This document shows, in pieces, positions 1 to 64,000 of a stretch of DNA of 64,000 bases. The stretch spans positions 124,001-188,000 of the forward strand of contig NZ_PDWN01000002.1 in NCBI RefSeq assembly GCF_010093205.1, read 5' to 3'. The notes below the pieces were generated by a model. The model ran no database searches. It had not been told where the DNA came from and worked only from the letters and a program-made list of their open reading frames with translations. The stretch comes from Pseudoxanthomonas daejeonensis. Its GTDB lineage: Bacteria; Pseudomonadota; Gammaproteobacteria; Xanthomonadales; Xanthomonadaceae. The translations under genes and the position numbers were made by a program. Positions within the stretch are counted from its first letter, which is position 1, and each line of letters opens with the position of its first letter.

Positions 1-2989
1 CGACTATCCGGGTGGCGCGCGCGTCGCGCAGCAGCTTCTCCAACCAGGGCTCCCACGTGGACTCGCCGGCCACTTCCGCCGCGGTGACGAAGCCCAACCC
101 GGTCAGCACCTCGTGCATCTCGTCGGCGTTGCGCGCCTGCGGCCAGGCTTCGCGGCGCACCTGTTCGACCGCATCGCCGTCGAGCCGCCCGAGGTCGGTC
201 GCCGCCTGCGGATCGGCGTAGCGGCGCGTCTGCACGGCCTGGGTGCGTCGCTCCTCCAGCGGTGCGTCGTCGAGGAAAGCATAGGGACGTGCGTTGAGCG
301 CCTCGGCCGCCAGCGGCGACGGCGCGGCCAGGTCACGCGCCTGCACCGTGATCGCACCCGATTCCAGGCCGCGCAGCAGCTCGAGCCAGCCCTCGGTGTC
401 CATCGCCTCGTGCAGGCAATCGTCCAGCGTCTGCGCGACCAGCGGATGGTCGGGCACTTCGCGCTCGCCGACGATGTTCTCCAGGCAGGCCACCTGGTCG
501 GGGAACACCGTGGCCAGCAGGTCCTCGGATTTCATCCGCTGCAATTGCGGCGGCACCTTCTTGCCGCCGACGAAACGCGGCAGGGCCAGCGCGGTGGTCG
601 CGTTCCAGCGCCAGCGCACCGGGAACAGCGGCGCATCCAGCAAAGCCTGCACCAGCACGTCCTGCGCCGACGAGGAATGCAGGTACTTGGCCACCTCGAT
701 CAGCGGGAAGCTGTGGCTGGTCGACAGCGACAGCACGATCGCGTCCTCGGTCGCCGCGGCCTGCAGTTCGAAGTTGAACTGGCGGCAGAAGCGCTTGCGC
801 AGGGCCAGGCCCCAGGCGCGGTTGAGGCGGCTGCCGTAGGGGCTGTGGATGACCAGGTGGGTCGAGCCGGTCTCGTCGAAGAAGCGCTCGAACACGATGG
901 TCTGCTGGGTCGGCATCGCCCCCAGCGCGATCGCGGTCGAACCGAGGTAGTCGACCAGCTGGCGCGCGGCGGACTCGTCCAAACCCGCCTCGTCGCACAG
1001 CCAGGCCAGCGCGGTATCCGCGCCATCGATGGTGAAGCGCTCTCCGGCTTCGCCACCGCCTGCTGCATCTGCATCGGCCGCGCCATCGACGATGGCCGCT
1101 TCGGCCGGCACGCGCACCACCTGGGCGTCAGGCATGCGCGTGGCGATCTCTTCGCGCAGCCGCGACACGCCCTGCGACAGCTCGTCGGTGCGGCCCGGCG
1201 CCTCGCCCAGCCAGAACGGAATGCTGGGCGGCATGCCCTGCGCATCCTCCACCCGCACCCGGCCCGCCTCCACGCGCAGGATCCGGTAACTGGCATTGCC
1301 CAGCTGGAAGATGTCGCCGGCCATGCTCTCGATCGCGAAATCCTCGTTGACCGAGCCGATGAACGTGGACGACGGCTCCAGCACCACCGCGTAGTCGCCG
1401 GTGTCGGGGATGGTGCCGCCGGACATGGTCGCGACCAGGCGCGCGCCCTGGCGCCCGCGCAGGCGGCGATTGACCGCGTCGCGGTGCAGCCAGCCGGCAC
1501 GCGGGCCGCGCCGGTCGCTGAAGCCGTCGGCGAGCATCTTCACGACCTCGTCGAACCTCGCCCGCTCCAGCCGCGCGTACGGCCAGGCGCGCAGGCACCA
1601 GTCGTACAGCGCATCCTCGTCCCATTCGGTCGCGGCGACCTCGGCCACGATCTGCTGGGCCAGCACGTCCAGCGGCGCCGGCGGAATGCGCAACGCGTCC
1701 AGCTCACCGCGGCGCACGCAATCGAGCAAGGCCGCGCATTCGACCAGCTCGTCGCGGGTCTGCGGGAACAGCCGCGCCTTCGGCACGCCGCCGACGTGGT
1801 GGCCCGAGCGCCCGGCGCGCTGCAGGAACGCGGCGATCGAGCGCGGCGAGCCGAGCTGGCAGACCAGGTCCACGTCGCCGATGTCCAGACCCAGCTCCAG
1901 CGAAGCAGTGGCGACCAGCACCTGCAGCTGGCCGGCCTTGAGCTTCTGCTCGGCCTCCAGGCGCAGCTCCTTGGACAGGCTGCCGTGGTGGGTGCCGACG
2001 TTCTCGCGCCCGAGCAGTTCGCCCAGGTTGAACGCGGCGCGCTCGGCCATGCGCCGCGTGTTGACGAATACCAGCGTGGTCCGGTGCGCGCGCACCCGTT
2101 CGACCAGCTGCGCGTAGACCTGCTCCCACTGCTCGTTGGACATCACCGCCGACAGCGGCGTGGGCGGCAGTTCCAGCGCGAGGTCGCGCTGCTTGGCGTA
2201 GCCGATGTCGACCACGGCGCAGTCGGGCACGTCATGCGTGGCGGTGCCGCCGAGCACCGCCTGGCTGCCGGCCAGGGGATCGGGACCGGGCCAGCCGGGC
2301 AGCGCGTCGCGCGTGGGATAGACGTTCGCGCCGCCGACCAGGAAGCGCGCGACTTCCTCCACCGGCTTCTGCGTGGCCGACAGCCCGATGCGCACCAGCG
2401 GCCGCCCGCACAGCGCTTCCAGCCGTTCCAGCGACAGCGACAGGTGGCTGCCGCGCTTGTCGTCGGCCAGTGCGTGGATCTCGTCGACGATCACGCTGCG
2501 CACCGTGGCGAGCATCGCCCGGCCCGAGGCCGAGCCAAGCAGCACGTACAGCGATTCGGGCGTGGTGACGAGGATGTGCGGTGGCTTCTTGCGCACCTGC
2601 GCACGCTCGGCCTGCGGCGTGTCGCCGGTGCGCACGGCGGCACGGATCTCCACGTCGGGCAGGCCCAGCTCCAGCAGCGCGTCGCGGATCCCGGCCAGCG
2701 GCGCCTCCAGGTTCAGGCGGATGTCGTTGGACAGCGCCTTCAGCGGCGACACATAGAGGACGCTGGTGCGGTCGGCCAGTTCGCCACCCCCGTCCAGGCC
2801 CTCGCGCACCAGTGCGTCGATCGCGGCCAGGAACGCGGTCAGGGTCTTGCCCGAACCGGTGGGCGCGGCGACCAGGGTGTTGCGTCCGGCCATGATCGCC
2901 GGCCACGCCGCAGCCTGTGCCGCGGTCGGCCCGGGAAATGCCCCGTCGAACCAGCGGGCGACGGCGGGATGGAAGGCGTCGAGGGTCAT
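1..2989 (-). CDS. lhr: Lhr-family DEAD/DEAH-box helicase (partial, 3' end outside window)
   Basis: About 996 N-terminal residues are present and the frame is still open at base 1. Residues 42-49 are the Walker A motif APTGSGKT; further on lie a DEIH box (motif II), SATQ (motif III), and a second RecA domain with an [18 protein letters not shown] segment. After that come the winged-helix and Lhr-specific regions. The order and spacing match large Lhr-type superfamily 2 helicases (about 1,400-1,550 residues), which are 3'-5' translocases tied to DNA repair or RNA handling. The ATG at 2989 is chosen because the protein begins [14 protein letters not shown], the usual short lead before the helicase core. 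The gene stands alone, transcribed away from the tRNA. No frameshift is visible. The precise Lhr subfamily cannot be settled without the C-terminus. Confidence 0.9.
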
Positions 2990-3259
2990 GTCGGGGATCG
3001 CGGCGGGAGCCGCAGCGTGGCGCCGGGGCGTCGCAGCAGGTGAGACGGTGCCGGGGCGCTTTATCGGACCGCGTCGTCGAACCAGGGGGAAATCGAATAT
3101 GCGCCCGCCCCGGTCGTGCTTCAACCGCGTGCACGCCGCGAAGCCGAACCGGTTCAGTGAAGGCGTGAACGCACGCAAGTCGATGGCACGGATCGAACCG
3201 GGCGCGATGCATGCCCGGCGATCACCCGTGCATGGCCGTCGAAGATGAGGCGGGAAAGA

Positions 3260-3335
3260 TGGTGGGCCGTGACGGATTCGAACCGTCGACCAGCGGATTA
3301 AAAGTCCGATGCTCTACCGACTGAGCTAACGGCCC
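3260..3335 (-). tRNA. tRNA-Lys (anticodon TTT)
   Basis: The 76-nt minus-strand sequence folds as a cloverleaf. The acceptor stem is GGGCCGT/ACGGCCC, the D arm GCTC...GAGC, and the anticodon loop CTTTTAA with anticodon TTT. The T arm is GACGG-TTCGAAT-CCGTC, and discriminator A is followed by an encoded CCA. It lies alone between the helicase gene and queC, with no adjacent integrase or att-like duplication. Confidence 0.97.
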
Positions 3336-3413
3336 ACGCGCGCCGGCGCTCGGCCGGGCGGGCATTTTACCTGATCGCGCCGCAGCTGGGTCCGGTCCGT
3401 GGCGCCTGCGTGG

Positions 3414-3432
3414 AGCCGGGCTTTGCCCGGCT
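3414..3432. repeat. Perfect hairpin downstream of queC, REP-like
   Basis: AGCCGGGC-TTT-GCCCGGCT is an 8-bp perfect stem with a 3-nt loop, preceded by GTGG. It lies 114 bases beyond the queC stop and has no T-tract, so it is not a typical terminator. The shape and CCGGGC core resemble the C-type palindromes at 17003-17047 and 30324-30347. It may be a degenerate member of that family. Confidence 0.4.
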
Positions 3433-3545
3433 GCATCGCGCACGATGGAGGCGCCGGGTCACGATCGCGGGGCATGTCCCGCTCTACGAGGCGTCCATCG
3501 AGGCCCTTCGCACGCCGGCCACGGACCCTCGGACTGCGACGCAGC

Positions 3546-4223
3546 TCAGCCAGCGCCGTCGACGTAGAGCGTGGGGTCGGTCACGCCAGCGGCGTCGAAG
3601 CCGGCGGCACGCAGCCGGCAGGCGTCGCAGTGGCCGCAGGCGCGCCCCCCGGCATCGGCGCGATAGCACGACACGGTCTGGGAAAAGTCCACGCCCAGGC
3701 GCAGGCCTTCGCGCACGATTTCGTCCTTGCCCATGCGGATCAGCGGCGCATGCACGCGGATCCCGGCGCCTTCCACGCCCGCCTTGGTGGCGAGGTTGGC
3801 CAGGCGCTCGAAGGCTTCGACGAATTCCGGCCGGCAGTCCGGATAGCCCGAGTAATCGACCGCATTGACCCCGCAGAAGATGTCGGCCGCACCCAGCACC
3901 TCGGCCCAGCCCAGCGCCACCGAAAGCATGATCGTGTTGCGCGCCGGCACGTAGGTGACCGGGATGCCCTCGCCGCCCGCGTCGGGCACCTCGATGTCAT
4001 CGGTCAGGGCCGAGCCGCCGATCGCACGCAGGTCCACGGTCACGGTCTTGTGCGCCACCGCACCCAGCGCACGCGCGACCCGGTCCGCGGCATCCAGTTC
4101 GGAGGTGTGGCGCTGGCCGTAGCGCACGCTGAGTGCATGCACGGCATAGCCCTGTTCCCTGGCCATGGCCAGGACGACGGCCGAATCCATGCCACCGGAG
4201 ACGAGGACGACGGCGTTCTTCAT
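3546..4223 (-). CDS. queC: 7-cyano-7-deazaguanine synthase QueC
   Basis: Converts 7-carboxy-7-deazaguanine to preQ0 with ATP and ammonia, in queuosine biosynthesis (cytoplasm). The 225-residue protein opens with [18 protein letters not shown], where SGGMDS (9-14) is the PP-loop ATP site. Four cysteines near the end (C186, C196, C199, C202, as [17 protein letters not shown]) form the family zinc site. A longer frame reaches 4286, but its extra 21 residues are low-complexity and the family starts at the MKNAVV methionine. Next on the same strand upstream is queE, the preceding pathway step, separated by about 270 bases that contain an A/A REP pair. A TACAAT -10-like hexamer at 4255-4260 suggests queC has its own promoter with a short leader. 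Confidence 0.96.
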
Positions 4224-4254
4224 GGGCGGGGCAGCTGCGTGGATTGGGGGCGCC

Positions 4255-4260
4255 ATTGTA
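4255..4260 (-). promoter_or_regulatory. Candidate -10 box of queC
   Basis: CTACAAT on the minus strand, with the -10 hexamer TACAAT ending 31 bases before the queC ATG. No convincing -35 is visible. The same heptamer recurs upstream of coaE, glyA, secA and the FAD oxidase gene in this window, which supports a real promoter element. Confidence 0.4.
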
Positions 4261-4322
4261 GGTCGCCGTGCGGGAGTTTCAGGCATGGCACCGCTCGGTT
4301 GCGCGACCGGTCATCTGCTCTT

Positions 4323-4420
4323 TGTAGGAGCGGGCATGACCGCGACACCGACGCCTCATGGCGCGGGCGACACCCTCATGGTTCCGACGGCCTCGCGTCG
4401 CGGTCATGCCCGCTCCTACA
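4323..4420. repeat. BIME: pair of A-type REPs, head-out
   Basis: Two A-type units (TGTAGGAGCGGGCATGACC, then GCGACACCG) face each other in inverted orientation across a roughly 40-base spacer. Both outer ends carry the GTAG head. They sit between queE and queC and interrupt what could be a two-gene operon. Confidence 0.93.
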
Positions 4421-4492
4421 AAAAGCGACAGTCCGCTTCGCGAAAGGCGGCTGGTCTCGGACCGGATCTGTCGCGCGCGACCACCCCCTCGC

Positions 4493-5152
4493 TCAGCGCC
4501 CGGGCTCGTCGTTCCAGAGGAGCTTGTGCAGCTGCATCTGGAAACGCACCGGCAGGCGGTCGGCCACGATCCAGTCGGCCAGCGCGCGCGGCTCGAGCTC
4601 GCTCTTGCTCGGCGAGAACAGCACGTCGCAGCGTGCGGCCAGGCCGTGCTCGGCGACCATGTCCCGCGCCCATTCGTAGTCGGCGCGGCCGCACAGCACG
4701 AACTTGACCTGGTCGCGGGCGGTGAGCAGCGGGATGTTCTCCAGCCGGTTGCGCGCCATCTCGGCCGAACCGGGCGTCTTCAGGTCCACCACCCGCGACA
4801 CGCGCGCGTCGACCCCTGCGATGTCGAGCGCGCCGGAGGTTTCCAGCGAGACGTCGTAGCCGGCATCGCACAGGCGCTGCAGCAGGTCCAGGCAGCGCTT
4901 CTGAGCCAGCGGCTCGCCGCCGGTCACGCAGACGTGGCGCACGCCCTGGCGGGCAACCTCGGCGAGGATGTCTTCGATCTCCCACCACTGCCCGCCATGG
5001 AAGGCGTAGGCGGTGTCGCAGTACTGGCAGCGCAACGGGCAGCCGGTGAGGCGCACGAACACGGTCGGCCATCCCGCGGCGTTGGCTTCGCCCTGCAGCG
5101 ACAGGAAGATTTCGGTGAGCTTGAGGCGGCTCTGCGGGACGAGAGTATCCAT
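4493..5152 (-). CDS. queE: 7-carboxy-7-deazaguanine synthase QueE (radical SAM)
   Basis: Radical SAM enzyme that contracts CPH4 to 7-carboxy-7-deazaguanine in queuosine synthesis. The 219-residue protein has LSLQGEA near the N-terminus and the cluster-binding motif C38-x3-C42-x2-C45 (CPLRCQYC), a QueE-type radical SAM site. A conserved VTGGEPL follows at about residue 96. The ATG at 5152 (MDTLVPQSRLKLTEIFLSLQ) is chosen over an upstream extension to 5380, because that extension is translated REP sequence and not protein-like. It lies between cpoB and queC on the same strand, with REP blocks on both sides, so it may be transcribed on its own. Confidence 0.96.
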   Translation of the reverse strand: MDTLVPQSRLKLTEIFLSLQGEANAAGWPTVFVRLTGCPLRCQYCDTAYAFHGGQWWEIEDILAEVARQGVRHVCVTGGEPLAQKRCLDLLQRLCDAGYDVSLETSGALDIAGVDARVSRVVDLKTPGSAEMARNRLENIPLLTARDQVKFVLCGRADYEWARDMVAEHGLAARCDVLFSPSKSELEPRALADWIVADRLPVRFQMQLHKLLWNDEPGR

Positions 5153-5193
5153 CGGCGGATCGTGGTTCTCAGGCGGACGGGCCGCGGGGGTGA

Positions 5194-5291
5194 TGTAGGA
5201 GCGGGCATGACCGCGACACCGAGGGCATCGGAATCGCGATGGCGTCGCCTGTGTCGAAGACGTCGGTGTCGCGGTCATGCCCGCTCCTACA
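5194..5291. repeat. BIME: pair of A-type REPs, head-out
   Basis: Inverted pair of A-type units with GTAG heads outward, 42 bases upstream of the queE start. It has the same design as the block at 4323-4420 but a different spacer. Confidence 0.93.
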
Positions 5292-5300
5292 CAACCGCGC

Positions 5301-5392
5301 GGGAGCGGACTTCCATTCCGCGATACAGGCGTCAGGATCCTGGTGACATCGCCTGTTCGAGGGCGTCGGTGTCGCGGCATGACCGCTCATGC
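5301..5392. repeat. Degenerate REP pair
   Basis: A B-like unit (GGGAGCGGACTTCCATTCCGC) and an A-like reverse unit (GTGTCGCGGCATGACCGCTC) are recognisable but lack intact GTAG heads. The pair abuts the REP block at 5194-5291 and ends 36 bases before the cpoB stop. It looks like a decayed BIME. Confidence 0.6.
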
Positions 5393-5427
5393 GCACAGCC
5401 GCGCACGCGGGTCGCACGCAGGCGCGC

Positions 5428-6243
5428 TCAGCGCAGCTGGCCGATCTCGATCGAATGCAGGCGATCGCTGGCGATGCGCGCCGCATCGGTGCCCGGGTAG
5501 AGGTTGACGACCTGCTGCAGGGTGGCCCGGGCCTCGGGCACCTGGCCATCGCCGAACTGGGACAGGCCGCGCTTGAGCAGGGCGCCGGGCGCCTTGTCAT
5601 GGGTCGGATAGCGGCTGATCAGCGCGTCGAACTGCTGGCCGGCCAGCTTGAAATTCTTGGTGGCGTAATAGCTCTCGCCCAGCCAGTACAGCGCGTTGGG
5701 CGCGTAGATGCCGGCGGGCCAGGCGTCGATGAAAGCCTGGAACAGCTGCGCCGACTCGTCGTAGCGACCGGCCTTGAGCGCATCGAAGGCCTGGTTGTAG
5801 GCGCCGCGCTCGTCGCCGGACTGGGCCAGCGAACCGGGATCGCCATGCACCCGCGGCGTGGCATCGGCCGGACCGGGCGTGACCGTCCGGGTCGGGGCGA
5901 CGGCAGGCGCGGCGGCAGCAGGTGCGCCAGTGGCGGCGGGCGGCGGCAAGGCTCCGCCTTCGAGGCGGTTGAGGCGACCGTCCAGGTCCAGGTACTGGTC
6001 ACGGTTGCGCTGTTGCAGCTGGCCGTTCTCGTTCTGGAGCTGCTCGACCGTCTCGCGCAACGACTGGACTTCCGTGCGCAGCTGGTCGAGCTGGTTCAGG
6101 AGGTCCTGGTTGGCCTGGGTGTTGTTGGCCTGCAGTTCCAGCCGGGCGACCCGGTCGGCCAGGCTCAGCTTCTGCGCGTAAGCGGGCGTGGCGGCCACGA
6201 GGGCCGCCACGACCAGCATCCGCAAGGGGTGCTTCAAGCGCAT
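5428..6243 (-). CDS. cpoB: Cell division coordinator CpoB (YbgF)
   Basis: Periplasmic partner of TolA that couples outer membrane constriction to septal peptidoglycan synthesis through PBP1B. The 271-residue protein has a signal peptide (about 1-23, ending PAYAQ) and a Q/N-rich coiled coil (about 25-90) that trimerises the family. A Pro/Ala-rich linker follows, then a C-terminal TPR region from about residue 145 (YNQAFDALKAGRYDESAQLF, YWLGESYYATKNFKLAGQQF). Length and domain order match CpoB. The stop of pal and the ATG of cpoB are 3 bases apart, so the two are cotranscribed. Confidence 0.95.
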   Translation of the reverse strand: MRLKHPLRMLVVAALVAATPAYAQKLSLADRVARLELQANNTQANQDLLNQLDQLRTEVQSLRETVEQLQNENGQLQQRNRDQYLDLDGRLNRLEGGALPPPAATGAPAAAAPAVAPTRTVTPGPADATPRVHGDPGSLAQSGDERGAYNQAFDALKAGRYDESAQLFQAFIDAWPAGIYAPNALYWLGESYYATKNFKLAGQQFDALISRYPTHDKAPGALLKRGLSQFGDGQVPEARATLQQVVNLYPGTDAARIASDRLHSIEIGQLR

Positions 6244-6246
6244 GGA

Positions 6247-6759
6247 TCAGCGCGCGCTGTAGACGATCTCGACGCGACGGTTCTGCGCCCAGCAGGCCTC
6301 GGTCGACTCGGTGCAGACCGGACGCTCTTCGCCGTAGCTGACCACGGTCAGCTGGGTGGCCGAGGCACCGGCGCCCTGCAGCGCGGACGACACGGCGTTG
6401 CCGCGGCGCTCGCCCAGGCCCATGTTGTACTCGCGGCTGCCGCGCTCGTCGGTGTGGCCTTCCAGGTTCTGGCGCGACGACGGACGGTCACGCAGGTACT
6501 TGGCGTGGCAGGCGACGACGGCCTGGTACTCCGGCTTCACGGTGTACTGGTCGAAATCGAAGTGGATGACGCGCTGGCGCAGGCAAGCATCGGTGTCCAG
6601 GTCTTCCGGACCATAGACGCCGTCGTCGGTGGCGACCGGCGCGGTCGGGGTGGTCGGGGTGGTGTCGGCGACGGGCGCTTCCTTGACCTTCTTGGAGCAG
6701 CCGGCCAGGGCGGCCACGGACAGCAGCGAAACCAGCAGGACACGGGTGGAGGTGTTCAT
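6247..6759 (-). CDS. pal: Peptidoglycan-associated lipoprotein Pal
   Basis: Outer membrane lipoprotein that anchors the outer membrane to peptidoglycan and binds TolB. The 170 residues begin with a lipoprotein signal ending in the lipobox LAGC (lipidated C21). The C-terminal OmpA-like domain carries LEGHTDERGSREYNMGLGERR, the peptidoglycan (diaminopimelate) binding core. An HFDFDQYTVKPEY segment opens the domain. It sits between tolB and cpoB on the same strand, the standard order of the second Tol transcript. Confidence 0.98.
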   Translation of the reverse strand: MNTSTRVLLVSLLSVAALAGCSKKVKEAPVADTTPTTPTAPVATDDGVYGPEDLDTDACLRQRVIHFDFDQYTVKPEYQAVVACHAKYLRDRPSSRQNLEGHTDERGSREYNMGLGERRGNAVSSALQGAGASATQLTVVSYGEERPVCTESTEACWAQNRRVEIVYSAR

Positions 6760-6826
6760 ATCATTCCTTGGGATGCACTAGGGTGGTGGTAGGACAAACG
6801 CAACCGCGTAATCTTACAACTGATTT

Positions 6827-8146
6827 TTAACGAGCGCTGCGGTAGGGGGACCAGGCCGGCTCGCGCACGTCGCCATCGGCCAGGACCAGGCGCTGGCGCA
6901 CCCGGCCATCGGCGGAAACGGCGTAAAGCACCCCGCGTCCGCCTTCGCGCGCGGCATACAGGAGCATGCTGGCGTTGGGGGCGAAGCTGGGGGATTCGTC
7001 GAGGGAGCCGGTGGAAATGGTGCTCCAGCGCGGCGAACCGAGGCTGGAATCCATGATCGCGATCCGGTAGGTGTTGCCGGCGCCCTGGGCCACCGCGACC
7101 TTCTTGCCGTCGTAGGACACGCTGGCGGTGGCGTTGTAGTTGCCCTGGAAGGTGACCCGGCCGGCGCTGCCGCCGCCCGAGGACACCTGGTAGATCTGCG
7201 GACGGCCCCCCCGGTCGGAGGTGAAGTAGATGGTGCTGCCATCCGCGCTCCAGGTCGGCTCGGTGTCGATGCCGAAGTGGTTGGTCAGCTGGGTCAGCTG
7301 CTTGCTGCCCAGGTCCATGACGTAGATCTCGGGATTGCCGCTGCGCGACAGGGACATGGCCAGCTTGCGCCCGTCCGGCGAGAACGACGGTGCGCCGTTG
7401 ATGCCACGGAAGCTGGAGACCAGTTCGCGCGCGCCCGAGGAGATGTCCTGCACGTAGATCGCCGAGTTGCCGCGCTCGAAGCTGACATAGGCCAGCTTGC
7501 GCCCGTCCGGGCTCCAGGCCGGCGACAGCAGCGGTTCGGCCGAGCGGACCACGGTCTGCGGGTTCCAGCCGTCCGCGTCCGCCACGTTCAGCGCGAAACG
7601 CATGTCCTTGCCGCGGCCGCTGGCCGTCACGTAAGCGATGCGGGTCCAGAACGCGCCGCGCACGCCCAGGATCTTCTCGTAGACCGCATCGGCGATCTGG
7701 TGCGCCGCGTCGCGCGTCGCGTTGGCCCGGGCGGTGATCGCCAGGCCCAGCAGGCGCTCGCCCCGGGCCACGTCGAACAGTTCGTACTCGATCCGGTAGC
7801 CGCCGTCGCCGCCGTCCAGCATCCGGCCGACCACGATGTAGTCCTGCTTGAGCTGCTTCCAGGTCGGGTACTGGATCTCCCCGCCCCGGGTCGGGCGCTC
7901 GACGATCTGGGCCTCGGGCAGGGTCCGGAACAGGCCGGAACGGGCCAGGTCGTCACGCACCACCTTGGCCACGTCCGTTTCCGGCGGCGTGCCGCTGCCC
8001 TGGTAGGGCATCGGGACCACGGTGATCGGCAGGGCCGAAGCGTTGCCGCCGATGATGTCGATCTCCAGGCCCTGCTGCTGGGCCGAGGCCACGAAGGGCA
8101 GGAGTACAAAGGCGATCAGGGCGAACCAGCGCAGGGGAGTTTTCAT
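6827..8146 (-). CDS. tolB: Tol-Pal system protein TolB
   Basis: Periplasmic beta-propeller that links TolA to Pal. The 439 residues start with a signal peptide (cleavage near ASAQQ, residues 20-24). A DUF-type N-terminal domain follows, with IDIIGGNASALPITVVPMPY and the family's early region. Then come at least five WD-like PD40 blades: SPAWSPDGRKLAYVS, APSFSPDGRKLAMSLS, EPTWSADGSTIYFTSD, ESPSFAPNASMLLYAA and EPAWSPYRSAR. The length is standard. It is separated from tolA by 543 bases filled largely by a four-unit REP block, so tolB-pal-cpoB probably forms its own transcript, as is known in E. coli. Confidence 0.98.
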   Translation of the reverse strand: MKTPLRWFALIAFVLLPFVASAQQQGLEIDIIGGNASALPITVVPMPYQGSGTPPETDVAKVVRDDLARSGLFRTLPEAQIVERPTRGGEIQYPTWKQLKQDYIVVGRMLDGGDGGYRIEYELFDVARGERLLGLAITARANATRDAAHQIADAVYEKILGVRGAFWTRIAYVTASGRGKDMRFALNVADADGWNPQTVVRSAEPLLSPAWSPDGRKLAYVSFERGNSAIYVQDISSGARELVSSFRGINGAPSFSPDGRKLAMSLSRSGNPEIYVMDLGSKQLTQLTNHFGIDTEPTWSADGSTIYFTSDRGGRPQIYQVSSGGGSAGRVTFQGNYNATASVSYDGKKVAVAQGAGNTYRIAIMDSSLGSPRWSTISTGSLDESPSFAPNASMLLYAAREGGRGVLYAVSADGRVRQRLVLADGDVREPAWSPYRSAR

Positions 8147-8276
8147 GGCAGGCGGTCGTCGATCCAGGTCCGGGCAGGAAGGAATAGCAGCGTAGGCGTG
8201 AACATTTTCGCAATCATGAACGAAATTGTCGTGAATGCCGGTTCACGAAACAGGGAACGCGCGACCTGGCAGGGTT
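8147..8276 (-). promoter_or_regulatory. Leader/promoter region of tolB
   Basis: Non-coding, less GC-rich stretch between the REP block and the tolB start. On the minus strand TTGCGA is followed after 18 bases by TGCTAT, a weak sigma70-like pair. An imperfect palindrome (TTCACGACAATTTCGTTCATGA, broken at its centre) precedes it. The exact promoter is uncertain. Confidence 0.35.
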
Positions 8277-8655
8277 TGGTGTCGCGGTCGTGCCCGCTCC
8301 TACAACGGCGGGGCGCGGGCTCCTGTACGGCGGGTAGCGGGCTCTTGTAGGAGCGGACTTCAGGCCGCGAAGCCGACGCCTCGGCACGGGCGACGCCGTG
8401 CAGGTTCTGACGTACCGCAGGTTCCGACGTGCCGCGGAAATCCGACGGCCTCGGTGTCGCGGTCGTGCCCGCTCCTACAACGCGGGGCGCGGGTCCTGTA
8501 CGGGGCGGGTCGCGGGCTCTTGTAGGAGCGGACTTCAGGCCGCGAAGCCGACGCTTCGGCACGGGCGACGCCGTGCAGGTTCTGAGGTACCGCAGGTTCC
8601 GACGTGCCGCGGAAATCCGACGGCCTCGGTGTCGCGGTCGTGCCCACTCCTACCA
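8277..8655. repeat. BIME block inside the tol cluster (two tandem units)
   Basis: Order on plus: reverse A (ending 8305), forward B (from about 8346), reverse A (ending about 8480), forward B (from about 8520), reverse A (ending 8655). The two copies repeat with a period of about 174 bases, and even the spacer text (CCGACGTGCCGCGGAAATCC) is duplicated. It fills the gap between tolA and tolB. The last unit has drifted (CCACTCCTACC). Confidence 0.93.
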
Positions 8656-8689
8656 AGGTGGCGCGCGCGACGGCGCGATATGGCGGCGC

Positions 8690-9685
8690 TCAGCGGTCCT
8701 GCGCTTCGAAATTGAGGGTCAGGTTGCGCTGGAAGGCGGACTCGAAGCCGCGGTACGGCAGCGGCTTGGCGCGCAGCACCGCGGCCTCCAGCGAACGACG
8801 CCCGGCCTCGTCGAAGGGACAGCCCGGCTGGATCTCGACATCGATCACCTCCCCGCCCGGGATCTGCCGGATCGACACGCGGCAGCGCTGGCCCAGCGGC
8901 ACGGTGTCGGGCCGGATCCACTGGTTCAGCACGGCCTGCTGGATCGCCGCGGCGTACTTGGCGGTCAGGTCCTCGCTGGTACCGCCCTGCCCCGGCGTCC
9001 CCTGGCTGGGCGGAGTCGGCGGCGCGCTCTGGCGCTGCTGCACCTGTTCGAGCTGGCGCACCTTCTGTTCGGCCAGCGCCACCTGGCGTGCGGCCTGCTC
9101 GCGCTGCCGGCGCAGTTCGGCCAGCTTCTTCTGCTTGTCGTCCTCGGCCTGCGCGGCGAGCCGGCGCTGGTTCTCGGCGGCCTTCTGCTTCTCGCGCTCC
9201 TCGGTCAGGTCGACCTGCTCCTGGCGGCGGCGCTCTTCCTGTTCCTTCTCGGCCTTTTCCCTGGCGATGGCGTCGCGACGGGCGGCGTCCTGGTCGACCG
9301 TGTCGGGTTCGGGAATGAATTCCTGCGCCTGCTGCTGCGGCGCCACCACCGCGTCCTGCGGGCGCGGTTCGGGCACCGGCTGCGGCGGCGGCACGGTTTC
9401 CTCGGGTGCGGGCTCGGTGACCGGCTCGGGCAGCGGCTCGGGCTCGGGCTTGGGCGCCTCTTCGGCGCGCCGCTGCGCGGCGGCCACGTCCGCCGGCGAC
9501 ATCACCAGCGAAGCCTCGATCACCGGCGAGCCGGCGGCCGGTTCCACCTGCCGCTGCGGCGACCACCACCAGGCCACCCAGAACAGCAACGCGACCAGCA
9601 CGTGCAGGCCGATGGCCAGCGCGAGCGGGCCGGCAAGCCCGCCTTCGCGGTCGTCGGGCTGGCGGTAGAACGCGTCAGCGTGCAT
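8690..9685 (-). CDS. tolA: Cell envelope integrity protein TolA
   Basis: Inner-membrane-anchored bridge that transmits the proton-motive force from TolQ/R to TolB/Pal. The 331-residue protein has one membrane segment (about 17-40, ALAIGLHVLVALLFWVAWWW) and a Pro/Glu-rich stretch (70-110). A long charged helical domain II follows (about 125-215, EKAEKEQEERRRQEQVDL and similar). The compact C-terminal domain III contains GQRCRVSIRQIPGGEVIDV. This is the TolA/TonB-like layout. It is second to last in ybgC-tolQ-tolR-tolA, 50 bases after tolR. Confidence 0.95.
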   Translation of the reverse strand: MHADAFYRQPDDREGGLAGPLALAIGLHVLVALLFWVAWWWSPQRQVEPAAGSPVIEASLVMSPADVAAAQRRAEEAPKPEPEPLPEPVTEPAPEETVPPPQPVPEPRPQDAVVAPQQQAQEFIPEPDTVDQDAARRDAIAREKAEKEQEERRRQEQVDLTEEREKQKAAENQRRLAAQAEDDKQKKLAELRRQREQAARQVALAEQKVRQLEQVQQRQSAPPTPPSQGTPGQGGTSEDLTAKYAAAIQQAVLNQWIRPDTVPLGQRCRVSIRQIPGGEVIDVEIQPGCPFDEAGRRSLEAAVLRAKPLPYRGFESAFQRNLTLNFEAQDR

Positions 9686-9735
9686 GTGCGGTCGCGGTCA
9701 TCGGCGGGCCGGCCCGGCTATGTCGGTCACGTCGC

Positions 9736-10170
<435 letters not shown>

Positions 10171-10198
10171 GGCGTGCTCCCGGCCGGGTGGTCCCGGC

Positions 10199-10975
10199 TC
10201 ATTCCTCGCCGCCGGCCTGGCGCTGCAGGATCGAGCTGAACTCGTCGGCGAAGCTCTCGTAGCGCTGCGACAGGCGGTCCACGCGGCTGGTATAGCGGTT
10301 GTAGGCCCACACCGCCGGGATCGCCACGAACAGGCCGATCGCCGTGGCGAACAACGCCTCGGAGATGCCCGGCGCCACCGAGGCGATGCCGACCTGCGCG
10401 CCCTGGCTGACCATGTCGTGCATGGTCACCATGATCCCGAACACGGTGCCGACCAGGCCGACGTACGGCGCGGTCGAGCCGATGTTGGCCAGCAGCTCCA
10501 GGTTGCGCTCGAGCTTGCCGACTTCGCGGGTGTAGGCCACGCGCATCGCGCGCTGCGCGCCTTCCAGCTGGGCGCGGCCGTCATGGCGGCGCTTGTCGCG
10601 CAGGCGGGTGAATTCGCGGAAGCCCGCTTCGAAGATCGCCTCCAGGCCGCCGACCGTGCGGTTGCGGTCGGTCGCCGCCGCGTACAGCTTGCCCAGCTCG
10701 GCGCCGGACCAGAACCGGTTCTCGAACTCGTCGGCCTCCTGGTCGGCCGCCTTGAAGCTGCGCAACTTGCGGAAAATGATCACCCAGCTGATCACCGATC
10801 CGGCCAGCAGCAGCAGCACGATCAGCTTGACCGGCAGGCTGGCCCGCAACATCAGGTCCAGGTAGTTGATGCCGCCGTGCGCCGCGGTGGCGGCGGCACC
10901 GGCCGCAGCGGCAGCCGCTTCTTCGGGCAGGGCCTCAACCACGGTGGCCACCAGGGCCAGGGTCGCTCCGATCAT
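10199..10975 (-). CDS. tolQ: Protein TolQ (MotA/TolQ/ExbB proton channel family)
   Basis: Forms the pentameric proton channel around TolR in the inner membrane. The 258-residue protein has a helix near 49-68 (VKLIVLLLLAGSVISWVIIF) and a cytoplasmic loop. Two more helices include the family core STAPYVGLVGTVFGIM and ALFATAIGLFVAIPAVWAYN. An upstream in-frame start at 11035 adds 20 unlikely residues, so the ATG at 10975 (MIGATLALVATVVEAL) is preferred; it has GGGGA-like purines upstream. Confidence 0.97.
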   Translation of the reverse strand: MIGATLALVATVVEALPEEAAAAAAGAAATAAHGGINYLDLMLRASLPVKLIVLLLLAGSVISWVIIFRKLRSFKAADQEADEFENRFWSGAELGKLYAAATDRNRTVGGLEAIFEAGFREFTRLRDKRRHDGRAQLEGAQRAMRVAYTREVGKLERNLELLANIGSTAPYVGLVGTVFGIMVTMHDMVSQGAQVGIASVAPGISEALFATAIGLFVAIPAVWAYNRYTSRVDRLSQRYESFADEFSSILQRQAGGEE

Positions 10976-11140
10976 GCTTGGGGATTCCTCTTCAACAATG
11001 TCGTGTTGCCGTGCGGGGTGCCGTCGCCCGTGCATCCGGGCTGCGGCAGGATCGGGCCCGACCAGCGCCGGGTGGTCAGGATACGGAACGCGCGGGGAGG
11101 CCGGATGGGGCTTGCCGCAAGGTTCCTGCTCGCCGGACGG

Positions 11141-11551
11141 TCATGTCGTGTGACCGGCCTGCATCGATTTCAGTTCCTCGTACAACGATTCTTCCATGGG
11201 CGCCGGACGGAAATCGGCGGCACGCAACGAGGCCACCTTCACCTCCGCCGCCAGCAGCAGCTCCTCCCCGCGCAGGATGCGCTGGGTGAAGACCACGCTG
11301 GCGCGGCCGACGCGGGCCACCTCCGCGGTCACCTCGAGCAGGTCGTCCAGCCGCGCCGGGCGCAGGAAGTCCAACCGCATCGAATGCACCGCGAACACCA
11401 GCCCGGCCTGCTGCAGCGCCTGCTGGCCCCGGCCCATCGCACGCAGCGCATCGCTGCGCGCCCGCTCCAGGAAAGCCACGTACCGCGCGTGGTAGACCAC
11501 GCCACCGGCGTCGGTATCTTCCCAGTAGACGCGTATCGGAATGCTGAACAT
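11141..11551 (-). CDS. ybgC: Acyl-CoA thioesterase YbgC (tol-pal cluster hotdog protein)
   Basis: Hotdog-fold 4-hydroxybenzoyl-CoA thioesterase family member acting on acyl-CoAs. Its link to the Tol system is by gene order in most gammaproteobacteria. The 136 residues start MFSIPIRVYWEDTDAGGVVY, with the catalytic Asp in EDTDAGGVVYHARYV (D14 here). A longer frame runs to 11827 but reads through REP sequence and is rejected. It is first in ybgC-tolQ-tolR-tolA; ruvB, often upstream in related genomes, is replaced by a REP block and a RAYT gene. Confidence 0.95.
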   Translation of the reverse strand: MFSIPIRVYWEDTDAGGVVYHARYVAFLERARSDALRAMGRGQQALQQAGLVFAVHSMRLDFLRPARLDDLLEVTAEVARVGRASVVFTQRILRGEELLLAAEVKVASLRAADFRPAPMEESLYEELKSMQAGHTT

Positions 11552-11689
11552 CGGCTCGCCGCGGACAATGGAATCCGCAAAGCATGACCGGTGTGGGGGT
11601 TCGCGGCCAGCCCGGGGCGTTGTGGCGCGTGCCCTTCCAGCAGGTGCTGGCCGAAGCGCCCGGGCCAGGGCGAACGCGGCCCCTGCTCC

Positions 11690-11910
11690 TGTAGGAGCGG
11701 ACTTCAGTCCGCGAAGCCGACGCCTTGGCAGGGGTGACGCCTCCCATGATTTCGACCGCCTGGGAGATACGACCGCCTGGGAGATACGACCGCCTCGGAG
11801 ATCCGAGCGTCTCGGTGTCGCGGTCATGCCCGCTCCTACGAAGCGCGCGCGATCCGGGCACGGGCTGGGAAACTGTAGGAGCGGACTTCAGTCCGCGAAG
11901 CCGACGCCTT
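11690..11910. repeat. BIME block on the 3' side of the RAYT gene
   Basis: Forward B (11690, with the perfect hairpin GCGGACTTCAGTCCGC), reverse A ending about 11839, forward B from about 11874. Between the first two, a 17-base motif related to GACCGCCTGGGAGATAC occurs in near-tandem copies (about 11754-11802). The block lies between ybgC and the RAYT gene; about 100 bases of unique sequence follow before the RAYT stop. Confidence 0.93.
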
Positions 11911-12014
11911 GGCAGGGGTGACGCCTCATGATTCCGACCGCCCCCTATATTCCGACCGCCTCGAAGATCCGATCGAGGACACCGGAACCACGACACACCT
12001 GTCTCCCGACGCCC

Positions 12015-12527
12015 CTACAGCGAAGCCCCGTCCAGCCACACGCAGTCCCAGAACGGGTAGTCGCCGATGCGCTCGACCAGCCCCGCTCGCAGCGGATTGG
12101 CCACGATGTAGCGCGCAACCGAGCGCAGGTCATCCTCCTGCCGCAGTGCCCTGTCATGGAAGGCCGGCCCCCACAGGGCTCCGGCACGCGCCAGCATCCG
12201 GTTGACCTGCACGCCCGTGGCCGCCTTCATCCGCGAGACCACCATCTCCAGCGGCACCCGCGGTCCAAGCTCGATCAGCCAGTGCGCGTGGTCGGGCATC
12301 AGCACCCAGGCCAGCAGCCTTGCATCGGCCAGCGCGGCGGGTTGCCGGAACGCCCGAACCGCCTCGCAGCCGACATGGAAGTTGGCGAACCAGGGGTTCC
12401 GGTCGCGGGTGGCGACGGTGACGTGGTAGACCTGCCCCGGCAACGACACGCGGCCGCGCCGCAAAGCGCGGTGTCCCCGGAAGCGATCCTCGACGTGCAT
12501 GTCCATGGACACACGATGCGCGTCCAC
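12015..12527 (-). CDS. REP-associated tyrosine transposase (RAYT, Y1/HUH family)
   Basis: Single-strand DNA nickase of the IS200/IS605-like Y1 transposase superfamily, domesticated group linked to REP elements. The 170 residues contain the metal-binding HUH motif H80-A-H82 (MPDHAHWLIEL) and the catalytic tyrosine Y140 in ARYIVANPLRAGLV. The RAYT hallmark WGPAFHDRALRQEDDL comes just before it. An N-terminal PGQVYHVTVATRDRNPWF beta strand matches the family. The frame opens at a GTG (12527); ATG codons at 12506 and 12500 are equally possible starts. It is flanked on both sides by GTAG-headed REPs, the expected substrates. No IS ends or target duplication are visible, so it appears to be a resident single-copy gene. 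It is intact, with no stop or frameshift. Confidence 0.93.
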   Translation of the reverse strand: MDAHRVSMDMHVEDRFRGHRALRRGRVSLPGQVYHVTVATRDRNPWFANFHVGCEAVRAFRQPAALADARLLAWVLMPDHAHWLIELGPRVPLEMVVSRMKAATGVQVNRMLARAGALWGPAFHDRALRQEDDLRSVARYIVANPLRAGLVERIGDYPFWDCVWLDGASL

Positions 12528-12672
12528 GAACTACCCGCCCAGCAGCGCACCCCGCACGCCGATGTAGGAATTCGCCGCGCCCGGCCTGCCCCCTGCAACC
12601 ACCCCACCCTGCGTGGCGTTGCGCGCGCACACAAAAACCCGGCAACCCAAGACCCCACCCGTTGTCCGCTCC

Positions 12673-13619
12673 TGTAGGAGCGGGCACGACCGCGACACCG
12701 AGGCGGTCAGACGCCACGAAGACGCCGCCCGTGCCGAGTCCGTCGGAATCGTGCGGCGTCGCCCGTGCCAAAGACGTCGGCTTCGCGGCCTGAAGTCCGC
12801 TCCTACAAACCCGTTGGCCCTGTCCGCATCGCCTTGTAGGAGCGGGCACGACCGCGACACCGAGGCGATCGGACGCCACGAAGACCTCGCCCGTGCCGAG
12901 TCCGTCGGAATCGTGCGGCGTCGCCCGTGCCGAAGACGTCGGCTTCGCGGCCTGAAGTCCGCTCCTACAAACCCGTTGGCGCTGTCCGCATCGCCTTGTA
13001 GGAGCGGGCACGACCGCGACACCGAGGCGGTCAGGCGCCACGAAGACGCCGCCCGTGCCGAGTCCGCCGGAATCGCGAACGCGTCGCCCGTGCCGAGGCC
13101 GCAGGCTTCGCGGCCTGAAGTCCGCTCCTACAAACCCGTGGGCGCTGTCCGCATCGCCTTGTAGGAGCGGGCACGACCGCGACACCGAGGCGGTCAGACG
13201 CCACGAAGACGCCGCCCGTGCCGAGTCCGTCGGAATCGTGCGGCGTCGCCCGTGCCAAAGACGTCGACTTCGCGGCCTGAAGTCCGCTCCTACAAACCCC
13301 TGGCGCTGTCCGCATCGCCTTGTAGGAGCGGGCACGACCGCGACACCGAGGCGGTCGGACGCCACGAAGACGCCGCCCGTGCCGAGTCCGCCGGAATCAC
13401 GAACGCGTCGCCCCTGCCGAGGCCGCAGGCTTCGCGGCCTGAAGTCCGCTCCTACAAACCCGTTGGCGCTGTCCGCATCGCCTTGTAGGAGCGGGCACGA
13501 CCGCGACACCGAGGCGATCGGACGCCACGAAGACCTCGCCCGTGCCGAGTCCGCCGGAATCGCGAACACGTCGCCCCTGCCGAGGCCGCAGGCTTCGCGG
13601 CCTGAAGTCCGCTCCTACA
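12673..13619. repeat. Tandem BIME array, six units of about 162 bases
   Basis: Six copies start at 12673, 12835, 12997, 13160, 13321 and 13484. Each has a forward A unit (TGTAGGAGCGGGCACGACC...), a spacer of about 65 bases, and a reverse B unit (GCGGCCTGAAGTCCGCTCCT). A conserved linker of about 27 bases (CCGTTGGCGCTGTCCGCATC) joins the copies. Copies differ by scattered substitutions (for example CGTGCGGCGTCG versus CGCGAACGCGTCG in the spacer), with two alternating spacer variants. It lies between the RAYT start and the pilB stop. No real gene is present; open frames through it are repeat artefacts. Confidence 0.96.
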
Positions 13620-13649
13620 AAAAAACTCGCCCGTACAAACCCTGCCGCA

Positions 13650-15380
13650 TCAATCCTTGGTAACGCGATTGATCTCGGCCAGGCTGGTGACGCCACTGCG
13701 GCACTTCATCAGCGCCGACTGGCGCAGGTCGCGGATACCGGCCTTCTGTGCCGCTTCGGCGATCTGCATGGCGTTGCCGCCTTCCAGCACGATGGCCTGG
13801 ATCTCCTCGCTCATCGGCATCACCTGGTAGATGCCGGTACGGCCCTTGTAGCCTTCGGTGCACTCGTCGCAGCCCACCGCTTCGTACAGGGTGAACCCGG
13901 CCTTGATCTGCGCCTCGGTGAAGCCTTCGGCCAGCAGCGCGTGCTCCGGCAGCTCGGACGGCTTCTTGCAGCGGCTGCACAGCCGTCGCGCCAGGCGCTG
14001 GGCGATCACCAGGGTCACCGACGAGATGATGTTGAACGGCGCGATGCCCATGTTCATCAGGCGCGCGATGGTCTGCGGCGCGTCGTTGGTATGCAGCGTG
14101 GACAGCACCATGTGGCCGGTCTGCGCCGCCTTGACGCCGATCTCGGCCGTCTCCAGGTCGCGGATTTCGCCGACCATGATGATGTCCGGATCCTGGCGCA
14201 GGAAGCTGCGCAGGGCCGCGGCGAAGGTCATGCCGCGCTTGACGTTCTGCTGCACCTGGTTCACGCCGGGCAGGCGGATTTCCACCGGGTCCTCGACCGT
14301 GGAGATGTTGCGCTGGTCGTCGTTGAGGATGCCCAGCGCGGTGTACAGCGACACGGTCTTGCCCGAGCCGGTCGGTCCGGTCACCAGGACCATGCCGTAG
14401 GGCTTCTGGATCGCATCCAGGAACAGCTTCTGCTGGTCTTCTTCGTAGCCCAGCTTGTCGATGCCCAGCTTGGCCGCGCTGCCATCGAGGATACGCAGCA
14501 CCACCTTCTCGCCGAACAGGGTCGGCAGTGTGCTGACGCGGAAGTCGATCTGCTTGGTCTTGGACAGGTTGAGCTTGATGCGTCCGTCCTGCGGGACGCG
14601 CTTTTCGGCGATATCCAGCTGCGCCATGACCTTGAGGCGCGCGGCGATACGCGGGCTCAGCTTCACCGGCGCCTTGGCCACCGACTTGAGCAGGCCGTCG
14701 ATGCGCAGGCGCACCCGGTAGTCGGTTTCGTAGGGCTCGAAGTGGATGTCCGAGGCGCCGCGGCGGATCGCGTCGATCAGCACCTTGTTGACGAACTTGA
14801 CCACGGGCGTGTCGTCGCCCTTGGCGTCGACGCCGGAATCACCGCCGGCGTCCTCCTCGCCGCCACCGATTTCCAGGTTGTCCAGCCCCTCGTCATCGCC
14901 GCCCAGGTCACCGCTGATCTGCCCGCTTGCGTTCTGCCACTGTTCCAGGGTGCGGCGGATCTGGTCCTCGTCGACCAGGATCGCTTCCACCACCAGGTTG
15001 GTGTGGAACTGCAGCTCGGCCAGCGAGGCGGTCTGGGTGGGCTGGCTGGTGCCGACGAAGAGCTTGTTGCCGCGCTTGAACAGCGGCAGCACGTGGTGCT
15101 TCTGGACCAGCTCCTCGCTGACCAGCTTCAGCGCGTTCTGGCTGGGATCGAACGCGGCGACATCCAGCAGCGGCATTCCGAATTCGACTGCATTGGCCGC
15201 GGCCATCTGCGCCGGGGCGACCAGCTTCTTCTCGGCGATCCACTGTGCCAGTGGTAGCTTGGCCTCGGTGGCCTGGGCCATGGCGGCGCGGGCAGCGGCC
15301 TCGTCCAGGGCGCCGTCCTGCACCAGCCGGCGCGCGATGCCGGTGATGCCGACGAGGTTAGCGGTCACGACAGCATTCAT
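13650..15380 (-). CDS. pilB: Type IV pilus assembly ATPase PilB
   Basis: Cytoplasmic hexameric ATPase that powers pilus extension. The 576-residue protein has the N-terminal T2SSE-N domain, a poly-Asp/Gly linker (about 165-195) and the GspE-type ATPase core. Walker A is GPTGSGKT at about 333-340, with Asp box and VGEIRDLETAEI (Walker B region). A zinc-binding tetracysteine follows (CSRCKKP ... VGCDEC, about 465-500). The start MNAVVTANLVGITGIARRLV at 15380 is preferred over the longer frame to 15470. It is downstream of the two pilin genes on the same strand and opposite to pilC/pilD, the usual xanthomonad pil arrangement. Confidence 0.97.
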   Translation of the reverse strand: MNAVVTANLVGITGIARRLVQDGALDEAAARAAMAQATEAKLPLAQWIAEKKLVAPAQMAAANAVEFGMPLLDVAAFDPSQNALKLVSEELVQKHHVLPLFKRGNKLFVGTSQPTQTASLAELQFHTNLVVEAILVDEDQIRRTLEQWQNASGQISGDLGGDDEGLDNLEIGGGEEDAGGDSGVDAKGDDTPVVKFVNKVLIDAIRRGASDIHFEPYETDYRVRLRIDGLLKSVAKAPVKLSPRIAARLKVMAQLDIAEKRVPQDGRIKLNLSKTKQIDFRVSTLPTLFGEKVVLRILDGSAAKLGIDKLGYEEDQQKLFLDAIQKPYGMVLVTGPTGSGKTVSLYTALGILNDDQRNISTVEDPVEIRLPGVNQVQQNVKRGMTFAAALRSFLRQDPDIIMVGEIRDLETAEIGVKAAQTGHMVLSTLHTNDAPQTIARLMNMGIAPFNIISSVTLVIAQRLARRLCSRCKKPSELPEHALLAEGFTEAQIKAGFTLYEAVGCDECTEGYKGRTGIYQVMPMSEEIQAIVLEGGNAMQIAEAAQKAGIRDLRQSALMKCRSGVTSLAEINRVTKD

Positions 15381-15688
15381 ACGCGGATTCCCGAGACTGG
15401 ACGGAGAAAGATAACGCAAAGTCCGTGCCGGTCGCGGCCAGGTTGGTGCTTGCCTGCCACCCTCACCCACAGGAGCGACTTCCGTCTATGGCTGTTTAGC
15501 GGACACGGTCGACATCTTTTGGCCTCCTTCGCACCATCATCCGCGAACGATTACCACACATCAAAACCTTCCTGACACCTCAACATTCCCAAATGCAGTA
15601 GGCCCATCAAGTTGATGGATCTACTATTACTGCAATTGCATTAAGCCAGATGGAAAAACAATCCTAGTTCCCTCATCGGGGAAACTTG
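15381..15688. other. Intergenic region between pilin 2 and pilB
   Basis: About 308 bases of AT-richer sequence. It holds a GTAG/CTAC-bounded palindrome at 15598-15624 and, on minus, a 9-codon reading frame (15486-15515, ATG TCG ... TAG) with a strong GGAGG five bases before its ATG. No other gene is visible. A pilB promoter is likely here but not identified. Confidence 0.5.
15598..15624. repeat. Solitary GTAG-ended palindrome
   Basis: GTAG-GC-CCATCAA-G-TTGATGG-AT-CTAC: a perfect 7-bp stem with one-base loop, bounded by GTAG and CTAC. It follows the second pilin gene and may end its transcript. The GTAG ends are those recognised by RAYT proteins in general, but the stem is unrelated to the A and B units. 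Confidence 0.6.
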
Positions 15689-16108
15689 TCAGGAACGGCA
15701 CTCTGCCGGACGGTACTTCTGCGCCAGGCTTCCGCCAGTGCAGCTCCACTCCACACGATCTGAAGGCGGCGTCCCTTCGACGAGCACGGGATCCGGCATG
15801 AATATGATCGTGCCGCCACCCGCATTGGCCTTCATCGTCAGTGTGATGCTGCCATCGGCGCCAGCGATCGAGATATTGCCGACACTCTTGGTGGCTGTGG
15901 GGAAGGTGAATCCTTGGGCGAATGGTTTGCCCGACGAAGCATTCTCGATGACCGTGGCCTTGGCATCTGCCAGAAGGCTCAAGCCCTCGGTGACACGACT
16001 TCGCACCACGTAGTCCTGATAGGCGGGGAACGCTAAGGCCGCCAAGATGGCAACGATCGCCACTACGATCATCAACTCAATCAGCGTAAATCCCCGTACT
16101 CGCCGCAT
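15689..16108 (-). CDS. Type IV pilin (second copy)
   Basis: Major-pilin-like subunit with a class III prepilin leader (MRRVRG) cut before F in [20 protein letters not shown]. The hydrophobic helix continues to about residue 30, and the conserved E at +5 is present. The C-terminus [20 protein letters not shown] forms the disulfide D-loop and matches the neighbouring pilin almost exactly, so the two arose by duplication. ATG 16108 is chosen over an upstream TTG (16120) because it gives a normal short leader and has GGGGA upstream. It follows the first pilin after a strong terminator, so its expression would need read-through or its own promoter. Confidence 0.92.
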
Positions 16109-16160
16109 GTCCTTCCCCAAGGCTCAGCTGTTAATATCGAAAGCACGCATCTTCCGTGCC

Positions 16161-16193
16161 AAAAAAAAACAGCCCCGCCGAAGCGAGGCTGTC
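16161..16193 (-). terminator. Rho-independent terminator of pilA
   Basis: Minus strand: GACAGCCTCGC-TTCG-GCGGGGCTGT followed by nine T residues. It has a near-perfect GC-rich stem, a TTCG tetraloop and a long T-tract, about 30 bases past the first pilin stop. It should strongly limit read-through into the second pilin. Confidence 0.95.
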
Positions 16194-16220
16194 TCTTTCA
16201 AATCAAAGTCCTACAGCAAA

Positions 16221-16640
16221 TTACGAACGGCACTCAGCCGGGCGATACTTCTGCACGAGCGTACCGCCGGTGCAGCTCCAGTCGATGCGGTCAGCCGGCG
16301 GAGTTCCGGCAACCAGAGCCGGGGCGGGCGCAAAAATGATCGTGCCGCCGCCGGCAGCACCAGTCGTAGTCGCAGTGATGATGCCCGTATCGCCAATTTC
16401 CAGCGAGGTCAGGTTCTTAGTCGCCGCGGGGGCCGAGAAGCCCTGCGCCAGCGGCTTGCCATTGGCAGCATTTTCCGCGACCAAGATCTTGGCTGCCGAA
16501 GCCGCAGTCATAGCTTCGGAAACACGCGAACGAACCACGTAGTCTTGATAAGCCGGCAGCGCGATGGCAGCCAGAATCGCGACAATCGCCACGACGATCA
16601 TCAGTTCAATGAGGGTAAAACCCTGCATGTTCTTCTTCAT
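16221..16640 (-). CDS. pilA: Major type IV pilin PilA
   Basis: Structural subunit of the pilus fibre. The 139 residues begin with the leader MKKNMQG, cleaved by PilD before [20 protein letters not shown], with Glu5. The globular part is Ala/Gly-rich and ends [17 protein letters not shown] (D-loop cysteines). It is about 111 bases downstream of a good sigma54 promoter and is followed by a strong terminator, as expected for an abundantly expressed single-gene transcript. Base composition is clearly less GC-rich than the surrounding genes, which is common for pilins under diversifying selection or recent exchange. Confidence 0.96.
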
Positions 16641-16750
16641 GAGACATATCCCCTAAAGCGGTTGGTGGTTAGGACACTTTTGCCTTTCGGACCCGTGTCC
16701 TTTCCGGAACGCGGGCAATGCGCGGCGGGTAGCCACGTGCGGGATATGCA

Positions 16751-16766
16751 CGCAGGTGTCATGCCA
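16751..16766 (-). promoter_or_regulatory. Sigma54 (-24/-12) promoter of pilA
   Basis: Minus strand TGGCATGACACCTGCG fits TGGCAC-N5-TTGCW. GG at -24 and GC at -12 have the required 10 bases between them. It lies 110 bases before the pilA ATG. Known pilA genes are RpoN/PilR-dependent, so the site is plausible on function and position. Confidence 0.8.
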
Positions 16767-16869
16767 AGTACGGACTCCCCATCGAGCCTGTTCAGTCTAC
16801 CAACCATTCGCCGCTGGCGACCGGTCATCGGGCACGTTTGAGCCGTGACGGGGGGCACAGGGGTAGATT

Positions 16870-16904
16870 TGACCTGTTAGGTCAGAAAGTGACGTTCTGC
16901 GTCA
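16870..16904. promoter_or_regulatory. Two palindromes, possible operator, between pilA and pilC
   Basis: TGACCT-GTT-AGGTCA (16870-16884) and TGACG-TTCTG-CGTCA (16890-16904) are each perfect 15-base palindromes starting TGAC and ending GTCA. Their centres are 20 bases apart, about two helical turns, so two dimers could bind on one face. The regulator is unknown. Confidence 0.5.
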
Positions 16905-17002
16905 TTCGGCGCGCCGAGGACGGGTGGCGCAGGGTTGCGCGCTGGATATCGGCCAGCAGGAGCGCCTCTGAGGGCTGGCCATGCCGGTCGGTGCCGGCAT
17001 AC

Positions 17003-17047
17003 CCCGGCTTGCCGGTGCCCGGGTCGCCGGCAAGCCGGGCTCCTACA
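17003..17047. repeat. C-type REP with long inverted repeat
   Basis: CCCGGCTTGCCGG (17003-17015) and its exact complement CCGGCAAGCCGGG (17027-17039) form a 13-bp stem. The right arm is followed by CTCCTAC, so on minus it reads GTAGGAG then the CCGGCTTGCCGG hairpin: the same GTAGGAG head as A/B units on a different stem. It lies upstream of pilC. Confidence 0.75.
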
Positions 17048-17200
17048 AAGGCCAAGGCATGGCCGGCAGCGAGGGGCATGGCACAACAGTGGGGAGACCG
17101 GCGGGACAAAGCGTGATGGGGGTGGCGTGTCAGGCGGCGGTTTAGCGGCTACCATGCGGCGAGATGCCGGCGTGGGGAATGCCGGCGGGGAGACCAGACG

Positions 17201-18460
17201 ATGTCCGCGACCCGTAGCGCCGTGAAGAAGACCGTGCCTGTCGACCGTGCCACCAGCGTGCTGGTGCCCTTTGTCTGGGAGGGCACCGACAAGCGCGGCA
17301 TGAAGATGAAGGGCGAGCAGCCGGCCAAGAACGCCAACCTGCTCAAGGCCGAACTGCGCCGCCAGGGCATCACCCCGAGCGTGGTCAAGCCCAAGCCCAA
17401 GCCGCTGTTCGGTTCGGCCGGCAAGCCCATCACGCCGAAGGACATCGCCTTCTTCAGCCGGCAGATGGCCACAATGATGAAGTCCGGCGTGCCGATCGTG
17501 TCCGCACTGGAAATCATCGGCGGCGGACACAAGAATCCGCGGATGAAGGGCATGATCGACCAAGTCCGCACCGACATCGAGGGCGGCTCCTCGATGTACG
17601 AGGCGATCGCCAAGCATCCGGTCCAGTTCGACGAGCTGTTCCGCAACCTCGTCCGCGCCGGCGAAGGCGCCGGTGTGCTGGAGACGGTGCTGGACACCAT
17701 CGCCAGCTACAAGGAAAACATCGAGGCACTGAAGGGCAAGATCAAAAAGGCTTTGTTCTACCCGGCAATGACCATTGCGGTTGCGATTATCGTCAGTGCA
17801 ATCCTGCTGGTTTTCGTAGTGCCGCAGTTCGAGCAAGTATTCCGTGACTTTGGCGCCGACCTGCCCGCCTTCACCATGTTGATCGTTGGAGCATCCAACT
17901 TCATGGTGTCGTACTGGTGGTTGATCCTGCTCATCTTCGTCGGTGCTTTCTTCGGCTTCTTCTTCTTCTACAAGCGCTCGCCTCCCTTCCAGCACTTCCT
18001 GGACAAGGTGATCCTGAAAGTGCCGGTACTCGGCCAGATCATTCACAACAGCGCCATCGCCCGCTTCGCCCGAACCACCGCGGTGACCTTCAAGGCCGGT
18101 GTGCCCTTGGTCGAGGCCTTGGAATCAGTGGCTGGCGCCACCGGCAACAGCGTCTACGAGAAGGCGGTGTACCGCATCCGCGATGACGTGGCGGTGGGCT
18201 ACCCGGTCAACCTGGCGATGAAGCAGACCCATCTGTTCCCGCACATGGTCATCCAGATGACCGCCATCGGCGAAGAGGCCGGCGCTCTGGACACCATGCT
18301 GTTCAAGGTCGCCGAGTACTACGAGCAGGAAGTGAACAACTCGGTCGATGCGCTGGCCAGCCTGATCGAACCGATGATCATGGTGGTGCTGGGCGTGCTG
18401 ATCGGCGGCATGGTGATCGGCATGTACCTGCCCATCTTCAAGCTCGGCGCGGCGATCTAA
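17201..18460 (+). CDS. pilC: Type IV pilus inner membrane platform protein PilC
   Basis: Inner membrane platform on which the PilB/PilT motors act. The 419 residues comprise a cytoplasmic lead (VPFVWEGTDKRGMKMKGEQP) and two repeated T2SSF domains. There are three membrane spans: about 185-210 (FYPAMTIAVAIIVSAILLVF), 236-262 (WWLILLIFVGAFFGFFFFYK) and 388-413 (MIMVVLGVLIGGMVIGMYLP). TMMKSGVPIVSALEII and TFKAGVPLVEALESV are the matching repeat segments. pilD starts 19 bases downstream. The start MSATRSAVKKTVPVDR is a family-typical N-terminus. Confidence 0.97.
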   Translation: MSATRSAVKKTVPVDRATSVLVPFVWEGTDKRGMKMKGEQPAKNANLLKAELRRQGITPSVVKPKPKPLFGSAGKPITPKDIAFFSRQMATMMKSGVPIVSALEIIGGGHKNPRMKGMIDQVRTDIEGGSSMYEAIAKHPVQFDELFRNLVRAGEGAGVLETVLDTIASYKENIEALKGKIKKALFYPAMTIAVAIIVSAILLVFVVPQFEQVFRDFGADLPAFTMLIVGASNFMVSYWWLILLIFVGAFFGFFFFYKRSPPFQHFLDKVILKVPVLGQIIHNSAIARFARTTAVTFKAGVPLVEALESVAGATGNSVYEKAVYRIRDDVAVGYPVNLAMKQTHLFPHMVIQMTAIGEEAGALDTMLFKVAEYYEQEVNNSVDALASLIEPMIMVVLGVLIGGMVIGMYLPIFKLGAAI

Positions 18461-18479
18461 GAACAAGAACAAGCAAAGC

Positions 18480-19343
18480 ATGGCGTTCCTCGACACCCAG
18501 CCCCTCCTGGGCTACCCGCTCGCGGCCGCCGTCGGCCTGGCCGTCGGCAGCTTCCTCAACGTGGTCATCCTGCGCCTGCCCAGGCGGCTGGAATGGGAGT
18601 GGAAGCGCGACGCGCGCGAGATCCTGGAGCTGCCGGAGCTGTACGACCCGCCGCCGCCGGGGATCGTGGTGGAGCCTTCGCACGACCCGGCCACCGGCGA
18701 CAAGCTGAAGTGGTGGGAGAACATCCCGGTCTTCAGCTGGCTGGCGCTGCGCGGACGCTCGCGCTACAGCGGCCAGCGCATTTCGGCCCAGTACCCGCTG
18801 GTGGAACTGCTGACCGGCGTGCTGACGGTGTTCTGCGCCTGGCGCTTCGGCTTCGGCTGGCAGGGCTTCGGCGCGATGGTGCTGACCTGGTACCTGATCG
18901 CGCTGTCGGGCATCGATTTACGCACGCGGCTGCTGCCCGACAACCTGACCCTGCCGCTGATGTGGCTGGGACTGATCGCCAGCCTGGACAACCTGTTCAT
19001 CCCGGCCAAGCCGGCACTGCTGGGCGCCATCGCCGGCTACGTGTCGCTGTGGAGCGTGTGGTGGCTGTTCAAGCAGATCACCGGCAAGGAAGGCATGGGC
19101 CATGGCGACTTCAAGCTGCTGGCCGCGCTGGGTGCTTGGGTCGGCCTGAAGGGAATCCTGCCGATCATCCTGCTGTCGTCGGTGGTCGGTGCCGTGATCG
19201 GTTCGGTGTGGCTGGCCTACAAGGGCCGCGACCGCGCTACGCCGATTCCGTTCGGGCCCTACCTGGCGATCGCCGGCTGGATCGTGTTCTTCTGGGGCGA
19301 GCAGATGGTGGGCGCGTACATGCGCTTCGCCGGGCTGCGCTGA
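18480..19343 (+). CDS. pilD: Prepilin peptidase PilD (A24 family, cysteine-less N-domain)
   Basis: Inner membrane aspartic protease and N-methyltransferase that matures the pilins (and any type II secretion pseudopilins). The 287 residues hold the two catalytic aspartates D146 (SGIDLRTRLLPD) and D210 (GHGDFKLLAALGAW), with about seven or eight membrane spans. The cytoplasmic loop (33-108) has the family outline (WWENIPVFSWLALRGRSRYS) but lacks the four zinc-binding cysteines seen in P. aeruginosa PilD. The Xanthomonas homologue is also known to lack them. It is cotranscribed with pilC; a 441-base REP-filled gap separates it from coaE. Confidence 0.96.
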   Translation: MAFLDTQPLLGYPLAAAVGLAVGSFLNVVILRLPRRLEWEWKRDAREILELPELYDPPPPGIVVEPSHDPATGDKLKWWENIPVFSWLALRGRSRYSGQRISAQYPLVELLTGVLTVFCAWRFGFGWQGFGAMVLTWYLIALSGIDLRTRLLPDNLTLPLMWLGLIASLDNLFIPAKPALLGAIAGYVSLWSVWWLFKQITGKEGMGHGDFKLLAALGAWVGLKGILPIILLSSVVGAVIGSVWLAYKGRDRATPIPFGPYLAIAGWIVFFWGEQMVGAYMRFAGLR

Positions 19344-19352
19344 CCGGGCTCT

Positions 19353-19662
19353 TGTAGGAGCGGACTTCAGGCCGCGAAGCCGACGGCCTCGGCACGGGCG
19401 ATGCCCTCGTGGCTCCGAACCCCACCCGGCACGGGCGATGCCCTCGCGATTCCGGCCGCCTCGGTGTCGCGGTCGTGCCCGCTCCTACAACAGCGCGGCC
19501 TGGGCTCTTGTAGGAGCGGACTTCAGGCCGCGAAGCCGACGCCGTCGGCCCGGGCGACGCCCTCGACCTCCCATGGCCTCGGTGTCGCGGTCGTGCCCGC
19601 TCCTGCAACAGCGGGGCCCGGGCTTTTGTAGGAGCGGACTTCAGTCCGCGAAGCCGGCGCCG
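19353..19662. repeat. BIME block between pilD and coaE (five REPs)
   Basis: Forward B at 19353, reverse A ending 19489, forward B at 19509, reverse A ending 19608, forward B at 19627. Units alternate strictly. Linkers such as CAGCGCGGCCTGGGCTCT recur. It breaks the pilC-pilD-coaE series. Confidence 0.94.
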
Positions 19663-19772
19663 TCGGCAGGGGCGGCTTCCCGGCACGGGTGGCACCGTCG
19701 GGGCGCACGACGCCCGACAGGTTCCGACAGCGGCGGGCACTGCCCCGCGCTCATGTCGCGGACACGCCCGCC

Positions 19773-19778
19773 TACAAT
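19773..19778 (+). promoter_or_regulatory. -10 box of coaE placed for a leaderless transcript
   Basis: GCCCGCCTACAAT: the TACAAT hexamer ends 6 bases before the coaE ATG and no Shine-Dalgarno sequence is present. Transcription starting 7 bases past the -10 would begin at the ATG itself. The -35 is not recognisable. Confidence 0.55.
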
Positions 19779-19784
19779 GGCCGC

Positions 19785-20402
19785 ATGAGCGATTTCATCA
19801 TCGGCCTGACCGGGGGAGTGGCCTCGGGCAAGAGCGAGGTCACCCGGCGCTTCGAAGCCCTGGGCGTGCACGTCGCCGATGCCGACGTGATCGCCCGGGC
19901 AGTGGTGGAGCCCGGGCAGCCGGCGCTGGCGGAGATCGCGGCGCGGCTGGGCAGCGAGATGCTGCAGGACGACGGCTCGCTGGATCGGCGCCGGTTGCGC
20001 GAACGCATCTTCGCCGACCCGCAGGCGCGGGCCACGCTCGAGGCCATCACCCATCCACTGATCCGCGCGACGCTCGCCCGTGAATGCCGGGCCGCCGCCG
20101 GGCCGTATGCGATTGCCGCGGTCCCGTTGCTGGCCGAAGCCGGCGGGCGCGCCGCATACCCCTGGCTGGACCGCATCCTCGTGGTCGATGCGCCGGTGGA
20201 ACTGCAGCACGCGCGACTGATGCGTCGCGATGGCGTGGACGAAGCGTTGGCCATGCGCATGATCGGCGTGCAGGCCACGCGCGAAGCACGTTTGGCGATC
20301 GCCGATGATGTGCTGGTCAACGACGGCCACCCGGAACACCTGGACGCGCCCGTCTCCGCGCTGGATGCGCGCTACCGCGCGCTGGCCGCCGCTTCGTCCT
20401 AG
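19785..20402 (+). CDS. coaE: Dephospho-CoA kinase CoaE
   Basis: Last step of coenzyme A synthesis: ATP-dependent 3' phosphorylation of dephospho-CoA. The 205 residues start MSDFIIGLTGGVASGKSEV, with a P-loop GGVASGKS at about 10-17 and a DADVIARAVV substrate segment. Also visible are the helical lid (AEAGGRAAYPWLDRILVVDA) and the LMRRDG motif. A longer frame from 19689 is rejected because it starts in non-conserved sequence. coaE next to pilD is the usual order in pseudomonads and xanthomonads. It probably has its own leaderless promoter. Confidence 0.97.
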   Translation: MSDFIIGLTGGVASGKSEVTRRFEALGVHVADADVIARAVVEPGQPALAEIAARLGSEMLQDDGSLDRRRLRERIFADPQARATLEAITHPLIRATLARECRAAAGPYAIAAVPLLAEAGGRAAYPWLDRILVVDAPVELQHARLMRRDGVDEALAMRMIGVQATREARLAIADDVLVNDGHPEHLDAPVSALDARYRALAAASS

Positions 20403-20440
20403 GGCGCACACCAATCGGTGCGCAAGCAGGCCGATATCGT

Positions 20441-21275
20441 TGTAGGAGCGGGCATGACCGCGACACCGAGGCCGCTGGACCCACAGGGCGTCGCCCGTGC
20501 CGAAGGCGTCGCCTTCGCGGACTGAAGTCCGCTCCTACAAAAGCCCAGGCCCCGCTGCTGTAGGAGCGGGCATGACCGCGACACCGAGGCCATGGGAGGT
20601 CGAGGGCGTCGCCCGTGCCGAAGGCGTCGGCTTCGCGGACTGAAGTCCGCTCCTACACAAGCCCCCTACGCATCGTGCCGTTGTAGGAGCGGGCATGACC
20701 GCGACACCGAGGCCATGGGAGGTCGAGGGCGTCGCCCGTGCCGAAGGCGTCGGCTTCGCGGACTGAAGTCCGCTCCTACACAAGCCCCCTACGCATCGTG
20801 CCGTTGTAGGAGCGGGCATGACCGCGACACCGAGGCCATGGGAGGTCGAGGGCGTCGCCCGTGCCGAAGGCGTCGGCTTCGCGGACTGAAGTCCGCTCCT
20901 ACACAAGCCCCCTACGCATCGTGCCGTTGTAGGAGCGGGCATGACCGCGACACCGAGGCCGCTGGACCCACAAGGGCGTCGCCCGGGCCGAAGGCGTCGG
21001 CTTCGCGGACTGAAGGCCGCTCCTACACAAGCCCCCTACGCATCATGCCGTTGTAGGAGCGGGCACGACCGCGACACCGAGGCCGCTGGACCCACAAGGG
21101 CGTCGCCCGGGCCGAAGGCGTCGGCTTCGCGGACTGAAGTCCGCTCCTACACAAGCCCCCTACGCATCGTGCCGTTGTAGGAGCGGGCATGACCGCGACA
21201 CCGAGACCATGAGAGGTTCGAGGGCGTCGCCCGTGCCGAAGGCGTCGCCTTCGCGGACTGAAGTCCGCTCCTACA
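20441..21275. repeat. Tandem BIME array, seven units of about 123 bases
   Basis: Forward A heads start at 20441, 20559, 20682, 20805, 20928, 21052 and 21176. Each unit is forward A, a spacer of about 30 bases, then reverse B (GCGGACTGAAGTCCGCTCCT), joined by a linker CAAGCCCCCTACGCATCGTG. Units 3 to 5 are almost identical; two spacer variants occur (CATGGGAGGTCGAG and CGCTGGACCCACA), the second in units 1, 5 and 6. The array fills the gap between coaE and the Nudix/ThiE-like gene. Near-identity points to recent amplification. Confidence 0.96.
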
Positions 21276-21301
21276 GGAGCAATTGCGCCTCTATCGTGGC
21301 G

Positions 21302-22249
21302 CTACGGCCAGAGGCTCCGGATCGCGGCAATACCTTGCGCGCCGTGGCTGCGCGCGGTCTGCAGGTCGGCCACCGTGAGGCCGCCGATGGCGTAGATCGG
21401 CAGCGCGACCTGCTCGCGCAGCGCGACGAATCCTTCCCAGCCCAGGGTCGGCGCGCCGGGATGGGTGGCGGTTTCGCGGACCGGGCCGAGCACGGCGAAA
21501 TCGCAACCCAGGTTCTGCGCCTGGCGCAGGTCATCCAGGTCATGGCACGAGGCGCCGACCGTTTGCCCTTCCGGCAGCGGACGCTCCTGCAGCCCGCCCA
21601 GCTGCTCGCTGCCCAGCTGTACGCCGACGCCCAGTTCGGTCGCCAGCACGATGTCGCGGTTGAGCAGGAGTTCGACCCCGGTCCGGCGGCACTCGTCGGC
21701 GACATCACGGGCAAGCGCGGCGTAGGCCTCGGCCGGCAGGCTGCGCGCCCGCAACTGCACGCGCTCGATGCCCGCTTCCAGCGCCCGCCGCAGTGACTGG
21801 CGCCACGCCTCCAGGTCCGCTCCGGGTTCGGGCGTGACCAGGTAACGGTCGGTCTGGCGCAATGCGCCGACCACCGGCACGTCGGCCGACGGCATCGAGT
21901 AGCGGGACAGGCGATCGGGTGCGACCCAGGTCAGGGCCTGGCCTTCGCGTCCACGCGGGGTGCCCTTCCAGCTTCGGATGGCACGCACTTCCAGGCGCAG
22001 GCGCTTGCCGGGATATTCCTGCGGGACTTCGATCAGGGTCTCGCCGACTTCGGCGTCGATGCCCAGTTCCTCGTGCAGTTCGCGGATCAGCGCGGCTTCG
22101 GAGGTTTCGCCGGCTTCGCGCTTGCCGCCGGGAAACTCCCACAGGCCGGCCAGGTCGCTGTCCTCGCCGCGGCGGGCCAGCAACACGCGGCCGCGCACGT
22201 CGGTGATGACGCCGGCCACGACATGGATCGAACGCAGGGGGGCTTCCAT
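21302..22249 (-). CDS. Nudix (MutT-like) hydrolase fused to ThiE/TenI-like domain
   Basis: Two-domain protein of 315 residues. Residues 1-130 are a MutT-type Nudix domain with the full Nudix box GKREAGETSEAALIRELHEE (42-61), followed by LGI. The expected substrate is an oxidised nucleotide such as 8-oxo-dGTP. Residues 137-315 resemble the thiamine phosphate synthase/TenI barrel (RVQLRARSLPAEAY, VGASCHDLDDLRQA, DFAVLGPVRETATHPGAPTL, PIYAIGGLTVADLQ). Whether this half still makes thiamine phosphate is doubtful. The same fusion, downstream of secA, is common in gammaproteobacteria. The start MEAPLRSIHVVAGVITD is standard. Confidence 0.92.
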   Translation of the reverse strand: MEAPLRSIHVVAGVITDVRGRVLLARRGEDSDLAGLWEFPGGKREAGETSEAALIRELHEELGIDAEVGETLIEVPQEYPGKRLRLEVRAIRSWKGTPRGREGQALTWVAPDRLSRYSMPSADVPVVGALRQTDRYLVTPEPGADLEAWRQSLRRALEAGIERVQLRARSLPAEAYAALARDVADECRRTGVELLLNRDIVLATELGVGVQLGSEQLGGLQERPLPEGQTVGASCHDLDDLRQAQNLGCDFAVLGPVRETATHPGAPTLGWEGFVALREQVALPIYAIGGLTVADLQTARSHGAQGIAAIRSLWP

Positions 22250-22360
22250 GGGTCCAGCTTACCGGGATGGATGGGGGAACCGGAATCAGGGGCGCTGGAG
22301 GACGAGGTCGGGCCGCGGAAACGGGCGTGCCGGGAGGTTGGGTGCACCGGTTATCCGACA

Positions 22361-22690
22361 CCCTCGGTGTCGCGGTCGTGCCCGCTCCTACAACGGCGGG
22401 GGGTGGTCGGGGCTTGGGCTTGTGCAGGAGCGGACTTCAGGCCGCGAAGCCGACGGCGTTGGCACGGGCGATACCAGCCCGGGCCTTAGCAAGGCACCAC
22501 AGGCCTGGGCCACGCCAAGGCAATTCCGACGCTCTCGGTGTCGCGGTCGTGCCCGCTCCTACAACGGCGGGGGTGGTCGGGGCTTGTGTAGGAGCGGACT
22601 TCAGGCCGCGAAGCCGACGGCGTTGGCACGGGCGACGCGTTGCGATTCCGACGCTCTCGGTGTCGCGGTCGTGCCCGCTCCTGCAACGGC
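22361..22690. repeat. BIME block between secA and the Nudix gene (five REPs)
   Basis: Reverse A (ending about 22391), forward B from about 22421 (head drifted to GTGCAGGAGCGG), reverse A (ending about 22562), forward B from about 22584, reverse A (ending about 22685, CTCCTGCA). The B-to-A spacing differs between copies. It adjoins the secA terminator. Confidence 0.92.
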
Positions 22691-22704
22691 GGGTCGATCC
22701 TCCA

Positions 22705-22738
22705 GAAAAAAAGGCGCCGGAGATCCGGCGCCTTTTCT
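22705..22738 (-). terminator. Terminator downstream of secA
   Basis: Minus strand AAAAGGCGCCGG-ATCT-CCGGCGCC followed by seven Ts: a perfect 12-bp stem with T-tract, 23 bases after the secA stop. The A-tract on the other side makes it potentially bidirectional. Confidence 0.95.
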
Positions 22739-22760
22739 GGTTACCGCAGCGAGCAATGGA

Positions 22761-25511
<2,751 letters not shown>

Positions 25512-25613
25512 CGATGGGACCGGTTGGGAATGAACGCCGGGGCCGCCGCCAGCGGGCGGCCCGTGCGGACGGCGCGCAATGCGACCGCCCGAGGCAACAT
25601 GACATTGTAGCTT

Positions 25614-25619
25614 GGGACG
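25614..25619 (-). promoter_or_regulatory. Candidate -10 box of secA
   Basis: CTACAAT on minus, with the hexamer about 100 bases before the secA ATG. TTGAGA lies 21 bases further upstream, which is longer than ideal. Confidence 0.35.
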
Positions 25620-25705
25620 CCGGGCGGCGATCTCAAGGCAGACCGGCCCCTTTCAAGGCAGGCCGGAGCCCTCGCCGGCTCCACCACCGCCTCGCGCCAT
25701 GCCGT

Positions 25706-25805
25706 TGTAGGAGCGGGCGTGACCGCGACACCGAGACTGCCGGAACCGCAGCGGCGTCGCCTGTGCCAATGGCATCGGCTTCGCGGCCTGAAGTCCGCTC
25801 CTACA
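25706..25805. repeat. BIME: one A/B pair
   Basis: Forward A (TGTAGGAGCGGGCGTGACC) and reverse B (GCGGCCTGAAGTCCGCTCCT) with heads outward. It lies between the M23 peptidase gene terminator and secA. Confidence 0.93.
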
Positions 25806-25833
25806 TGGGCCTTGGATGGCGGGGGCCGGAAAC

Positions 25834-25864
25834 GTAAAGGCCCGCCCCCTTCCGGGGACGGGCC
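25834..25864 (-). terminator. Terminator downstream of the M23 peptidase gene
   Basis: Minus strand GGCCCGTCCCC-GGAA-GGGGGCGGGCC then TTTACG: 11-bp GC stem (one mismatch) with a short T run, 23 bases past the stop. Confidence 0.75.
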
Positions 25865-25887
25865 TCATGCGGGCGCTGCGGCGAGGC

Positions 25888-26829
25888 TCAGCCGCGGCTG
25901 CGCTTGGCTACCGGTGCGCGGCCATCGCTGAGGAACTTGCGCGGATTGACCACGTTGCCGTTCTCCCACACCTCGAAATGCACGTGGGCGCCGGTGGAAC
26001 GACCGGTCGAACCGGCCTTGGCCACCTGCTCGCCGGCGCGGACCAGGTCGCCGGCCTTCACGCTCAGGCGCGAGTTGTGCGCGTAGCGGGTGACATAGCC
26101 GTTGCCGTGGTCGACCTCGATCGTGTTGCCGTAGCCGCTGCGGCTTCCCGCAAAGCTGACCACGCCGTCGGCCACCGACAGGACCGCATCGCCGACGTTG
26201 GCGTCGAAATCGATGCCCTTGTGGAACTGGCCACCACGGCCGAACGGATCGGCGCGCTTGCCGAAACCGGAGGTGATGTAGCTGCGACGCACCGGCGAAC
26301 GCGACGGCACCGCATTGCTCTCGAGCTGGCGGTCAAACAGCAGCGACTCCATTACCGACAGCTGCCGGCCGGAAGCATCGAACTGCTGCTGCACCTCGTC
26401 CAGGCCGGCGGTCAGGTCCGACATCGGCATGTCCAGGGCGACACCGGCGCCACCCTGGCCGGGCGTGCCGTGGAAATCGAATTCGCCGTCTTCCAGCTGG
26501 CCGGCTTCGGTCAGCCGCTCGCCCAGGGCGTTGAGGCGATTGGCCTGGGCCTGCAGCTCGCCCAGGCGCGCAGCCAATGCGTTGATTTCCTGCTGCGACT
26601 GGCGTCGCACCTGCTCCAGCTCGTTCTGCTGGCTGGCCAGCTGCGACTGCGTGTTCTGCGCGCCGGCCATCCCGATCGCGACCCCGGCGCCGGTTCCCAG
26701 GAGGACACCGGTAGCCAGTACTGCCGCGAATGCAACGCCTGGACGCTGCGAGACCAGGCCCCGAAGGCGTCCGGCCATGCTGTTCGCGTGGCTGTCACGC
26801 GGGTTTCTTACGATGAATTTATAGCTCAT
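25888..26829 (-). CDS. M23 family metallopeptidase (LytM domain), membrane-anchored
   Basis: Likely periplasmic peptidoglycan endopeptidase or amidase activator. The 313-residue protein has a membrane anchor at about 33-55 (AFAAVLATGVLLGTGAGVAI) and a coiled coil at about 60-110 (SQQNELEQVRRQSQQEINAL). A linker leads to a C-terminal LytM domain from about 185. Zinc-site elements HKGID (about residue 202) and HVHFEV (about 279) are intact, so it may be catalytically active. The start MSYKFIVRNPRD is supported by similarity of this N-terminus to xanthomonad homologues as I remember them. Its ATG overlaps that of divergent dciA by two bases. Confidence 0.92.
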   Translation of the reverse strand: MSYKFIVRNPRDSHANSMAGRLRGLVSQRPGVAFAAVLATGVLLGTGAGVAIGMAGAQNTQSQLASQQNELEQVRRQSQQEINALAARLGELQAQANRLNALGERLTEAGQLEDGEFDFHGTPGQGGAGVALDMPMSDLTAGLDEVQQQFDASGRQLSVMESLLFDRQLESNAVPSRSPVRRSYITSGFGKRADPFGRGGQFHKGIDFDANVGDAVLSVADGVVSFAGSRSGYGNTIEVDHGNGYVTRYAHNSRLSVKAGDLVRAGEQVAKAGSTGRSTGAHVHFEVWENGNVVNPRKFLSDGRAPVAKRSRG

Positions 26830-27322
26830 GCTTTTAGGTATGCCTGATTTGAAGCCAAACGCCCGCAAGGCGACCGTCCCACGTCCCGCAGCCGAAGCCG
26901 CGTTGGCGGATGAAACTGGCGCCACCTTGCGCCGAGCCCTCTGGCTCGATGCGCTGGACCAGCAGTTGCGTCCCCTGCTGCCCCCCGGTTTCGCCGCCCA
27001 TTGCAGGTTGGCGAACGTGTCCGGCGAGCAACTCGTTTTTGTCACCGATTCCCCGGTCTGGCGGGCGCGGGTGCGCCTGGCAGAGGCCGAACTCCTCGAT
27101 GCGGCCCGCTCCGTCGGGCTGAATCCCACCGCAGTCATCGTTAAAACGACTACCGGTCCGTTGCGTCCGCCTGTCCCGGCCGGTGCAACGACCCCCCTGG
27201 TTTCAGCGACCGCCCGGCAAGCTCTGAGCGACGCATTGGCATCCCTGCGGGAATCCGATCCATCGGATCCCCAAGATTCCGGAGCTCCTGCCCCGGGGTC
27301 TGAGACCGACCCCGCAACGTAG
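26828..27322 (+). CDS. dciA: DciA-like DUF721 protein (helicase loader)
   Basis: DUF721 proteins (DciA) load the replicative helicase DnaB in bacteria without DnaC. The 164-residue protein carries the family core LDALDQQLRPLLPPGFAAHC and LVFVTDSPVWRARVRLAEAELL (about 40-95), then a low-complexity Pro/Ser/Asp tail. A second ATG at 26840 (MPDLKPNARK) is a good alternative start. A DUF721 gene next to an M23 peptidase and close to secA and lpxC is a common gammaproteobacterial neighbourhood. The function is assigned from the family. Confidence 0.85.
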   Translation: MLLGMPDLKPNARKATVPRPAAEAALADETGATLRRALWLDALDQQLRPLLPPGFAAHCRLANVSGEQLVFVTDSPVWRARVRLAEAELLDAARSVGLNPTAVIVKTTTGPLRPPVPAGATTPLVSATARQALSDALASLRESDPSDPQDSGAPAPGSETDPAT

Positions 27323-27658
27323 TTTTCGACGTCGGAGGACAACCTGCGGGGCATCCTATCGTCACGATTCGCTCACGTCGTTAGCGAATCATTAAAGTTT
27401 CGTTACGTCGGATACGGATCCCGCGTCGGGTTCACGCTTCGTGAAAGTCCATGAAGACCTGAAAACGCTTTCAAGACTGGAGGCCCTGTTCAGGTTTGGA
27501 GGGCAGCAGGTCAGCCGCGCCGACCCGCAGGCGTGGTCCGTCGGCAAACAGGATGGAAGACGGACAGCCTTCCGCAGGCAGCCACCCAAGGGCAGGCCGC
27601 CGCTGAAAATGGTGTGAAGCGGGGGATGCCGGGCGGGCTGTAAGCCGCGGCGGCTCGA
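27323..27658. other. Intergenic region between convergent dciA and lpxC
   Basis: 336 bases. The left half is AT-richer and contains an imperfect inverted repeat (GATTCGCTCACGTCGTTAGC then GAATC). I see no gene, RNA or clear terminator; short open frames have no recognisable protein features. Confidence 0.4.
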
Positions 27659-28570
27659 TCAGGCCAGCGCGGGCGTGCCGTAGGCCAAGGGCGCCTGCGA
27701 AGCGACGTTCTCGAAAGTGACCCGCTCCCACGCGCTGGCATCGGCCAGCAGGGCGCGGGCGAGCTTGTTGTTGAGCGCATGCCCGGACTTGTAGCCCTCG
27801 TACGCGCCCAGGATAGGAGCGCCGACCAGGTAAAGGTCGCCGATCGCATCGAGGATCTTGTGGCGCACGAACTCGTCGGCGTAGCGCAGGCCGTCCTCGT
27901 TGAGGACGCGGAACTCGTCGAGCACGATGGCGTTGTCCATCGAGCCGCCCAGGCCGAGGTTGAGTTCGCGCATGTATTCCAGGTCGCGCATGAAGCCGAA
28001 GGTGCGGGCGCGGGAGATTTCCTGGATGTACGCGGCAGTGGAGAACTCCAGCCGGTGATGCGACTGCTTGGCCGGGATCATCGGGTGGTCGAACTGGATG
28101 GTGAAGTCCAGCCGGTAGCCGTCGTACGGCGTGAAGCGTGCGACCTTGTCGCCCTCGCGCACTTCCACGTCCTTGAGGATGCGGATGAAGCGCTTGGGCG
28201 CGTCCTGCTCGGCCACGCCGGCGGACTGCAGCAGGAACACGAACGGGCCCGACGAGCCGTCCATGATCGGCAGCTCGGCCGAGGACAGTTCGACGATCAG
28301 GTTGTCGATGCCCAGGCCGGCCGCGGCCGACATCAGGTGCTCGACGGTCTGGATCTTCGCCTCGCCACAGGTCAGTCCGGTGCACAGCGTGGTCTCGGTG
28401 ACCAGGCTTGCGGCCGCGGGGACTTCCACCACCGGCTCCAGATCGGTGCGGCGGAACACGACGCCGTGGTCAGCCGCCGCCGGGCGCAGGGTCATGTAGA
28501 CCTTGTTGCCGCTGTGCAGGCCGACGCCGGTGGCGCGGATCGTGTTCTTGATGGTGCGCTGCCGGGTCAT
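27659..28570 (-). CDS. lpxC: UDP-3-O-acyl-N-acetylglucosamine deacetylase LpxC
   Basis: Zinc deacetylase, the committed step of lipid A synthesis. The 303-residue protein starts [20 protein letters not shown]. Zinc ligands are H78 ([11 protein letters not shown]), H237 and D241 ([12 protein letters not shown]), with catalytic H264 (SGHALNNKL). A longer frame to 28633 is not conserved. It ends the dcw cluster after ftsZ, with its own sigma70-like promoter (28624-28652) after the ftsZ terminator. Confidence 0.98.
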
Positions 28571-28623
28571 GGGGTCACCGTGCGACGGGGGAGACTGTGC
28601 TGCGGTGTCGCGTGAAGGCGCTG

Positions 28624-28652
28624 AGAATATCACGCGTTTAGCTGAATCTTAA
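28624..28652 (-). promoter_or_regulatory. Sigma70-like promoter of lpxC
   Basis: Minus strand TTAAGA, 17-base spacer, TATTCT with TGA just before the -10. It lies 54 bases before the lpxC ATG and in a local AT-rich patch. Confidence 0.65.
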
Positions 28653-28792
28653 CGGACTGTTTCCGCGCGACGCCCTGAAGCCCGACGCCGGTAACGCGAT
28701 GCACCGCCTGCGGCCATCGCTGTGACGTGGCGTCCCGGTTTCACGGAGCGAAGCCCGCTGCCGCAGGGAAAATCACGCCCGCCGACGGACGC

Positions 28793-28823
28793 TAAAACCT
28801 GCCGGGCCTGATCGGCCCGGCAG
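28793..28823 (-). terminator. Terminator downstream of ftsZ
   Basis: Minus strand CTGCCGGGCC-GATCA-GGCCCGGCAG followed by GTTTTAG. It has a perfect 10-bp stem and lies about 136 bases past the ftsZ stop. It would end the dcw transcript before lpxC. Confidence 0.88.
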
Positions 28824-28958
28824 CAAGGGACTACGGACACACCGGAACCGCGCTTTGGGCGCGTTCCCGGGTTACCACTGCTGCCAGGGTGATGGCGCAC
28901 CCACGGCAGGGTTTTTTCCAACGCTCATCCATGGCCGGCATCGCAGCCGGCCAGTGGC

Positions 28959-30209
28959 TCAGTCGGCCTGGCGGCGCAGGAACGCCGGGATATCCAGGTA
29001 ATCGTTGGGCAGGTCGGCAGCCGCCGGGGCCGGCGCGGATGCGGTAGCGGCACCGCTTGCGCCGCCGCGACGCAGGCCGAGCCCACCCACCGCGTTGGCG
29101 ACCGGGTCGCTGGCGAAGCCATCGTCGATCGGCAGGCCGGTGGTGGCGTCGCGGACCAGGCGGACCGGTGCGCGCATCGGCTCGCGCGCGGCGAACTCGG
29201 CGCGGCCGCCGGCGAACTCGCGCTCGCGCACCGGCTGGCGGGCGACGGCACGGTTGAGGCCGGTGGCGACCACGGTCACGCGCACTTCGTCCTGCATCTC
29301 CGGATCGAGCACGGTGCCCACGACCACGGTCGCATCCTCGGAGGCGAAGCCCTCGACGGTGCGGCCGATCTCGTCGAACTCGGCCATGGTGAAATCCGGG
29401 CCGGCAGTGATGTTGACCAGGATGCCGTTGGCGCCGGCCAGGTTGACGTCGTCCAGCAGCGGGTTCTGGATCGCCGACTCGGCCGCAGCCTGCGCGCGGT
29501 CATCGCCGCGGGCAGTGCCGGTGCCCATCATCGCCAGGCCCATCTCGGACATGACGGTGCGCACGTCGGCGAAGTCGACGTTGATCAGGCCCGGGCGAAC
29601 GATCAGGTCGGCGATGCCCTGCACCGCGCCCTGCAGCACGTCGTTGGCGGCGCGGAACGCCTGCACCATCGTCGCGTTGCGGCCGAGCACGGTGATCAGC
29701 TTCTCGTTCGGGATGGTGATCAGCGAGTCGCAATGGGTCGAAAGTTCCTCGATGCCCTTGAGCGCGACCTGCATGCGCCGGCGGCCCTCGAACGGGAACG
29801 GCTTGGTGACCACGGCCACGGTCAGGATGCCCATTTCCTTGGCCAGCTGCGCCACCACCGGCGCCGCGCCGGTACCGGTGCCGCCGCCCATGCCGGCGGT
29901 AATGAACACCATGTCCGCGCCATCGAGCGCGGCGATGATCTGCTCGCGATCCTCCAGCGCGGCCTGGCGGCCGACTTCCGGATTGGCACCCGCGCCCAGG
30001 CCCTTGGTGACGTTGCCGCCGAGCTGGAGCTGCATCTTCGCGCCGCAGTTCTTGATCGCCTGCGAGTCGGTGTTGGCGGTGATGAACTCGACGCCATCGA
30101 CGCTGCTGTTGACCATGTGCGCCACGGCATTACCGCCGCCGCCGCCCACGCCGATGACCTTGATCACCGCGTTCGGAGCCATCTTCTCGATCAGTTCGAA
30201 ATGTGCCAT
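28959..30209 (-). CDS. ftsZ: Cell division protein FtsZ
   Basis: Tubulin-like GTPase that forms the division ring. The 416-residue protein has the GTP-binding [13 protein letters not shown], the signature [14 protein letters not shown] and the T7 loop region [16 protein letters not shown] variable linker from about 320 leads to the conserved C-terminal peptide [13 protein letters not shown], which binds FtsA and ZipA. It is preceded by ftsA with a 196-base gap, room for a separate ftsZ promoter, and followed by a strong terminator. Confidence 0.99.
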
Positions 30210-30323
30210 GTCCGTTGTCCTCGTTATTAAGTGCCGGCTTTCTGTGCTCCGGCGTTAGTTGTCGTTACCCGTTCCACAGCAGGCGGGGCCTGCCCGCTGT
30301 TGCTGCCACCTCTGCCACCCTGT

Positions 30324-30347
30324 CGCCGGCAAGCCGGCGCCTACAAC
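30324..30347. repeat. C-type REP between ftsA and ftsZ
   Basis: On minus: GTAGGCGCCGGCTTGCCGGC followed by GAC. It has the GTAG head and the hairpin GCCGGC-TT-GCCGGC. The stem matches that of the element at 17003-17047. Additional CTACAAC repeats (CCGCCTACAACAACCG) adjoin it. Confidence 0.65.
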
Positions 30348-30405
30348 AACCGCCTACAACAACCGCTTCCAACCACCCTCGTCCGCACCCGCACTCGCCC
30401 GCGGC

Positions 30406-31641
30406 TCAGAACTCGCCGCCGTACCACTTGAAGATCTTCTTGAAGAAGTTGCCGGCGCGGCCGCTGGGCAATGCCGGCCGGCGCGGATGCTCGATCTGGC
30501 TGCCCATCAGCAGCAGGCCCACGCCACTGGCATGCACCGGGTTGCCCACCACCTCGCCCAGCCCGCTCACGTGCTGGGGGATGCCGATGCGCACGGGCAT
30601 CTGAAGCATCTCCTCGGCCAGCTCGACCACGCCTTCCATCTTCGAGGCGCCGCCGGTCAGGACCATGCCTGCGCGGACCATCTCCTCGAAACCGGAGCGG
30701 CGCAGCTCGGCCTGGACCATTTCGAAGATTTCCTCGTAACGACCCTGCACTGCCTGCGCCAGCGAAGCGCGCGGCATGCGCCGCGGCGGCCGGTCGCCGA
30801 CGCTGGGCACCTGGATGCTCTCCTCGGCGGTGGCCAGCTGCGCCAGCGCGCAGGCGTAGCGCACCTTGATCTGCTCGGCTTCCGGCGTCGGGGTGCGCAG
30901 CATGTGCGCGATGTCGTTGGTGACGTGGTCGCCGGCGATCGGCAGCGAGGCGGTGTGGCAGATCGCGCCCTGGATGAACACCGCGATGTCGGTGGTGCCG
31001 GCGCCCATGTCCACAAGGACCACGCCCAGTTCGCGCTCGTCGGCGGTCAGCACCGCGACGCTCGAGGCCAGCGAAGACAGGATCAGGTCGTCGACCTGCA
31101 GGCCGCAGCGCTGCACGCACTTGGTGATGTTCTGCGCCGCCGACTGCGCGCAGGTGACCAGGTGAGCATGCACCTCCAGGCGCACGCCGGTCATGCCGAC
31201 CGGGTTGCGGATGCCTTCCTGCGAGTCGTCGAGCACGTACTCGCGCGGGATCGCGTGCAGGATGCGCTGGTCGGCCGGGATGGCCACCGCCTTGGCCGCA
31301 TCGAGCACCCGGTCCAGGTCGGCCCAGGTCACCTCGCCGTCGCGGATCGGGACGATGCCCGGCGAGTTCTTGCACTGCACGTGGTTGCCGGAGATCGACG
31401 CATACACCGAGCGGATCTCGCAGCCGGCCATCAGCTCGGCCTCCTCCACCGCGCGCTGGATCGACTGCACGGTCGACTCGATATCCACCACCACGCCGCG
31501 CTTGAGGCCGCGCGATTCGTGCGAGCCGATCCCGATCACCTCGATCGGATTGCCCGGCGAATACTCGCCCACCAGCGCCACCACCTTGGAGGTGCCGATA
31601 TCGAGGCCCACGATGAGGGACTTGTCGCCTTTGCGGTTCAT
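30406..31641 (-). CDS. ftsA: Cell division protein FtsA
   Basis: Actin-like ATPase that tethers FtsZ to the membrane. The 411-residue protein has SLIVGLDIGTSKVVALVGEY (phosphate 1), the SHI/SHS-2 domain around MAGCEIRSVYASISGNHVQ, and VLVDMGAGTTDIAVF (phosphate 2). It also has the adenosine motif VLTGGASKMEGVVEL and an amphipathic membrane tail FFKKIFKWYGG. The ATG overlaps the 3' end of ftsQ by four bases (31638-31641), indicating translational coupling. Confidence 0.98.
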   Translation of the reverse strand: MNRKGDKSLIVGLDIGTSKVVALVGEYSPGNPIEVIGIGSHESRGLKRGVVVDIESTVQSIQRAVEEAELMAGCEIRSVYASISGNHVQCKNSPGIVPIRDGEVTWADLDRVLDAAKAVAIPADQRILHAIPREYVLDDSQEGIRNPVGMTGVRLEVHAHLVTCAQSAAQNITKCVQRCGLQVDDLILSSLASSVAVLTADERELGVVLVDMGAGTTDIAVFIQGAICHTASLPIAGDHVTNDIAHMLRTPTPEAEQIKVRYACALAQLATAEESIQVPSVGDRPPRRMPRASLAQAVQGRYEEIFEMVQAELRRSGFEEMVRAGMVLTGGASKMEGVVELAEEMLQMPVRIGIPQHVSGLGEVVGNPVHASGVGLLLMGSQIEHPRRPALPSGRAGNFFKKIFKWYGGEF

Positions 31642-32417
31642 GTACTGCTCGCCTGCTGTGATTGCGTCCGCGCGGTGCCGGTCGGCGCCTGCGGTGAAGG
31701 GGAAGAAGGTGCGGAGGCCGCGGGCGTACCCCAGGCCAGGGTGAATCCGTTGGTGTAACGCAGGTCGGCACGCGCGATCGGGCGCGCCTGTTGCACCAGC
31801 AACTGCGGAAGCACGCGGGCGAAGCGCTGCAGGCGTGCGCGCGCATCGTCGCGACCGACCACCACCTCGATGCCGTTATCCAGGGTCATCGACCAGCTGC
31901 CCCGTGCATCCATGCCCAGTTGCGCGACGCCGTAACCCAGCGGCGCGAACAAGCCTCGCGCTTCGTTGTAGAGCTCGACCACCTCGGCGCTGCGCGCCGG
32001 CGGTCCGCCCAGCCGCGGCAGGCGTTCGCTGGCCAGGTCCTGCGGCAGCGGGAACAGCTGGCCACGCTCGGACAGCAGCTTGTCGTCGTCCCAGAAGGCG
32101 AACGGCACGTGCTCGACGACCTGGATCTCGAGGACGTCGGGCCATTGCTTGCGCACCTGTGCGTGCTCGATCCAGGGCAGCCTCTCCACCGCGCGTTGCG
32201 CCGCGTCGAGGTCGGCGGCGAAGAAGCCGCGACTGGCGTAAGGCGCCACCGCCGCACGCAGCTGCTCGGCCTGGACCCGCTCGAACTGGCCGGTCACGCG
32301 CAGGCGCGACAACGGCCAGCGCTCGGCGCCGACCCAGCCGTTGAGCACAGCCACCACCGGCAACGCGACCAGCGTCACCGCGAGCAGCCAGGCCAGGATG
32401 CGCAGCAGCGCGTTCAC
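31638..32417 (-). CDS. ftsQ: Cell division protein FtsQ
   Basis: Bitopic divisome protein that recruits FtsB/FtsL. The 259 residues begin at a GTG (32417): a short cytoplasmic part, a membrane helix (about 4-26, [20 protein letters not shown]), a POTRA domain (about 37-110, [20 protein letters not shown]...[20 protein letters not shown]) and a beta domain. The last 30 residues are low-complexity Ser/Pro/Gln. The GTG overlaps the ddl stop (GTGA), so the start is well fixed by coupling. Confidence 0.95.
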
Positions 32418-33400
32418 GCAGCGGCACCTCCCTCGGTATCGGCCACGGTCTGCTCGAGGATCCGCCAGCACAGCTCTTCGAATTCGACGCCGACCTGGCG
32501 CGCGGCCTTGGGCACCAGCGAATGACTGGTCATGCCCGGCGCGGTGTTCACTTCGAGCAGGTAGGGCGCACCGGTGGTGCGCGAACGCATCACGTCCACA
32601 CGACCCCAGCCACTGCAGCCGGCGGCGCGGAATGCGGCCAGCGCCAGCTCGCCCAGGCGCAGTTCGTCCTCGCCGGCCAGGCCGGGGCACAGGTACTGGG
32701 TGTCCTCGGCGATGTACTTGGCGTTGTAGTCGTACCACTCGCCCTTGGGCACGATCCGGATCGATGGCAGCGCCACGTCGCCGAGGATGCCGACGGTCAG
32801 CTCGTCGCCGACCACCATCTGTTCCATCAGCAGTTCGCCCGGATAGCGCGCGGCCAGCTCGACCGCGTCATCCAGGCCAGCTTCGTCCAGCACGCGCGAC
32901 ACGCCCACGCTGGAGCCTTCGGAGGACGGCTTGACGATGACCGGCAGACCCAGCGAGCGCGCCGCGGCATGCACGGAGGAAGCGTCGGCGCCGCGCGCGA
33001 TGCGCACGTAGCGCGGCGTCGGCAGGCCCAGCGACAGCCACACCTGCTTGGTCCGGATCTTGTCCATCGCCAGCGCCGAACCGAGCACGTCCGAACCGGT
33101 GTACGGAACACCCAGCGCGTCCATCAGGCCCTGCACGACGCCGTCCTCGCCCCCGCCGCGCTGGCCGTGCAGGATGTTGAAGACGCGATCGAATTTCCTC
33201 GCCAGGAGGGCCTCGGCCAGTGCCGGGATGCCATCGACCGCATGCGCGTCCACGCCGTGCGCGCGCAGCGCGTCGAGCACGTTGCGGCCCGAATCCAGCG
33301 ACACCTCGCGTTCGGAGCTGGTGCCGCCCATCAGCACGGCGACCCGGCCGAACACGGTCGGATCGGTGAAACGCGGCGGCGACAGCAGGTTCGTGCTCAT
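32414..33400 (-). CDS. ddl: D-alanine--D-alanine ligase Ddl
   Basis: ATP-grasp ligase that makes D-Ala-D-Ala for the peptide stem. The 328 residues show [19 protein letters not shown] at the N-terminus, [20 protein letters not shown] (family signature 1) and the ATP-grasp [17 protein letters not shown]. Signature 2 follows ([10 protein letters not shown]...[16 protein letters not shown]). It lies between murC and ftsQ with overlaps at both ends, the usual dcw position of ddlB. Confidence 0.98.
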
Positions 33401-34833
33401 GCCGGGGCTCCGCTGCCGAAGCCGTCGGTGGCGATCTGGTGGGCCACGTAGCCGATGTCGCCCGCGCCCATCATCAGCAACAGGTCGCCGTCCTGGAGCA
33501 CGTCGGGCAGCACGGTGACCAGGTCGGCGACCTGCCCCACCACCACCGGCTCGCTGCGTCCGCGGGCGCGGATCGCCCGGGCCAGGGAACGCGCATCGGC
33601 ACCGGGGATCGGCGCCTCGCCGGCCGGATAGACCTCGCTCAGGACCAGCGCGTCGGCTTCCGACAGGACCGAGGCGAACGCATCGAACTGGTCGCGGGTG
33701 CGGCTGTAGCGGTGCGGCTGGAAGGCCACGACCAGGCGACGCTCCGGCCAGCCACCGCGCGCGGCGGCGAACACCGCTGCCAGTTCCTTGGGATGGTGGC
33801 CGTAGTCGTCGACCACGCGCACCTTCGCGCCCGATGCTGTGGCCACTTCGCCCAGGTCGTTGAAGCGCCGGCCGATACCGGCGAACTTCTCCAGCGCCGA
33901 AGCGATGTTCGCCGGCGACACGCCCAGCTGCCAGGCCACGGCGGCGGCAGCCAGCGCGTTGAGCACGTTGTGCCGGCCCGGCAGGGCCAGGGTCACCGGC
34001 ACCGTCGCGCCTTCGGGCAGGCGCAGGGTGAAGCGCATGCGCGGGCCATCCTGGACGATGTCGTCGGCGCGCACGTCAGCGTTCTCGGCCGTGCCGTAGG
34101 TCATCACGTGGCGCGGGGTGTGCGCGGCGAGCGCGGCCACTTCCGGGTCGTCGATGCACAGCACCGCCAGCCCGTAGAACGGCAGGCGCTGCAGGAACTC
34201 GGCGAACGCCGACTGCAGCCGCGAGAAATCGTTGCCGTAGTTCTCGAGGTGGTCGGCATCGATGTTGGTGATCACCGCGACCAGCGGGTTCAGGCGCAGG
34301 AAGCTGCCATCGCTCTCGTCGGCCTCGGCCACCAGCCACTGGCCGCCGCCGAGCTTGGCGTTGGCGCCGGCCGCGAGCAGCTGCCCGCCGATGACGAAGG
34401 TCGGATCCAGCCCGCCTTCGCTGAGCACCGCGGCGGTGAGGCTGGTGGTGGTGGTCTTGCCGTGGGTGCCGGCCACGGCAATACCGCGGCGGAAACGCAT
34501 CAGTTCGGCCAGCATCGCCGCGCGCGGCACGATCGGGATGCGCTGGCTGCGCGCCTCCATCAGTTCCGGGTTGTCGTCGCGGATCGCGCTGGATACCACC
34601 ACGCAATCGGTCCCCAGCACGTTGGCGGCGGAATGACCGCGCACGACGCGCGCACCCAGTCGCGCCAGGCGGCGGGTGGCGGCGTTGTCGGCGCTGTCGG
34701 AGCCGGAGACCTCGTAGCCGAGCGTCAGCATCACTTCCGCGATGCCGCTCATGCCGGTGCCGCCAATGCCGACGAAATGCACGCGGGGAAAGGCGCGCAC
34801 GAGGTCGTCGGTGTCGTTGAGGCGGCGGATCAT
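33397..34833 (-). CDS. murC: UDP-N-acetylmuramate--L-alanine ligase MurC
   Basis: Adds L-Ala to UDP-MurNAc. The 478 residues have the Rossmann lead [20 protein letters not shown], the Mur-ligase P-loop [36 protein letters not shown] and the C-terminal [20 protein letters not shown]. Length and motifs are standard. It overlaps murG upstream and ddl downstream by four bases each, consistent with a tightly coupled operon. Confidence 0.98.
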
Positions 34834-35960
34834 GCGGAAACTCCAGGGGTTGCGTCGGGCGAAGCGGATTCTTCGAGGATGATGTCGGCGATGCGCTCGG
34901 CCGCGTCAGGCCGCGCCAGCGTGCGCGCGGCGCTGGCCATGGCCAGGCGGCGGGACGGATCGGCGGCAAGCGAACGCAACACGGGCTGCAGGTTCGCGGC
35001 CAGCTGCGCGTCCTGCTTCAGCAACACGGCCGCGTCGTGCTCGACCAGGTATTCGGCGTTGCGGGTCTGGTGGTCGTCGACCGCGGCGGCGAACGGCACC
35101 AGCACGCTGCCGACGCCGGCGGCGCAGAGCTCGGCCAGGGTGGATGCCCCTGCACGGCACACCACCAGGTCGGCCCAGGCGTAGGCCGCGGCCATGTCGT
35201 CGATGAAGGCCTCCACGCGTGCCGGCACGCCGGCATCGGCGTAGGCGCGCTCGGCTTCGGCGCGCAGCTTTTCGCCGCACTGGTGGCGCACATCGATCGC
35301 GATGTCGGCCAGCACAGCCAATGCGGCCGGCAGTGCGTCATTGAGCGCGCGTGCGCCCTGGCTGCCGCCCAGCACCAGCAGGCGCAGCGGGCCGGTGCGG
35401 CCGGCCAGGCGCTGCTCCGGCGCCGGCAGCGCGGCGATCGCCGCGCGCACCGGATTGCCCGCGACTTCCTCGCGGGCGAAGCTGCCCGGGAAGCCGCTCA
35501 GCGTGCGCCGAGCCAGCTTCGACAGCACGCGGTTGGTCATGCCCGGCGCGCGGTTCTGTTCGTGCACCAGCAACGGCAGGCCGGACAGCCATGCCGCCAG
35601 GCCACCGGGGCCGGAAGCGAAACCGCCGAATCCGATCACCGCGCGGGGACGCCGCCGGCGCAGCACCGCGCGCGCGGCGCTGACGGCGCGCAGCAGTTTC
35701 GCCGGGGCCGCGATCAGGGCCAGCTTGCCCTTGCCGCGCACGCCGGCGACCGGAAGCGTGTCGATCTCGATCCCGTGCTGCGGCACCAGCCGCGTTTCCA
35801 TCGCGCCACTCGCGCCCAGCCAGACCACGGGCACGCCGCGATCGCGCAGCACCTGCGCCACCGCCAATGCCGGGAAAATGTGGCCACCGGTACCCCCGGC
35901 CATGACCATCACCGGACGCACCGGCTTCTGTGCGGGAGTCGCATGCATGTCCGCGCTCAC
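34830..35960 (-). CDS. murG: Undecaprenyl-PP-MurNAc-pentapeptide GlcNAc transferase MurG
   Basis: Peripheral membrane GT28 enzyme that converts lipid I to lipid II. The 376 residues have the donor/acceptor loop [56 protein letters not shown] and the UDP-GlcNAc site [20 protein letters not shown]. ftsW ends at its start with a four-base overlap. There is a slightly long N-terminus ([16 protein letters not shown]); M5 is an alternative start. Confidence 0.98.
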
Positions 35961-37294
35961 GAGAAGCCCCCGAACGTCGGCTCGACCCGCGAGGTCCCGC
36001 GGCCACGCAGCCCGGTGGCCGCCGGATGCGCGTGCACGACCGGCGGCGGCGCCGGGCGCGACGTGCGTGCCGGCACGGCCGCGGGCTCGGCTTCCGTGGC
36101 ATCGGCAACACCGGTCGCCGGCGCGCCTTCCTGCCGCAGCGCACGCTGGCGCTCGGCGCGATCGAGTTCATAGGACACGCGCAGCAGCAGGCCGATGGCC
36201 ACGCAGGTCATCATCACGCTCGAACCACCGGAGGAAACCAGCGGCAGGGTGAGGCCCTTGGTCGGCAGCATGCCCAGGTTCACGCCGACCGATACGAAGC
36301 TCTGCATGCCGATCCACAGCGCCACGCCGAAGGCGATGTAGCCTGCGAAGTGGCGGCGCATTTCCACGCACTTCAGGCCCAGGTGCAGGGCGCGGCCGAC
36401 CAGCAGTGCGTACAGGCCGATCACCAGGCACACGCCGGCAAAGCCCAGCTCCTCGGCGATGACCGAGAAAATGAAGTCGGTATGCGCCTCCGGCAGATAG
36501 TTGAGCTTCTGCACCGATGCGCCCAGGCCCACGCCGAACCATTCGCCACGGCCGATCGCCATCAGCGCGTTGCTGAGCTGGTAGCCGGAGCCGAGCTGGT
36601 CGGCCCACGGGTCCAGGAACGAGGTGACGCGGCGCATACGGTACGGCTCGAACACCACCAGCGCGACCATCGCCGGCAGCGCGATCACCACCGGGGCGGA
36701 CATGCGTGGCAGGTTCACCCCGCCAAGCACCAGCATGCCTGCGGTGATGCCCAGCAGCAGCGTCGCCGAACCGAAGTCGGGCTGCGCCAGGAGCATGACG
36801 ATCAGCACGGCCGCCACGCCCAGCGGCTTGAGCATGGCCGGCCAGGTGGCGTTGACTTCGTCGCGGAAGCGGACCAGATAGCTGGCCATCCACACGATGT
36901 AGATGATCTTCACCGCCTCGACCACCTGGAAGCGCGACACGCCCAGGTTGATCCAGCGGCGCGCGCCGTTGACGCTCACGCCCAGGCCCGGCAGCCACGG
37001 CATCAGCAGCAGGATGAAGCAGCCCAGCAGCAGCAGCTGGTTGTACTTTTCAACCGTCTTCAGCTCGGTGCGCATGGCAACCGCGGCCAGGGCGATGCCC
37101 ACGCCCAGGAACAGCACGTGCCGGACCAGGTAGTGGAACGGGCCCACGCCCAGGTTCTCGCCGATCGCCACCGAAGCCGAACCGACCATCACCACGCCCA
37201 GGCACGCCAGCGCGAGCGCGGCACCTGTCAGCCACGGGTCGAAGCGGCCGCCGATGGCCTCCAACCGGGTCGCCTGGCGCGAAAGGTCGTTCAT
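35957..37294 (-). CDS. ftsW: Septal peptidoglycan polymerase FtsW (SEDS)
   Basis: Lipid II polymerase of the divisome, working with FtsI. The 445 residues contain about ten membrane spans, the SEDS core [25 protein letters not shown], the E/H region [20 protein letters not shown], and [20 protein letters not shown]. The C-terminus is a Pro/Ala-rich cytoplasmic tail. The start is ATG 37294 ([16 protein letters not shown]), sharing bases with the mraY stop (ATGA). A longer open frame to 38266 is antisense-free but reads mraY out of frame and is rejected. murD, which separates mraY and ftsW in E. coli, is missing. Confidence 0.98.
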
Positions 37295-38379
37295 CAGCGC
37301 ACCTTCAACGTGGCCAGGCCGACCAGCACCAGGATCACCGAGATGATCCAGAAGCGGACGATCACGCGTGGCTCCGGCCAGCCCTTCAGCTCGAAGTGAT
37401 GGTGGATGGGCGCCATCCGGAACACGCGTTTCCCGGTGAGCTTGAACGAGGCCACCTGGATCATCACCGACAGTGTTTCGATGACGAAGATGCCGCCCAT
37501 GATCACCAGCACCAGCTCCTGGCGGACGATCACCGCGATCGTGCCCAGCACCGCGCCCAGCGCCAGCGCGCCGATGTCGCCCATGAACACCATCGCCGGA
37601 TAGGTGTTGAACCAGAGGAAGCCCAGCCCCGCGCCGGCGATCGCCGCGCAGATGATGATCAGCTCGCCCGCGCCGGGTACCTGCGGGATCTGCAGGTAGC
37701 TGGAGAACACCGCATTGCCCGAGGCGTAGGCGAACACGCCCAGCGCGCAGGCGACCAGCACGGTCGGCATGATCGCCAACCCGTCCAGGCCGTCGGTCAG
37801 GTTGACCGCATTGGAAAAGCCGACGATCCAGAAGTAGGCGATGCCGACAAAGCCAATACCGGCGAGCGGCAACGCGATCGACTTGAAGAACGGCACGTAG
37901 AAGGTGGTCGCGGCGGGCACGTCGGCGTACAGCCACAGGTACAGGCCGGCGGCCAGGCCGAAGATCGACTGCAGCAGGTACTTCCAGCGCGACTTCAGTC
38001 CGTTGGGATCGCGCCTGACGATCTTGATCCAGTCGTCGTACCAGCCGATCGCGCCGAAGGCCAGCATCACCAGCAGCACGGTCCACACGTACTTGTTGCG
38101 CAGGTCGCCCCAGAGCAGGACCGACAGCAGGACGGTAAGCAGGATCAGCGCGCCGCCCATGGTCGGCGTGCCGGCCTTGGAGAAGTGCGACTGCGGGCCG
38201 TCCTTGCGGATCGGCTGGCCGCCCTTGAGCTGGCCGAGCCTGCGGATCACCGCCGGCCCCAGCCACAAGGACAGGAAAAGTGCCGTGAGGGCAGCCAGGA
38301 TCCCGCGGAAAGTCAGGTAGCCGAACAGGCCGAAGAAGTTCTCCAGCCCCTGCAGCCAGCGCGCGAGTTCAAGCAGCAT
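37294..38379 (-). CDS. mraY: Phospho-MurNAc-pentapeptide transferase MraY
   Basis: Integral membrane enzyme that makes lipid I. The 361 residues and ten predicted membrane helices are standard. Signatures are [40 protein letters not shown] (catalytic Asp region) and [20 protein letters not shown]. It overlaps murF upstream by eleven bases and ftsW downstream by one. Confidence 0.99.
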
Positions 38380-39790
38380 CCGTAGCGTCCCCTTGCGCCA
38401 GCAGCGCGGTCACGATCCTGTCCATCGCGCTGCCGCGCGAACCCTTCACCAGCACGCGCAGGGCATGGCCCGCGGTACCGGCCAGCGACACGGGCGCACG
38501 CGCACCCAGATCGGCCTGCAGTGCAGCGGCCAGCGATTCGTGCGTATTGAAATGACGACCGCGGTCGCCGAACGCACGCGCTGCGGCGGCGCTGAGCGGG
38601 CCGAGCGCGTACAAGCGCGCGATGCCGGCCTCGCGGGCCCGCGTCCCGGCATCGGCATGCAGCGACTCGGCCTCCGAACCCAGTTCGCGCATGTCGCCGA
38701 GCACCAGCCAGGCCTCGTCGCCCGACGCAGCCAGGGCGTCGATGGCGGCGGCGAGCGAACCGGGGTTGGCGTTGTAGCTGTCGTCGATGAGGAGCGCGCC
38801 GCCCGGCAGCGTGTGCGCCACCTGGCGACCGGGCACGGGCCGCGCATCGGCGAGCCCGGCGGCGATGTCGGCCAGCGGCACCTCGCAGGCCAGGGCGATG
38901 GCGGCGGCGGCCAGCGCGTTGCAGACGTTGTGCCGGCCCGGCAACGCGAGGACGACGTCGACCTCGCCCTGCGGCGCCACCAGCACGAAACGGCTGCCCT
39001 GCCCGGTCGCGACCACGTCGCGCGCGGTGACGTCGGCACTGGCCTCCAGGCCGAAGCGCAGGACCTGGCGCCCGCTGTCGGCGGCGCGGATGACCTGCTG
39101 CTCGAACCAGGTGCCGAAGGCGTCGTCGGCATTGACCACCGCCACGCCGCCGTCGCCCAGGGCCGCGTAGATCGCGCCCTTGGTCTCGGCCACGCCCAGC
39201 AGGCTGCCCATCCGTTCCAGGTGCGCGGCGGCGACGTTGTTGACCAGGGCCACGTCCGGCGCGGCGATCGCGGTCAGGTAGGCGATATCGCCGGGCTTGC
39301 CCGCGCCCATCTCGTAGATGGCGAAGTCGGCATCCTCGGGCGCGTCGATCACCGCCAGCGGCAGCCCGATTTCGTTGTTGCGGTTGCCCGGGTTGGCATA
39401 GGCATGCCCGGCGCGCTGCAGGATCTCCAGCACCAGCGTCTTGACGCTGGTCTTGCCGTTGCTGCCGGTGATGGCGACCACCCTGGCGCGGCGATCGCGC
39501 TGGATGCCCGCTGCGATCCGCGCGAGCGCGCGCTCGCTGTCCTCGACCAGCACCTGCGGCAATGACGGCTCCAGCTCCAGCAGCCGCTCGACCAGCAGTG
39601 CAGCCGCACCGCGCATCACCGCATCGGCCGCGAAGTCGTGGCCATCGAAGCGCTCGCCGCGCAGGGCCACGTACAGGCTGCCCGGCCCGAGCTGGCGGGT
39701 GTCATGGCTGACCGACTCGATCACCGTGTCGTCGCCATGCAGTTCGCCACCAGCCCAGTGCGCGATCAGCGAGAGCGGCAGCCGGTTCAT
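38369..39790 (-). CDS. murF: UDP-MurNAc-tripeptide--D-Ala-D-Ala ligase MurF
   Basis: Adds D-Ala-D-Ala to complete the pentapeptide. The 473 residues start [20 protein letters not shown]. They have the N-terminal [24 protein letters not shown] domain, the P-loop [39 protein letters not shown] and the C-terminal [20 protein letters not shown]. The ATG overlaps the murE stop by four bases. Confidence 0.98.
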
Positions 39791-41256
39791 GCCCGCGCCT
39801 CCAGCGCGCGACGCGCGACATCGGTGTCGTCGAACGGGAAGCGCACCCCGGCCACTTCCTGGTAGGGCTCGTGGCCCTTCCCGGCCACCAGCACGATGTC
39901 GTCCGGACCGGCCTGTCCGATCGCATCGAGGATGGCGCGGGCACGGTCGCGCTCCACCCGGGCGGCGCCGGATACGCTGAAGCCGGCGATGATGTCGGCG
40001 ACGATCGCGTCGCCATCCTCGCCGCGCGGATTGTCGTCGGTGACGATCACCACGTCGGCCTCGGCCTCGGCGATCTGCGCCATCTGCGGGCGCTTGCCGC
40101 GATCGCGCTCCCCGCCGCAACCGAATACGCAGACCAGCCTGGCCGCGGCATGCGCGCGCAGGCTGGTCAGGGCCTGGGCCAGCGCATCGGGCGTGTGCGC
40201 GTAGTCGACCACCACCAGCGGCAGCGTGCCATCGCCGCCGAGGCGGTTCATCCGCCCGACCACCGGCTGCAGCCGGCCCAGGATCGCGGCGATCGTCGCC
40301 GGACTGTCGCCGAGCGCGTGCAGCACGCCGGCCACAGCGAGCAGGTTGTCGACGTTGAATCGACCCAGCAGGGGCGAGCGCACCGGATGCGACTCGCCGG
40401 CGACGACCAGATCGAAACCGATGCCGCCGTTGTCGAACTGCAGCGCCTGCGCCTGCAGCGTCGCGCCGGCCTGGCCGCGCGAACTGACGCCCACCACCTG
40501 CAGTTCCGGAGCCAGGCTCCCATGCAGGGTGCGGCCGAAGGCATCGTCCAGGTTCAGCACCGCGGCCTTGAGACCGGCGCGCGTGAACAGCCGCGCCTTG
40601 GCGGCGCCGTAGCTGGTCATGTCGCCGTGGTAATCGAGGTGGTCGCGGGTGAGATTGGTGAACACCGCGACGTCGTAGTGCACGCCATCCACGCGCCCCT
40701 GGTCGAGCGCATGCGAGCTCACCTCCATCGCCACCGCCTGCACGCCCGTGTCGCGCAGGTCGCCGAGCAGTGCATGCATGCGCAGCACCAGCGGCGTGGT
40801 GAAACCGGTCGGCTGGATCTGGCCGTAGCGGCCCGCGCCCAGGGTGCCGATGCTGCCGCTGTCGATCCCTCGCAGGTGCCAGGCCTGGGCCAGCAGCTGC
40901 ACGGTCGAAGTCTTGCCGTTGGTGCCGGTGACGCCGACCATCGTCATCGCGTGCGAGGGATGGCCATGGAACAGGTCGCCCATGGCGCCCAGCCGCGATC
41001 GCAGCCCCGGCACCGCGATCGCCTCGGCCGGCGCGGGATATTCATCGGGCGCGGGCGGCTCGAACAGGATCGCCGAAGCGCCCGCTTCCTGCGCCTGGGC
41101 GACGAAAGCCAGTCCATGCGTACCGAATCCGGCGATCGCGACGAATGCATCGCCGCGACGGATCTCGCGGCTGTCCATCACCAGCCCGGAAACGTCGATG
41201 TCGCGCGGCAGCGCGACGTCGGGCAGCAAGCGGGAGAGCGGCATCGCACGGATCAT
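39787..41256 (-). CDS. murE: UDP-MurNAc-L-Ala-D-Glu--2,6-diaminopimelate ligase MurE
   Basis: Adds meso-diaminopimelate. The 489 residues have [20 protein letters not shown], the P-loop [20 protein letters not shown] and [20 protein letters not shown] (with the family Ser-His). The motif [10 protein letters not shown] contains DNPR, which marks meso-DAP rather than lysine specificity, as expected for a Gram-negative wall. The start is ATG 41256 (coupled to the ftsI stop by ATGA); M5 at 41244 is an alternative. Confidence 0.98.
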
Positions 41257-43112
41257 CGGTGCCCTCCGCCTGCCGCACCGGCGGCCATGCCGGCAGCGGC
41301 TTCGGCTTCGGACATCGCCGGAGGGATGGTCAGGTCTTCTTCGTAGACGTCCTCGAGCGCCGCGGGCATCCGTGGCAACGAGGCCTGGCGCTTGGCTTCG
41401 CCCTTGGCCTGCGCCGCGAGCCAGGTGTCGATGTCGTCCGGCGGCACGTCCATCAGCCGCAGGGAGTCCTCCATGACGCTGCGGAAGACCGGCGCCGACA
41501 CCAGGCCGGCGAAGTAGGAGCCGGCCTGCGGATCGTTGATCACCACCACGGTGGCGAAGCGGGGATTGGTCGAGGGCACCAGTCCGGCGAAGGTGGTGGT
41601 GTAGCGGCGCGCGTAGCCGCCGCCGGAGGCCTGGCGCGCGGTACCGGTCTTGCCGGCGACGTGGTAGCCCAGGATCGCGGCCTGGGTCGCGGTGCCGCCC
41701 GGCTCGGTCACCGTCTGCATCATCTTCAGGACCTGGTCCGCGACTTCGGGCCTGACCGCCTGCCGCGACTCGTTGATCTGGCCCTTGACGAAGGTTGGGG
41801 TGATCAGCCGGCCATGGTTGCCCATCGCCGCGTAGGCCTGGGCGATCTGCAAGGGCGTCGCCGACAGGCCGTAGCCGTATGCCATGGTCGACTTGGTCAG
41901 GCCATCCCAGCGCGCCGGCTCGCGCAGTGAGCCGATCGCCTCGCCCGGGAAGCCGCTGTGCGGCGCGCTTCCGTAACCGAAGCCCTTGATGAACTCGTAG
42001 AAGTACTGGTTCGGCAGCGGCTCGGCCAGCTTCACCGCGCCCAGGTTCGAGCTCTTGGTGATGATGCCGGTGACGTCGAGCACGCCGTAGTTGTGGTGGT
42101 CGCGGATCGTGTACTTGCCCAGCGCCATGTAGCCGGGATTGGTGTCGTAGCGGTTGGCCGCGGTGATCTTGCCGGCGTTGAGCGCGGCGGCCGCGGTGAT
42201 CGGCTTCATCGTCGAGCCGGGCTCGACCAGGTCGGTGACCGCGCGGTTGCGGTGCGTGTCCTGGCCACCGCCGGTGACCGCGTTGGGGTTGTAGCTGGGC
42301 AGGTTGACCATCGCCAGCACTTCGCCGGTGGCCACGTCCAGCACCACGACCGATCCGCTGCTGGCCTTGTGGGCGACCAGCGCGTTGCGCAGTTCGCGGT
42401 AGGCCAGGAACTGGATGCGCCGGTCGATGCTGAGGGTCAGGTCCTTGCCAGGCTCGGCGGCGCGGACCAGGTCGATGTTCTCGACGATGCGGCCGTGGCG
42501 GTCGCGGATCACGCGCTTGCTGCCGGGCTTGCCGCGCAGCCATTCGTCGAACGCCAGCTCGAGCCCTTCCTGGCCGCGGTCGTCGATATTGGTGAAGCCC
42601 AGCACGTGCGCCATCGCTTCGCCCTGGGGGTAGAAGCGGCGGAATTCGCGCTGCGAGGAGACGCCGGGCACGTTGAGGGCGAGGATCGCCTTGGCCTGGT
42701 CGGGATTGATCCGGCGCTTGAGGTAGACGAACTCCTTGTCGGCCCGCTGCGACAGCCGGCTGGTCAATTCGTCGGCCGGCACGCCCAGCGCCCGCGCCAG
42801 TTCCGGCAGGCGCTCGGGATGGCGCATCAGTTCCTGCGGATTGCCCCAGACCGATTCCACCGGCGTGGAGACCGCCACCGGCTCGCCATTGCGGTCGGTG
42901 ACCATCCCGCGGGAGGTCGGGATCGGGATCTCGCGGACGAAGCGGGCCTCGCCTTGGCGCTGGTAGAAATCGGCGTTGACCAGCTGCACGTAGGCCGCCC
43001 GGCCCACCAGTGCGAACGAACAGACGCCCAGCGCCACGCCCACCAGCAGCATGCGGCCGCGCAGGTTGAAGGCGCTGCGGTTGCGGTTGGGGCGCACGGG
43101 GGAGGCGTTCAC
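41253..43112 (-). CDS. ftsI: Septal transpeptidase FtsI (PBP3)
   Basis: Class B penicillin-binding protein, the divisome transpeptidase. The 619 residues start at GTG 43112 (coupled to the ftsL stop). There is one membrane helix (about 21-42, [20 protein letters not shown]) and the pedestal domain ([20 protein letters not shown]). The transpeptidase domain has SxxK STMK in [18 protein letters not shown], SxN SSN in [12 protein letters not shown] and KTG in [11 protein letters not shown]. The tail is longer than in E. coli and ends in an Ala/Gly-rich run (about 20 residues). Confidence 0.98.
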
Positions 43113-43372
43113 GGGCGCACCACCACGATGTCCTCGGCCTCGGGGAACTTCATCCCCAGCCGCTCGCGCGCGACCTGGTCGATGCGGTTGGCCTGCGCCC
43201 AGGTCGCCTGCTCCAGCTGCAGGCGGCCGAACTCGATGTTCAGTTCGTCGCGTTCGCGCTCCAACCCGGTCAGCTCCACGAACAGCTGGCGGTGGTGGTA
43301 GCGCTCGTACACGACGGCGATCGCGGTGCCGACGATGGCCAGCAGCAGGATGGCGAGCAGCACGCGGCTCAT
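43109..43372 (-). CDS. ftsL: Cell division protein FtsL
   Basis: Small bitopic divisome protein that forms the FtsQLB complex. The 87 residues have an N-terminal membrane helix (about 4-22, [19 protein letters not shown]) followed by a periplasmic coiled coil (about 30-60). A C-terminal [20 protein letters not shown] motif is typical of the family. The start and stop overlap rsmH and ftsI by four bases each. Confidence 0.94.
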
Positions 43373-44340
43373 GCGGCTTCCCCTTCCAGCTTCTGGGCCA
43401 CGCGCAGCACCGCGCTGCGCGAGCGCGGATTGGCGGAGAGCTCGTCGTCGGCGGCGCGGATCGCGCCACCGCCCACGTCGGCCAGCACCGGCACGAACGC
43501 CTGCGCCTGCGGCAGGCGGCGATTGGCCGGGGGCGCCTTGGCATGGCGGGCGATGAACTGCTTGACGATGCGGTCTTCCAGCGAGTGGAAGCTGATCACG
43601 GCCAGGCGGCCGCCGGGCCGCAGCGCAGCCAGCGCCGCGTCCAGGCCGGTTTCCAGGTCGGCCAGTTCGCGGTTGATGTGGATGCGGATGGCCTGGAAGC
43701 TGCGCGTCGCCGGATGGATGCGGTCCTTGCCGCGCGGCATGACCGAGGCGATCAGCTCTGCCAGCTGCGCGGTACGCTCGAGCGGCTGCTGGGCGCGATG
43801 GGCCACGATCGTGCGCGCGATGCGCCGGCTCATTTTCTCCTCGCCGTACTTCCACAGCACATCGGCGATCTCGCGCTCCTCGGCGCGGGCCAGCCACTGC
43901 GCCGCGCTTTCGCCGGCATCGGGATCCATGCGCATGTCCAGCGGGCCGTCCTTACCGAACGAGAAACCGCGCGCGGCCACGTCCAGCTGCGGCGAGGACA
44001 CGCCCAGGTCGAACAGCACGCCATCCAGTTCACGCGCCTGGTCCCAGCTGCCGAGTGCAGCGAAACTGCCGCGCCGGATCGACACGCGCGCATCGCCGCC
44101 GAAACTCCTTTCGGCTTCCGCGATCGCTTCCGGGTCCTTGTCCATCAGCAGCAGCCGGCCTCCAGGGCCGAGTTGTTCCAGCACTCCACGCGCATGCCCG
44201 CCGCGCCCGAAGGTGCCGTCCAGGTAGCGTCCGTCCTCGACCACACGCAACCCGTCCATGACCTGCGCGTACAGCACCGGCAGGTGCGCCGCCGGCGCCG
44301 ACGGATCAGCGGGGTGGCCGGCCTGCGCGCCTTTGCGCAT
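43369..44340 (-). CDS. rsmH: 16S rRNA (cytosine1402-N4) methyltransferase RsmH
   Basis: SAM-dependent N4-methylation of C1402 in 16S rRNA. The 323 residues have [20 protein letters not shown], the SAM site [39 protein letters not shown] and the C-terminal [19 protein letters not shown] 44340 is chosen; the open frame extends to 44643, but this upstream part overlaps mraZ in another frame. It is second gene of the dcw operon. Confidence 0.98.
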
Positions 44341-44354
44341 CCGGTCCCCCGCCG

Positions 44355-44801
44355 TCACAACTTCAGGTCGAGCATGTGCTCGCTCAGATCGTCGTCGGAC
44401 AGGGTCCGGCGGATCTGCGCGTGATGCGCCTGCTCGCTCCAGAGTTCGAACTTGTCGCCCATGCCCAGCAGCACGGCCTTCTTCTCGATGCCCACCGCGC
44501 TGCGATGGCTGGCCGGGATGCTGATCCGGCCATTGCCGTCCAGCTCGACCGGAGTCGCGGCGCCGACCAGCTTCAACTGCAGGCTGCGGTGGGCGGCACG
44601 GGTGGTGGGCAGCGCGTTGACTGCATCGCGCACCCGCTCCCATTCCTTGAACGGGTACAGGTACAGCGAACCGGCCTCGAACGGGTTGTAGGCGATCACC
44701 AGGCGGTTGCCGCAGTCGCGCGCGACGAGGTCGCGATAGGCCGTGGGGATGGCCACGCGCCCCTTGTCGTCCACTGTGATGGCGGTCTCACCCTGGAACA
44801 C
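44355..44801 (-). CDS. mraZ: Transcriptional regulator MraZ
   Basis: AbrB-like DNA-binding protein that represses its own dcw operon in E. coli. The 148 residues contain two SpoVT/AbrB-type repeats ([20 protein letters not shown] and [20 protein letters not shown]). Start choice: GTG 44801 gives [15 protein letters not shown], matching the family N-terminus; a TTG at 44840 would add 13 unusual residues. It is first gene of the cluster, 82 bases after the promoter at 44883-44911. Confidence 0.95.
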
Positions 44802-44882
44802 GTTCGCTGCTGCCCGACCCTGCTTTGGGATGCCATTCAATCACGGAAAACCACAGAAATCCCGGTTTCCCCACGAATGTCC

Positions 44883-44911
44883 ACCTTAGGAGTCACCAAC
44901 AGGGTTGTCAA
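44883..44911 (-). promoter_or_regulatory. Sigma70 promoter of the dcw cluster (Pmra)
   Basis: Minus strand TTGACA, exact 17-base spacer, TAAGGT. It is the best -35/-10 pair in the window and lies 82 bases before the mraZ start. Between it and mraZ are G-rich steps (GTGGGGAAACCGGGATTTC) at roughly ten-base spacing that could be MraZ boxes, but spacing is not exact. Confidence 0.85.
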
Positions 44912-45003
44912 CAGGATTCGAAGGAAAAAATCACCTGTCCGGTCAATGAGTTGCAGCGATGTTCACAGACAAGTTCAAGGGTTTTCCACAAGTCGCTGTT
45001 TAG

Positions 45004-45018
45004 TCTCAAATTTTGAGA
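45004..45018. promoter_or_regulatory. AT-rich palindrome upstream of mraZ
   Basis: TCTCAAA-T-TTTGAGA, perfect 7-bp arms around one base, about 95 bases upstream of the mraZ -35 and about 145 bases past the rnpB 3' end. The AT content contrasts sharply with the surroundings. It could be an operator; no regulator can be named. Confidence 0.4.
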
Positions 45019-45161
45019 TTCCGTACTTGTGAAGGCCATGTGAGTTGCGCGAAACAGGAGCCGCACGACGGGTGCTGCGTCGCGTCACGACTGCATCGGA
45101 ACGCACCCATGCACGAGCCTCCCCCGGCTGAAGCTCCGGAAGAGGCGGGTGCAGGAAAAGT

Positions 45162-45512
45162 GGCGGAGCCGGCCGGTAAGCCGGGTTCTGTCGTGGACAG
45201 TCATTCCTCTAGGCGCAACGTCACCGTTACGCTCGAGCAGCCTACCCGGACCCGACGCGGGCAACGTCATGAGGTCCCTATTTGGCCTTGCTCCCGGTGG
45301 GGTTTGCCGTGCCGGCCTGTTACCAGGCTCGCGGTGCGCTCTTACCGCACCATTTCACCCTTGCCCGCATCCCGAAGGACCGCTGGCGGTATCTTTCTGT
45401 TGCACTTTCCGTCGGCTCGCGCCGCCCAGGCGTTACCTGGCACCGTGCCCTGTGGAGCCCGGACTTTCCTCGGCATCGTTTCCGATGACGCGACTGTCTG
45501 GCCGACTCCGCC
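45162..45512 (-). ncRNA. rnpB: RNase P RNA (bacterial class A)
   Basis: Catalytic RNA of RNase P, which matures tRNA 5' ends. The minus strand carries the conserved blocks GAGGAAAGTCCGGGCTCC, AGGGCACGGTGCCAGGTAAC, CAGAAAGATACCGCC, GGTAAGAGCGCACCG and AGAACCCGGCTTACCGGCC. Ends are set by the P1 helix GGCGGAGTCGGCC pairing with GGCCGGCTCCGCC, followed by a short T run (ACTTTTCC). It is about 351 nt, normal length, and lies between rsmI and mraZ on the same strand. Confidence 0.96.
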
Positions 45513-45520
45513 GGGGAGGG

Positions 45521-45550
45521 ATTCTACGGCTTCGCCGATGAATCCCCCAA
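45521..45550 (-). promoter_or_regulatory. Promoter of rnpB
   Basis: Minus strand TTGGGG, 18-base spacer, TAGAAT. The -10 ends 9 bases before the predicted 5' end of the RNA. Confidence 0.6.
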
Positions 45551-45569
45551 AATTCGCTTGAGCGAATTT
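45550..45569 (-). terminator. AT-rich hairpin upstream of rnpB, possible rsmI terminator
   Basis: AAATTCGCT-CA-AGCGAATTT, a perfect 9-bp stem followed on minus by TGGGG. It lies at the end of the rsmI-rnpB gap. It could end rsmI transcription or be an operator overlapping the rnpB -35 region. Confidence 0.45.
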
Positions 45570-45810
45570 CGGGCCCCGCTCCGATTCCCCCATCCCCTGC
45601 CGCTGCCGCGGCGCCCCTTACCAAGGGGGCTATCACGAACTGATCGCCTGCCGGCACGGGAATCAATGCCTTGGCCACTCTGGCATGGCCCAATCCGCCC
45701 GGACTGAGGGAGGCGGGTGGTGCTGATCGAGTGCTCGTTCAGCGCAGCCGCGCTGCGAGAGGAAGCCGCCGGTCGAAGCCACGACCTGGTAGCGCGTGAA
45801 GACGCGGCGG

Positions 45811-45899
45811 GCCGAGGGTATTGCGGCAGTGGCCATGGATGGCCACGTCGGCGAGTCGGCACAGGGATGTGCCGTCGAGTCGACCGCAATGCCCTCGGC
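45811..45899. repeat. Nested inverted repeat element (not REP A/B)
   Basis: Outer arms GCCGAGGGTATTGCGG and CCGCAATGCCCTCGGC (one mismatch) enclose two perfect hairpins: GTGGCCAT-GG-ATGGCCAC (45829-45846) and CGGCACA-GGGA-TGTGCCG (45857-45874). The whole can fold as a three-way structure. It lies in the 465-base gap between rnpB and rsmI, the rest of which holds no recognisable gene. Confidence 0.65.
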
Positions 45900-45977
45900 T
45901 CGCCGCGGCTCCGTCCGAAGCGACGCGGTACCGGTCGCGCTGGCGAGCGTGATCGTCACCGCGGGCTCCCACCGGGC

Positions 45978-46808
45978 TCAATCGTCCGAGCCAGCCCCGT
46001 ACAGTGCCTTGCGCGGCGCGCCGGTGATCTCGGCAGCGAGCTTGGCGGCCGCCGAGGGCGGCAGCTGCCTGGCCAGGATCGCGTGCACGCGACGGCCTTC
46101 GGCCAGGATCGCGTCGGCGTCTTCGCCCACGCCCTGCACCACCAGCACGAACTCGCCCTTGCGCTGGTCGGCATCGGCCAACACCCGCGCGTGAAGGTCG
46201 GCCAGGCTGCCGTCGAGGACGGTCTCGAACAGCTTGGTCAGCTCGCGGCCCAACACCGCCGGACGCCCGTCGCCGAACGCAGCGCACAGGTCCGCCAGCG
46301 ATTCGTCGATGCGGTGCGAAGACTCATAGAACACCAGCGTGCGTGTCTCGCCGGCCAACTCCGCCAGCCTCTCGCGCCGGGCCGAAGCCTTGGCCGGCAG
46401 GAAGCCCTCGAAGGCGAACCGGTCGCTGGGCAGGCCCGCCACGCTGAGTGCGGCCACCAGCGCCGACGGCCCGGGCACCGGGCTCACCCTCACTCCCGCC
46501 GCACGTGCGGCCCGGACCAGCCGGTAGCCGGGATCGCTGACCAGCGGGGTTCCCGCGTCGCTGACCAGGGCCAGCGATTCGCCCGCCAGCAGCCTCGCCA
46601 CCAGCCGCTCGGCCAACTGCTGTTCGTTGTGCTCGTGCAGAGCCAGCAAAGGCGTGCCGATGCCGAAATGGGCCAGCAACTGGCCGCTGCGCCGGGTGTC
46701 CTCGGCACAGACCGCGTCCACCTCGCGCAGTACCTGCTGGGCGCGCGGGGACAGGTCACCGAGGTTGCCGATGGGAGTGGCGACGACGTGGAGCGTTGCG
46801 ACGGGCAT
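45978..46808 (-). CDS. rsmI: 16S rRNA (cytidine1402-2'-O) methyltransferase RsmI
   Basis: Methylates the ribose of C1402, the same nucleotide that RsmH modifies on the base. The 276 residues begin MPVATLHVVATPIGNLGDLS and show AEDTRRSGQLLAHFGI, LVSDAGTPLVSDPGYRLV, PVPGPSALVAALSVAGLPSD and FYESSHRID, all typical of this tetrapyrrole-methylase-fold family. It is divergent from lpoA, the usual pairing. Confidence 0.97.
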   Translation of the reverse strand: MPVATLHVVATPIGNLGDLSPRAQQVLREVDAVCAEDTRRSGQLLAHFGIGTPLLALHEHNEQQLAERLVARLLAGESLALVSDAGTPLVSDPGYRLVRAARAAGVRVSPVPGPSALVAALSVAGLPSDRFAFEGFLPAKASARRERLAELAGETRTLVFYESSHRIDESLADLCAAFGDGRPAVLGRELTKLFETVLDGSLADLHARVLADADQRKGEFVLVVQGVGEDADAILAEGRRVHAILARQLPPSAAAKLAAEITGAPRKALYGAGSDD

Positions 46809-46876
46809 GCAGGTCCGGTGGACTGAGGGAAAGGTAGAATCCTAAGCCCTTTCCCCCGACAGGCCCGGCCCGACGG

Positions 46877-48634
46877 ATGGACATGCCGAAGAACGTGCGC
46901 CACGCGATGCCCCTCCACCGCCTGCGCTGGCTGGCGCCGGGCCTGGTCCTGCTGCTCGCGACGGGCTGCGCGAGCGTCGCCACCACGCCGACCGCGGCAC
47001 CCGAGCATGCCGCCGCACTGGTGCAGCTGGAACAGGGACAGGCGCGCGAAGCCGCGCAACGCCTGGAAGCACTCGCCAATGCGACCAAGGGCAGCCAGCG
47101 CAACGCGCTGCTGGCCGACGCCGCGTTCGCCTGGCACGAAGCCGGCGACGACGCGCGCGCCCGCACCCTGGTCGCCCAGTTGGACCCACGCAATGTCGGC
47201 GGTGCCAGCCGCGCGCGGCTGTCGCTGCTGCAGGCCGAACTCGCCTTGGCCGCACAACAGCCGGCCGCCGTCCAGGCGGCGCTGGTCGGCGATCCCGCGA
47301 CCCTGCCCGCGCCGTTGCAGGCCCGTTGGCACCTGGCATCGGGCAAGGGCCTGGAGGCGACCGGCGACACGTTCGGCGCAGCGGCCGCGCGCGCGCGCGC
47401 CGATGCCGGGTTGGCGGGTGAAGCCCGCGACGGCAATCGCCGGGAGATCGAACGCCTGCTGTCCAAGCTGGACGACGCGACCCTGTCCTCGCGCGCCGCG
47501 GCCCTGCCGGCCGGCGATCCGCTTTACAACTTCGCCGGTCGCGCGCTGGTGCGCCGCGGCCTGCCGCTGCCGCGCCCGTTCGAACGTGGCGAGAACTGGG
47601 ACTTCGCCCAGCGCGCACCTGCCGCCGCCGATGGCTACCGCCCGCCGCGCAAGCTCGCGGTCCTGCTGCCGTTGTCCGGCCAGCTCGCCACCGCCGCCGG
47701 TCCCGTGCGCGACGGCCTGCTCGCCGGCTATTACGCCGAGAGCCGTGCGCGGCCGCCGATCACCTTCTATGACACCACGGGCACCCCGGCCGGTGCGCTG
47801 GCCGCCTACGCCAAGGCGGTCGCCGACGGCAACGATTTCGTGATCGGCCCGCTGGGCCGCGACGACGTGGGCGCGGTATTCGCACAGCCTGAGGTGCGCG
47901 TCTCCACCCTGGCGCTGAATCGCGGCAACGTCGCGCCGCCGCCGGGCAACATCGCCTTCTCGCTGGCACCCGAGGATGACGGTATCGCCGCGGCCGACTA
48001 CCTGCTGGCACGCGAGCACCGCAACGTCCTGGTGATCGGCGGCAGCGACGAGAACGGGCGCCGCGCGGTGGATGCGTTCCGCGAGCGGCTCGGTGAACGC
48101 GGCGGCAAGGTCGCCAGCGTGGTCAGCGTGGGCGAACAACCCGGCGATGTTTCGGCGCAGCTGGCCCAGGCCGCCGCGGCCGGTGCCGATTCGGTCTTCC
48201 TGGCCGTGCGCGGACCGCAGGCGCGCGCACTGGTACCGCAACTGGCGATGGCCGGCTTCGCCTCGCGCACCCGCGTGGCGGGTTCGCAGCTTGTCTCCGG
48301 CACCGGCAAGGCCAGCGAGGACGTGGTGCTGGACGGCATCGTGTTCCCCGGCGAGGCCTGGGCCGCACGTGGCGTGGCCGGACTGCCATCGCACAGCCAG
48401 GCCGCGGAAATGCTGCCGACCGCACGCGGCGGCGCGGCGCGCCTGTTCGCCTTCGGCCACGACGCATGGCTGATCACCGCGTTCCTGGAACGCCTGGTCA
48501 CCCGCACCGACGGTGAACTCGCCGGCGCCACCGGCACGCTGCGCCTGGATGGTTTCGGCAACGTGGTCCGTCAGCCGCAGTGGTCGATCTTCAGCGGCGG
48601 CGTGGCCGTTCCGCTGGCAGGCAGTGGCCACTGA
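46877..48634 (+). CDS. lpoA: Penicillin-binding protein activator LpoA
   Basis: Outer membrane lipoprotein that stimulates PBP1A. The 585-residue protein has a lipoprotein signal ending LLLATGC (lipidated C31). An N-terminal helical/TPR-like part (about 40-215) rich in Ala/Arg/Gln is followed by a periplasmic-binding-protein-like domain (about 230-580). The latter contains [20 protein letters not shown] and [18 protein letters not shown]. The first start is used; M11 is also possible. It is divergent from rsmI, and yraN overlaps its 3' end, the conserved rsmI-lpoA-yraN order. Confidence 0.93.
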
Positions 48635-49022
48635 TCGCGAGCTGGATCGCCGCGCCCGCGGCGCCCGCGTCGAAAAGGCCGCGCGCGCCGAACTCGAGCG
48701 CGCCGGCCTGCGCCTGGAGGCGGCCAATGTCGGCTACCGCGGCGGCGAGCTGGACCTGGTGATGCTGGAGCCCGGCCGCGACGGCGGGACGCTGGTCTTC
48801 GTGGAAGTGCGCTACCGCGCCGCGTCTTCCTTCGGCGGCGGCTTCGCCTCGGTCGACCATGGCAAGCGGCGCAAGCTGGTGCGCGCCGCGCAGCTGTACC
48901 TGGGTTCGCACGCCCGGCTGGCGCAGCTGCCGTGCCGCTTCGACGTGGTCGAAGCCAGCGGCGACCCGGACACGCCGGAGATCCGCTGGTTGAAGGATGC
49001 GTTCCGGCTCGACGATGTGTAG
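48624..49022 (+). CDS. yraN: YraN/UPF0102 family endonuclease-like protein
   Basis: Family of small nuclease-fold proteins of uncertain role. The 132 residues contain [19 protein letters not shown] then [10 protein letters not shown], the Glu/Asp...Glu core of an endonuclease-like fold. The GTG start (48624) overlaps the last 11 bases of lpoA. The stop codon TAG is provided by the GTAG head of the REP that begins at 49018; the natural C-terminus may have been altered (ends [10 protein letters not shown]). Confidence 0.88.
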
Positions 49023-49117
49023 GAGCGGGCATGACCGCGAGGCCGGGGCGTCGGAATCGCCCGCCATCGCTGGCCCCGCCAGCAGCAGCTTCGCGGCCAG
49101 AAGTCCGCTCCTACAAA
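49018..49117. repeat. BIME: one A/B pair; its head is the yraN stop
   Basis: Forward A (TGTAGGAGCGGGCATGACC, tail diverged to GAGGCCGG) and reverse B-like (GCGGCCAGAAGTCCGCTCCT), heads outward. The first TAG is the yraN stop codon. Confidence 0.9.
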
Positions 49118-49129
49118 GGCCTGCCCGCC

Positions 49130-49135
49130 TACAAT
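49130..49135 (+). promoter_or_regulatory. -10 box of the FAD oxidase gene placed for a leaderless transcript
   Basis: GCCCGCCTACAAT followed by six bases and ATG: the same 13-mer and the same spacing as at coaE. No Shine-Dalgarno is present. Confidence 0.55.
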
Positions 49136-49141
49136 CGCGCA

Positions 49142-50527
49142 ATGACCCGTCCCCTGCCCCCCGCCCTCGACGCCGAACTGGCAGCACTGCTCGGTCCCGA
49201 CGGCTGGCTGACGGGCGAACAGATGCGGCGTGCGCACGGCGAAGACGACTCGCGCATGTCCGCCCTGCCCGACGCGGTGGCCGTTCCGCGCGACCGCGAC
49301 CAGGTCGCCGCGATCGTGCGCGCCTGTCGCGCCCACCGCGTGCCGCTGGTGGCGCGTGGCGCGGGCACCGGGACCACCGGCGCTGCGGTGCCGTTCGCGG
49401 GCGGCGTGGTGCTGTCGTTCGCGCGGATGGACCGGATCCTGGAAATCCGCGCCGGCGACCGCTGCGCCGTGGTCGAGCCGGGCGTGCTGAACGGCGACCT
49501 GCAGCAGGCGCTGCAACCGCACGGCCTGTTCTGGCCACCGGACCCCTCCAGCTACGAGCGCTGCACGATCGGCGGCAACCTCGCCTGCAATGCGGGCGGC
49601 CCGCGCGCGGTGAAGTACGGCGCCACCCGCGACAACGTGCTCGGCGTGGTCGCGGTGACGGGCACCGGCGAGACCATCCACTGCGGCGGCCCGTGGACCA
49701 AGGACGCGACCGGCTACGACCTCACCCACCTGCTGGTCGGCAGCGAAGGCACGCTCGCGCTCATTGTCGAAGCGACGCTGAAGCTGGCGCCACGACCGCG
49801 CGCGCAGGCCGGACTGCGCGCGTTCTACCGCGATGCGACGGCGGCCGCGGCGGCCGTGGGCCGGCTGATGGCGCAGCCCCAGGTGCCGGCGATGCTCGAA
49901 TTCATGGATCGCAGCGCGATCGCCCTGCTCCGCCGCAACGGCACCGACGTGCCCGAAGCAGGAGCGATGCTGCTGATCGAGGCCGACGGCGACGACGACA
50001 CGCTGCCCTATGCGCTGCAGGCGCTGGCCAATGCCGCCGAGGGCGACGGCCTGCTCTCGCTGGACGTCGCCGCGGACGGCAGCGCGCGCGACCGCCTGTG
50101 GGCGGCCCGTCGCGCGCTTTCGCCGGCGCTGCGCACGATCGCTCCGGGCAAGATCAACGAAGACGTGGTGGTGCCGGTCTCGCGCATTCCGGCGCTGGTC
50201 GCGGGCGTGGAAGCGCTGTCCGCCGAATTCGCCTTGCCGATCGTGGCTTTCGGCCATGCCGGCAACGGCAACCTGCACGTCAACATCCTGTACCACCCCG
50301 ACGACCCGACCGAAGCCGGGCGCGCGCAGGCCGCGCTGCCGCGGCTGTTCGAGTTGGTCCTGTCGCTGGGCGGCACGCTGTCGGGCGAACACGGCATCGG
50401 CGTCGCCAAGCGCGACTGGATGGACCGCGCCTTCGATGCGCCGACCCTGGCGACCATGCGCGCGATAAAAGCGGCCCTGGACCCGGACGGCATCCTCAAC
50501 CCGGGCAAGGTGCTGCCGCCCGCCTGA
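49142..50527 (+). CDS. FAD-linked oxidase (GlcD / D-2-hydroxyacid dehydrogenase type)
   Basis: VAO/PCMH-family flavoprotein, 461 residues. The FAD-binding half has VARGAGTGTTGAAVPFAGGV, the pyrophosphate segment TIGGNLACNAGGPRAVKYGA and LLVGSEGTLALIVEATLKL. The C-terminal FAD-oxidase cap ends with FGHAGNGNLHVNILYHPD and GEHGIGVAKRDWM. These are hallmarks of D-lactate, glycolate (GlcD) and D-2-hydroxyglutarate dehydrogenases; the substrate cannot be chosen from sequence. The ATG at 49142 follows a -10 box directly (leaderless); a longer frame from 48932 reads through yraN and REP sequence. Confidence 0.92.
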   Translation: MTRPLPPALDAELAALLGPDGWLTGEQMRRAHGEDDSRMSALPDAVAVPRDRDQVAAIVRACRAHRVPLVARGAGTGTTGAAVPFAGGVVLSFARMDRILEIRAGDRCAVVEPGVLNGDLQQALQPHGLFWPPDPSSYERCTIGGNLACNAGGPRAVKYGATRDNVLGVVAVTGTGETIHCGGPWTKDATGYDLTHLLVGSEGTLALIVEATLKLAPRPRAQAGLRAFYRDATAAAAAVGRLMAQPQVPAMLEFMDRSAIALLRRNGTDVPEAGAMLLIEADGDDDTLPYALQALANAAEGDGLLSLDVAADGSARDRLWAARRALSPALRTIAPGKINEDVVVPVSRIPALVAGVEALSAEFALPIVAFGHAGNGNLHVNILYHPDDPTEAGRAQAALPRLFELVLSLGGTLSGEHGIGVAKRDWMDRAFDAPTLATMRAIKAALDPDGILNPGKVLPPA

Positions 50528-50596
50528 CCTGCTGTCGCCGCTGCGACCAGCGCGCACCGCCGATGCGACAATGGCGCGGCCTACCTGGAGCGCTGC

Positions 50597-51760
50597 GTGG
50601 ACACATCCGCCTTCGATGCCATCACCCTGGAGCAGTTGCGCGCCGGCGGCGGGCTCAAGTGGCGCGCGTTTCCCGACTGCATCGGCGCGTTCGTCGCGGA
50701 GATGGACTTCGGCATCGCCCCGGTCATCCGCGAGGCGCTGCACACGGCGGTCGACCAGGGCCAGGTCGGCTACCTGTCCGCCGCGCCCGTGCGCGCGATG
50801 GCCGAAGCCTGTTCGCAATGGCAGCAGCGCCACCATGGCTGGTCGATCCCCGCCGATGCGATCAGGCCGGTCGCCGACGTACTGGGCGCGCTCGAAATCG
50901 TGCTGCGGCACTACCTGCCGGCCGGCGCCTCCGTGGCGCTGCCGGTACCGTGCTACATGCCGTTCATTCCGTTGATGCAGCTGCTGGGCAACCCCGTCAT
51001 ACAGGTGCCGATGCAACGCGGCCATGCAGGATGGACGCTGGATGAATCCGCACTGGAGGATGCCTTCGCTTCCGGCGCGCGCATGCTGCTGCTGTGCAAT
51101 CCGCACAATCCGATCGGCAAGGTGTACGCGCGCGAAGAATTGCAGCGCATCACCGCGATCGTCGCGCGCCACGACGCGCGCGTGTTCGCCGACGAAATCC
51201 ATGCTCCACTGCTCTACGACGGCCAGCACCACGTGCCGTATGCGACGGTTTCGGACGCGGCGGCGCAACAGGCGATCACCGCCCTGTCCGCCTCCAAGGC
51301 CTGGAACCTCGCGGGGCTCAAGTGCGCGCAGCTCGCATTCACCCGCGAGGAGGACCTGCGCCGCTGGCGCGAGATCGGCCACTTCGCCGGCAACAGCACC
51401 GCGACCCTGGGCGTGATCGCGCACACCGCCGCCTGGCGCGAGGGGGATGCATGGCTGGACGGAGTACGCAGCTACCTGCAGGGCAACCGCGAGCTGCTCG
51501 GCCGGCTGCTGCGCGAGCGCCTGCCGCAGGTCGGCTATCTGGAGTCGCAGGGCACCTACCTGGCCTGGCTCGACTGCCGCAGCCTGCCGCTGGACACCGC
51601 GCCACACCTGTTCTTCCGTCGCCATGCCCATGTGGCGTTGACCGATGGCGGTGAGTGCGGCGAAGGCGGCGAAGGCCATGTGCGCCTGAATTTCGCGATG
51701 CCGCGTCCGCTGCTGGTGGAAGCCGTGGATCGCATGGCCAGGGCGGTTGCGCTTTTGTAG
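50597..51760 (+). CDS. patB: PatB/MalY-type PLP-dependent C-S lyase (aminotransferase fold)
   Basis: Fold-type I PLP enzyme, probably a cystathionine beta-lyase. The 387 residues start at GTG (50597). Motifs include FVAEMDFGIAPVI, the MalY/PatB opening, and NPHNPIGKVY. ADEIHAPLLYDG (Asp and the DEIH of this subgroup) and SASKAWNLAGLKCAQLAF with the PLP lysine also appear. LNFAMPRPLL near the end contains the substrate arginine-type region. The stop TAG is within the REP head starting at 51754. Assignment within the subfamily is moderately sure; plain aminotransferase activity cannot be excluded. Confidence 0.88.
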   Translation: MDTSAFDAITLEQLRAGGGLKWRAFPDCIGAFVAEMDFGIAPVIREALHTAVDQGQVGYLSAAPVRAMAEACSQWQQRHHGWSIPADAIRPVADVLGALEIVLRHYLPAGASVALPVPCYMPFIPLMQLLGNPVIQVPMQRGHAGWTLDESALEDAFASGARMLLLCNPHNPIGKVYAREELQRITAIVARHDARVFADEIHAPLLYDGQHHVPYATVSDAAAQQAITALSASKAWNLAGLKCAQLAFTREEDLRRWREIGHFAGNSTATLGVIAHTAAWREGDAWLDGVRSYLQGNRELLGRLLRERLPQVGYLESQGTYLAWLDCRSLPLDTAPHLFFRRHAHVALTDGGECGEGGEGHVRLNFAMPRPLLVEAVDRMARAVALL

Positions 51761-51858
51761 GAGCGGACTTCAGGCCGCGACACCGACGACCTCGGCACAG
51801 GCGACGACGATGTGATTCCGACGGCGTCGGTGTCGCGGCCTGAAGTCCGCTCCTACAA
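51754..51858. repeat. BIME: symmetric hybrid B/A pair; its head is the patB stop
   Basis: Forward B head and stem (GTAGGAGCGGACTTCAGGCC) carrying an A tail (GCGACACCGACG), mirrored by the reverse copy (GTGTCGCGGCCTGAAGTCCG). This is the only hybrid of the two types that I see in the window. It lies between patB and thiL (convergent). Confidence 0.92.
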
Positions 51859-51968
51859 AGGCAGGACCGCAGCCCCGACACGGCAATGGCAAGCAGTACG
51901 ACAAGACGCCTTCCGTGCCCGCGAGATGCAACCGGGCGCGACGCCAGCGTGCAACCAAGGCCCTCTCA

Positions 51969-52952
51969 TCAGCCAAAATGCACGTATCCGCCCGGAGGGG
52001 TTTGCCATCGACTGCCGTCGGCGGCCAGCGCGCGCACACCATCGCCGGTAACGACCCGGCCGATGCGGCTGCACTCGACCCCAGCCTGTTCCAGAACCAT
52101 CGCAACCGCTTCGCGCACCACTGGCGGCGCGGTGAAGCAAAGCTCGTAGTCGTCGCCACCACCGGCCTGCAGGGCGATGCGACCGGCACCGTCGCCGAAC
52201 GCTTGCCGCAAGGCTGTCGAGGCGGGCAGCGCGGCGAGCTCGATGTCGGCACCCACCCCGCTGCGCTCGCAGACATGGCCAAGGTCGGCCAGCAGGCCAT
52301 CGGAGACGTCGACGCAGGCATGGGCCAGTCCGAGCAGGGCGCGGCCCGCTTCGACGCGCGGCGTCGGCCGCTCCAGGCGCATGCGCAGCGCGGCGGCGAT
52401 GCGCGCATCTTCCGGGGGCGCGACGCCCTCGATCGCCGGCATGTGCCCGGCAAGCACCAGCGCCGCCGCTGCGTCACCCAGCGTTCCGGTCACCCAGATG
52501 TCATCGCCGATGCGGGCACGGTCGCGGCGCAGCGCCGCCCCGGTTTCGACCAGGCCCATCGCGGTGACCGCGATCGACAAGGGCCCGCGCGTGGTGTCAC
52601 CGCCGACCAGGGCAATGCCGTGCATGGCGGCCAATTCCAGGAAACCGTCGAGGAACCCCTCCAGCCATCCCGCATCGGCTTGCGGCAGCGAAAGCGACAA
52701 AGTGCACCACGCCGGGCGCGCGCCCATCGAGGCCAGATCGGACAGGTTGGCCGCCAGCGCCTTCCAGCCGATGTCGGCCGGAGCGGTGTCCTCGGGGAAA
52801 TGCACGCCGGCATTAAGCGTGTCGGCGGTGACCACCAGTTCGTGGCCGGCGGGCACGTGCAGCAGCGCCGCGTCGTCGCCGATGCCCAGCAACACGCCTC
52901 CGCGCATCGTGGCGCGGGCTCGGATCATCGCGATCAGGTCGAATTCGGCCAT
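51969..52952 (-). CDS. thiL: Thiamine-monophosphate kinase ThiL
   Basis: ATP-dependent formation of thiamine diphosphate. The 327-residue protein has GIGDDAALLHVPAGHELVVT (ATP/Mg site), DTLNAGVHFP, GGDTTRGPLSIAVTAMG, ACVDVSDGLLADLGHV and GGGDDYELCFTAPP. The start MAEFDLIAMIRARA at 52952 fits; a longer frame to 53132 is low-complexity. It is last gene of the ribE-ribB-ribH-nusB-thiL run, a common gammaproteobacterial order, so thiamine diphosphate formation may follow FMN riboswitch control. Confidence 0.96.
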   Translation of the reverse strand: MAEFDLIAMIRARATMRGGVLLGIGDDAALLHVPAGHELVVTADTLNAGVHFPEDTAPADIGWKALAANLSDLASMGARPAWCTLSLSLPQADAGWLEGFLDGFLELAAMHGIALVGGDTTRGPLSIAVTAMGLVETGAALRRDRARIGDDIWVTGTLGDAAAALVLAGHMPAIEGVAPPEDARIAAALRMRLERPTPRVEAGRALLGLAHACVDVSDGLLADLGHVCERSGVGADIELAALPASTALRQAFGDGAGRIALQAGGGDDYELCFTAPPVVREAVAMVLEQAGVECSRIGRVVTGDGVRALAADGSRWQTPPGGYVHFG

Positions 52953-53086
52953 GGCGGCATCTTGCCCGGATTCCACGCTGGGGGGATATGCGGCGCGGGG
53001 CGGCGCGCAGGACTCGCGCCGTCTACGGCGTTCCGCCCACGCTGGCACGCGCCACGACCGCGCTTTCGATGTCGCGACGCGCCGGG

Positions 53087-53560
53087 TCAGGTCCGCGCGT
53101 TGCGTCCGGCCTGGACCTCGACCGCGCGCCATTCGCCGCTGGCACGGTCGAGTACGCCATTGACGTAGGTGTGGCCGTGCTCGGAGCCGAAGCGCTTGGC
53201 GATCTCGATCGCCTCGTTCAGCACGACCCGGTACGGCACGTCGGGACGGTGCAGCAGTTCATAGGCGGCCAGGCGCAGCACCGCCCGCTCGATAGGATCG
53301 ACTTCTTCCATGCCGCGGTCCAGGTGCGGCGCCAGCGCCGCATCCAGGCCGACACGCTCGGCGAGCACGCCGCGGACCAGGTCCTCGAAGTACTCCAGGT
53401 CGGCCACTTCATGCGCCTGCTCGTGGGCGAACTGCGCGATCACCTGCTGCGCGTTGCCCCCGGAGATCTGCCAGGCGTACAGGGCCTGCAGCGCACGACG
53501 GCGGGCGCGGCCGCGCAATACCGGGTCGACACCCGTACGGGGACGGAACGGACGGTTCAT
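53087..53560 (-). CDS. nusB: Transcription antitermination factor NusB
   Basis: Binds boxA RNA with NusE in rRNA antitermination. The 157 residues show [60 protein letters not shown] and the hallmark [19 protein letters not shown]. The start [14 protein letters not shown] at 53560 overlaps the ribH stop by four bases. Confidence 0.97.
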
Positions 53561-54024
53561 CGCAGGCGCTCCATCAGGTTGACCATTTCCAGCGCGGCCA
53601 ATGCCGCCTCCTCGCCCTTGTTGCCATGGCTGCCGCCGGCGCGGGCCTCGGCATCCTCGAATTTTTCCACCGCCAGCACGCCATTGAGCACCGGCACGCC
53701 GGTATCCAGCGCCACCCGCATCAGGCCTTCGGCGCACAGGTCGGCGACATGCTCGTAGTGGCGGGTATCACCGCGCACGACGCAGCCCAGCACGATCAGC
53801 GCCTGGTGGCCGCCGCCACTGGCCAGTCGCTGCGCCGCCACCGGCAGTTCCCAGGCGCCCGGCAGGCGGACCACGTCCACCGCATCCTCGGGCACCCCGT
53901 TCTCGGCCAGGCAGCGACGGGCGCCGGCGACCAGGGCGTCGGTGATGCGCGCGTTCCAGCGGCTGGCCAGGATCGCGAAGCGGGCGTCGGCCGGCAGGCG
54001 CAGGTCGCCTTCGTACAGGGTCAT
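53557..54024 (-). CDS. ribH: 6,7-dimethyl-8-ribityllumazine synthase RibH
   Basis: Condenses the ribB product with the aminouracil. The 155 residues have [20 protein letters not shown] (with W in place of the usual F-x-x-x-N), [37 protein letters not shown] (catalytic His region) and [20 protein letters not shown]. It lies between ribB and nusB. Confidence 0.97.
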
Positions 54025-54110
54025 GGGCGCGGGAGTCCTCGGGGGTCGGACAGTTTAACGGAGCCGGGGCCGGGCGGCCCTCCGGCCGGCCCTCCGGCCG
54101 ACCCGCCGGA
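54025..54110. other. Short gap between ribB and ribH with duplicated palindrome
   Basis: Contains two tandem copies of the 12-base palindrome GGCCCTCCGGCC (about 54076-54099), giving a strong possible hairpin between ribB and ribH. It could stabilise or attenuate the message; no T-tract follows. Confidence 0.4.
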
Positions 54111-55205
54111 TCATGGCTGGACGTACTCGACGACTTCCAGCCCGTAACCCGCCAGGCCCACCTGCCGGCGCGGCGTGCCCAGCACGCGCAGCCGGCCCAG
54201 GCCCAGGTCGGCCAGGATCTGCGCGCCGGCGCCATTGCGCCGCCACTGGCCCACGTCCTTGGCGTCCGGCCTCACCTCGGGCTGCTTGCGCAGCCGCGCC
54301 AGCAGGGCCTCGGCGTTGCGCGGCTCGGACAGGACCACCATCACCCCCTGCCCTTCGGCGGCGATCGCGCGCAAAGCATCGGTCGCGGCGACGCCGAAGT
54401 CGTCGCGGCGCCAGTGCAGCAGGTCGCTGAGCGGGTTCTCGACCTGGACCCGGACCAGGGTCGGCGTGGCCCGGTCGGGCGTGCCGCGGACCAGGGCGAA
54501 GTGCAGTTCATGGGCGATGCGATCGCGATAGGTCACCAGCTGGAACGGTCCGAACTCGGTCTCGACGTCGCGCGCGTCGAGGCGCTCGACGGTGTGCTCG
54601 GTGGCCAGGCGATGGGCGATCAGGTCGGCGATCGAGCCCATCTTCAGCCCGTGCTCGCGGGCGAACACCTCCAGCTCCGGACGCCGCGCCATGCTGCCGT
54701 CGGCGTTCATCACCTCGACCAGCACGCCGGCCGGCTCCAGCCCGGCGAGCATCGGCAGGTCGCTGGCCGCCTCGGTGTGGCCGGCGCGGGTCAGCACGCC
54801 GCCGGGCTGCGCGGTCAGCGGGAAGATGTGGCCCGGCTGGCTCAGGTCGGACGGCCTGGCATCCGGGCGCACCGCGGTGCGGATGGTGTGGGCGCGATCG
54901 TAGGCGGAGATGCCGGTGGTCACGCCCTCCGCCGCCTCGATGCTGACGGTGAAGTTGGTCTGGAACTGGGCGGTATTGGTCTGGACCATGGGCGCCAGGC
55001 CCAGCTGGGCGCAGCGCTCGCGGGTCAGCGACAGGCAGACCAGGCCGCGCGCGTGGGTGACCATGAAGTTGATGTCGGCCGGACGGACCAGCTCGGCGGC
55101 CATGATCAGGTCGCCCTCGTTCTCGCGATCCTCGTCGTCGACGATCACGACCATGCGGCCGGCGCGGATCTCTTCCAGCAGTTCGGGGACCGGGGCGAAA
55201 CTCAT
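54111..55205 (-). CDS. ribB: 3,4-dihydroxy-2-butanone-4-phosphate synthase with degenerate RibA-like domain
   Basis: Makes the four-carbon precursor of lumazine from ribulose 5-phosphate. Of 364 residues, the first about 205 are a RibB domain with VIVDDEDRENEGDLIMAAEL, VTHARGLVCLSLT, ISAYDRAHTIRTAV, GGVLTRAGHTEAASDL. The rest resembles GTP cyclohydrolase II (YRDRIAHELHFALVRG) but has no cysteine in place of the C-x10-C-x-C zinc site (NPLSDLLHWRRDDFGVAATD). GTP cyclohydrolase activity is therefore unlikely, and a separate RibA should exist. Such RibB hybrids (RibBX) are known in gammaproteobacteria. ribE overlaps upstream by four bases. Confidence 0.94.
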   Translation of the reverse strand: MSFAPVPELLEEIRAGRMVVIVDDEDRENEGDLIMAAELVRPADINFMVTHARGLVCLSLTRERCAQLGLAPMVQTNTAQFQTNFTVSIEAAEGVTTGISAYDRAHTIRTAVRPDARPSDLSQPGHIFPLTAQPGGVLTRAGHTEAASDLPMLAGLEPAGVLVEVMNADGSMARRPELEVFAREHGLKMGSIADLIAHRLATEHTVERLDARDVETEFGPFQLVTYRDRIAHELHFALVRGTPDRATPTLVRVQVENPLSDLLHWRRDDFGVAATDALRAIAAEGQGVMVVLSEPRNAEALLARLRKQPEVRPDAKDVGQWRRNGAGAQILADLGLGRLRVLGTPRRQVGLAGYGLEVVEYVQP

Positions 55206-55819
55206 GCGTCGGCCCCATCGGCAGCCGGTCGCGCGCCGAGCAGGCGCTCGACGTAGCGGGCGACCAGGTCGATCTCCAGGTTCACCGGGTCGCCGACCGC
55301 GGTCTGTTCGAAGCGCGTGTTGGCCACGGTGTGCGGGATCAGCGCAACCTCGAATGCCTCCGCGTCGACCTCGTTGACGGTGAGGCTGACGCCATCGACG
55401 CAGATCGAACCCTTCTTCGCGATGTACTTCAGCAGCGGCGCCGGCGCGGCGAAGCGCCAGCGCTGCGCGCGTGCGTCGTCGTGCACCGAGAGGACCCTGC
55501 CGATGCCGTCGACATGTCCGCTGACCAGGTGGCCGCCGAGGCGGTCTGACGGGCGCATCGCGCGCTCCAGGTTGATCCGTGCGCCGACCGGCAATGCGCC
55601 GAGCGTGGTCAGCGCCAGGGTTTCGTTGGAGGCATCGGCCTGGAACGATCCGGCGTCGAACGCGATGACGGTCAGGCACACGCCGTTGACCGCGATGCTT
55701 TCGCCCAGGCGCACGTCGTCGAAGGACAGCGTGCCGGTGGCGAAAGTGAAGCGCACATCGCCGCCGCGCGGCTCATGGGCGGCCAGGTGGCCGACGCCCT
55801 CGATGATCCCGGTAAACAT
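55202..55819 (-). CDS. ribE: Riboflavin synthase alpha subunit RibE
   Basis: Dismutates two lumazines to riboflavin. The 205 residues consist of two lumazine-binding repeats: MFTGIIEGVGHLAAHE...ESIAVNGVCLTVIAFD and GHLVSGHVDGIGRVLS...GSICVDGVSLTVNEVD. The start MFTGIIEG at 55819 is invariant in the family. It is first gene after the FMN riboswitch. Confidence 0.98.
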   Translation of the reverse strand: MFTGIIEGVGHLAAHEPRGGDVRFTFATGTLSFDDVRLGESIAVNGVCLTVIAFDAGSFQADASNETLALTTLGALPVGARINLERAMRPSDRLGGHLVSGHVDGIGRVLSVHDDARAQRWRFAAPAPLLKYIAKKGSICVDGVSLTVNEVDAEAFEVALIPHTVANTRFEQTAVGDPVNLEIDLVARYVERLLGARPAADGADA

Positions 55820-55989
55820 CAGCGCGCCTCCGGAAAAACCACGCGACAGTGGCCCGCGGCCGATCGCAAACGGGCCTGCAGGGCGACGGAACGGGCGAAT
55901 CTGGGGAGCTTCATGTGCGTCTTCCGCGTAAGGGCTGCGAAAAACGTCCCGGGGCACGAGCGGCCACCCGGCACGGGCCGGGCGGCTGC

Positions 55990-56185
55990 GTCTTCTTTCA
56001 TCCGGACTCTAGGGCGCGACCTGGGCCACGCCACAACCGTCGGCTCCGGCATCGGACCGGATCTGCTGACCTCCCGGCGCGGCGGAAAGCCGGCATCGGG
56101 AGCGCTCGCGGGCTCGCGCCGGCCCCTTCACAGGAACTGGCGCCTACCGCCGGTGGGGAATTCCACCCCGCCCTGAAGACGTTCG
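55990..56185 (-). promoter_or_regulatory. FMN riboswitch (RFN element) upstream of ribE
   Basis: Minus strand contains the conserved RFN blocks in order: CTTCAGGGCGGGGTGGAATT, CCCCACCGGCGGTA, an extended P3 arm with AGCCCGCGAGCG, GGTCAGCAGATCCGGTC, CCGGAGCCGACGGT and AGTCCGGATGAAAGAAG. P1 pairs CTTC with GAAG at the ends. It lies about 170 bases before ribE, and FMN binding would down-regulate ribE-ribB-ribH (and possibly nusB-thiL). Confidence 0.96.
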
Positions 56186-56288
56186 ATCTTGTTGGATCAC
56201 CGGCGAACCGGCGCGGGCATTCTACCGCAGGCCGCTGAATGGCCCTGGGCCTACGCCACAGACCGCCTGGAACGGTGTGTCCACGCAT

Positions 56289-56386
56289 TGTAGGAGCGGG
56301 CATGACCGCGACCGGGCGTCGGCTCCACGAGGGCGTCGCCTGCGCGTGCGGCGTCGTGTCGCGGCCATGCCCGCTCCTACAAGGCA
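56289..56386. repeat. BIME: A/A pair; its head is the ribD stop
   Basis: Inverted A units (TGTAGGAGCGGGCATGACCG and GCGGCCATGCCCGCTCCTAC), heads outward. Read on minus, TTGTAG of the right unit gives the last Leu codon and stop of ribD. It separates ribD from the FMN riboswitch. Confidence 0.93.
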
Positions 56387-57468
56387 GACGGTCGCAGCAG
56401 CAGGCGGCGGTCTTCGCCGAAACGCGCCTCGTCAACCAGGTCGAAACGCAGGCGCTGCGCCATCGTCTCGATTCCCAGGCCGGCAAACAGCGGCCGGGCC
56501 CCGTCGCCCAGCAGCACGGGGGCCTGGTACAGCAGCAGCTCGTCGACCAGGCCGGCGCCCAGCAGGGCTCCACACAGGGCCGGGCCGGCTTCCACCTGGA
56601 CCTCGTTGATGCCGCGTTCGCCAAGCAGGCCTAGCGCGGCCCGGAGGTCGACATGGTCGCCGCGCAGCGGCAGCGCCGCGAACTCAGTGGACAGGCCGGC
56701 CGCGGGGGCGGCTTGGGGGCCATGCAGGTACAGGGTCGGCGCGCTGCCATCGCGCACCTTGCCGCACGCCAGGCTGCGCAGGCGCGTGTCCACCACGACC
56801 CGCATCGGCGGCTCGAACGGGGTATCGTCGCCCAGCCTGACGGTGAGCGCCGGATCGTCGGCCAGCACCGTGTCGGCGCCGGTGAGGATCGCCCCGCTGC
56901 GCGCGCGCCAGCGCTGCACGTCGGCACGCGCGGCCTCGCCGGTGATCCATTTCGATTCGCCGTTGGCCATCGCGGTGCGCCCGTCCAGGCTGGCGGCCAG
57001 CTTGATCCGCAGCCACGGGCGGCCACGCTCGATGCGCGAGAGGAAGCCGCGGTTCAGTTCGCGCGCCTGCGCCTCCATCAGCCCGGCGGCGACCGCGATC
57101 CCGGCGGCCTGCAAGCGGGCGAAGCCGGCGCCGTCCACGCGCGGGAACGGATCGCGCATGGCCGCCACCACGCGCGACACGCCGGCCCCGACCAGCGCGT
57201 CGGCGCACGGCGGCGTGCGCCCGAAGTGGGCGCAGGGTTCCAGGGTCACGTAGGCGGTGGCGCCGCGCGCCCGGGCACCTGCCTGGCGCAGCGCGAACAC
57301 TTCCGCATGCGCTTCGCCGGTGCGCGGGTGCCAGCCCTCGCCCACCACCTCGCCGCCGCGGGCGATGACGCAGCCCACCATCGGGTTGGGACGCGCGGTG
57401 AACAGCGCGCTCTGCGCCAGCTGCAGCGCATGGGCCATCAAGGCATGGTCGCGACCATCGAAGGTCAC
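56377..57468 (-). CDS. ribD: Bifunctional riboflavin deaminase/reductase RibD
   Basis: Second and third steps of riboflavin synthesis. The 363-residue protein has an N-terminal CMP/dCMP-type deaminase with zinc ligands in GEAHAEVFAL and EPCAHFGRTPPCADAL (about 45-90). The C-terminal reductase has LRIKLAASLDGRTAMANGES, WITGEAARADVQRWRARSGA and VQVEAGPALCGALLGAGLVD. The start is GTG 57468, overlapping the GNAT stop (GTGA); a GTG at 57486 is an alternative. The stop TAG comes from a REP head. RibD lies upstream of the riboswitch and so may escape FMN control. Confidence 0.95.
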   Translation of the reverse strand: MTFDGRDHALMAHALQLAQSALFTARPNPMVGCVIARGGEVVGEGWHPRTGEAHAEVFALRQAGARARGATAYVTLEPCAHFGRTPPCADALVGAGVSRVVAAMRDPFPRVDGAGFARLQAAGIAVAAGLMEAQARELNRGFLSRIERGRPWLRIKLAASLDGRTAMANGESKWITGEAARADVQRWRARSGAILTGADTVLADDPALTVRLGDDTPFEPPMRVVVDTRLRSLACGKVRDGSAPTLYLHGPQAAPAAGLSTEFAALPLRGDHVDLRAALGLLGERGINEVQVEAGPALCGALLGAGLVDELLLYQAPVLLGDGARPLFAGLGIETMAQRLRFDLVDEARFGEDRRLLLRPSAL

Positions 57469-57944
57469 GTCGCCACCGCCGCGCACCGGATCGCCATCAC
57501 CCGGACCTGCAGTGGACCGAGTTCCACGATGTCGTGGTCATGCCAGCCCAGCGCCCGGTACCAGTCGGCCATCGACGTGGTGCAGTACAGGTAGAGCTCG
57601 GCCACCTGCAATGCGGCGGCCTCGGCGACGCAGCGCGCGACCAGCGCCGAGCCAACGCCCTGCCCGCGCGCGGCTGGCCGCACGTACAGGGTGGCCAGCC
57701 AGGGCGAATACTGGCGGATGTGCTCGTGGTCTTCCTGCAACAGGCTGACCGAACCGAGCCAGGTGCCGGCATCGTCCAGGGCGATAAGCGTGGTCGGGAT
57801 CGCACACCCGCGGGTGTGCGAGCGCAGCTCGGCGATGGCCTGGACGATGTCCCAGTCCGGAATCAGTGCGCCAAAGGCCTCCAGGTGCCCCGCCGCGAGC
57901 GCCTCTATGTGCCAGGGATGATCGCGAAGCCAGGCGATGCGCAC
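57465..57944 (-). CDS. GNAT family N-acetyltransferase
   Basis: 159-residue acetyltransferase of unknown substrate, GTG start (57944). It has the acetyl-CoA motif A LYVRPAARGQGVGSALVAR (R/Q-x-x-G-x-G) at about 90-108, and a C-terminal ELYLYCTTSMADWYRALGWH typical of GNAT motif B. It sits between nrdR and ribD, with an overlap to ribD and 8 bases from nrdR, so it is likely cotranscribed. A direct role in riboflavin synthesis is not suggested. Confidence 0.88.
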   Translation of the reverse strand: MRIAWLRDHPWHIEALAAGHLEAFGALIPDWDIVQAIAELRSHTRGCAIPTTLIALDDAGTWLGSVSLLQEDHEHIRQYSPWLATLYVRPAARGQGVGSALVARCVAEAAALQVAELYLYCTTSMADWYRALGWHDHDIVELGPLQVRVMAIRCAAVAT

Positions 57945-57952
57945 GGCCGCGC

Positions 57953-58504
57953 TCAGCGCTTCTTCTGCCGCTCGGCGAGCTTCTCGGCGTGCTTGTCGAG
58001 GGACACGACCTCGCCCCCCTGCAGCAACGGCAGCTGGCCGCTGCCCGGCGGCAGGTCGCGCTCGAGCTTCTCGATCTCCTCGCGGAAATCGGCGACGTCC
58101 TCGAAGCTGCGATAGACCGAGGCGAAGCGCACGTAGCCGACGTGGTCCAGCTTGCGCAGCTCGTCCATGACGAATTCGCCGATCCGGCGCGAGGCCAACT
58201 CACGCTCGCCGCTCATGCGCACGCCGTGCACCACCGCGCGCACCGCCGCCTCGATCTGCTCCTCGGCCACCGAGCGCTTCTGCAAGGCCCGATCGAAGCC
58301 CACGCGCAGCTTGCGCGCGTCGAACGCCTCGCGGCGGCCATCGCTCTTGATGATCGCCGGCAGCTTCAGCTCCACCGTTTCCAGCGTGCTGAAGCGTTCG
58401 CCGCAGGCCTCGCATTCGCGCCTGCGGCGGATCGTCGCGCCGTCCTCGGACACGCGCGAATCGATCACGCGGGTGTCGGTGTGCTGGCAGTAGGGACAGT
58501 GCAT
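57953..58504 (-). CDS. nrdR: Transcriptional repressor NrdR
   Basis: ATP/dATP-sensing repressor of ribonucleotide reductase genes. The 183 residues begin with a zinc ribbon (C3, C6, C31, C34: [17 protein letters not shown]...[10 protein letters not shown]), followed by an ATP-cone ([20 protein letters not shown]) to about residue 140. The tail, about 30 residues of K/E/Q, is longer than the E. coli protein (149). It follows glyA by 21 bases; glyA-nrdR-ribD is a conserved order. Confidence 0.97.
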
Positions 58505-58525
58505 GCGATGGCCCCGAGGGTCCGG

Positions 58526-59779
58526 TCAGCCGTAGACCGGGTACTTGCGGCACTGCGCGGTGACCTTCTCGCGCACGGTGGAAATCACCGACTCGTCGGT
58601 CGGCGCATCGAGCACGTCGGCGATCCAGTTGGCCAGGTCCACGCAGTCCTGCTCGACGTAGCCGCGGGTGGTCACCGCCGGGGTGCCCAGGCGCAGGCCC
58701 GAGGTCACGAACGGCGAGCGCGGGTCGTTGGGCACCGAGTTCTTGTTGACGGTGATGTGGGCCTTGCCCAGCGCGGCTTCCGCGTCCTTGCCGGACACGT
58801 CCTTGCCGATCATGTCCACCAGCATCAGATGGTTCTGGGTGCCGCCGGAGACGATCTTGTAGCCGCGCGCGATCAGGGTATTGGCCATGGCCTGGGCATT
58901 CTTCACCACCTGCTGCTGGTAGCTGGTGAACTCCGGCTCCAGCGCCTCCTTGAACGCGACCGCCTTGGCCGCGATCACGTGCATCAGCGGGCCGCCCTGG
59001 ATGCCCGGGAACACGATCGACTGCAGCTTCTTCTCGATCTCTTCGCCGGCATTGAGCGCCAGGATGATGCCGCCGCGCGGACCGCGCAGGGTCTTGTGCG
59101 TGGTCGAGGTCACCACGTGCGCATGCGGCAGCGGATTGGGATACACGCCCGCGGCGACCAGGCCGGCGACGTGGGCCATGTCCACGAACAGGTAGGCACC
59201 GACCTTGTCGGCGATGGCGCGAAAGCGCGCCCAGTCGATCTGCTGCGAATAGGCCGAGAAACCGGCCACGACCATCTTCGGCTTGTGCTCGACGGCGAGG
59301 CGCTCGACTTCGTCGTAATCGATCAGGCCCTGGTCGTTGACGCCGTACTGGACGGCGTTGAACAGCTTGCCCGAAGCATTGACCTTGGCACCGTGGGTCA
59401 GGTGGCCGCCATGGGCCAGCGACATGCCCAGGATGGTGTCGCCCGGGTTGAGCAGGGCGAAATAGACCGCCTGGTTGGCCTGCGAACCGGAGTGCGGCTG
59501 CACGTTGGCGTAGCTGGCGCCGAACAGCTGCTTGACCCGGTCGATCGCCAGCTGCTCGGCGATGTCCACGTACTCGCAGCCGCCGTAATAGCGCTTGCGC
59601 GGATAGCCTTCGGCGTACTTGTTGGTCAGCACGCTGCCCTGGGCCTCCAGCACGCGCGGGCTGGCGTAGTTCTCGCTGGCGATCAGCTCGACGTGGTCTT
59701 CCTGGCGGCGGGCCTCGTCGGCGATGGCCGCGGCCAGTTCAGGGTCATAACCTTCGATACGGGCGTCGCGCGGGAACAT
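58526..59779 (-). CDS. glyA: Serine hydroxymethyltransferase GlyA
   Basis: PLP enzyme interconverting serine and glycine with tetrahydrofolate, the main one-carbon source. The 417 residues have [59 protein letters not shown] and [17 protein letters not shown] with the PLP lysine. Length is standard. A CTACAAT -10-like box lies 34 bases upstream (59813-59818), and a GGAG ribosome site precedes the ATG. Confidence 0.99.
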
Positions 59780-59812
59780 CGGGGCTCCAGGAACGAGATG
59801 GCGGGGTCGACG

Positions 59813-59818
59813 ATTGTA
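59813..59818 (-). promoter_or_regulatory. Candidate -10 box of glyA
   Basis: GCTACAATCG on minus, with the hexamer TACAAT 33 bases upstream of the ATG. The -35 is not clear. Confidence 0.4.
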
Positions 59819-59882
59819 GCGTTTCGGCCCCTTCCCGGGCCGCCGGGGCTCCCGGGAAGCCCGCCGGGCCCTGGTTGGCGAT

Positions 59883-59912
59883 TTGGCGCCCCGCCCCCAT
59901 ATCCGGGATAAT
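59883..59912 (+). promoter_or_regulatory. Candidate promoter of ettA
   Basis: TTGGCG, 18-base spacer, GATAAT, 77 bases before the ettA ATG. It overlaps the divergent glyA control region. Confidence 0.5.
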
Positions 59913-59989
59913 CGCCCGATCCCGTCCTATCCCCGCGCAGCCCGCCTCCCGGCAGGCTGCCGCTGCCCGTCCGCGGAGTCCACAGTCCC

Positions 59990-61654
<1,665 letters not shown>

Positions 61655-61680
61655 GCTTCAAGCGCACGGTCTCAATGCAA

Positions 61681-61709
61681 ACGCCCGCCGATTGGCGGGC
61701 GTTCTGTTT
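61681..61709 (+). terminator. Terminator downstream of ettA
   Basis: ACGCCCGCC-GATT-GGCGGGCGT followed by TCTGTTTC: perfect 9-bp stem, 26 bases after the ettA stop, between convergent genes. Confidence 0.8.
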
Positions 61710-61758
61710 CGGGGCCAGGCGCACCTGCAACGCGCCCGCAGCTGGCAAGGCAGCCAGT

Positions 61759-62558
61759 TCAGCCGGCCATCGACTTGACCAGCAGGGCCACCACCAGCAC
61801 CACGGTGACCAAACCGCCGACAAGCAGGAAAGCGCCGAAACCTGCCATCGCCCGCAATGCGGATTTCCAGCGTGGATAGCCGCTGAAGAACTGGACCAGC
61901 GAGAAAACGCCGTAACCCATCGCCACCCACATGACCAGGTTCTGCACGTATGGGAACCAACGTTGCAGCGGAAGGGCGATGATCCAGAAGACGAACGCCT
62001 GCACCGTCAGGAACGCGGTGATCGCCAGCCATTCCGGATAGTTCAACTTGCCGACGCGCCCGAATGCCAGCCGGAACGCCGCCGCCTCGAACGGCAGCAG
62101 CAGCAGGGTGAACGCTGCGAAATTCCGGTCCATCAGGTCCCCCACCGTAGCGAACGCGGCCTGCATTGCCGCAGGATCCAATGAGTTCTTGCCGCCCGCT
62201 CCGGCGGCCTGGAAATCGACCTGAGGCAACGATCCATCGATCACGCCCGCACCCAGGATGTACTTGCTGAGAAACACCACCGCCGCTGCCATGACCATCA
62301 GCAGGAGCAGGGGTTTAGCCTGCCGCGCCCGCCGTCCCTCGATGTAGTCGCGCATCAGGCGACCGGGCCGCAGCATCAGCTCCTTGAGCGAATACAGGAT
62401 GCCGCGATCCATGTGCAGCACGCTGTGCTCCAGCTCGTGCGCCATGAATGCCAGTCGATGCGATGCATCGGCGTGGCCTGGCCGCAGGCCGGGCAGAATT
62501 TCTGGGCGGGGCCGTCGATCAGGCGCCCGCAGTTCGCACATCCCGTTGCTTCCGACAT
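61759..62558 (-). pseudogene. DUF3667-family membrane protein, broken by a one-base frameshift
   Basis: Two reading frames together give one protein of about 266 residues. The first (from ATG 62558) has a zinc ribbon MSEATGCANCGRLIDGPAQK...FCPACGQATPMHRIDWH. The second, in the next frame, resumes at FMAHELEHSVLHMDRGILYS and continues through LKELMLRPGRLMRDYIEGRR, then four or five membrane spans to 61759. The join is at CATTCATG (about 62443-62450), where a third T (CATTTCATG, giving WHFMAHELEH) would restore the frame. Either a recent mutation or a sequencing error. The DUF3667 function is unknown. Confidence 0.85.
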
Positions 62559-62721
62559 CGCCGCTCCCTGGCCTCAGCTCAACGCATCTTAAGGCGCAGC
62601 GGGAAAGCAGCTCAACTCATGCAGCAGGCAGCGCGGCGCAGCCCTCCGGAGCGCGACCGATGGAACCGTCAGAGGAGCGCCAGGCGGCATCTTCGGCCAC
62701 GAATGCCCCGCCGCATCCGCC
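62559..62721. other. Short intergenic gap between the DUF3667 gene and the antiporter gene
   Basis: No repeat, RNA or gene recognised. It may hold the DUF3667 promoter and the antiporter's 3' end. Confidence 0.4.
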
Positions 62722-63984
62722 TCAGGAATCGACGCGCAACTCCGGCGCCAGTCCAGCCTTCGCATCGGCCGGGCGACGATAGAACAGCGCCAGCAGCGGC
62801 GAGGCCATCAATGTGGTCGCCAGGGTCATCGCGAACAGCATCGTGAACAGCTCCGGCCCGATCAGCCCGGCGTCGAAGCCGATCTTGATGACGATCAGCT
62901 CCATCAGGCCGCGCGCGTTCATCAGCGAGCCTACCGCCAGGCTGTCGCGCCAGCCGTGGCCGCTCAGGCGCGCACCGGCTGCGCAGCCGATCACCTTGCC
63001 GGCGACCGCGGCCAGCAGGATCAGCCCGAATGCACCGATGCCGGCACCGGCGAAGGCCTCGAGCGTGGTGTTCTGCCCGGCGAGGGCGAACACCACCGGC
63101 ATCAGCAACACGATCGCGACCGGCTCGATCCGCCGCGCCAGGAAGGACAGCACGCGATCGTCGCGCGGCAGCGCTACGCCGAACAGGAAGGCACCGAAGA
63201 CGGCATGCAGGCCGATCCACTCGGCGAAGGCGGCGCATCCCAGCACGCCGACCAGGATCCAGACCAGCATCGAGGCATCGGGCTCGCCGCTATCGCCGGA
63301 CGTCCGCAACAGGCGGGCATAGAGTGGCTTGAGCAGCAGGAACACCATCGCCACCAGCGCCAGGCCGCCGCCGATCGCCACCAGCACGCCTGCCGGCGAC
63401 CCGCCCCCGGCCAGCGCCAGCACCACCGCCAGGAAAATCCAGACGCAGCCGTCGTCGATCACCGCCGCACCCAGCGCCAGCCTGCCCGGCGTGCTGTGGG
63501 TGAGGTTGCGGTCCTTGAGGATGCGCGCGAGCACCGGGAACGCGGTGACCGACATGGCCGCGGCGATGAACAGCGCGAACGGCCAGTACGCCACGCCGTC
63601 GGGGGCGAAGGAGCGGTACAGCACGGGTGCGATCGCCAGGCCAAGCACCAGCGGCAACGCCACGCCCACCAGGCCGATGGTGGCAGCCGCCCGGACCTGT
63701 GCGCGGCTGCCACCTGGCGCACGCAGCTCCACGCCGACGATGAACATGAAGAGCGCCACGCCCACCGTTCCCAGGCCGGAGAGCGCCGGCAACGACGGCT
63801 TGGCGAACAGCGTGGCGTGCAGATCAGGCAGCCACGCACCGAACACGATGGGCCCCAGCAACAGTCCCGCCATCATCTCGCCGATCACCGGCGGCTGGCC
63901 GAAGCGCCCGAGGAACGCGCCGCACAACCGGGCCATGACCAGGATCAGCACCAGTTGCACCAGCAAGAGCAACGTCGCGTTCAC
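62722..63984 (-). CDS. CPA2-type cation:proton antiporter (KefB/Na+-H+ exchanger family)
   Basis: Inner membrane transporter, 420 residues with about 12 membrane spans. Family signatures include FGQPPVIGEMMAGLLLGPIV, GLGTVGVALFMFIVGVEL, AMSVTAFPVLARILKDRNL (proton-linked core) and GAAVIDDGCVWIFLAVVLAL. Further on are WIGLHAVFGAFLFGVALPRD and SLMNARGLMELIVIKIGFDA. There is no C-terminal TrkA-N/RCK domain, so it is the short form. The ion (Na+ or K+) cannot be determined. The ATG at 63984 lies 16 bases inside the window end, so upstream context is missing. Confidence 0.93.
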   Translation of the reverse strand: MNATLLLLVQLVLILVMARLCGAFLGRFGQPPVIGEMMAGLLLGPIVFGAWLPDLHATLFAKPSLPALSGLGTVGVALFMFIVGVELRAPGGSRAQVRAAATIGLVGVALPLVLGLAIAPVLYRSFAPDGVAYWPFALFIAAAMSVTAFPVLARILKDRNLTHSTPGRLALGAAVIDDGCVWIFLAVVLALAGGGSPAGVLVAIGGGLALVAMVFLLLKPLYARLLRTSGDSGEPDASMLVWILVGVLGCAAFAEWIGLHAVFGAFLFGVALPRDDRVLSFLARRIEPVAIVLLMPVVFALAGQNTTLEAFAGAGIGAFGLILLAAVAGKVIGCAAGARLSGHGWRDSLAVGSLMNARGLMELIVIKIGFDAGLIGPELFTMLFAMTLATTLMASPLLALFYRRPADAKAGLAPELRVDS

Positions 63985-64000
63985 GATGAAACCGCCCCAA

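Follow-up and report, generated by a model that had tools for sequence, protein, structure and literature searches.

REP-associated tyrosine transposases (RAYTs) are found together with short repeats, the REPs, and their exact function is stated as unknown (PMC8049555). The TnpA-REPs studied so far cut at a CT dinucleotide (PMC8266576). Accumulation of REPs near the rayt gene was reported in three marine gammaproteobacteria and one betaproteobacterium and was read as following horizontal arrival (Nunvar 2010, PMC2817692). REPs can turn over at a fixed RAYT, a process termed orthoswitch, and RAYT inactivation, in the papers searched, takes the form of pseudogenization through frameshift or nonsense changes, with the REPs decaying afterwards (PMC3686654). 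Large clusters of GTAG repeats are reiterated along with flanking DNA (PMC3733652).

The role of RAYTs in their hosts and the long persistence of these single-copy transposases give such loci their interest. Here, we analysed a 64-kb window (positions 124001–188000 of contig C22 in a 3.56-Mb, 37-contig Pseudoxanthomonas genome, G000) and compared one genome per species of this genus. The locus is a well-formed member of the known RAYT/REP kind, and the part worth following is the comparison of active orthologs with catalytically lost ones that show matching REP loss.

Results

Identification of the RAYT gene

The original prediction placed a RAYT at 12015–12527, with HAH at residues 80–82 and Tyr140. 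The identification held: the product scored 137.7 bits against the curated RAYT model NF047646 (REP_Tyr_transpos) of NCBIfam (cut-off 80) and 41.3 bits against Pfam Y1_Tnp (cut-off 23), and the residue numbers are right for the 170-aa frame that starts at GTG 12527. Its extent was revised. Cross-species comparison showed that MDMHVEDRF at ATG 12506 is conserved and that the residues upstream are not, and hence ATG 12506 is most likely the real start, giving the numbering in Table 1. The HxH, Tyr, and Y---NP signature is present as HAH, Y133, and N137-P138. The E. coli TnpA-REP/REP complex (4er8) was the sole PDB relative by sequence and the top match by fold, with approximately 24% identity in the fold match. 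The 163-aa protein lacks a C-terminal extension and its REPs are short; judged from these features, in a RAYT tree that holds no group reference set, it appears to be of the group-3-like kind. Assignment to IS200/IS605 was not supported, as the NF033573 score was 30 bits (cut-off 55) and the RAYT is single-copy, with no mobile multi-copy gene. No second match to Y1_Tnp or NF047646 was found in the genome. The predicted absence of another transposase was thus confirmed for the Y1/RAYT families, and the genome holds no other RAYT to which closer REPs could belong.

Table 1 Features of the analysed window (window coordinates).
Feature	Position	Strand	Remarks
tRNA-Lys	3260–3335	−	
REP pairs	4324–5290		two 96-bp A-A pairs, 4324–4419 and 5195–5290
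REP units	8278–8667		A/B units within two 175-bp repeats
tolQ	10199–10975		next after the ybgC-like gene
ybgC-like thioesterase gene	11141–11575	−	syntenic neighbour of RAYT
REP type B	11691–11714	+	GTAGGAGCGGACTTCAGTCCGCGA
REP type A	11818–11839	−	GTAGGAGCGGGCATGACCGCGA; head-out partner of 11691
REP type B	11875–11898	+	
Degenerate REP head	12008–12019	−	TGTAGGGGCGTC, from sequence; holds the RAYT stop codon TAG (12015–12017)
RAYT	12015–12506	−	163 aa from the conserved ATG; HAH 73–75, Tyr133, Asn137
REP-head-like element	12564–12576	+	GTAGGAATTCGCC; 64 bp upstream of the RAYT ATG
Array	12673–13621		six A>...<B modules of 133–134 bp; near-identical 28–29 bp spacer; period 162 (TRF)
pilB (type IV pilus ATPase)	13650–15380	−	syntenic neighbour of RAYT
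REP units	19354–19674		A-B pair plus extra B units
Second array	20441–21275		seven A-B modules (97–98 bp); own spacer ACAAGCCCCCTACGCATCGTGCCGTT
REP units	22370–25804		A/B units at 22382, 22553, and 22588; A-B pair 25707–25804
RNase P RNA	45161–45509	−	
Dispersed REP pairs	49019–56380		A-B 49019, B-B 51757, A-A 56290
FMN riboswitch	55986–56184	−	approximately 100 bp from the GTAGGAGCGG A-A pair at 56290

On both sides of the gene lie GTAG-headed REPs in inverted orientation, of a kind present in many copies in the genome; the head that overlaps the 3' end of the gene is itself degenerate. The stop codon TAG lies inside a good GTAGGAGC REP head in G003, G011, and G013 and inside a GTAGGGGGCC variant in G007. 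Upstream of the gene, TTCCTAC, the complement of the GTAGGAA head, was found at −64/−65 in nine other species with either active or substituted RAYTs and at −70 in G015; it was absent in G010. This motif may be an operator, a promoter part, or a REP remnant. Motifs resembling it occur at −41 to −65 of the RAYT in some other genera. The possibility that GTAGGAATTCGCC is a dispersed repeat was rejected, as the window holds a single exact copy.

REP units and their arrangement

The window contains exactly 52 GTAGGAGCGG heads, in line with the predicted "more than fifty", and genome-wide mapping gave 228 of them alongside the one RAYT. Typed units of 22–24 nt numbered 153 for type A (GTAGGAGCGGGCAYGACCGCGACACCG) and 51 for type B (GTAGGAGCGGACTTCAGKCCGCGAAGCC) in the genome; the reversed-pattern control for these typed units gave zero matches, and no Rfam family matched the REPs at gathering score. 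Both blocks predicted beside the gene were recovered: the left one has units at 11691 (+), 11830 (−), and 11875 (+), and the right one has 12 REPs in six 162-bp modules (TRF 12673–13621). Several contigs begin or end within or close to REP units (C2 end, C11 start, C14, and C15 of G000; C33 start of G003), and REP arrays probably break assembly. As draft assemblies lose REP arrays, the REP counts and array sizes given here are lower bounds.

The pattern GTAGGAGCGG, suggested earlier for a genome-wide search, consists of the head plus half a stem; the common head is GTAGGAGC, and the stem varies by species. The pattern is not diagnostic, because the GTAGGAGC head is common to many RAYTs across several proteobacterial genera and because G070, a genome of another genus in the same family, has 164 GTAGGAGCGG units (L225–L235) and no detectable RAYT. 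The G070 units are orphan REPs with a GCGGCGC stem, and this different stem led us to set them aside as a refutation of the RAYT–REP association.

Among 159 units in the sampled DNA, we identified 57 head-out pairs (32 A-B, 18 A-A, 2 B-B, and 5 with a variant), mostly with the modal length of 96–98 bp, and just five units had no neighbour inside 260 bp. What is repeated is thus an inverted pair of REPs resembling a REPIN. Two hairpin types in fixed polarity had been proposed; the heads always point outward, but the partner varies, and an obligate A-B substrate was dropped in view of the A-A and B-B pairs. In single-strand prediction, type A formed a 4-bp stem with a 6-nt loop and type B (T variant) a 6-bp stem, and whole pairs folded with z of about −3.4 against shuffles. 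CT occurred at −5, 5' of GTAG, in 53 of the 159 units, compared with a background of 4.9%.

Modules of one array have near-identical spacers, and each array has a spacer of its own (AAACCCGTTGGCGCTGTCCGCATCGCCTT at 12673–13621, ACAAGCCCCCTACGCATCGTGCCGTT at 20.4–21.3 kb, and others in C2, C8, C32, and C37). Independent insertions would not share one spacer; each array therefore grew as a pair and its spacer were duplicated together in tandem, not by repeated insertion. The array beside the gene, put forward earlier as a sign of RAYT substrates, thus reflects local duplication and gives in itself no evidence of RAYT insertions.

Conservation of the locus in the genus

The order pilB-RAYT-ybgC-tolQ was found in G000, G011, G007, G013, G010, G008, G005, and G015, and the RAYT of G003 adjoins ybgC-tolQ at a contig end. 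The REP stems at the locus were TGGCTTCAGCCGGCGA in G011, CCATCYTCATGGGCG in G007, CCACTTCAGGGGGCGA in G003, and CGGTCTTGCCGGCGA in G013, with the head GTAGGAGC in common. Since the units are near-identical and their stems species-specific, we infer that the RAYT/REP system has been recently active.

Some rearrangements were observed. Compared with the other species, the RAYT of G013 (L253, C11 10671–11144), which lies between inverted REPs, is flipped with respect to its neighbours pilB and ybgC, apparently by inversion in place. In G012/G002 and G006/G016, pilB is adjacent to ybgC (gaps of 11–163 bp) with no RAYT between them and a substituted RAYT elsewhere; in these species, the RAYT has been moved or re-acquired. 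A second RAYT of G007, distant at 36% identity (L223/L267, C14 at about 3.9–4.3 kb), adjoins an array built from another REP, GTAGAGCCGGGCTYGCCCGGCT, like Stenotrophomonas GTAG repeats.

Catalytic residues and REP abundance

The HxH motif and Tyr are intact in five species, G000, G011, G007, G003, and G013, whose genomes contain 205, 1254, 327, 373, and 216 TGTAGGAGC heads, respectively. Eight species have substituted RAYTs and 10, 5, 10, 34, 2, 6, 7, and 70 heads, and the three genomes in which no close RAYT match was found have 33, 51, and 17. G012 (QAH) and G002 (QVH) keep Tyr and lose Asn of Y---NP, and these His-to-Gln proteins may not be fully dead. Both His and Tyr positions are affected in G006 (RVH, Y to Q) and G016 (RAH, Y to R); G010 has HCH with Y to A, and a second, intact RAYT elsewhere. 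In G008 (RVA), G005 (RVY), and G015 (RVC), Tyr is replaced by Arg. Changes were concentrated at the four catalytic positions (23 of 32 alignment cells, compared with 62 of 296 at other family-conserved sites; Fisher 1e-8). Of the RAYTs checked outside the genus, nearly all are intact, except that L060 has Phe and L065 has Arg in place of Tyr; one set of 67 loci is biased, having been found partly via a HAH-containing pattern, and another locus set is unbiased.

On the pilB tree, at least two changes of state are required, giving two separate contrasts, G013 with G004 and G000/G003/G007/G011 with G006/G016; the RAYT tree alone permits one change. The frameshifted RAYT of G014 (57% complete genome) was excluded from the contrasts. 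REP abundance in the genus thus tracks an intact HUH motif and Tyr, in species that are few, not phylogenetically independent, and joined by these two sister contrasts only. This correlation across species supports RAYT-dependent REP maintenance. It also agrees with the original prediction of one RAYT with its cognate REPs per genome: a genus member with abundant units and no RAYT would have spoken against it, and the RAYT-less genomes have 17–51 heads compared with 205–1254 in the intact ones.

Clustering of REPs near the RAYT

On C22, 47 of the 61 heads are found no more than 15 kb from the RAYT. Type B loci of G000 were enriched near the gene genome-wide (p = 1.4e-5; 2.4e-4 excluding the RAYT-adjacent locus). 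In G007, every 10 kb carried 6.5–20 heads up to a distance of 20 kb from the RAYT, compared with 1.2–1.8 farther away. Across the family, the near/far comparison was uneven: G037 and G033 were enriched, G031 on one side, G045 weakly, and G022, G048, and G034 were not. Because the RAYT is syntenic across species, the clustering fits the cis-preference model (Nunvar 2013) better than recent arrival.

Alternatively, the clustering might be a property of the chromosomal region, such as tolerant intergenic DNA or replication context, rather than of the gene. The heads of G011 agree with such a view, as their clustering is regional, raised over a span of about 200 kb that reaches approximately 100 kb on either side. 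We nevertheless consider a regional cause rather unlikely. The enrichment in G007 decays within 20 kb, and the 20-kb region around pilB, where no intact RAYT is present, contains no GTAGGAGC heads in G012, G002, G006, G010, G008, and G015, 0–1 in G005, and two in G004.

Selection on the substituted RAYTs

The substituted RAYTs are full-length open frames of the same length without frameshifts. Their pN/pS values were 0.34–0.37 among G008, G005, and G015, 0.41 for G006–G016, and 0.06 for G012–G002, compared with 0.21–0.40 for active pairs and minima of 0.55–0.93 in neutral simulations (two GC contents, two transition biases). G008, G005, and G015 have in common Arg at both the first His and the Tyr positions; therefore, their divergence post-dates inactivation. 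The predicted structure of the G008 protein keeps the fold (pLDDT 88, top match 4er8). Four substituted species keep the RAYT at the pilB-ybgC site of the active gene, and the upstream GTAGGAAT element is mostly retained.

These genes could be ordinary decaying pseudogenes that stay open since high-GC DNA has few stops. They do occur in a genus with vanishing REPs, G008 and G005 score slightly under the Pfam cut-off, and the GC-rich neutral simulations were sometimes stop-free. However, simple decay would not account for pN/pS well under neutral in three groups, for the unchanged length, for substitutions concentrated at the catalytic sites, or for the retained fold and upstream TTCCTAC, and we judge it unlikely. 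Since purifying selection still acts on the substituted genes of sister species whose REPs are gone, the sequences suggest that the substituted RAYTs have a function without need for cleavage. A broader proposal, for and against which we find the case about evenly balanced, is that the RAYT was exapted in Pseudoxanthomonas: the catalytic residues were lost independently in several species, along with nearly all REPs, while the protein stayed under purifying selection, the ancestral host role being non-catalytic binding of single-stranded or hairpin DNA, possibly autoregulatory, with REP spreading dispensable. We found no conserved, catalytically dead RAYT in the literature searched, much of the subscription literature being outside its reach.

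Discussion

The two REP types have one head, GTAGGAGC, and form head-out pairs that are dispersed, clustered near the RAYT, and locally multiplied by tandem duplication. We hold with good confidence that a vertically inherited, catalytically competent, and apparently group-3-like RAYT occupies the locus, together with a REPIN/BIME population maintained by it. An alternative in which the RAYT is a passenger, with REPs copied through recombination or replication slippage of the host and retained because they serve it (as terminators, for mRNA stability, or as gyrase sites), is improbable: the tandem-duplicated arrays with their array-specific spacers do suit it, but the dispersed pairs at unrelated sites, the REP scarcity where the RAYT is substituted or missing, and the clustering near the gene are left unexplained.

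With the RAYT maintaining its REPs, the protein would bind the folded single-stranded REPIN via GTAG and the hairpin, and Tyr133 would nick the adjacent CT. Copies would then be re-inserted, preferentially near the RAYT gene. Stems turn over from one species to the next around a RAYT that keeps its position, and the protein may have a second function independent of catalysis. Among the orthologs of the genus, some retain and others have lost catalysis, several of them at one locus, and the REP populations number 200–1250 and 2–70, respectively. The genus thereby lets REP spreading be separated from any other host role, and a dependence of REP maintenance on RAYT activity becomes testable.

The Xanthomonas RAYTs with GTAGGAGCGCAC/GTAGGAGCGCGC REPs (Nunvar 2010, PMC2817692) are alike in their REP/BIME-flanked gene, the GTAGGAGC head, a REP number that tracks the cognate RAYT, orthologous RAYTs with altered REPs, and REPs that may gather near rayt. 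They differ in their stems, and the elements here have two REP types each; the clustering described here surrounds a syntenic gene, whereas there it was read as surrounding a recently acquired one. REPtron Sm of S. maltophilia, with a group 3 TnpA-REP (PMC8266576), also has a short protein lacking the C-terminal extension seen in group 2, a short hairpin after GTAG, and CT adjoining the REP. Its stems and loops differ from those here, where type A has a predicted 4-bp stem and 6-nt loop. E. coli TnpA-REP with Y/Z2 BIMEs (PMC2817692, 4er8) resembles the present system in two REP types of opposite orientation and tandem BIMEs at the gene, but is a group 2 protein with long, bulged REPs. Finally, the Pseudomonas REPINs (PMC3116915, PMC8049555) are likewise inverted REP pairs acting as a dispersed unit, with long-term vertical inheritance of the RAYT; in contrast to them, A-B, A-A, and B-B pairs coexist in the system described here.

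Follow-up and report, generated by a model that had tools for sequence, protein, structure and literature searches.

A dispersed, often divergently paired repeat of Pseudoxanthomonas with a predicted TwoAYGGAY-like three-way fold and two RsmA/CsrA-type GGA loops

What is the strongly foldable sequence between rnpB and the putative rsmI gene of Pseudoxanthomonas daejeonensis? A preliminary description of the window (the whole stretch of 64,000 nucleotides that was analysed) had noted a three-way foldable inverted repeat here and had named a small structured RNA and a MITE-like element among its possible identities. Both guesses found support, the former in covariation, a one-strand excess of G-U pairs and fixed GGA loops, and the latter in a dispersal that resembles that of MITEs and REPINs; nothing pointed to a recombination site, the third identity proposed.

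Structure of the element in the window

RNA folding predicts a three-way fold on the plus strand at 45803-45907 (105 nt) between rnpB and putative rsmI. The surrounding region, 45780-45930, has a folding energy of -98 kcal/mol against -69.6 +/- 4.2 kcal/mol for dinucleotide shuffles (z-score -6.7), and none of the 200 shuffles was equal or better, so the three-way structure first reported is present, at the coordinates then given. Some of its dimensions were revised (Table 1): the outer stem comprises 23 bp rather than arms of 16 bases, and of the two hairpin stems, given as 8 and 7 bp, the second indeed has 7 bp whereas the first is one pair shorter. Because the outer stem includes G-U pairs and is nowhere exact over nine consecutive bases, an inverted-repeat search with 9-base seeds missed it. 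Within hairpin 2, the sequence ACAGGGATGT agrees with the CsrA SELEX consensus RUACARGGAUGU over the final ten bases of the latter.

The mechanical open reading frames listed for this region run across the element. A scan of positions 45450-46050 yielded no sigma-70-like and no terminator-like sites, and on that ground a terminator or a promoter-linked leader was rejected. The putative rsmI product has full-length matches of 85.6-94.1% identity that adjoin rnpB in 11 other Pseudoxanthomonas loci. Elsewhere in the window, an FMN riboswitch (RF00050, 75.7 bits) was found at 55986-56184 on the minus strand, and the fold of a hairpin pair at 27190-27350, also on the minus strand, was not significant (z -1.8, 10 of 200 shuffles equally good).

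Table 1. Coordinates of the element, its parts and associated features (window positions unless a locus is named)
Feature	Position	Strand	Basis and remarks
Type A conserved element	45798..45919	+	R1 covariance model, 134.5 bits, E 1.4e-27, model positions 1-122; R1 was trained partly on this copy
Outer stem (23 bp), 5' arm	45803..45825	+	RNA fold; outer-stem pairs covary between copies
Outer stem, 3' arm	45885..45907	+	RNA fold
Hairpin 1, GTGGCCA-TGGA-TGGCCAC	45829..45846	+	7-bp stem, NGGA tetraloop; loop motif CATGGATG
Second arm	45847..45884	+	6-bp stem, G-A/G-A internal loop, hairpin 2 on top; fold and paralogue alignment
Hairpin 2, CGGCACA-GGGA-TGTGCCG	45857..45874	+	7-bp stem, NGGA tetraloop; includes ACAGGGATGT
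3' motif (N)CCG(A/G)A, unpaired	45914..45919	+	Conserved in alignment A5
rnpB, RNase P RNA	45161..45509	-	RF00010, 322 bits; neighbour, divergent from element
Putative rsmI	45978..46808	-	ORF of 276 aa, 3' end towards the 3' side of the element; name from the preliminary description
ORF of 170 aa over Y1_Tnp match	12015-12527	-	
Element at L122 (G051)	560-728	+	
Element at L122 (G051)	1191-1309	-	R2, 34.7 bits
Element at L122 (G051)	1501-1607	+	

Copies in P. daejeonensis and its relatives

A DNA search identified a second copy in the same genome (76% identity), lying between an apparent sucD and a sigma-factor gene according to our reading of the ORFs, and a third copy adjoins the second on the opposite strand. 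This genome yielded 21 hits for the pattern ACANGGATGT, as opposed to one for the reversed control, and five three-way copies contain 8 of these hits. A covariance model built from five own-genome paralogues (R1) detected 8 distinct loci at E < 1e-7, and the single-copy status that had been considered beforehand does not apply.

At E <= 0.01, R1 had matches in 24 of 60 genomes, P. daejeonensis included, although some are weak or antisense and counts at this threshold take in REP palindromes as well as antisense matches of true copies. Because REP palindromes score weakly with R1 (27.7 and 31.9 bits at window positions 4309-4427 and 5189-5289), matches above about 50 bits are trusted most. A second model, R2, built from 62 copies, matched 82 of 297 genomes of the bacterial family at E <= 1e-5, in 54 of them with a best E <= 1e-10. 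Within Pseudoxanthomonas, 15 of 17 genomes have R2 matches at E <= 1e-5, the two without being G009 and G010, and the number of sites per genome ranges from 0 to at least 60. The largest set was found in G011, with at least 59 dispersed sites plus the one at rnpB; 40 of the dispersed sites, together with flanks of up to 3 kb, contain 68 copies.

The same architecture, with different outer stems, occurs at twelve loci (L213, L215 and L217-L226) in seven further genera of the family, and all 12 contain two GGA loops. Just beyond the outer stem, CCG(A/G)A is kept in nearly all copies, other genera included: in alignment A5, columns 125-127 read C in 57, C in 59 and G in 59 of 59 rows, with A in 57 of 59 at column 129, and the 12 loci from other genera end in CCGAA (9), CCGGA (2) or CCGCA (1). 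Many Pseudoxanthomonas copies are preceded, some 25-30 nt upstream, by CGAAGCC or CGGAGCC. At two further P. daejeonensis loci (L021 and L022; G000 C36:16976 and C37:98527), single CACAUGGAUGUG hairpins are followed by hairpins of the GCGA(A/G)GGACTCGC type that have GGA within the loop or close to it, and these may be more sites of the RsmA type.

Conservation of the fold and of the two loops

Among the five own-genome paralogues, 21 of 47 pairs show two-sided change. In the larger set of 62 copies (59 distinct), 96.4% of pair cells are paired, compared with 74.4% after shuffling and 31.9-45.0% in slid-partner controls, in an alignment with nearly gapless helices that was fitted to the structure and so leans towards pairing. 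For the 59 distinct copies, two-sided change was seen in 36 of 46 pairs, with 549 cells changed on both sides against 161 in the shuffled set. These comparisons show that the predicted three-way fold has been preserved by compensatory change across copies. G-U cells (116, in 22 pair columns) far outnumber A-C cells (10, in 5 columns, with a further 11 at the closing pair of loop 2); related rows and model-based selection inflate this contrast, and its direction points to the GGA strand as the one that folds.

Both loops have the form CA(N)GGANG in 127 of 128 distinct copies, that in the window among them, a count favoured by the choice of copies with a model that includes the loops (the 128 are 129 distinct rows less an antisense duplicate, L159:2994-3115, minus strand). 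The one true copy without both motifs is L204:3001-3121; the rnpB copy of G011, which is outside this set, has lost its second GGA loop. Loop 1 is mostly CAUGGAUG or CAGGGAUG, loop 2 is also CAGGAUG or CAGGACG, and N may be any base or absent. The G-A/G-A internal loop is more variable, being swapped for other pairs in some copies, such as A_C12.

By sequence comparison, the loops agree both with 5'-CANGGANG-3', which is named as the Rsm-binding motif (PMC6849547), and with RUACARGGAUGU, reported as the CsrA SELEX consensus (PMC7652899). At the level of sequence, therefore, two nearly invariant loops, CA(N)GGA[U/C]G, match the Rsm/CsrA-binding motif. Such motifs are described as generally paired, a consequence of the homodimeric state of CsrA (PMC4333381). 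In their length and high G+C content the stems are unlike most SELEX hairpins, which are reported to have four or fewer contiguous pairs (PMC7652899).

The P. daejeonensis genome has one csrA match. In its 68-aa product, 7 of 53 residues differ from those of the best-matching chain of known structure (7yr6_E, CsrA). Since csrA was found in 37 of 37 genomes examined, including the element-free G009 and G010, its presence discriminates little. In Pseudoxanthomonas sp. NC8 (G014), the csrA match (G014:C1:1174531-1174688) falls into two pieces with a stop inside one, which could be a sequencing error in a genome scored as 57% complete.

Relation to TwoAYGGAY and to Rsm/Csr RNAs

The closest described RNA is TwoAYGGAY (RF01731), which appears as a table entry in PMC2864571 and is described with two terminal GGA loops, tandem GAs in one stem and a poorly conserved external stem (PMC4333381); the same source mentions RMfam-predicted CsrA binding. 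The element resembles it in each of these three features, the tandem GAs being the G-A/G-A internal loop in the hairpin 2 arm. In the window copy, loop 1 (AUGGAU) fits A-Y-GGA-Y, whereas loop 2 (AGGGAU) has G in place of Y, and across copies N is free or missing rather than Y. Furthermore, the window copy had no RF01731 match at the gathering cut-off or among the matches listed at E <= 10, a list from which one lower-scoring match of the same clan had been dropped, and stricter filters gave none in its genome at E <= 1. Within the genus, the cut-off of 43 bits was exceeded only by one G013 copy (45.7 bits), further G005 and G013 copies scoring 36-42 bits and one G012 copy 24.8 bits.

Elsewhere in the class, RF01731 itself is multi-copy, with matches at E <= 1e-4 in 15 of 274 genomes, in 13 of them above the cut-off, and at least nine matches in each of five genomes; none was found in 14 control genomes. 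Applied to 25 RF01731 loci of other families, R2 gave 42-54 bits for 8, 27-41 bits for 9 and no match at E <= 0.01 for 8, to be read against a yardstick of 28-32 bits for REP palindromes that was measured with R1 only. When four such loci were folded, two (L228 and L231) had a second loop without GGA. The dispersed, doublet-forming and mobile-like organisation set out below is another difference, being absent from the accessible text of the published TwoAYGGAY descriptions. Judged by sequence and predicted fold, then, the element is TwoAYGGAY-like, and we do not file it as a member of RF01731.

A weak match to hairpin 2 (13.9 bits against a cut-off of 100) came from RsmV, which shares clan CL00106 with RF01731; everything else that Rfam listed for the window at E <= 10 was taken as chance. 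CsrB, CsrC and RsmX, RsmY, RsmZ and RsmV are sRNA genes that as a rule carry several GGA sites each. The element shares with these antagonists the GGA-loop hairpins for CsrA/RsmA, with the Rsm/CsrA motif in the 127 of 128 copies noted above, but differs in having two sites per copy, many copies and no recognised promoter or terminator. Within the same bacterial family, RsmU of Xanthomonas campestris is an RsmA-binding RNA processed from a 3' UTR, and the accessible text of its description gives the locus as conserved in Xanthomonas strains, found in no other bacteria and without Rfam relatives (PMC7694677).

Divergent doublets and the question of a selfish repeat

The 60 loci of G011 and G007 contain 107 true copies. 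Clusters of copies within 700 bp number 42 (28 in G011 and 14 in G007, counting L159 after removal of its antisense duplicate and L196, where three minus copies are followed by one plus), and every one has a divergent B/A junction; none is convergent. The spacer set took minus-plus pairs by construction (L159 by hand), and the finding of no convergent clusters rests on a separate cluster scan. The spacers measure 96-517 bp, and 33 of 42 contain the REP core GTAGGAGC (28 of 28 in G011, 5 of 14 in G007). In G011, nine doublets combine A-I with B-I and 19 combine A-II with B-II, while none of the 28 is crossed (P 1.4e-7, for sub-families defined after inspection of the rows), which argues for the spread of B-spacer-A as a single unit in that genome. 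A less refined test of co-inheritance, based on arm identity, was significant in G011 and not in G007 (P 0.23). As read from these copies, the genomes show a divergent doublet in Pseudoxanthomonas, with B and A facing outward, that in G011 spreads as a unit.

Divergent pairing is not universal, as a same-strand pair in G005 (L092) and the three same-strand copies at L196 demonstrate. Outside the genus, neighbours within 700 bp among the matches listed, some of them weak, were divergent in 13 cases, convergent in three (L122, across rnpB; L241, weak; and L244) and on the same strand in three. Many outward ends share GCC..CGCTTTTGC and lead into tandem or hexamer arrays, (GGTTGC)n for example; no clean empty site came to light, and a target-site duplication could therefore not be read. 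At the G011 loci L151-L190, (GGTTGC)n, (GTTGCC)n or (GACCTT)n begins about 24 nt beyond the 3' end of many A copies, and tandem repeats of about 45 bp lie beyond the B end in several, which gives the arrays a SINE-like look.

The reading that we favour, and consider on balance probable from these sequence comparisons, is that the element is a dispersed, non-autonomous REPIN/MITE-like repeat whose plus (GGA) strand would encode a TwoAYGGAY-like three-way RNA that binds RsmA. Its most serious competitor, which we regard as rather unlikely, is a purely DNA-level selfish element of the REPIN/MITE kind, in which a transposase would read the hairpins and GGA loops as single-stranded DNA and the likeness to RsmA sites would be incidental. 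The dozens of copies and the doublets that spread as units in G011 would suit such an element, as would their opposed orientation, which recalls REP doublets and BIMEs, the REP cores in 33 of 42 spacers and the Y1_Tnp matches (E <= 0.001) in 15 of 17 genomes of the genus. The loops, however, fit an RNA-protein consensus down to the free or absent N, G-U pairs far outnumber A-C on one strand, and the foot lacks a conserved GTAG.

Nor is the element itself a REP. It shares with REPs, REPINs and BIMEs the character of dispersed extragenic palindromes in opposed pairs (divergent in all 42 clusters, with no crossed doublet among the 28 of G011), and GTAG REPs lie inside 33 of the 42 doublets. REPs, however, are given as 20-40 bp long (PMC3733652), whereas the element spans about 122 nt and combines a three-way fold with fixed GGA loops. 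GTAG was found at the foot of none of 20 G011 copies inspected, and the GTAG at about 45789-45792 of the window lies outside the conserved unit. REPs occur as separate elements in the window and in the spacers, and identity with GTAG REPs was accordingly rejected, in agreement with the initial impression that the structure is unlike the REPs of the window, which are of the GTAG type.

The only Y1_Tnp (RAYT-type) match of P. daejeonensis (G000:C22:136105-136431, window 12105-12431) lies in the window, and five REP-like hairpins spaced 161-163 bp apart (12790-13461) stand beside its ORF. In G004 the element model has 10 matches and Y1_Tnp none; this makes a RAYT a less than obvious mobiliser and is a further point against the selfish-DNA explanation.

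Gene context

Only 4 of 59 element-bearing gaps lie between divergent genes, compared with 16 of 49 element-free gaps at the same loci (Fisher P 0.0009; gene context from a crude ORF/GC3 caller), which indicates that the copies sit mainly at gene ends. The same scarcity of divergent gene pairs would be expected of an ordinary 3' hairpin, REP- or terminator-like, that stabilises or ends neighbouring transcripts with no protein-specific role. We hold this to be improbable: the window copy has no terminator-like site, and a simple stabiliser needs no two fixed CA(N)GGANG loops while its stems vary freely.

The rnpB site across the genus

A copy scoring at least 70 bits is found upstream of rnpB in 5 of 17 Pseudoxanthomonas genomes: P. 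daejeonensis (G000), G002, G007, G011 and G016. Two of the five, G007 and G016, have a doublet there, whereas the window has one copy, of type A. Within the stretch examined around rnpB, G002 and G016 gave no match to rsmI. The arm CGGGCCGAGGG is common to the A copies of G000 and G007, and one outer pair is C-G in the former and U-A in the latter, which makes orthology with a compensatory change probable. Both halves of a doublet are present at the rnpB site of P. kaohsiungensis, and the single copy in the window probably derives from a doublet by loss of the B half. Genome G004 retains a truncated copy (34.7 bits) and G012 a remnant recognised by eye. No match was obtained at the rnpB site in G001, G005, G006, G008, G009, G014 and G015; those in G003 and G013 (27.3 and 23.1 bits) are REP palindromes by eye, and none was found in the stretch examined of G010, where only an rsmI fragment was detected.

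Surroundings of rnpB recur as a site for such elements: in G051, from another family of the order, rnpB (L122, positions 791-1137) is flanked by TwoAYGGAY-type elements. While the copies at rnpB in five genomes and the flanking elements in G051 might suggest a dedicated trans-acting RsmA-antagonist sRNA gene of the CsrB/RsmY kind between rnpB and rsmI, with the other copies secondary, this is very improbable given the lack of a recognisable promoter or terminator, the mere two GGA loops, the many equal copies elsewhere and a site that is empty, truncated or decayed in the remaining genomes of the genus.

A possible role in RsmA control

If the favoured reading of a mobile-like repeat encoding an RsmA-binding RNA is correct, the element would be transcribed either as an extension of neighbouring transcripts or from a promoter that escaped recognition, and the two loops of one element would bind one RsmA/CsrA dimer. 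Copies could then act as RsmA sites in 3' UTRs or as a distributed pool of RsmA decoys, and in a divergent doublet read-through from either side would expose the GGA loops of the distal element. Several observations count against it: no promoter-like or terminator-like site was recognised around the window copy, read-through from putative rsmI would yield the antisense strand of the window copy, the stems are G+C-rich and stable, single copies decay, and some distant relatives have second loops without GGA.

TwoAYGGAY, its predicted CsrA binding and REP doublets are already known. What looks new is the dispersed, paired and mobile-like organisation, in a family whose member Xanthomonas is without the classical RsmA antagonists. 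As far as titles, the opening lines of abstracts and the accessible passages disclose, the papers surveyed give no description of a dispersed, divergently paired and co-spreading repeat of this kind. The accessible text of PMC7694677 reports no significant homologue of CsrB, CsrC or RsmV, W, X, Y and Z in any sequenced Xanthomonas, and RsmU as one new RsmA sequester there. It is conceivable, and we offer it as a tentative proposal, that a transposon-like repeat spread RsmA/CsrA decoy RNAs through the Lysobacteraceae and other gammaproteobacteria, that its divergent doublet form makes it strand-neutral, with two RsmA sites exposed whichever side is read through, that copy number tunes free RsmA, and that these RNAs partly replace the CsrB/RsmY type not found in Xanthomonas.

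Dispersed hairpins of the RsmA type are a concrete, testable candidate for RsmA control in the same family as Xanthomonas. They would also recast TwoAYGGAY, whose link to CsrA is a prediction in the accessible sources, as a multi-copy and often paired element, and may represent a repeat that spreads because of, or despite, binding a global regulator. Pseudoxanthomonas and its relatives may thus carry many small RsmA/CsrA decoys.
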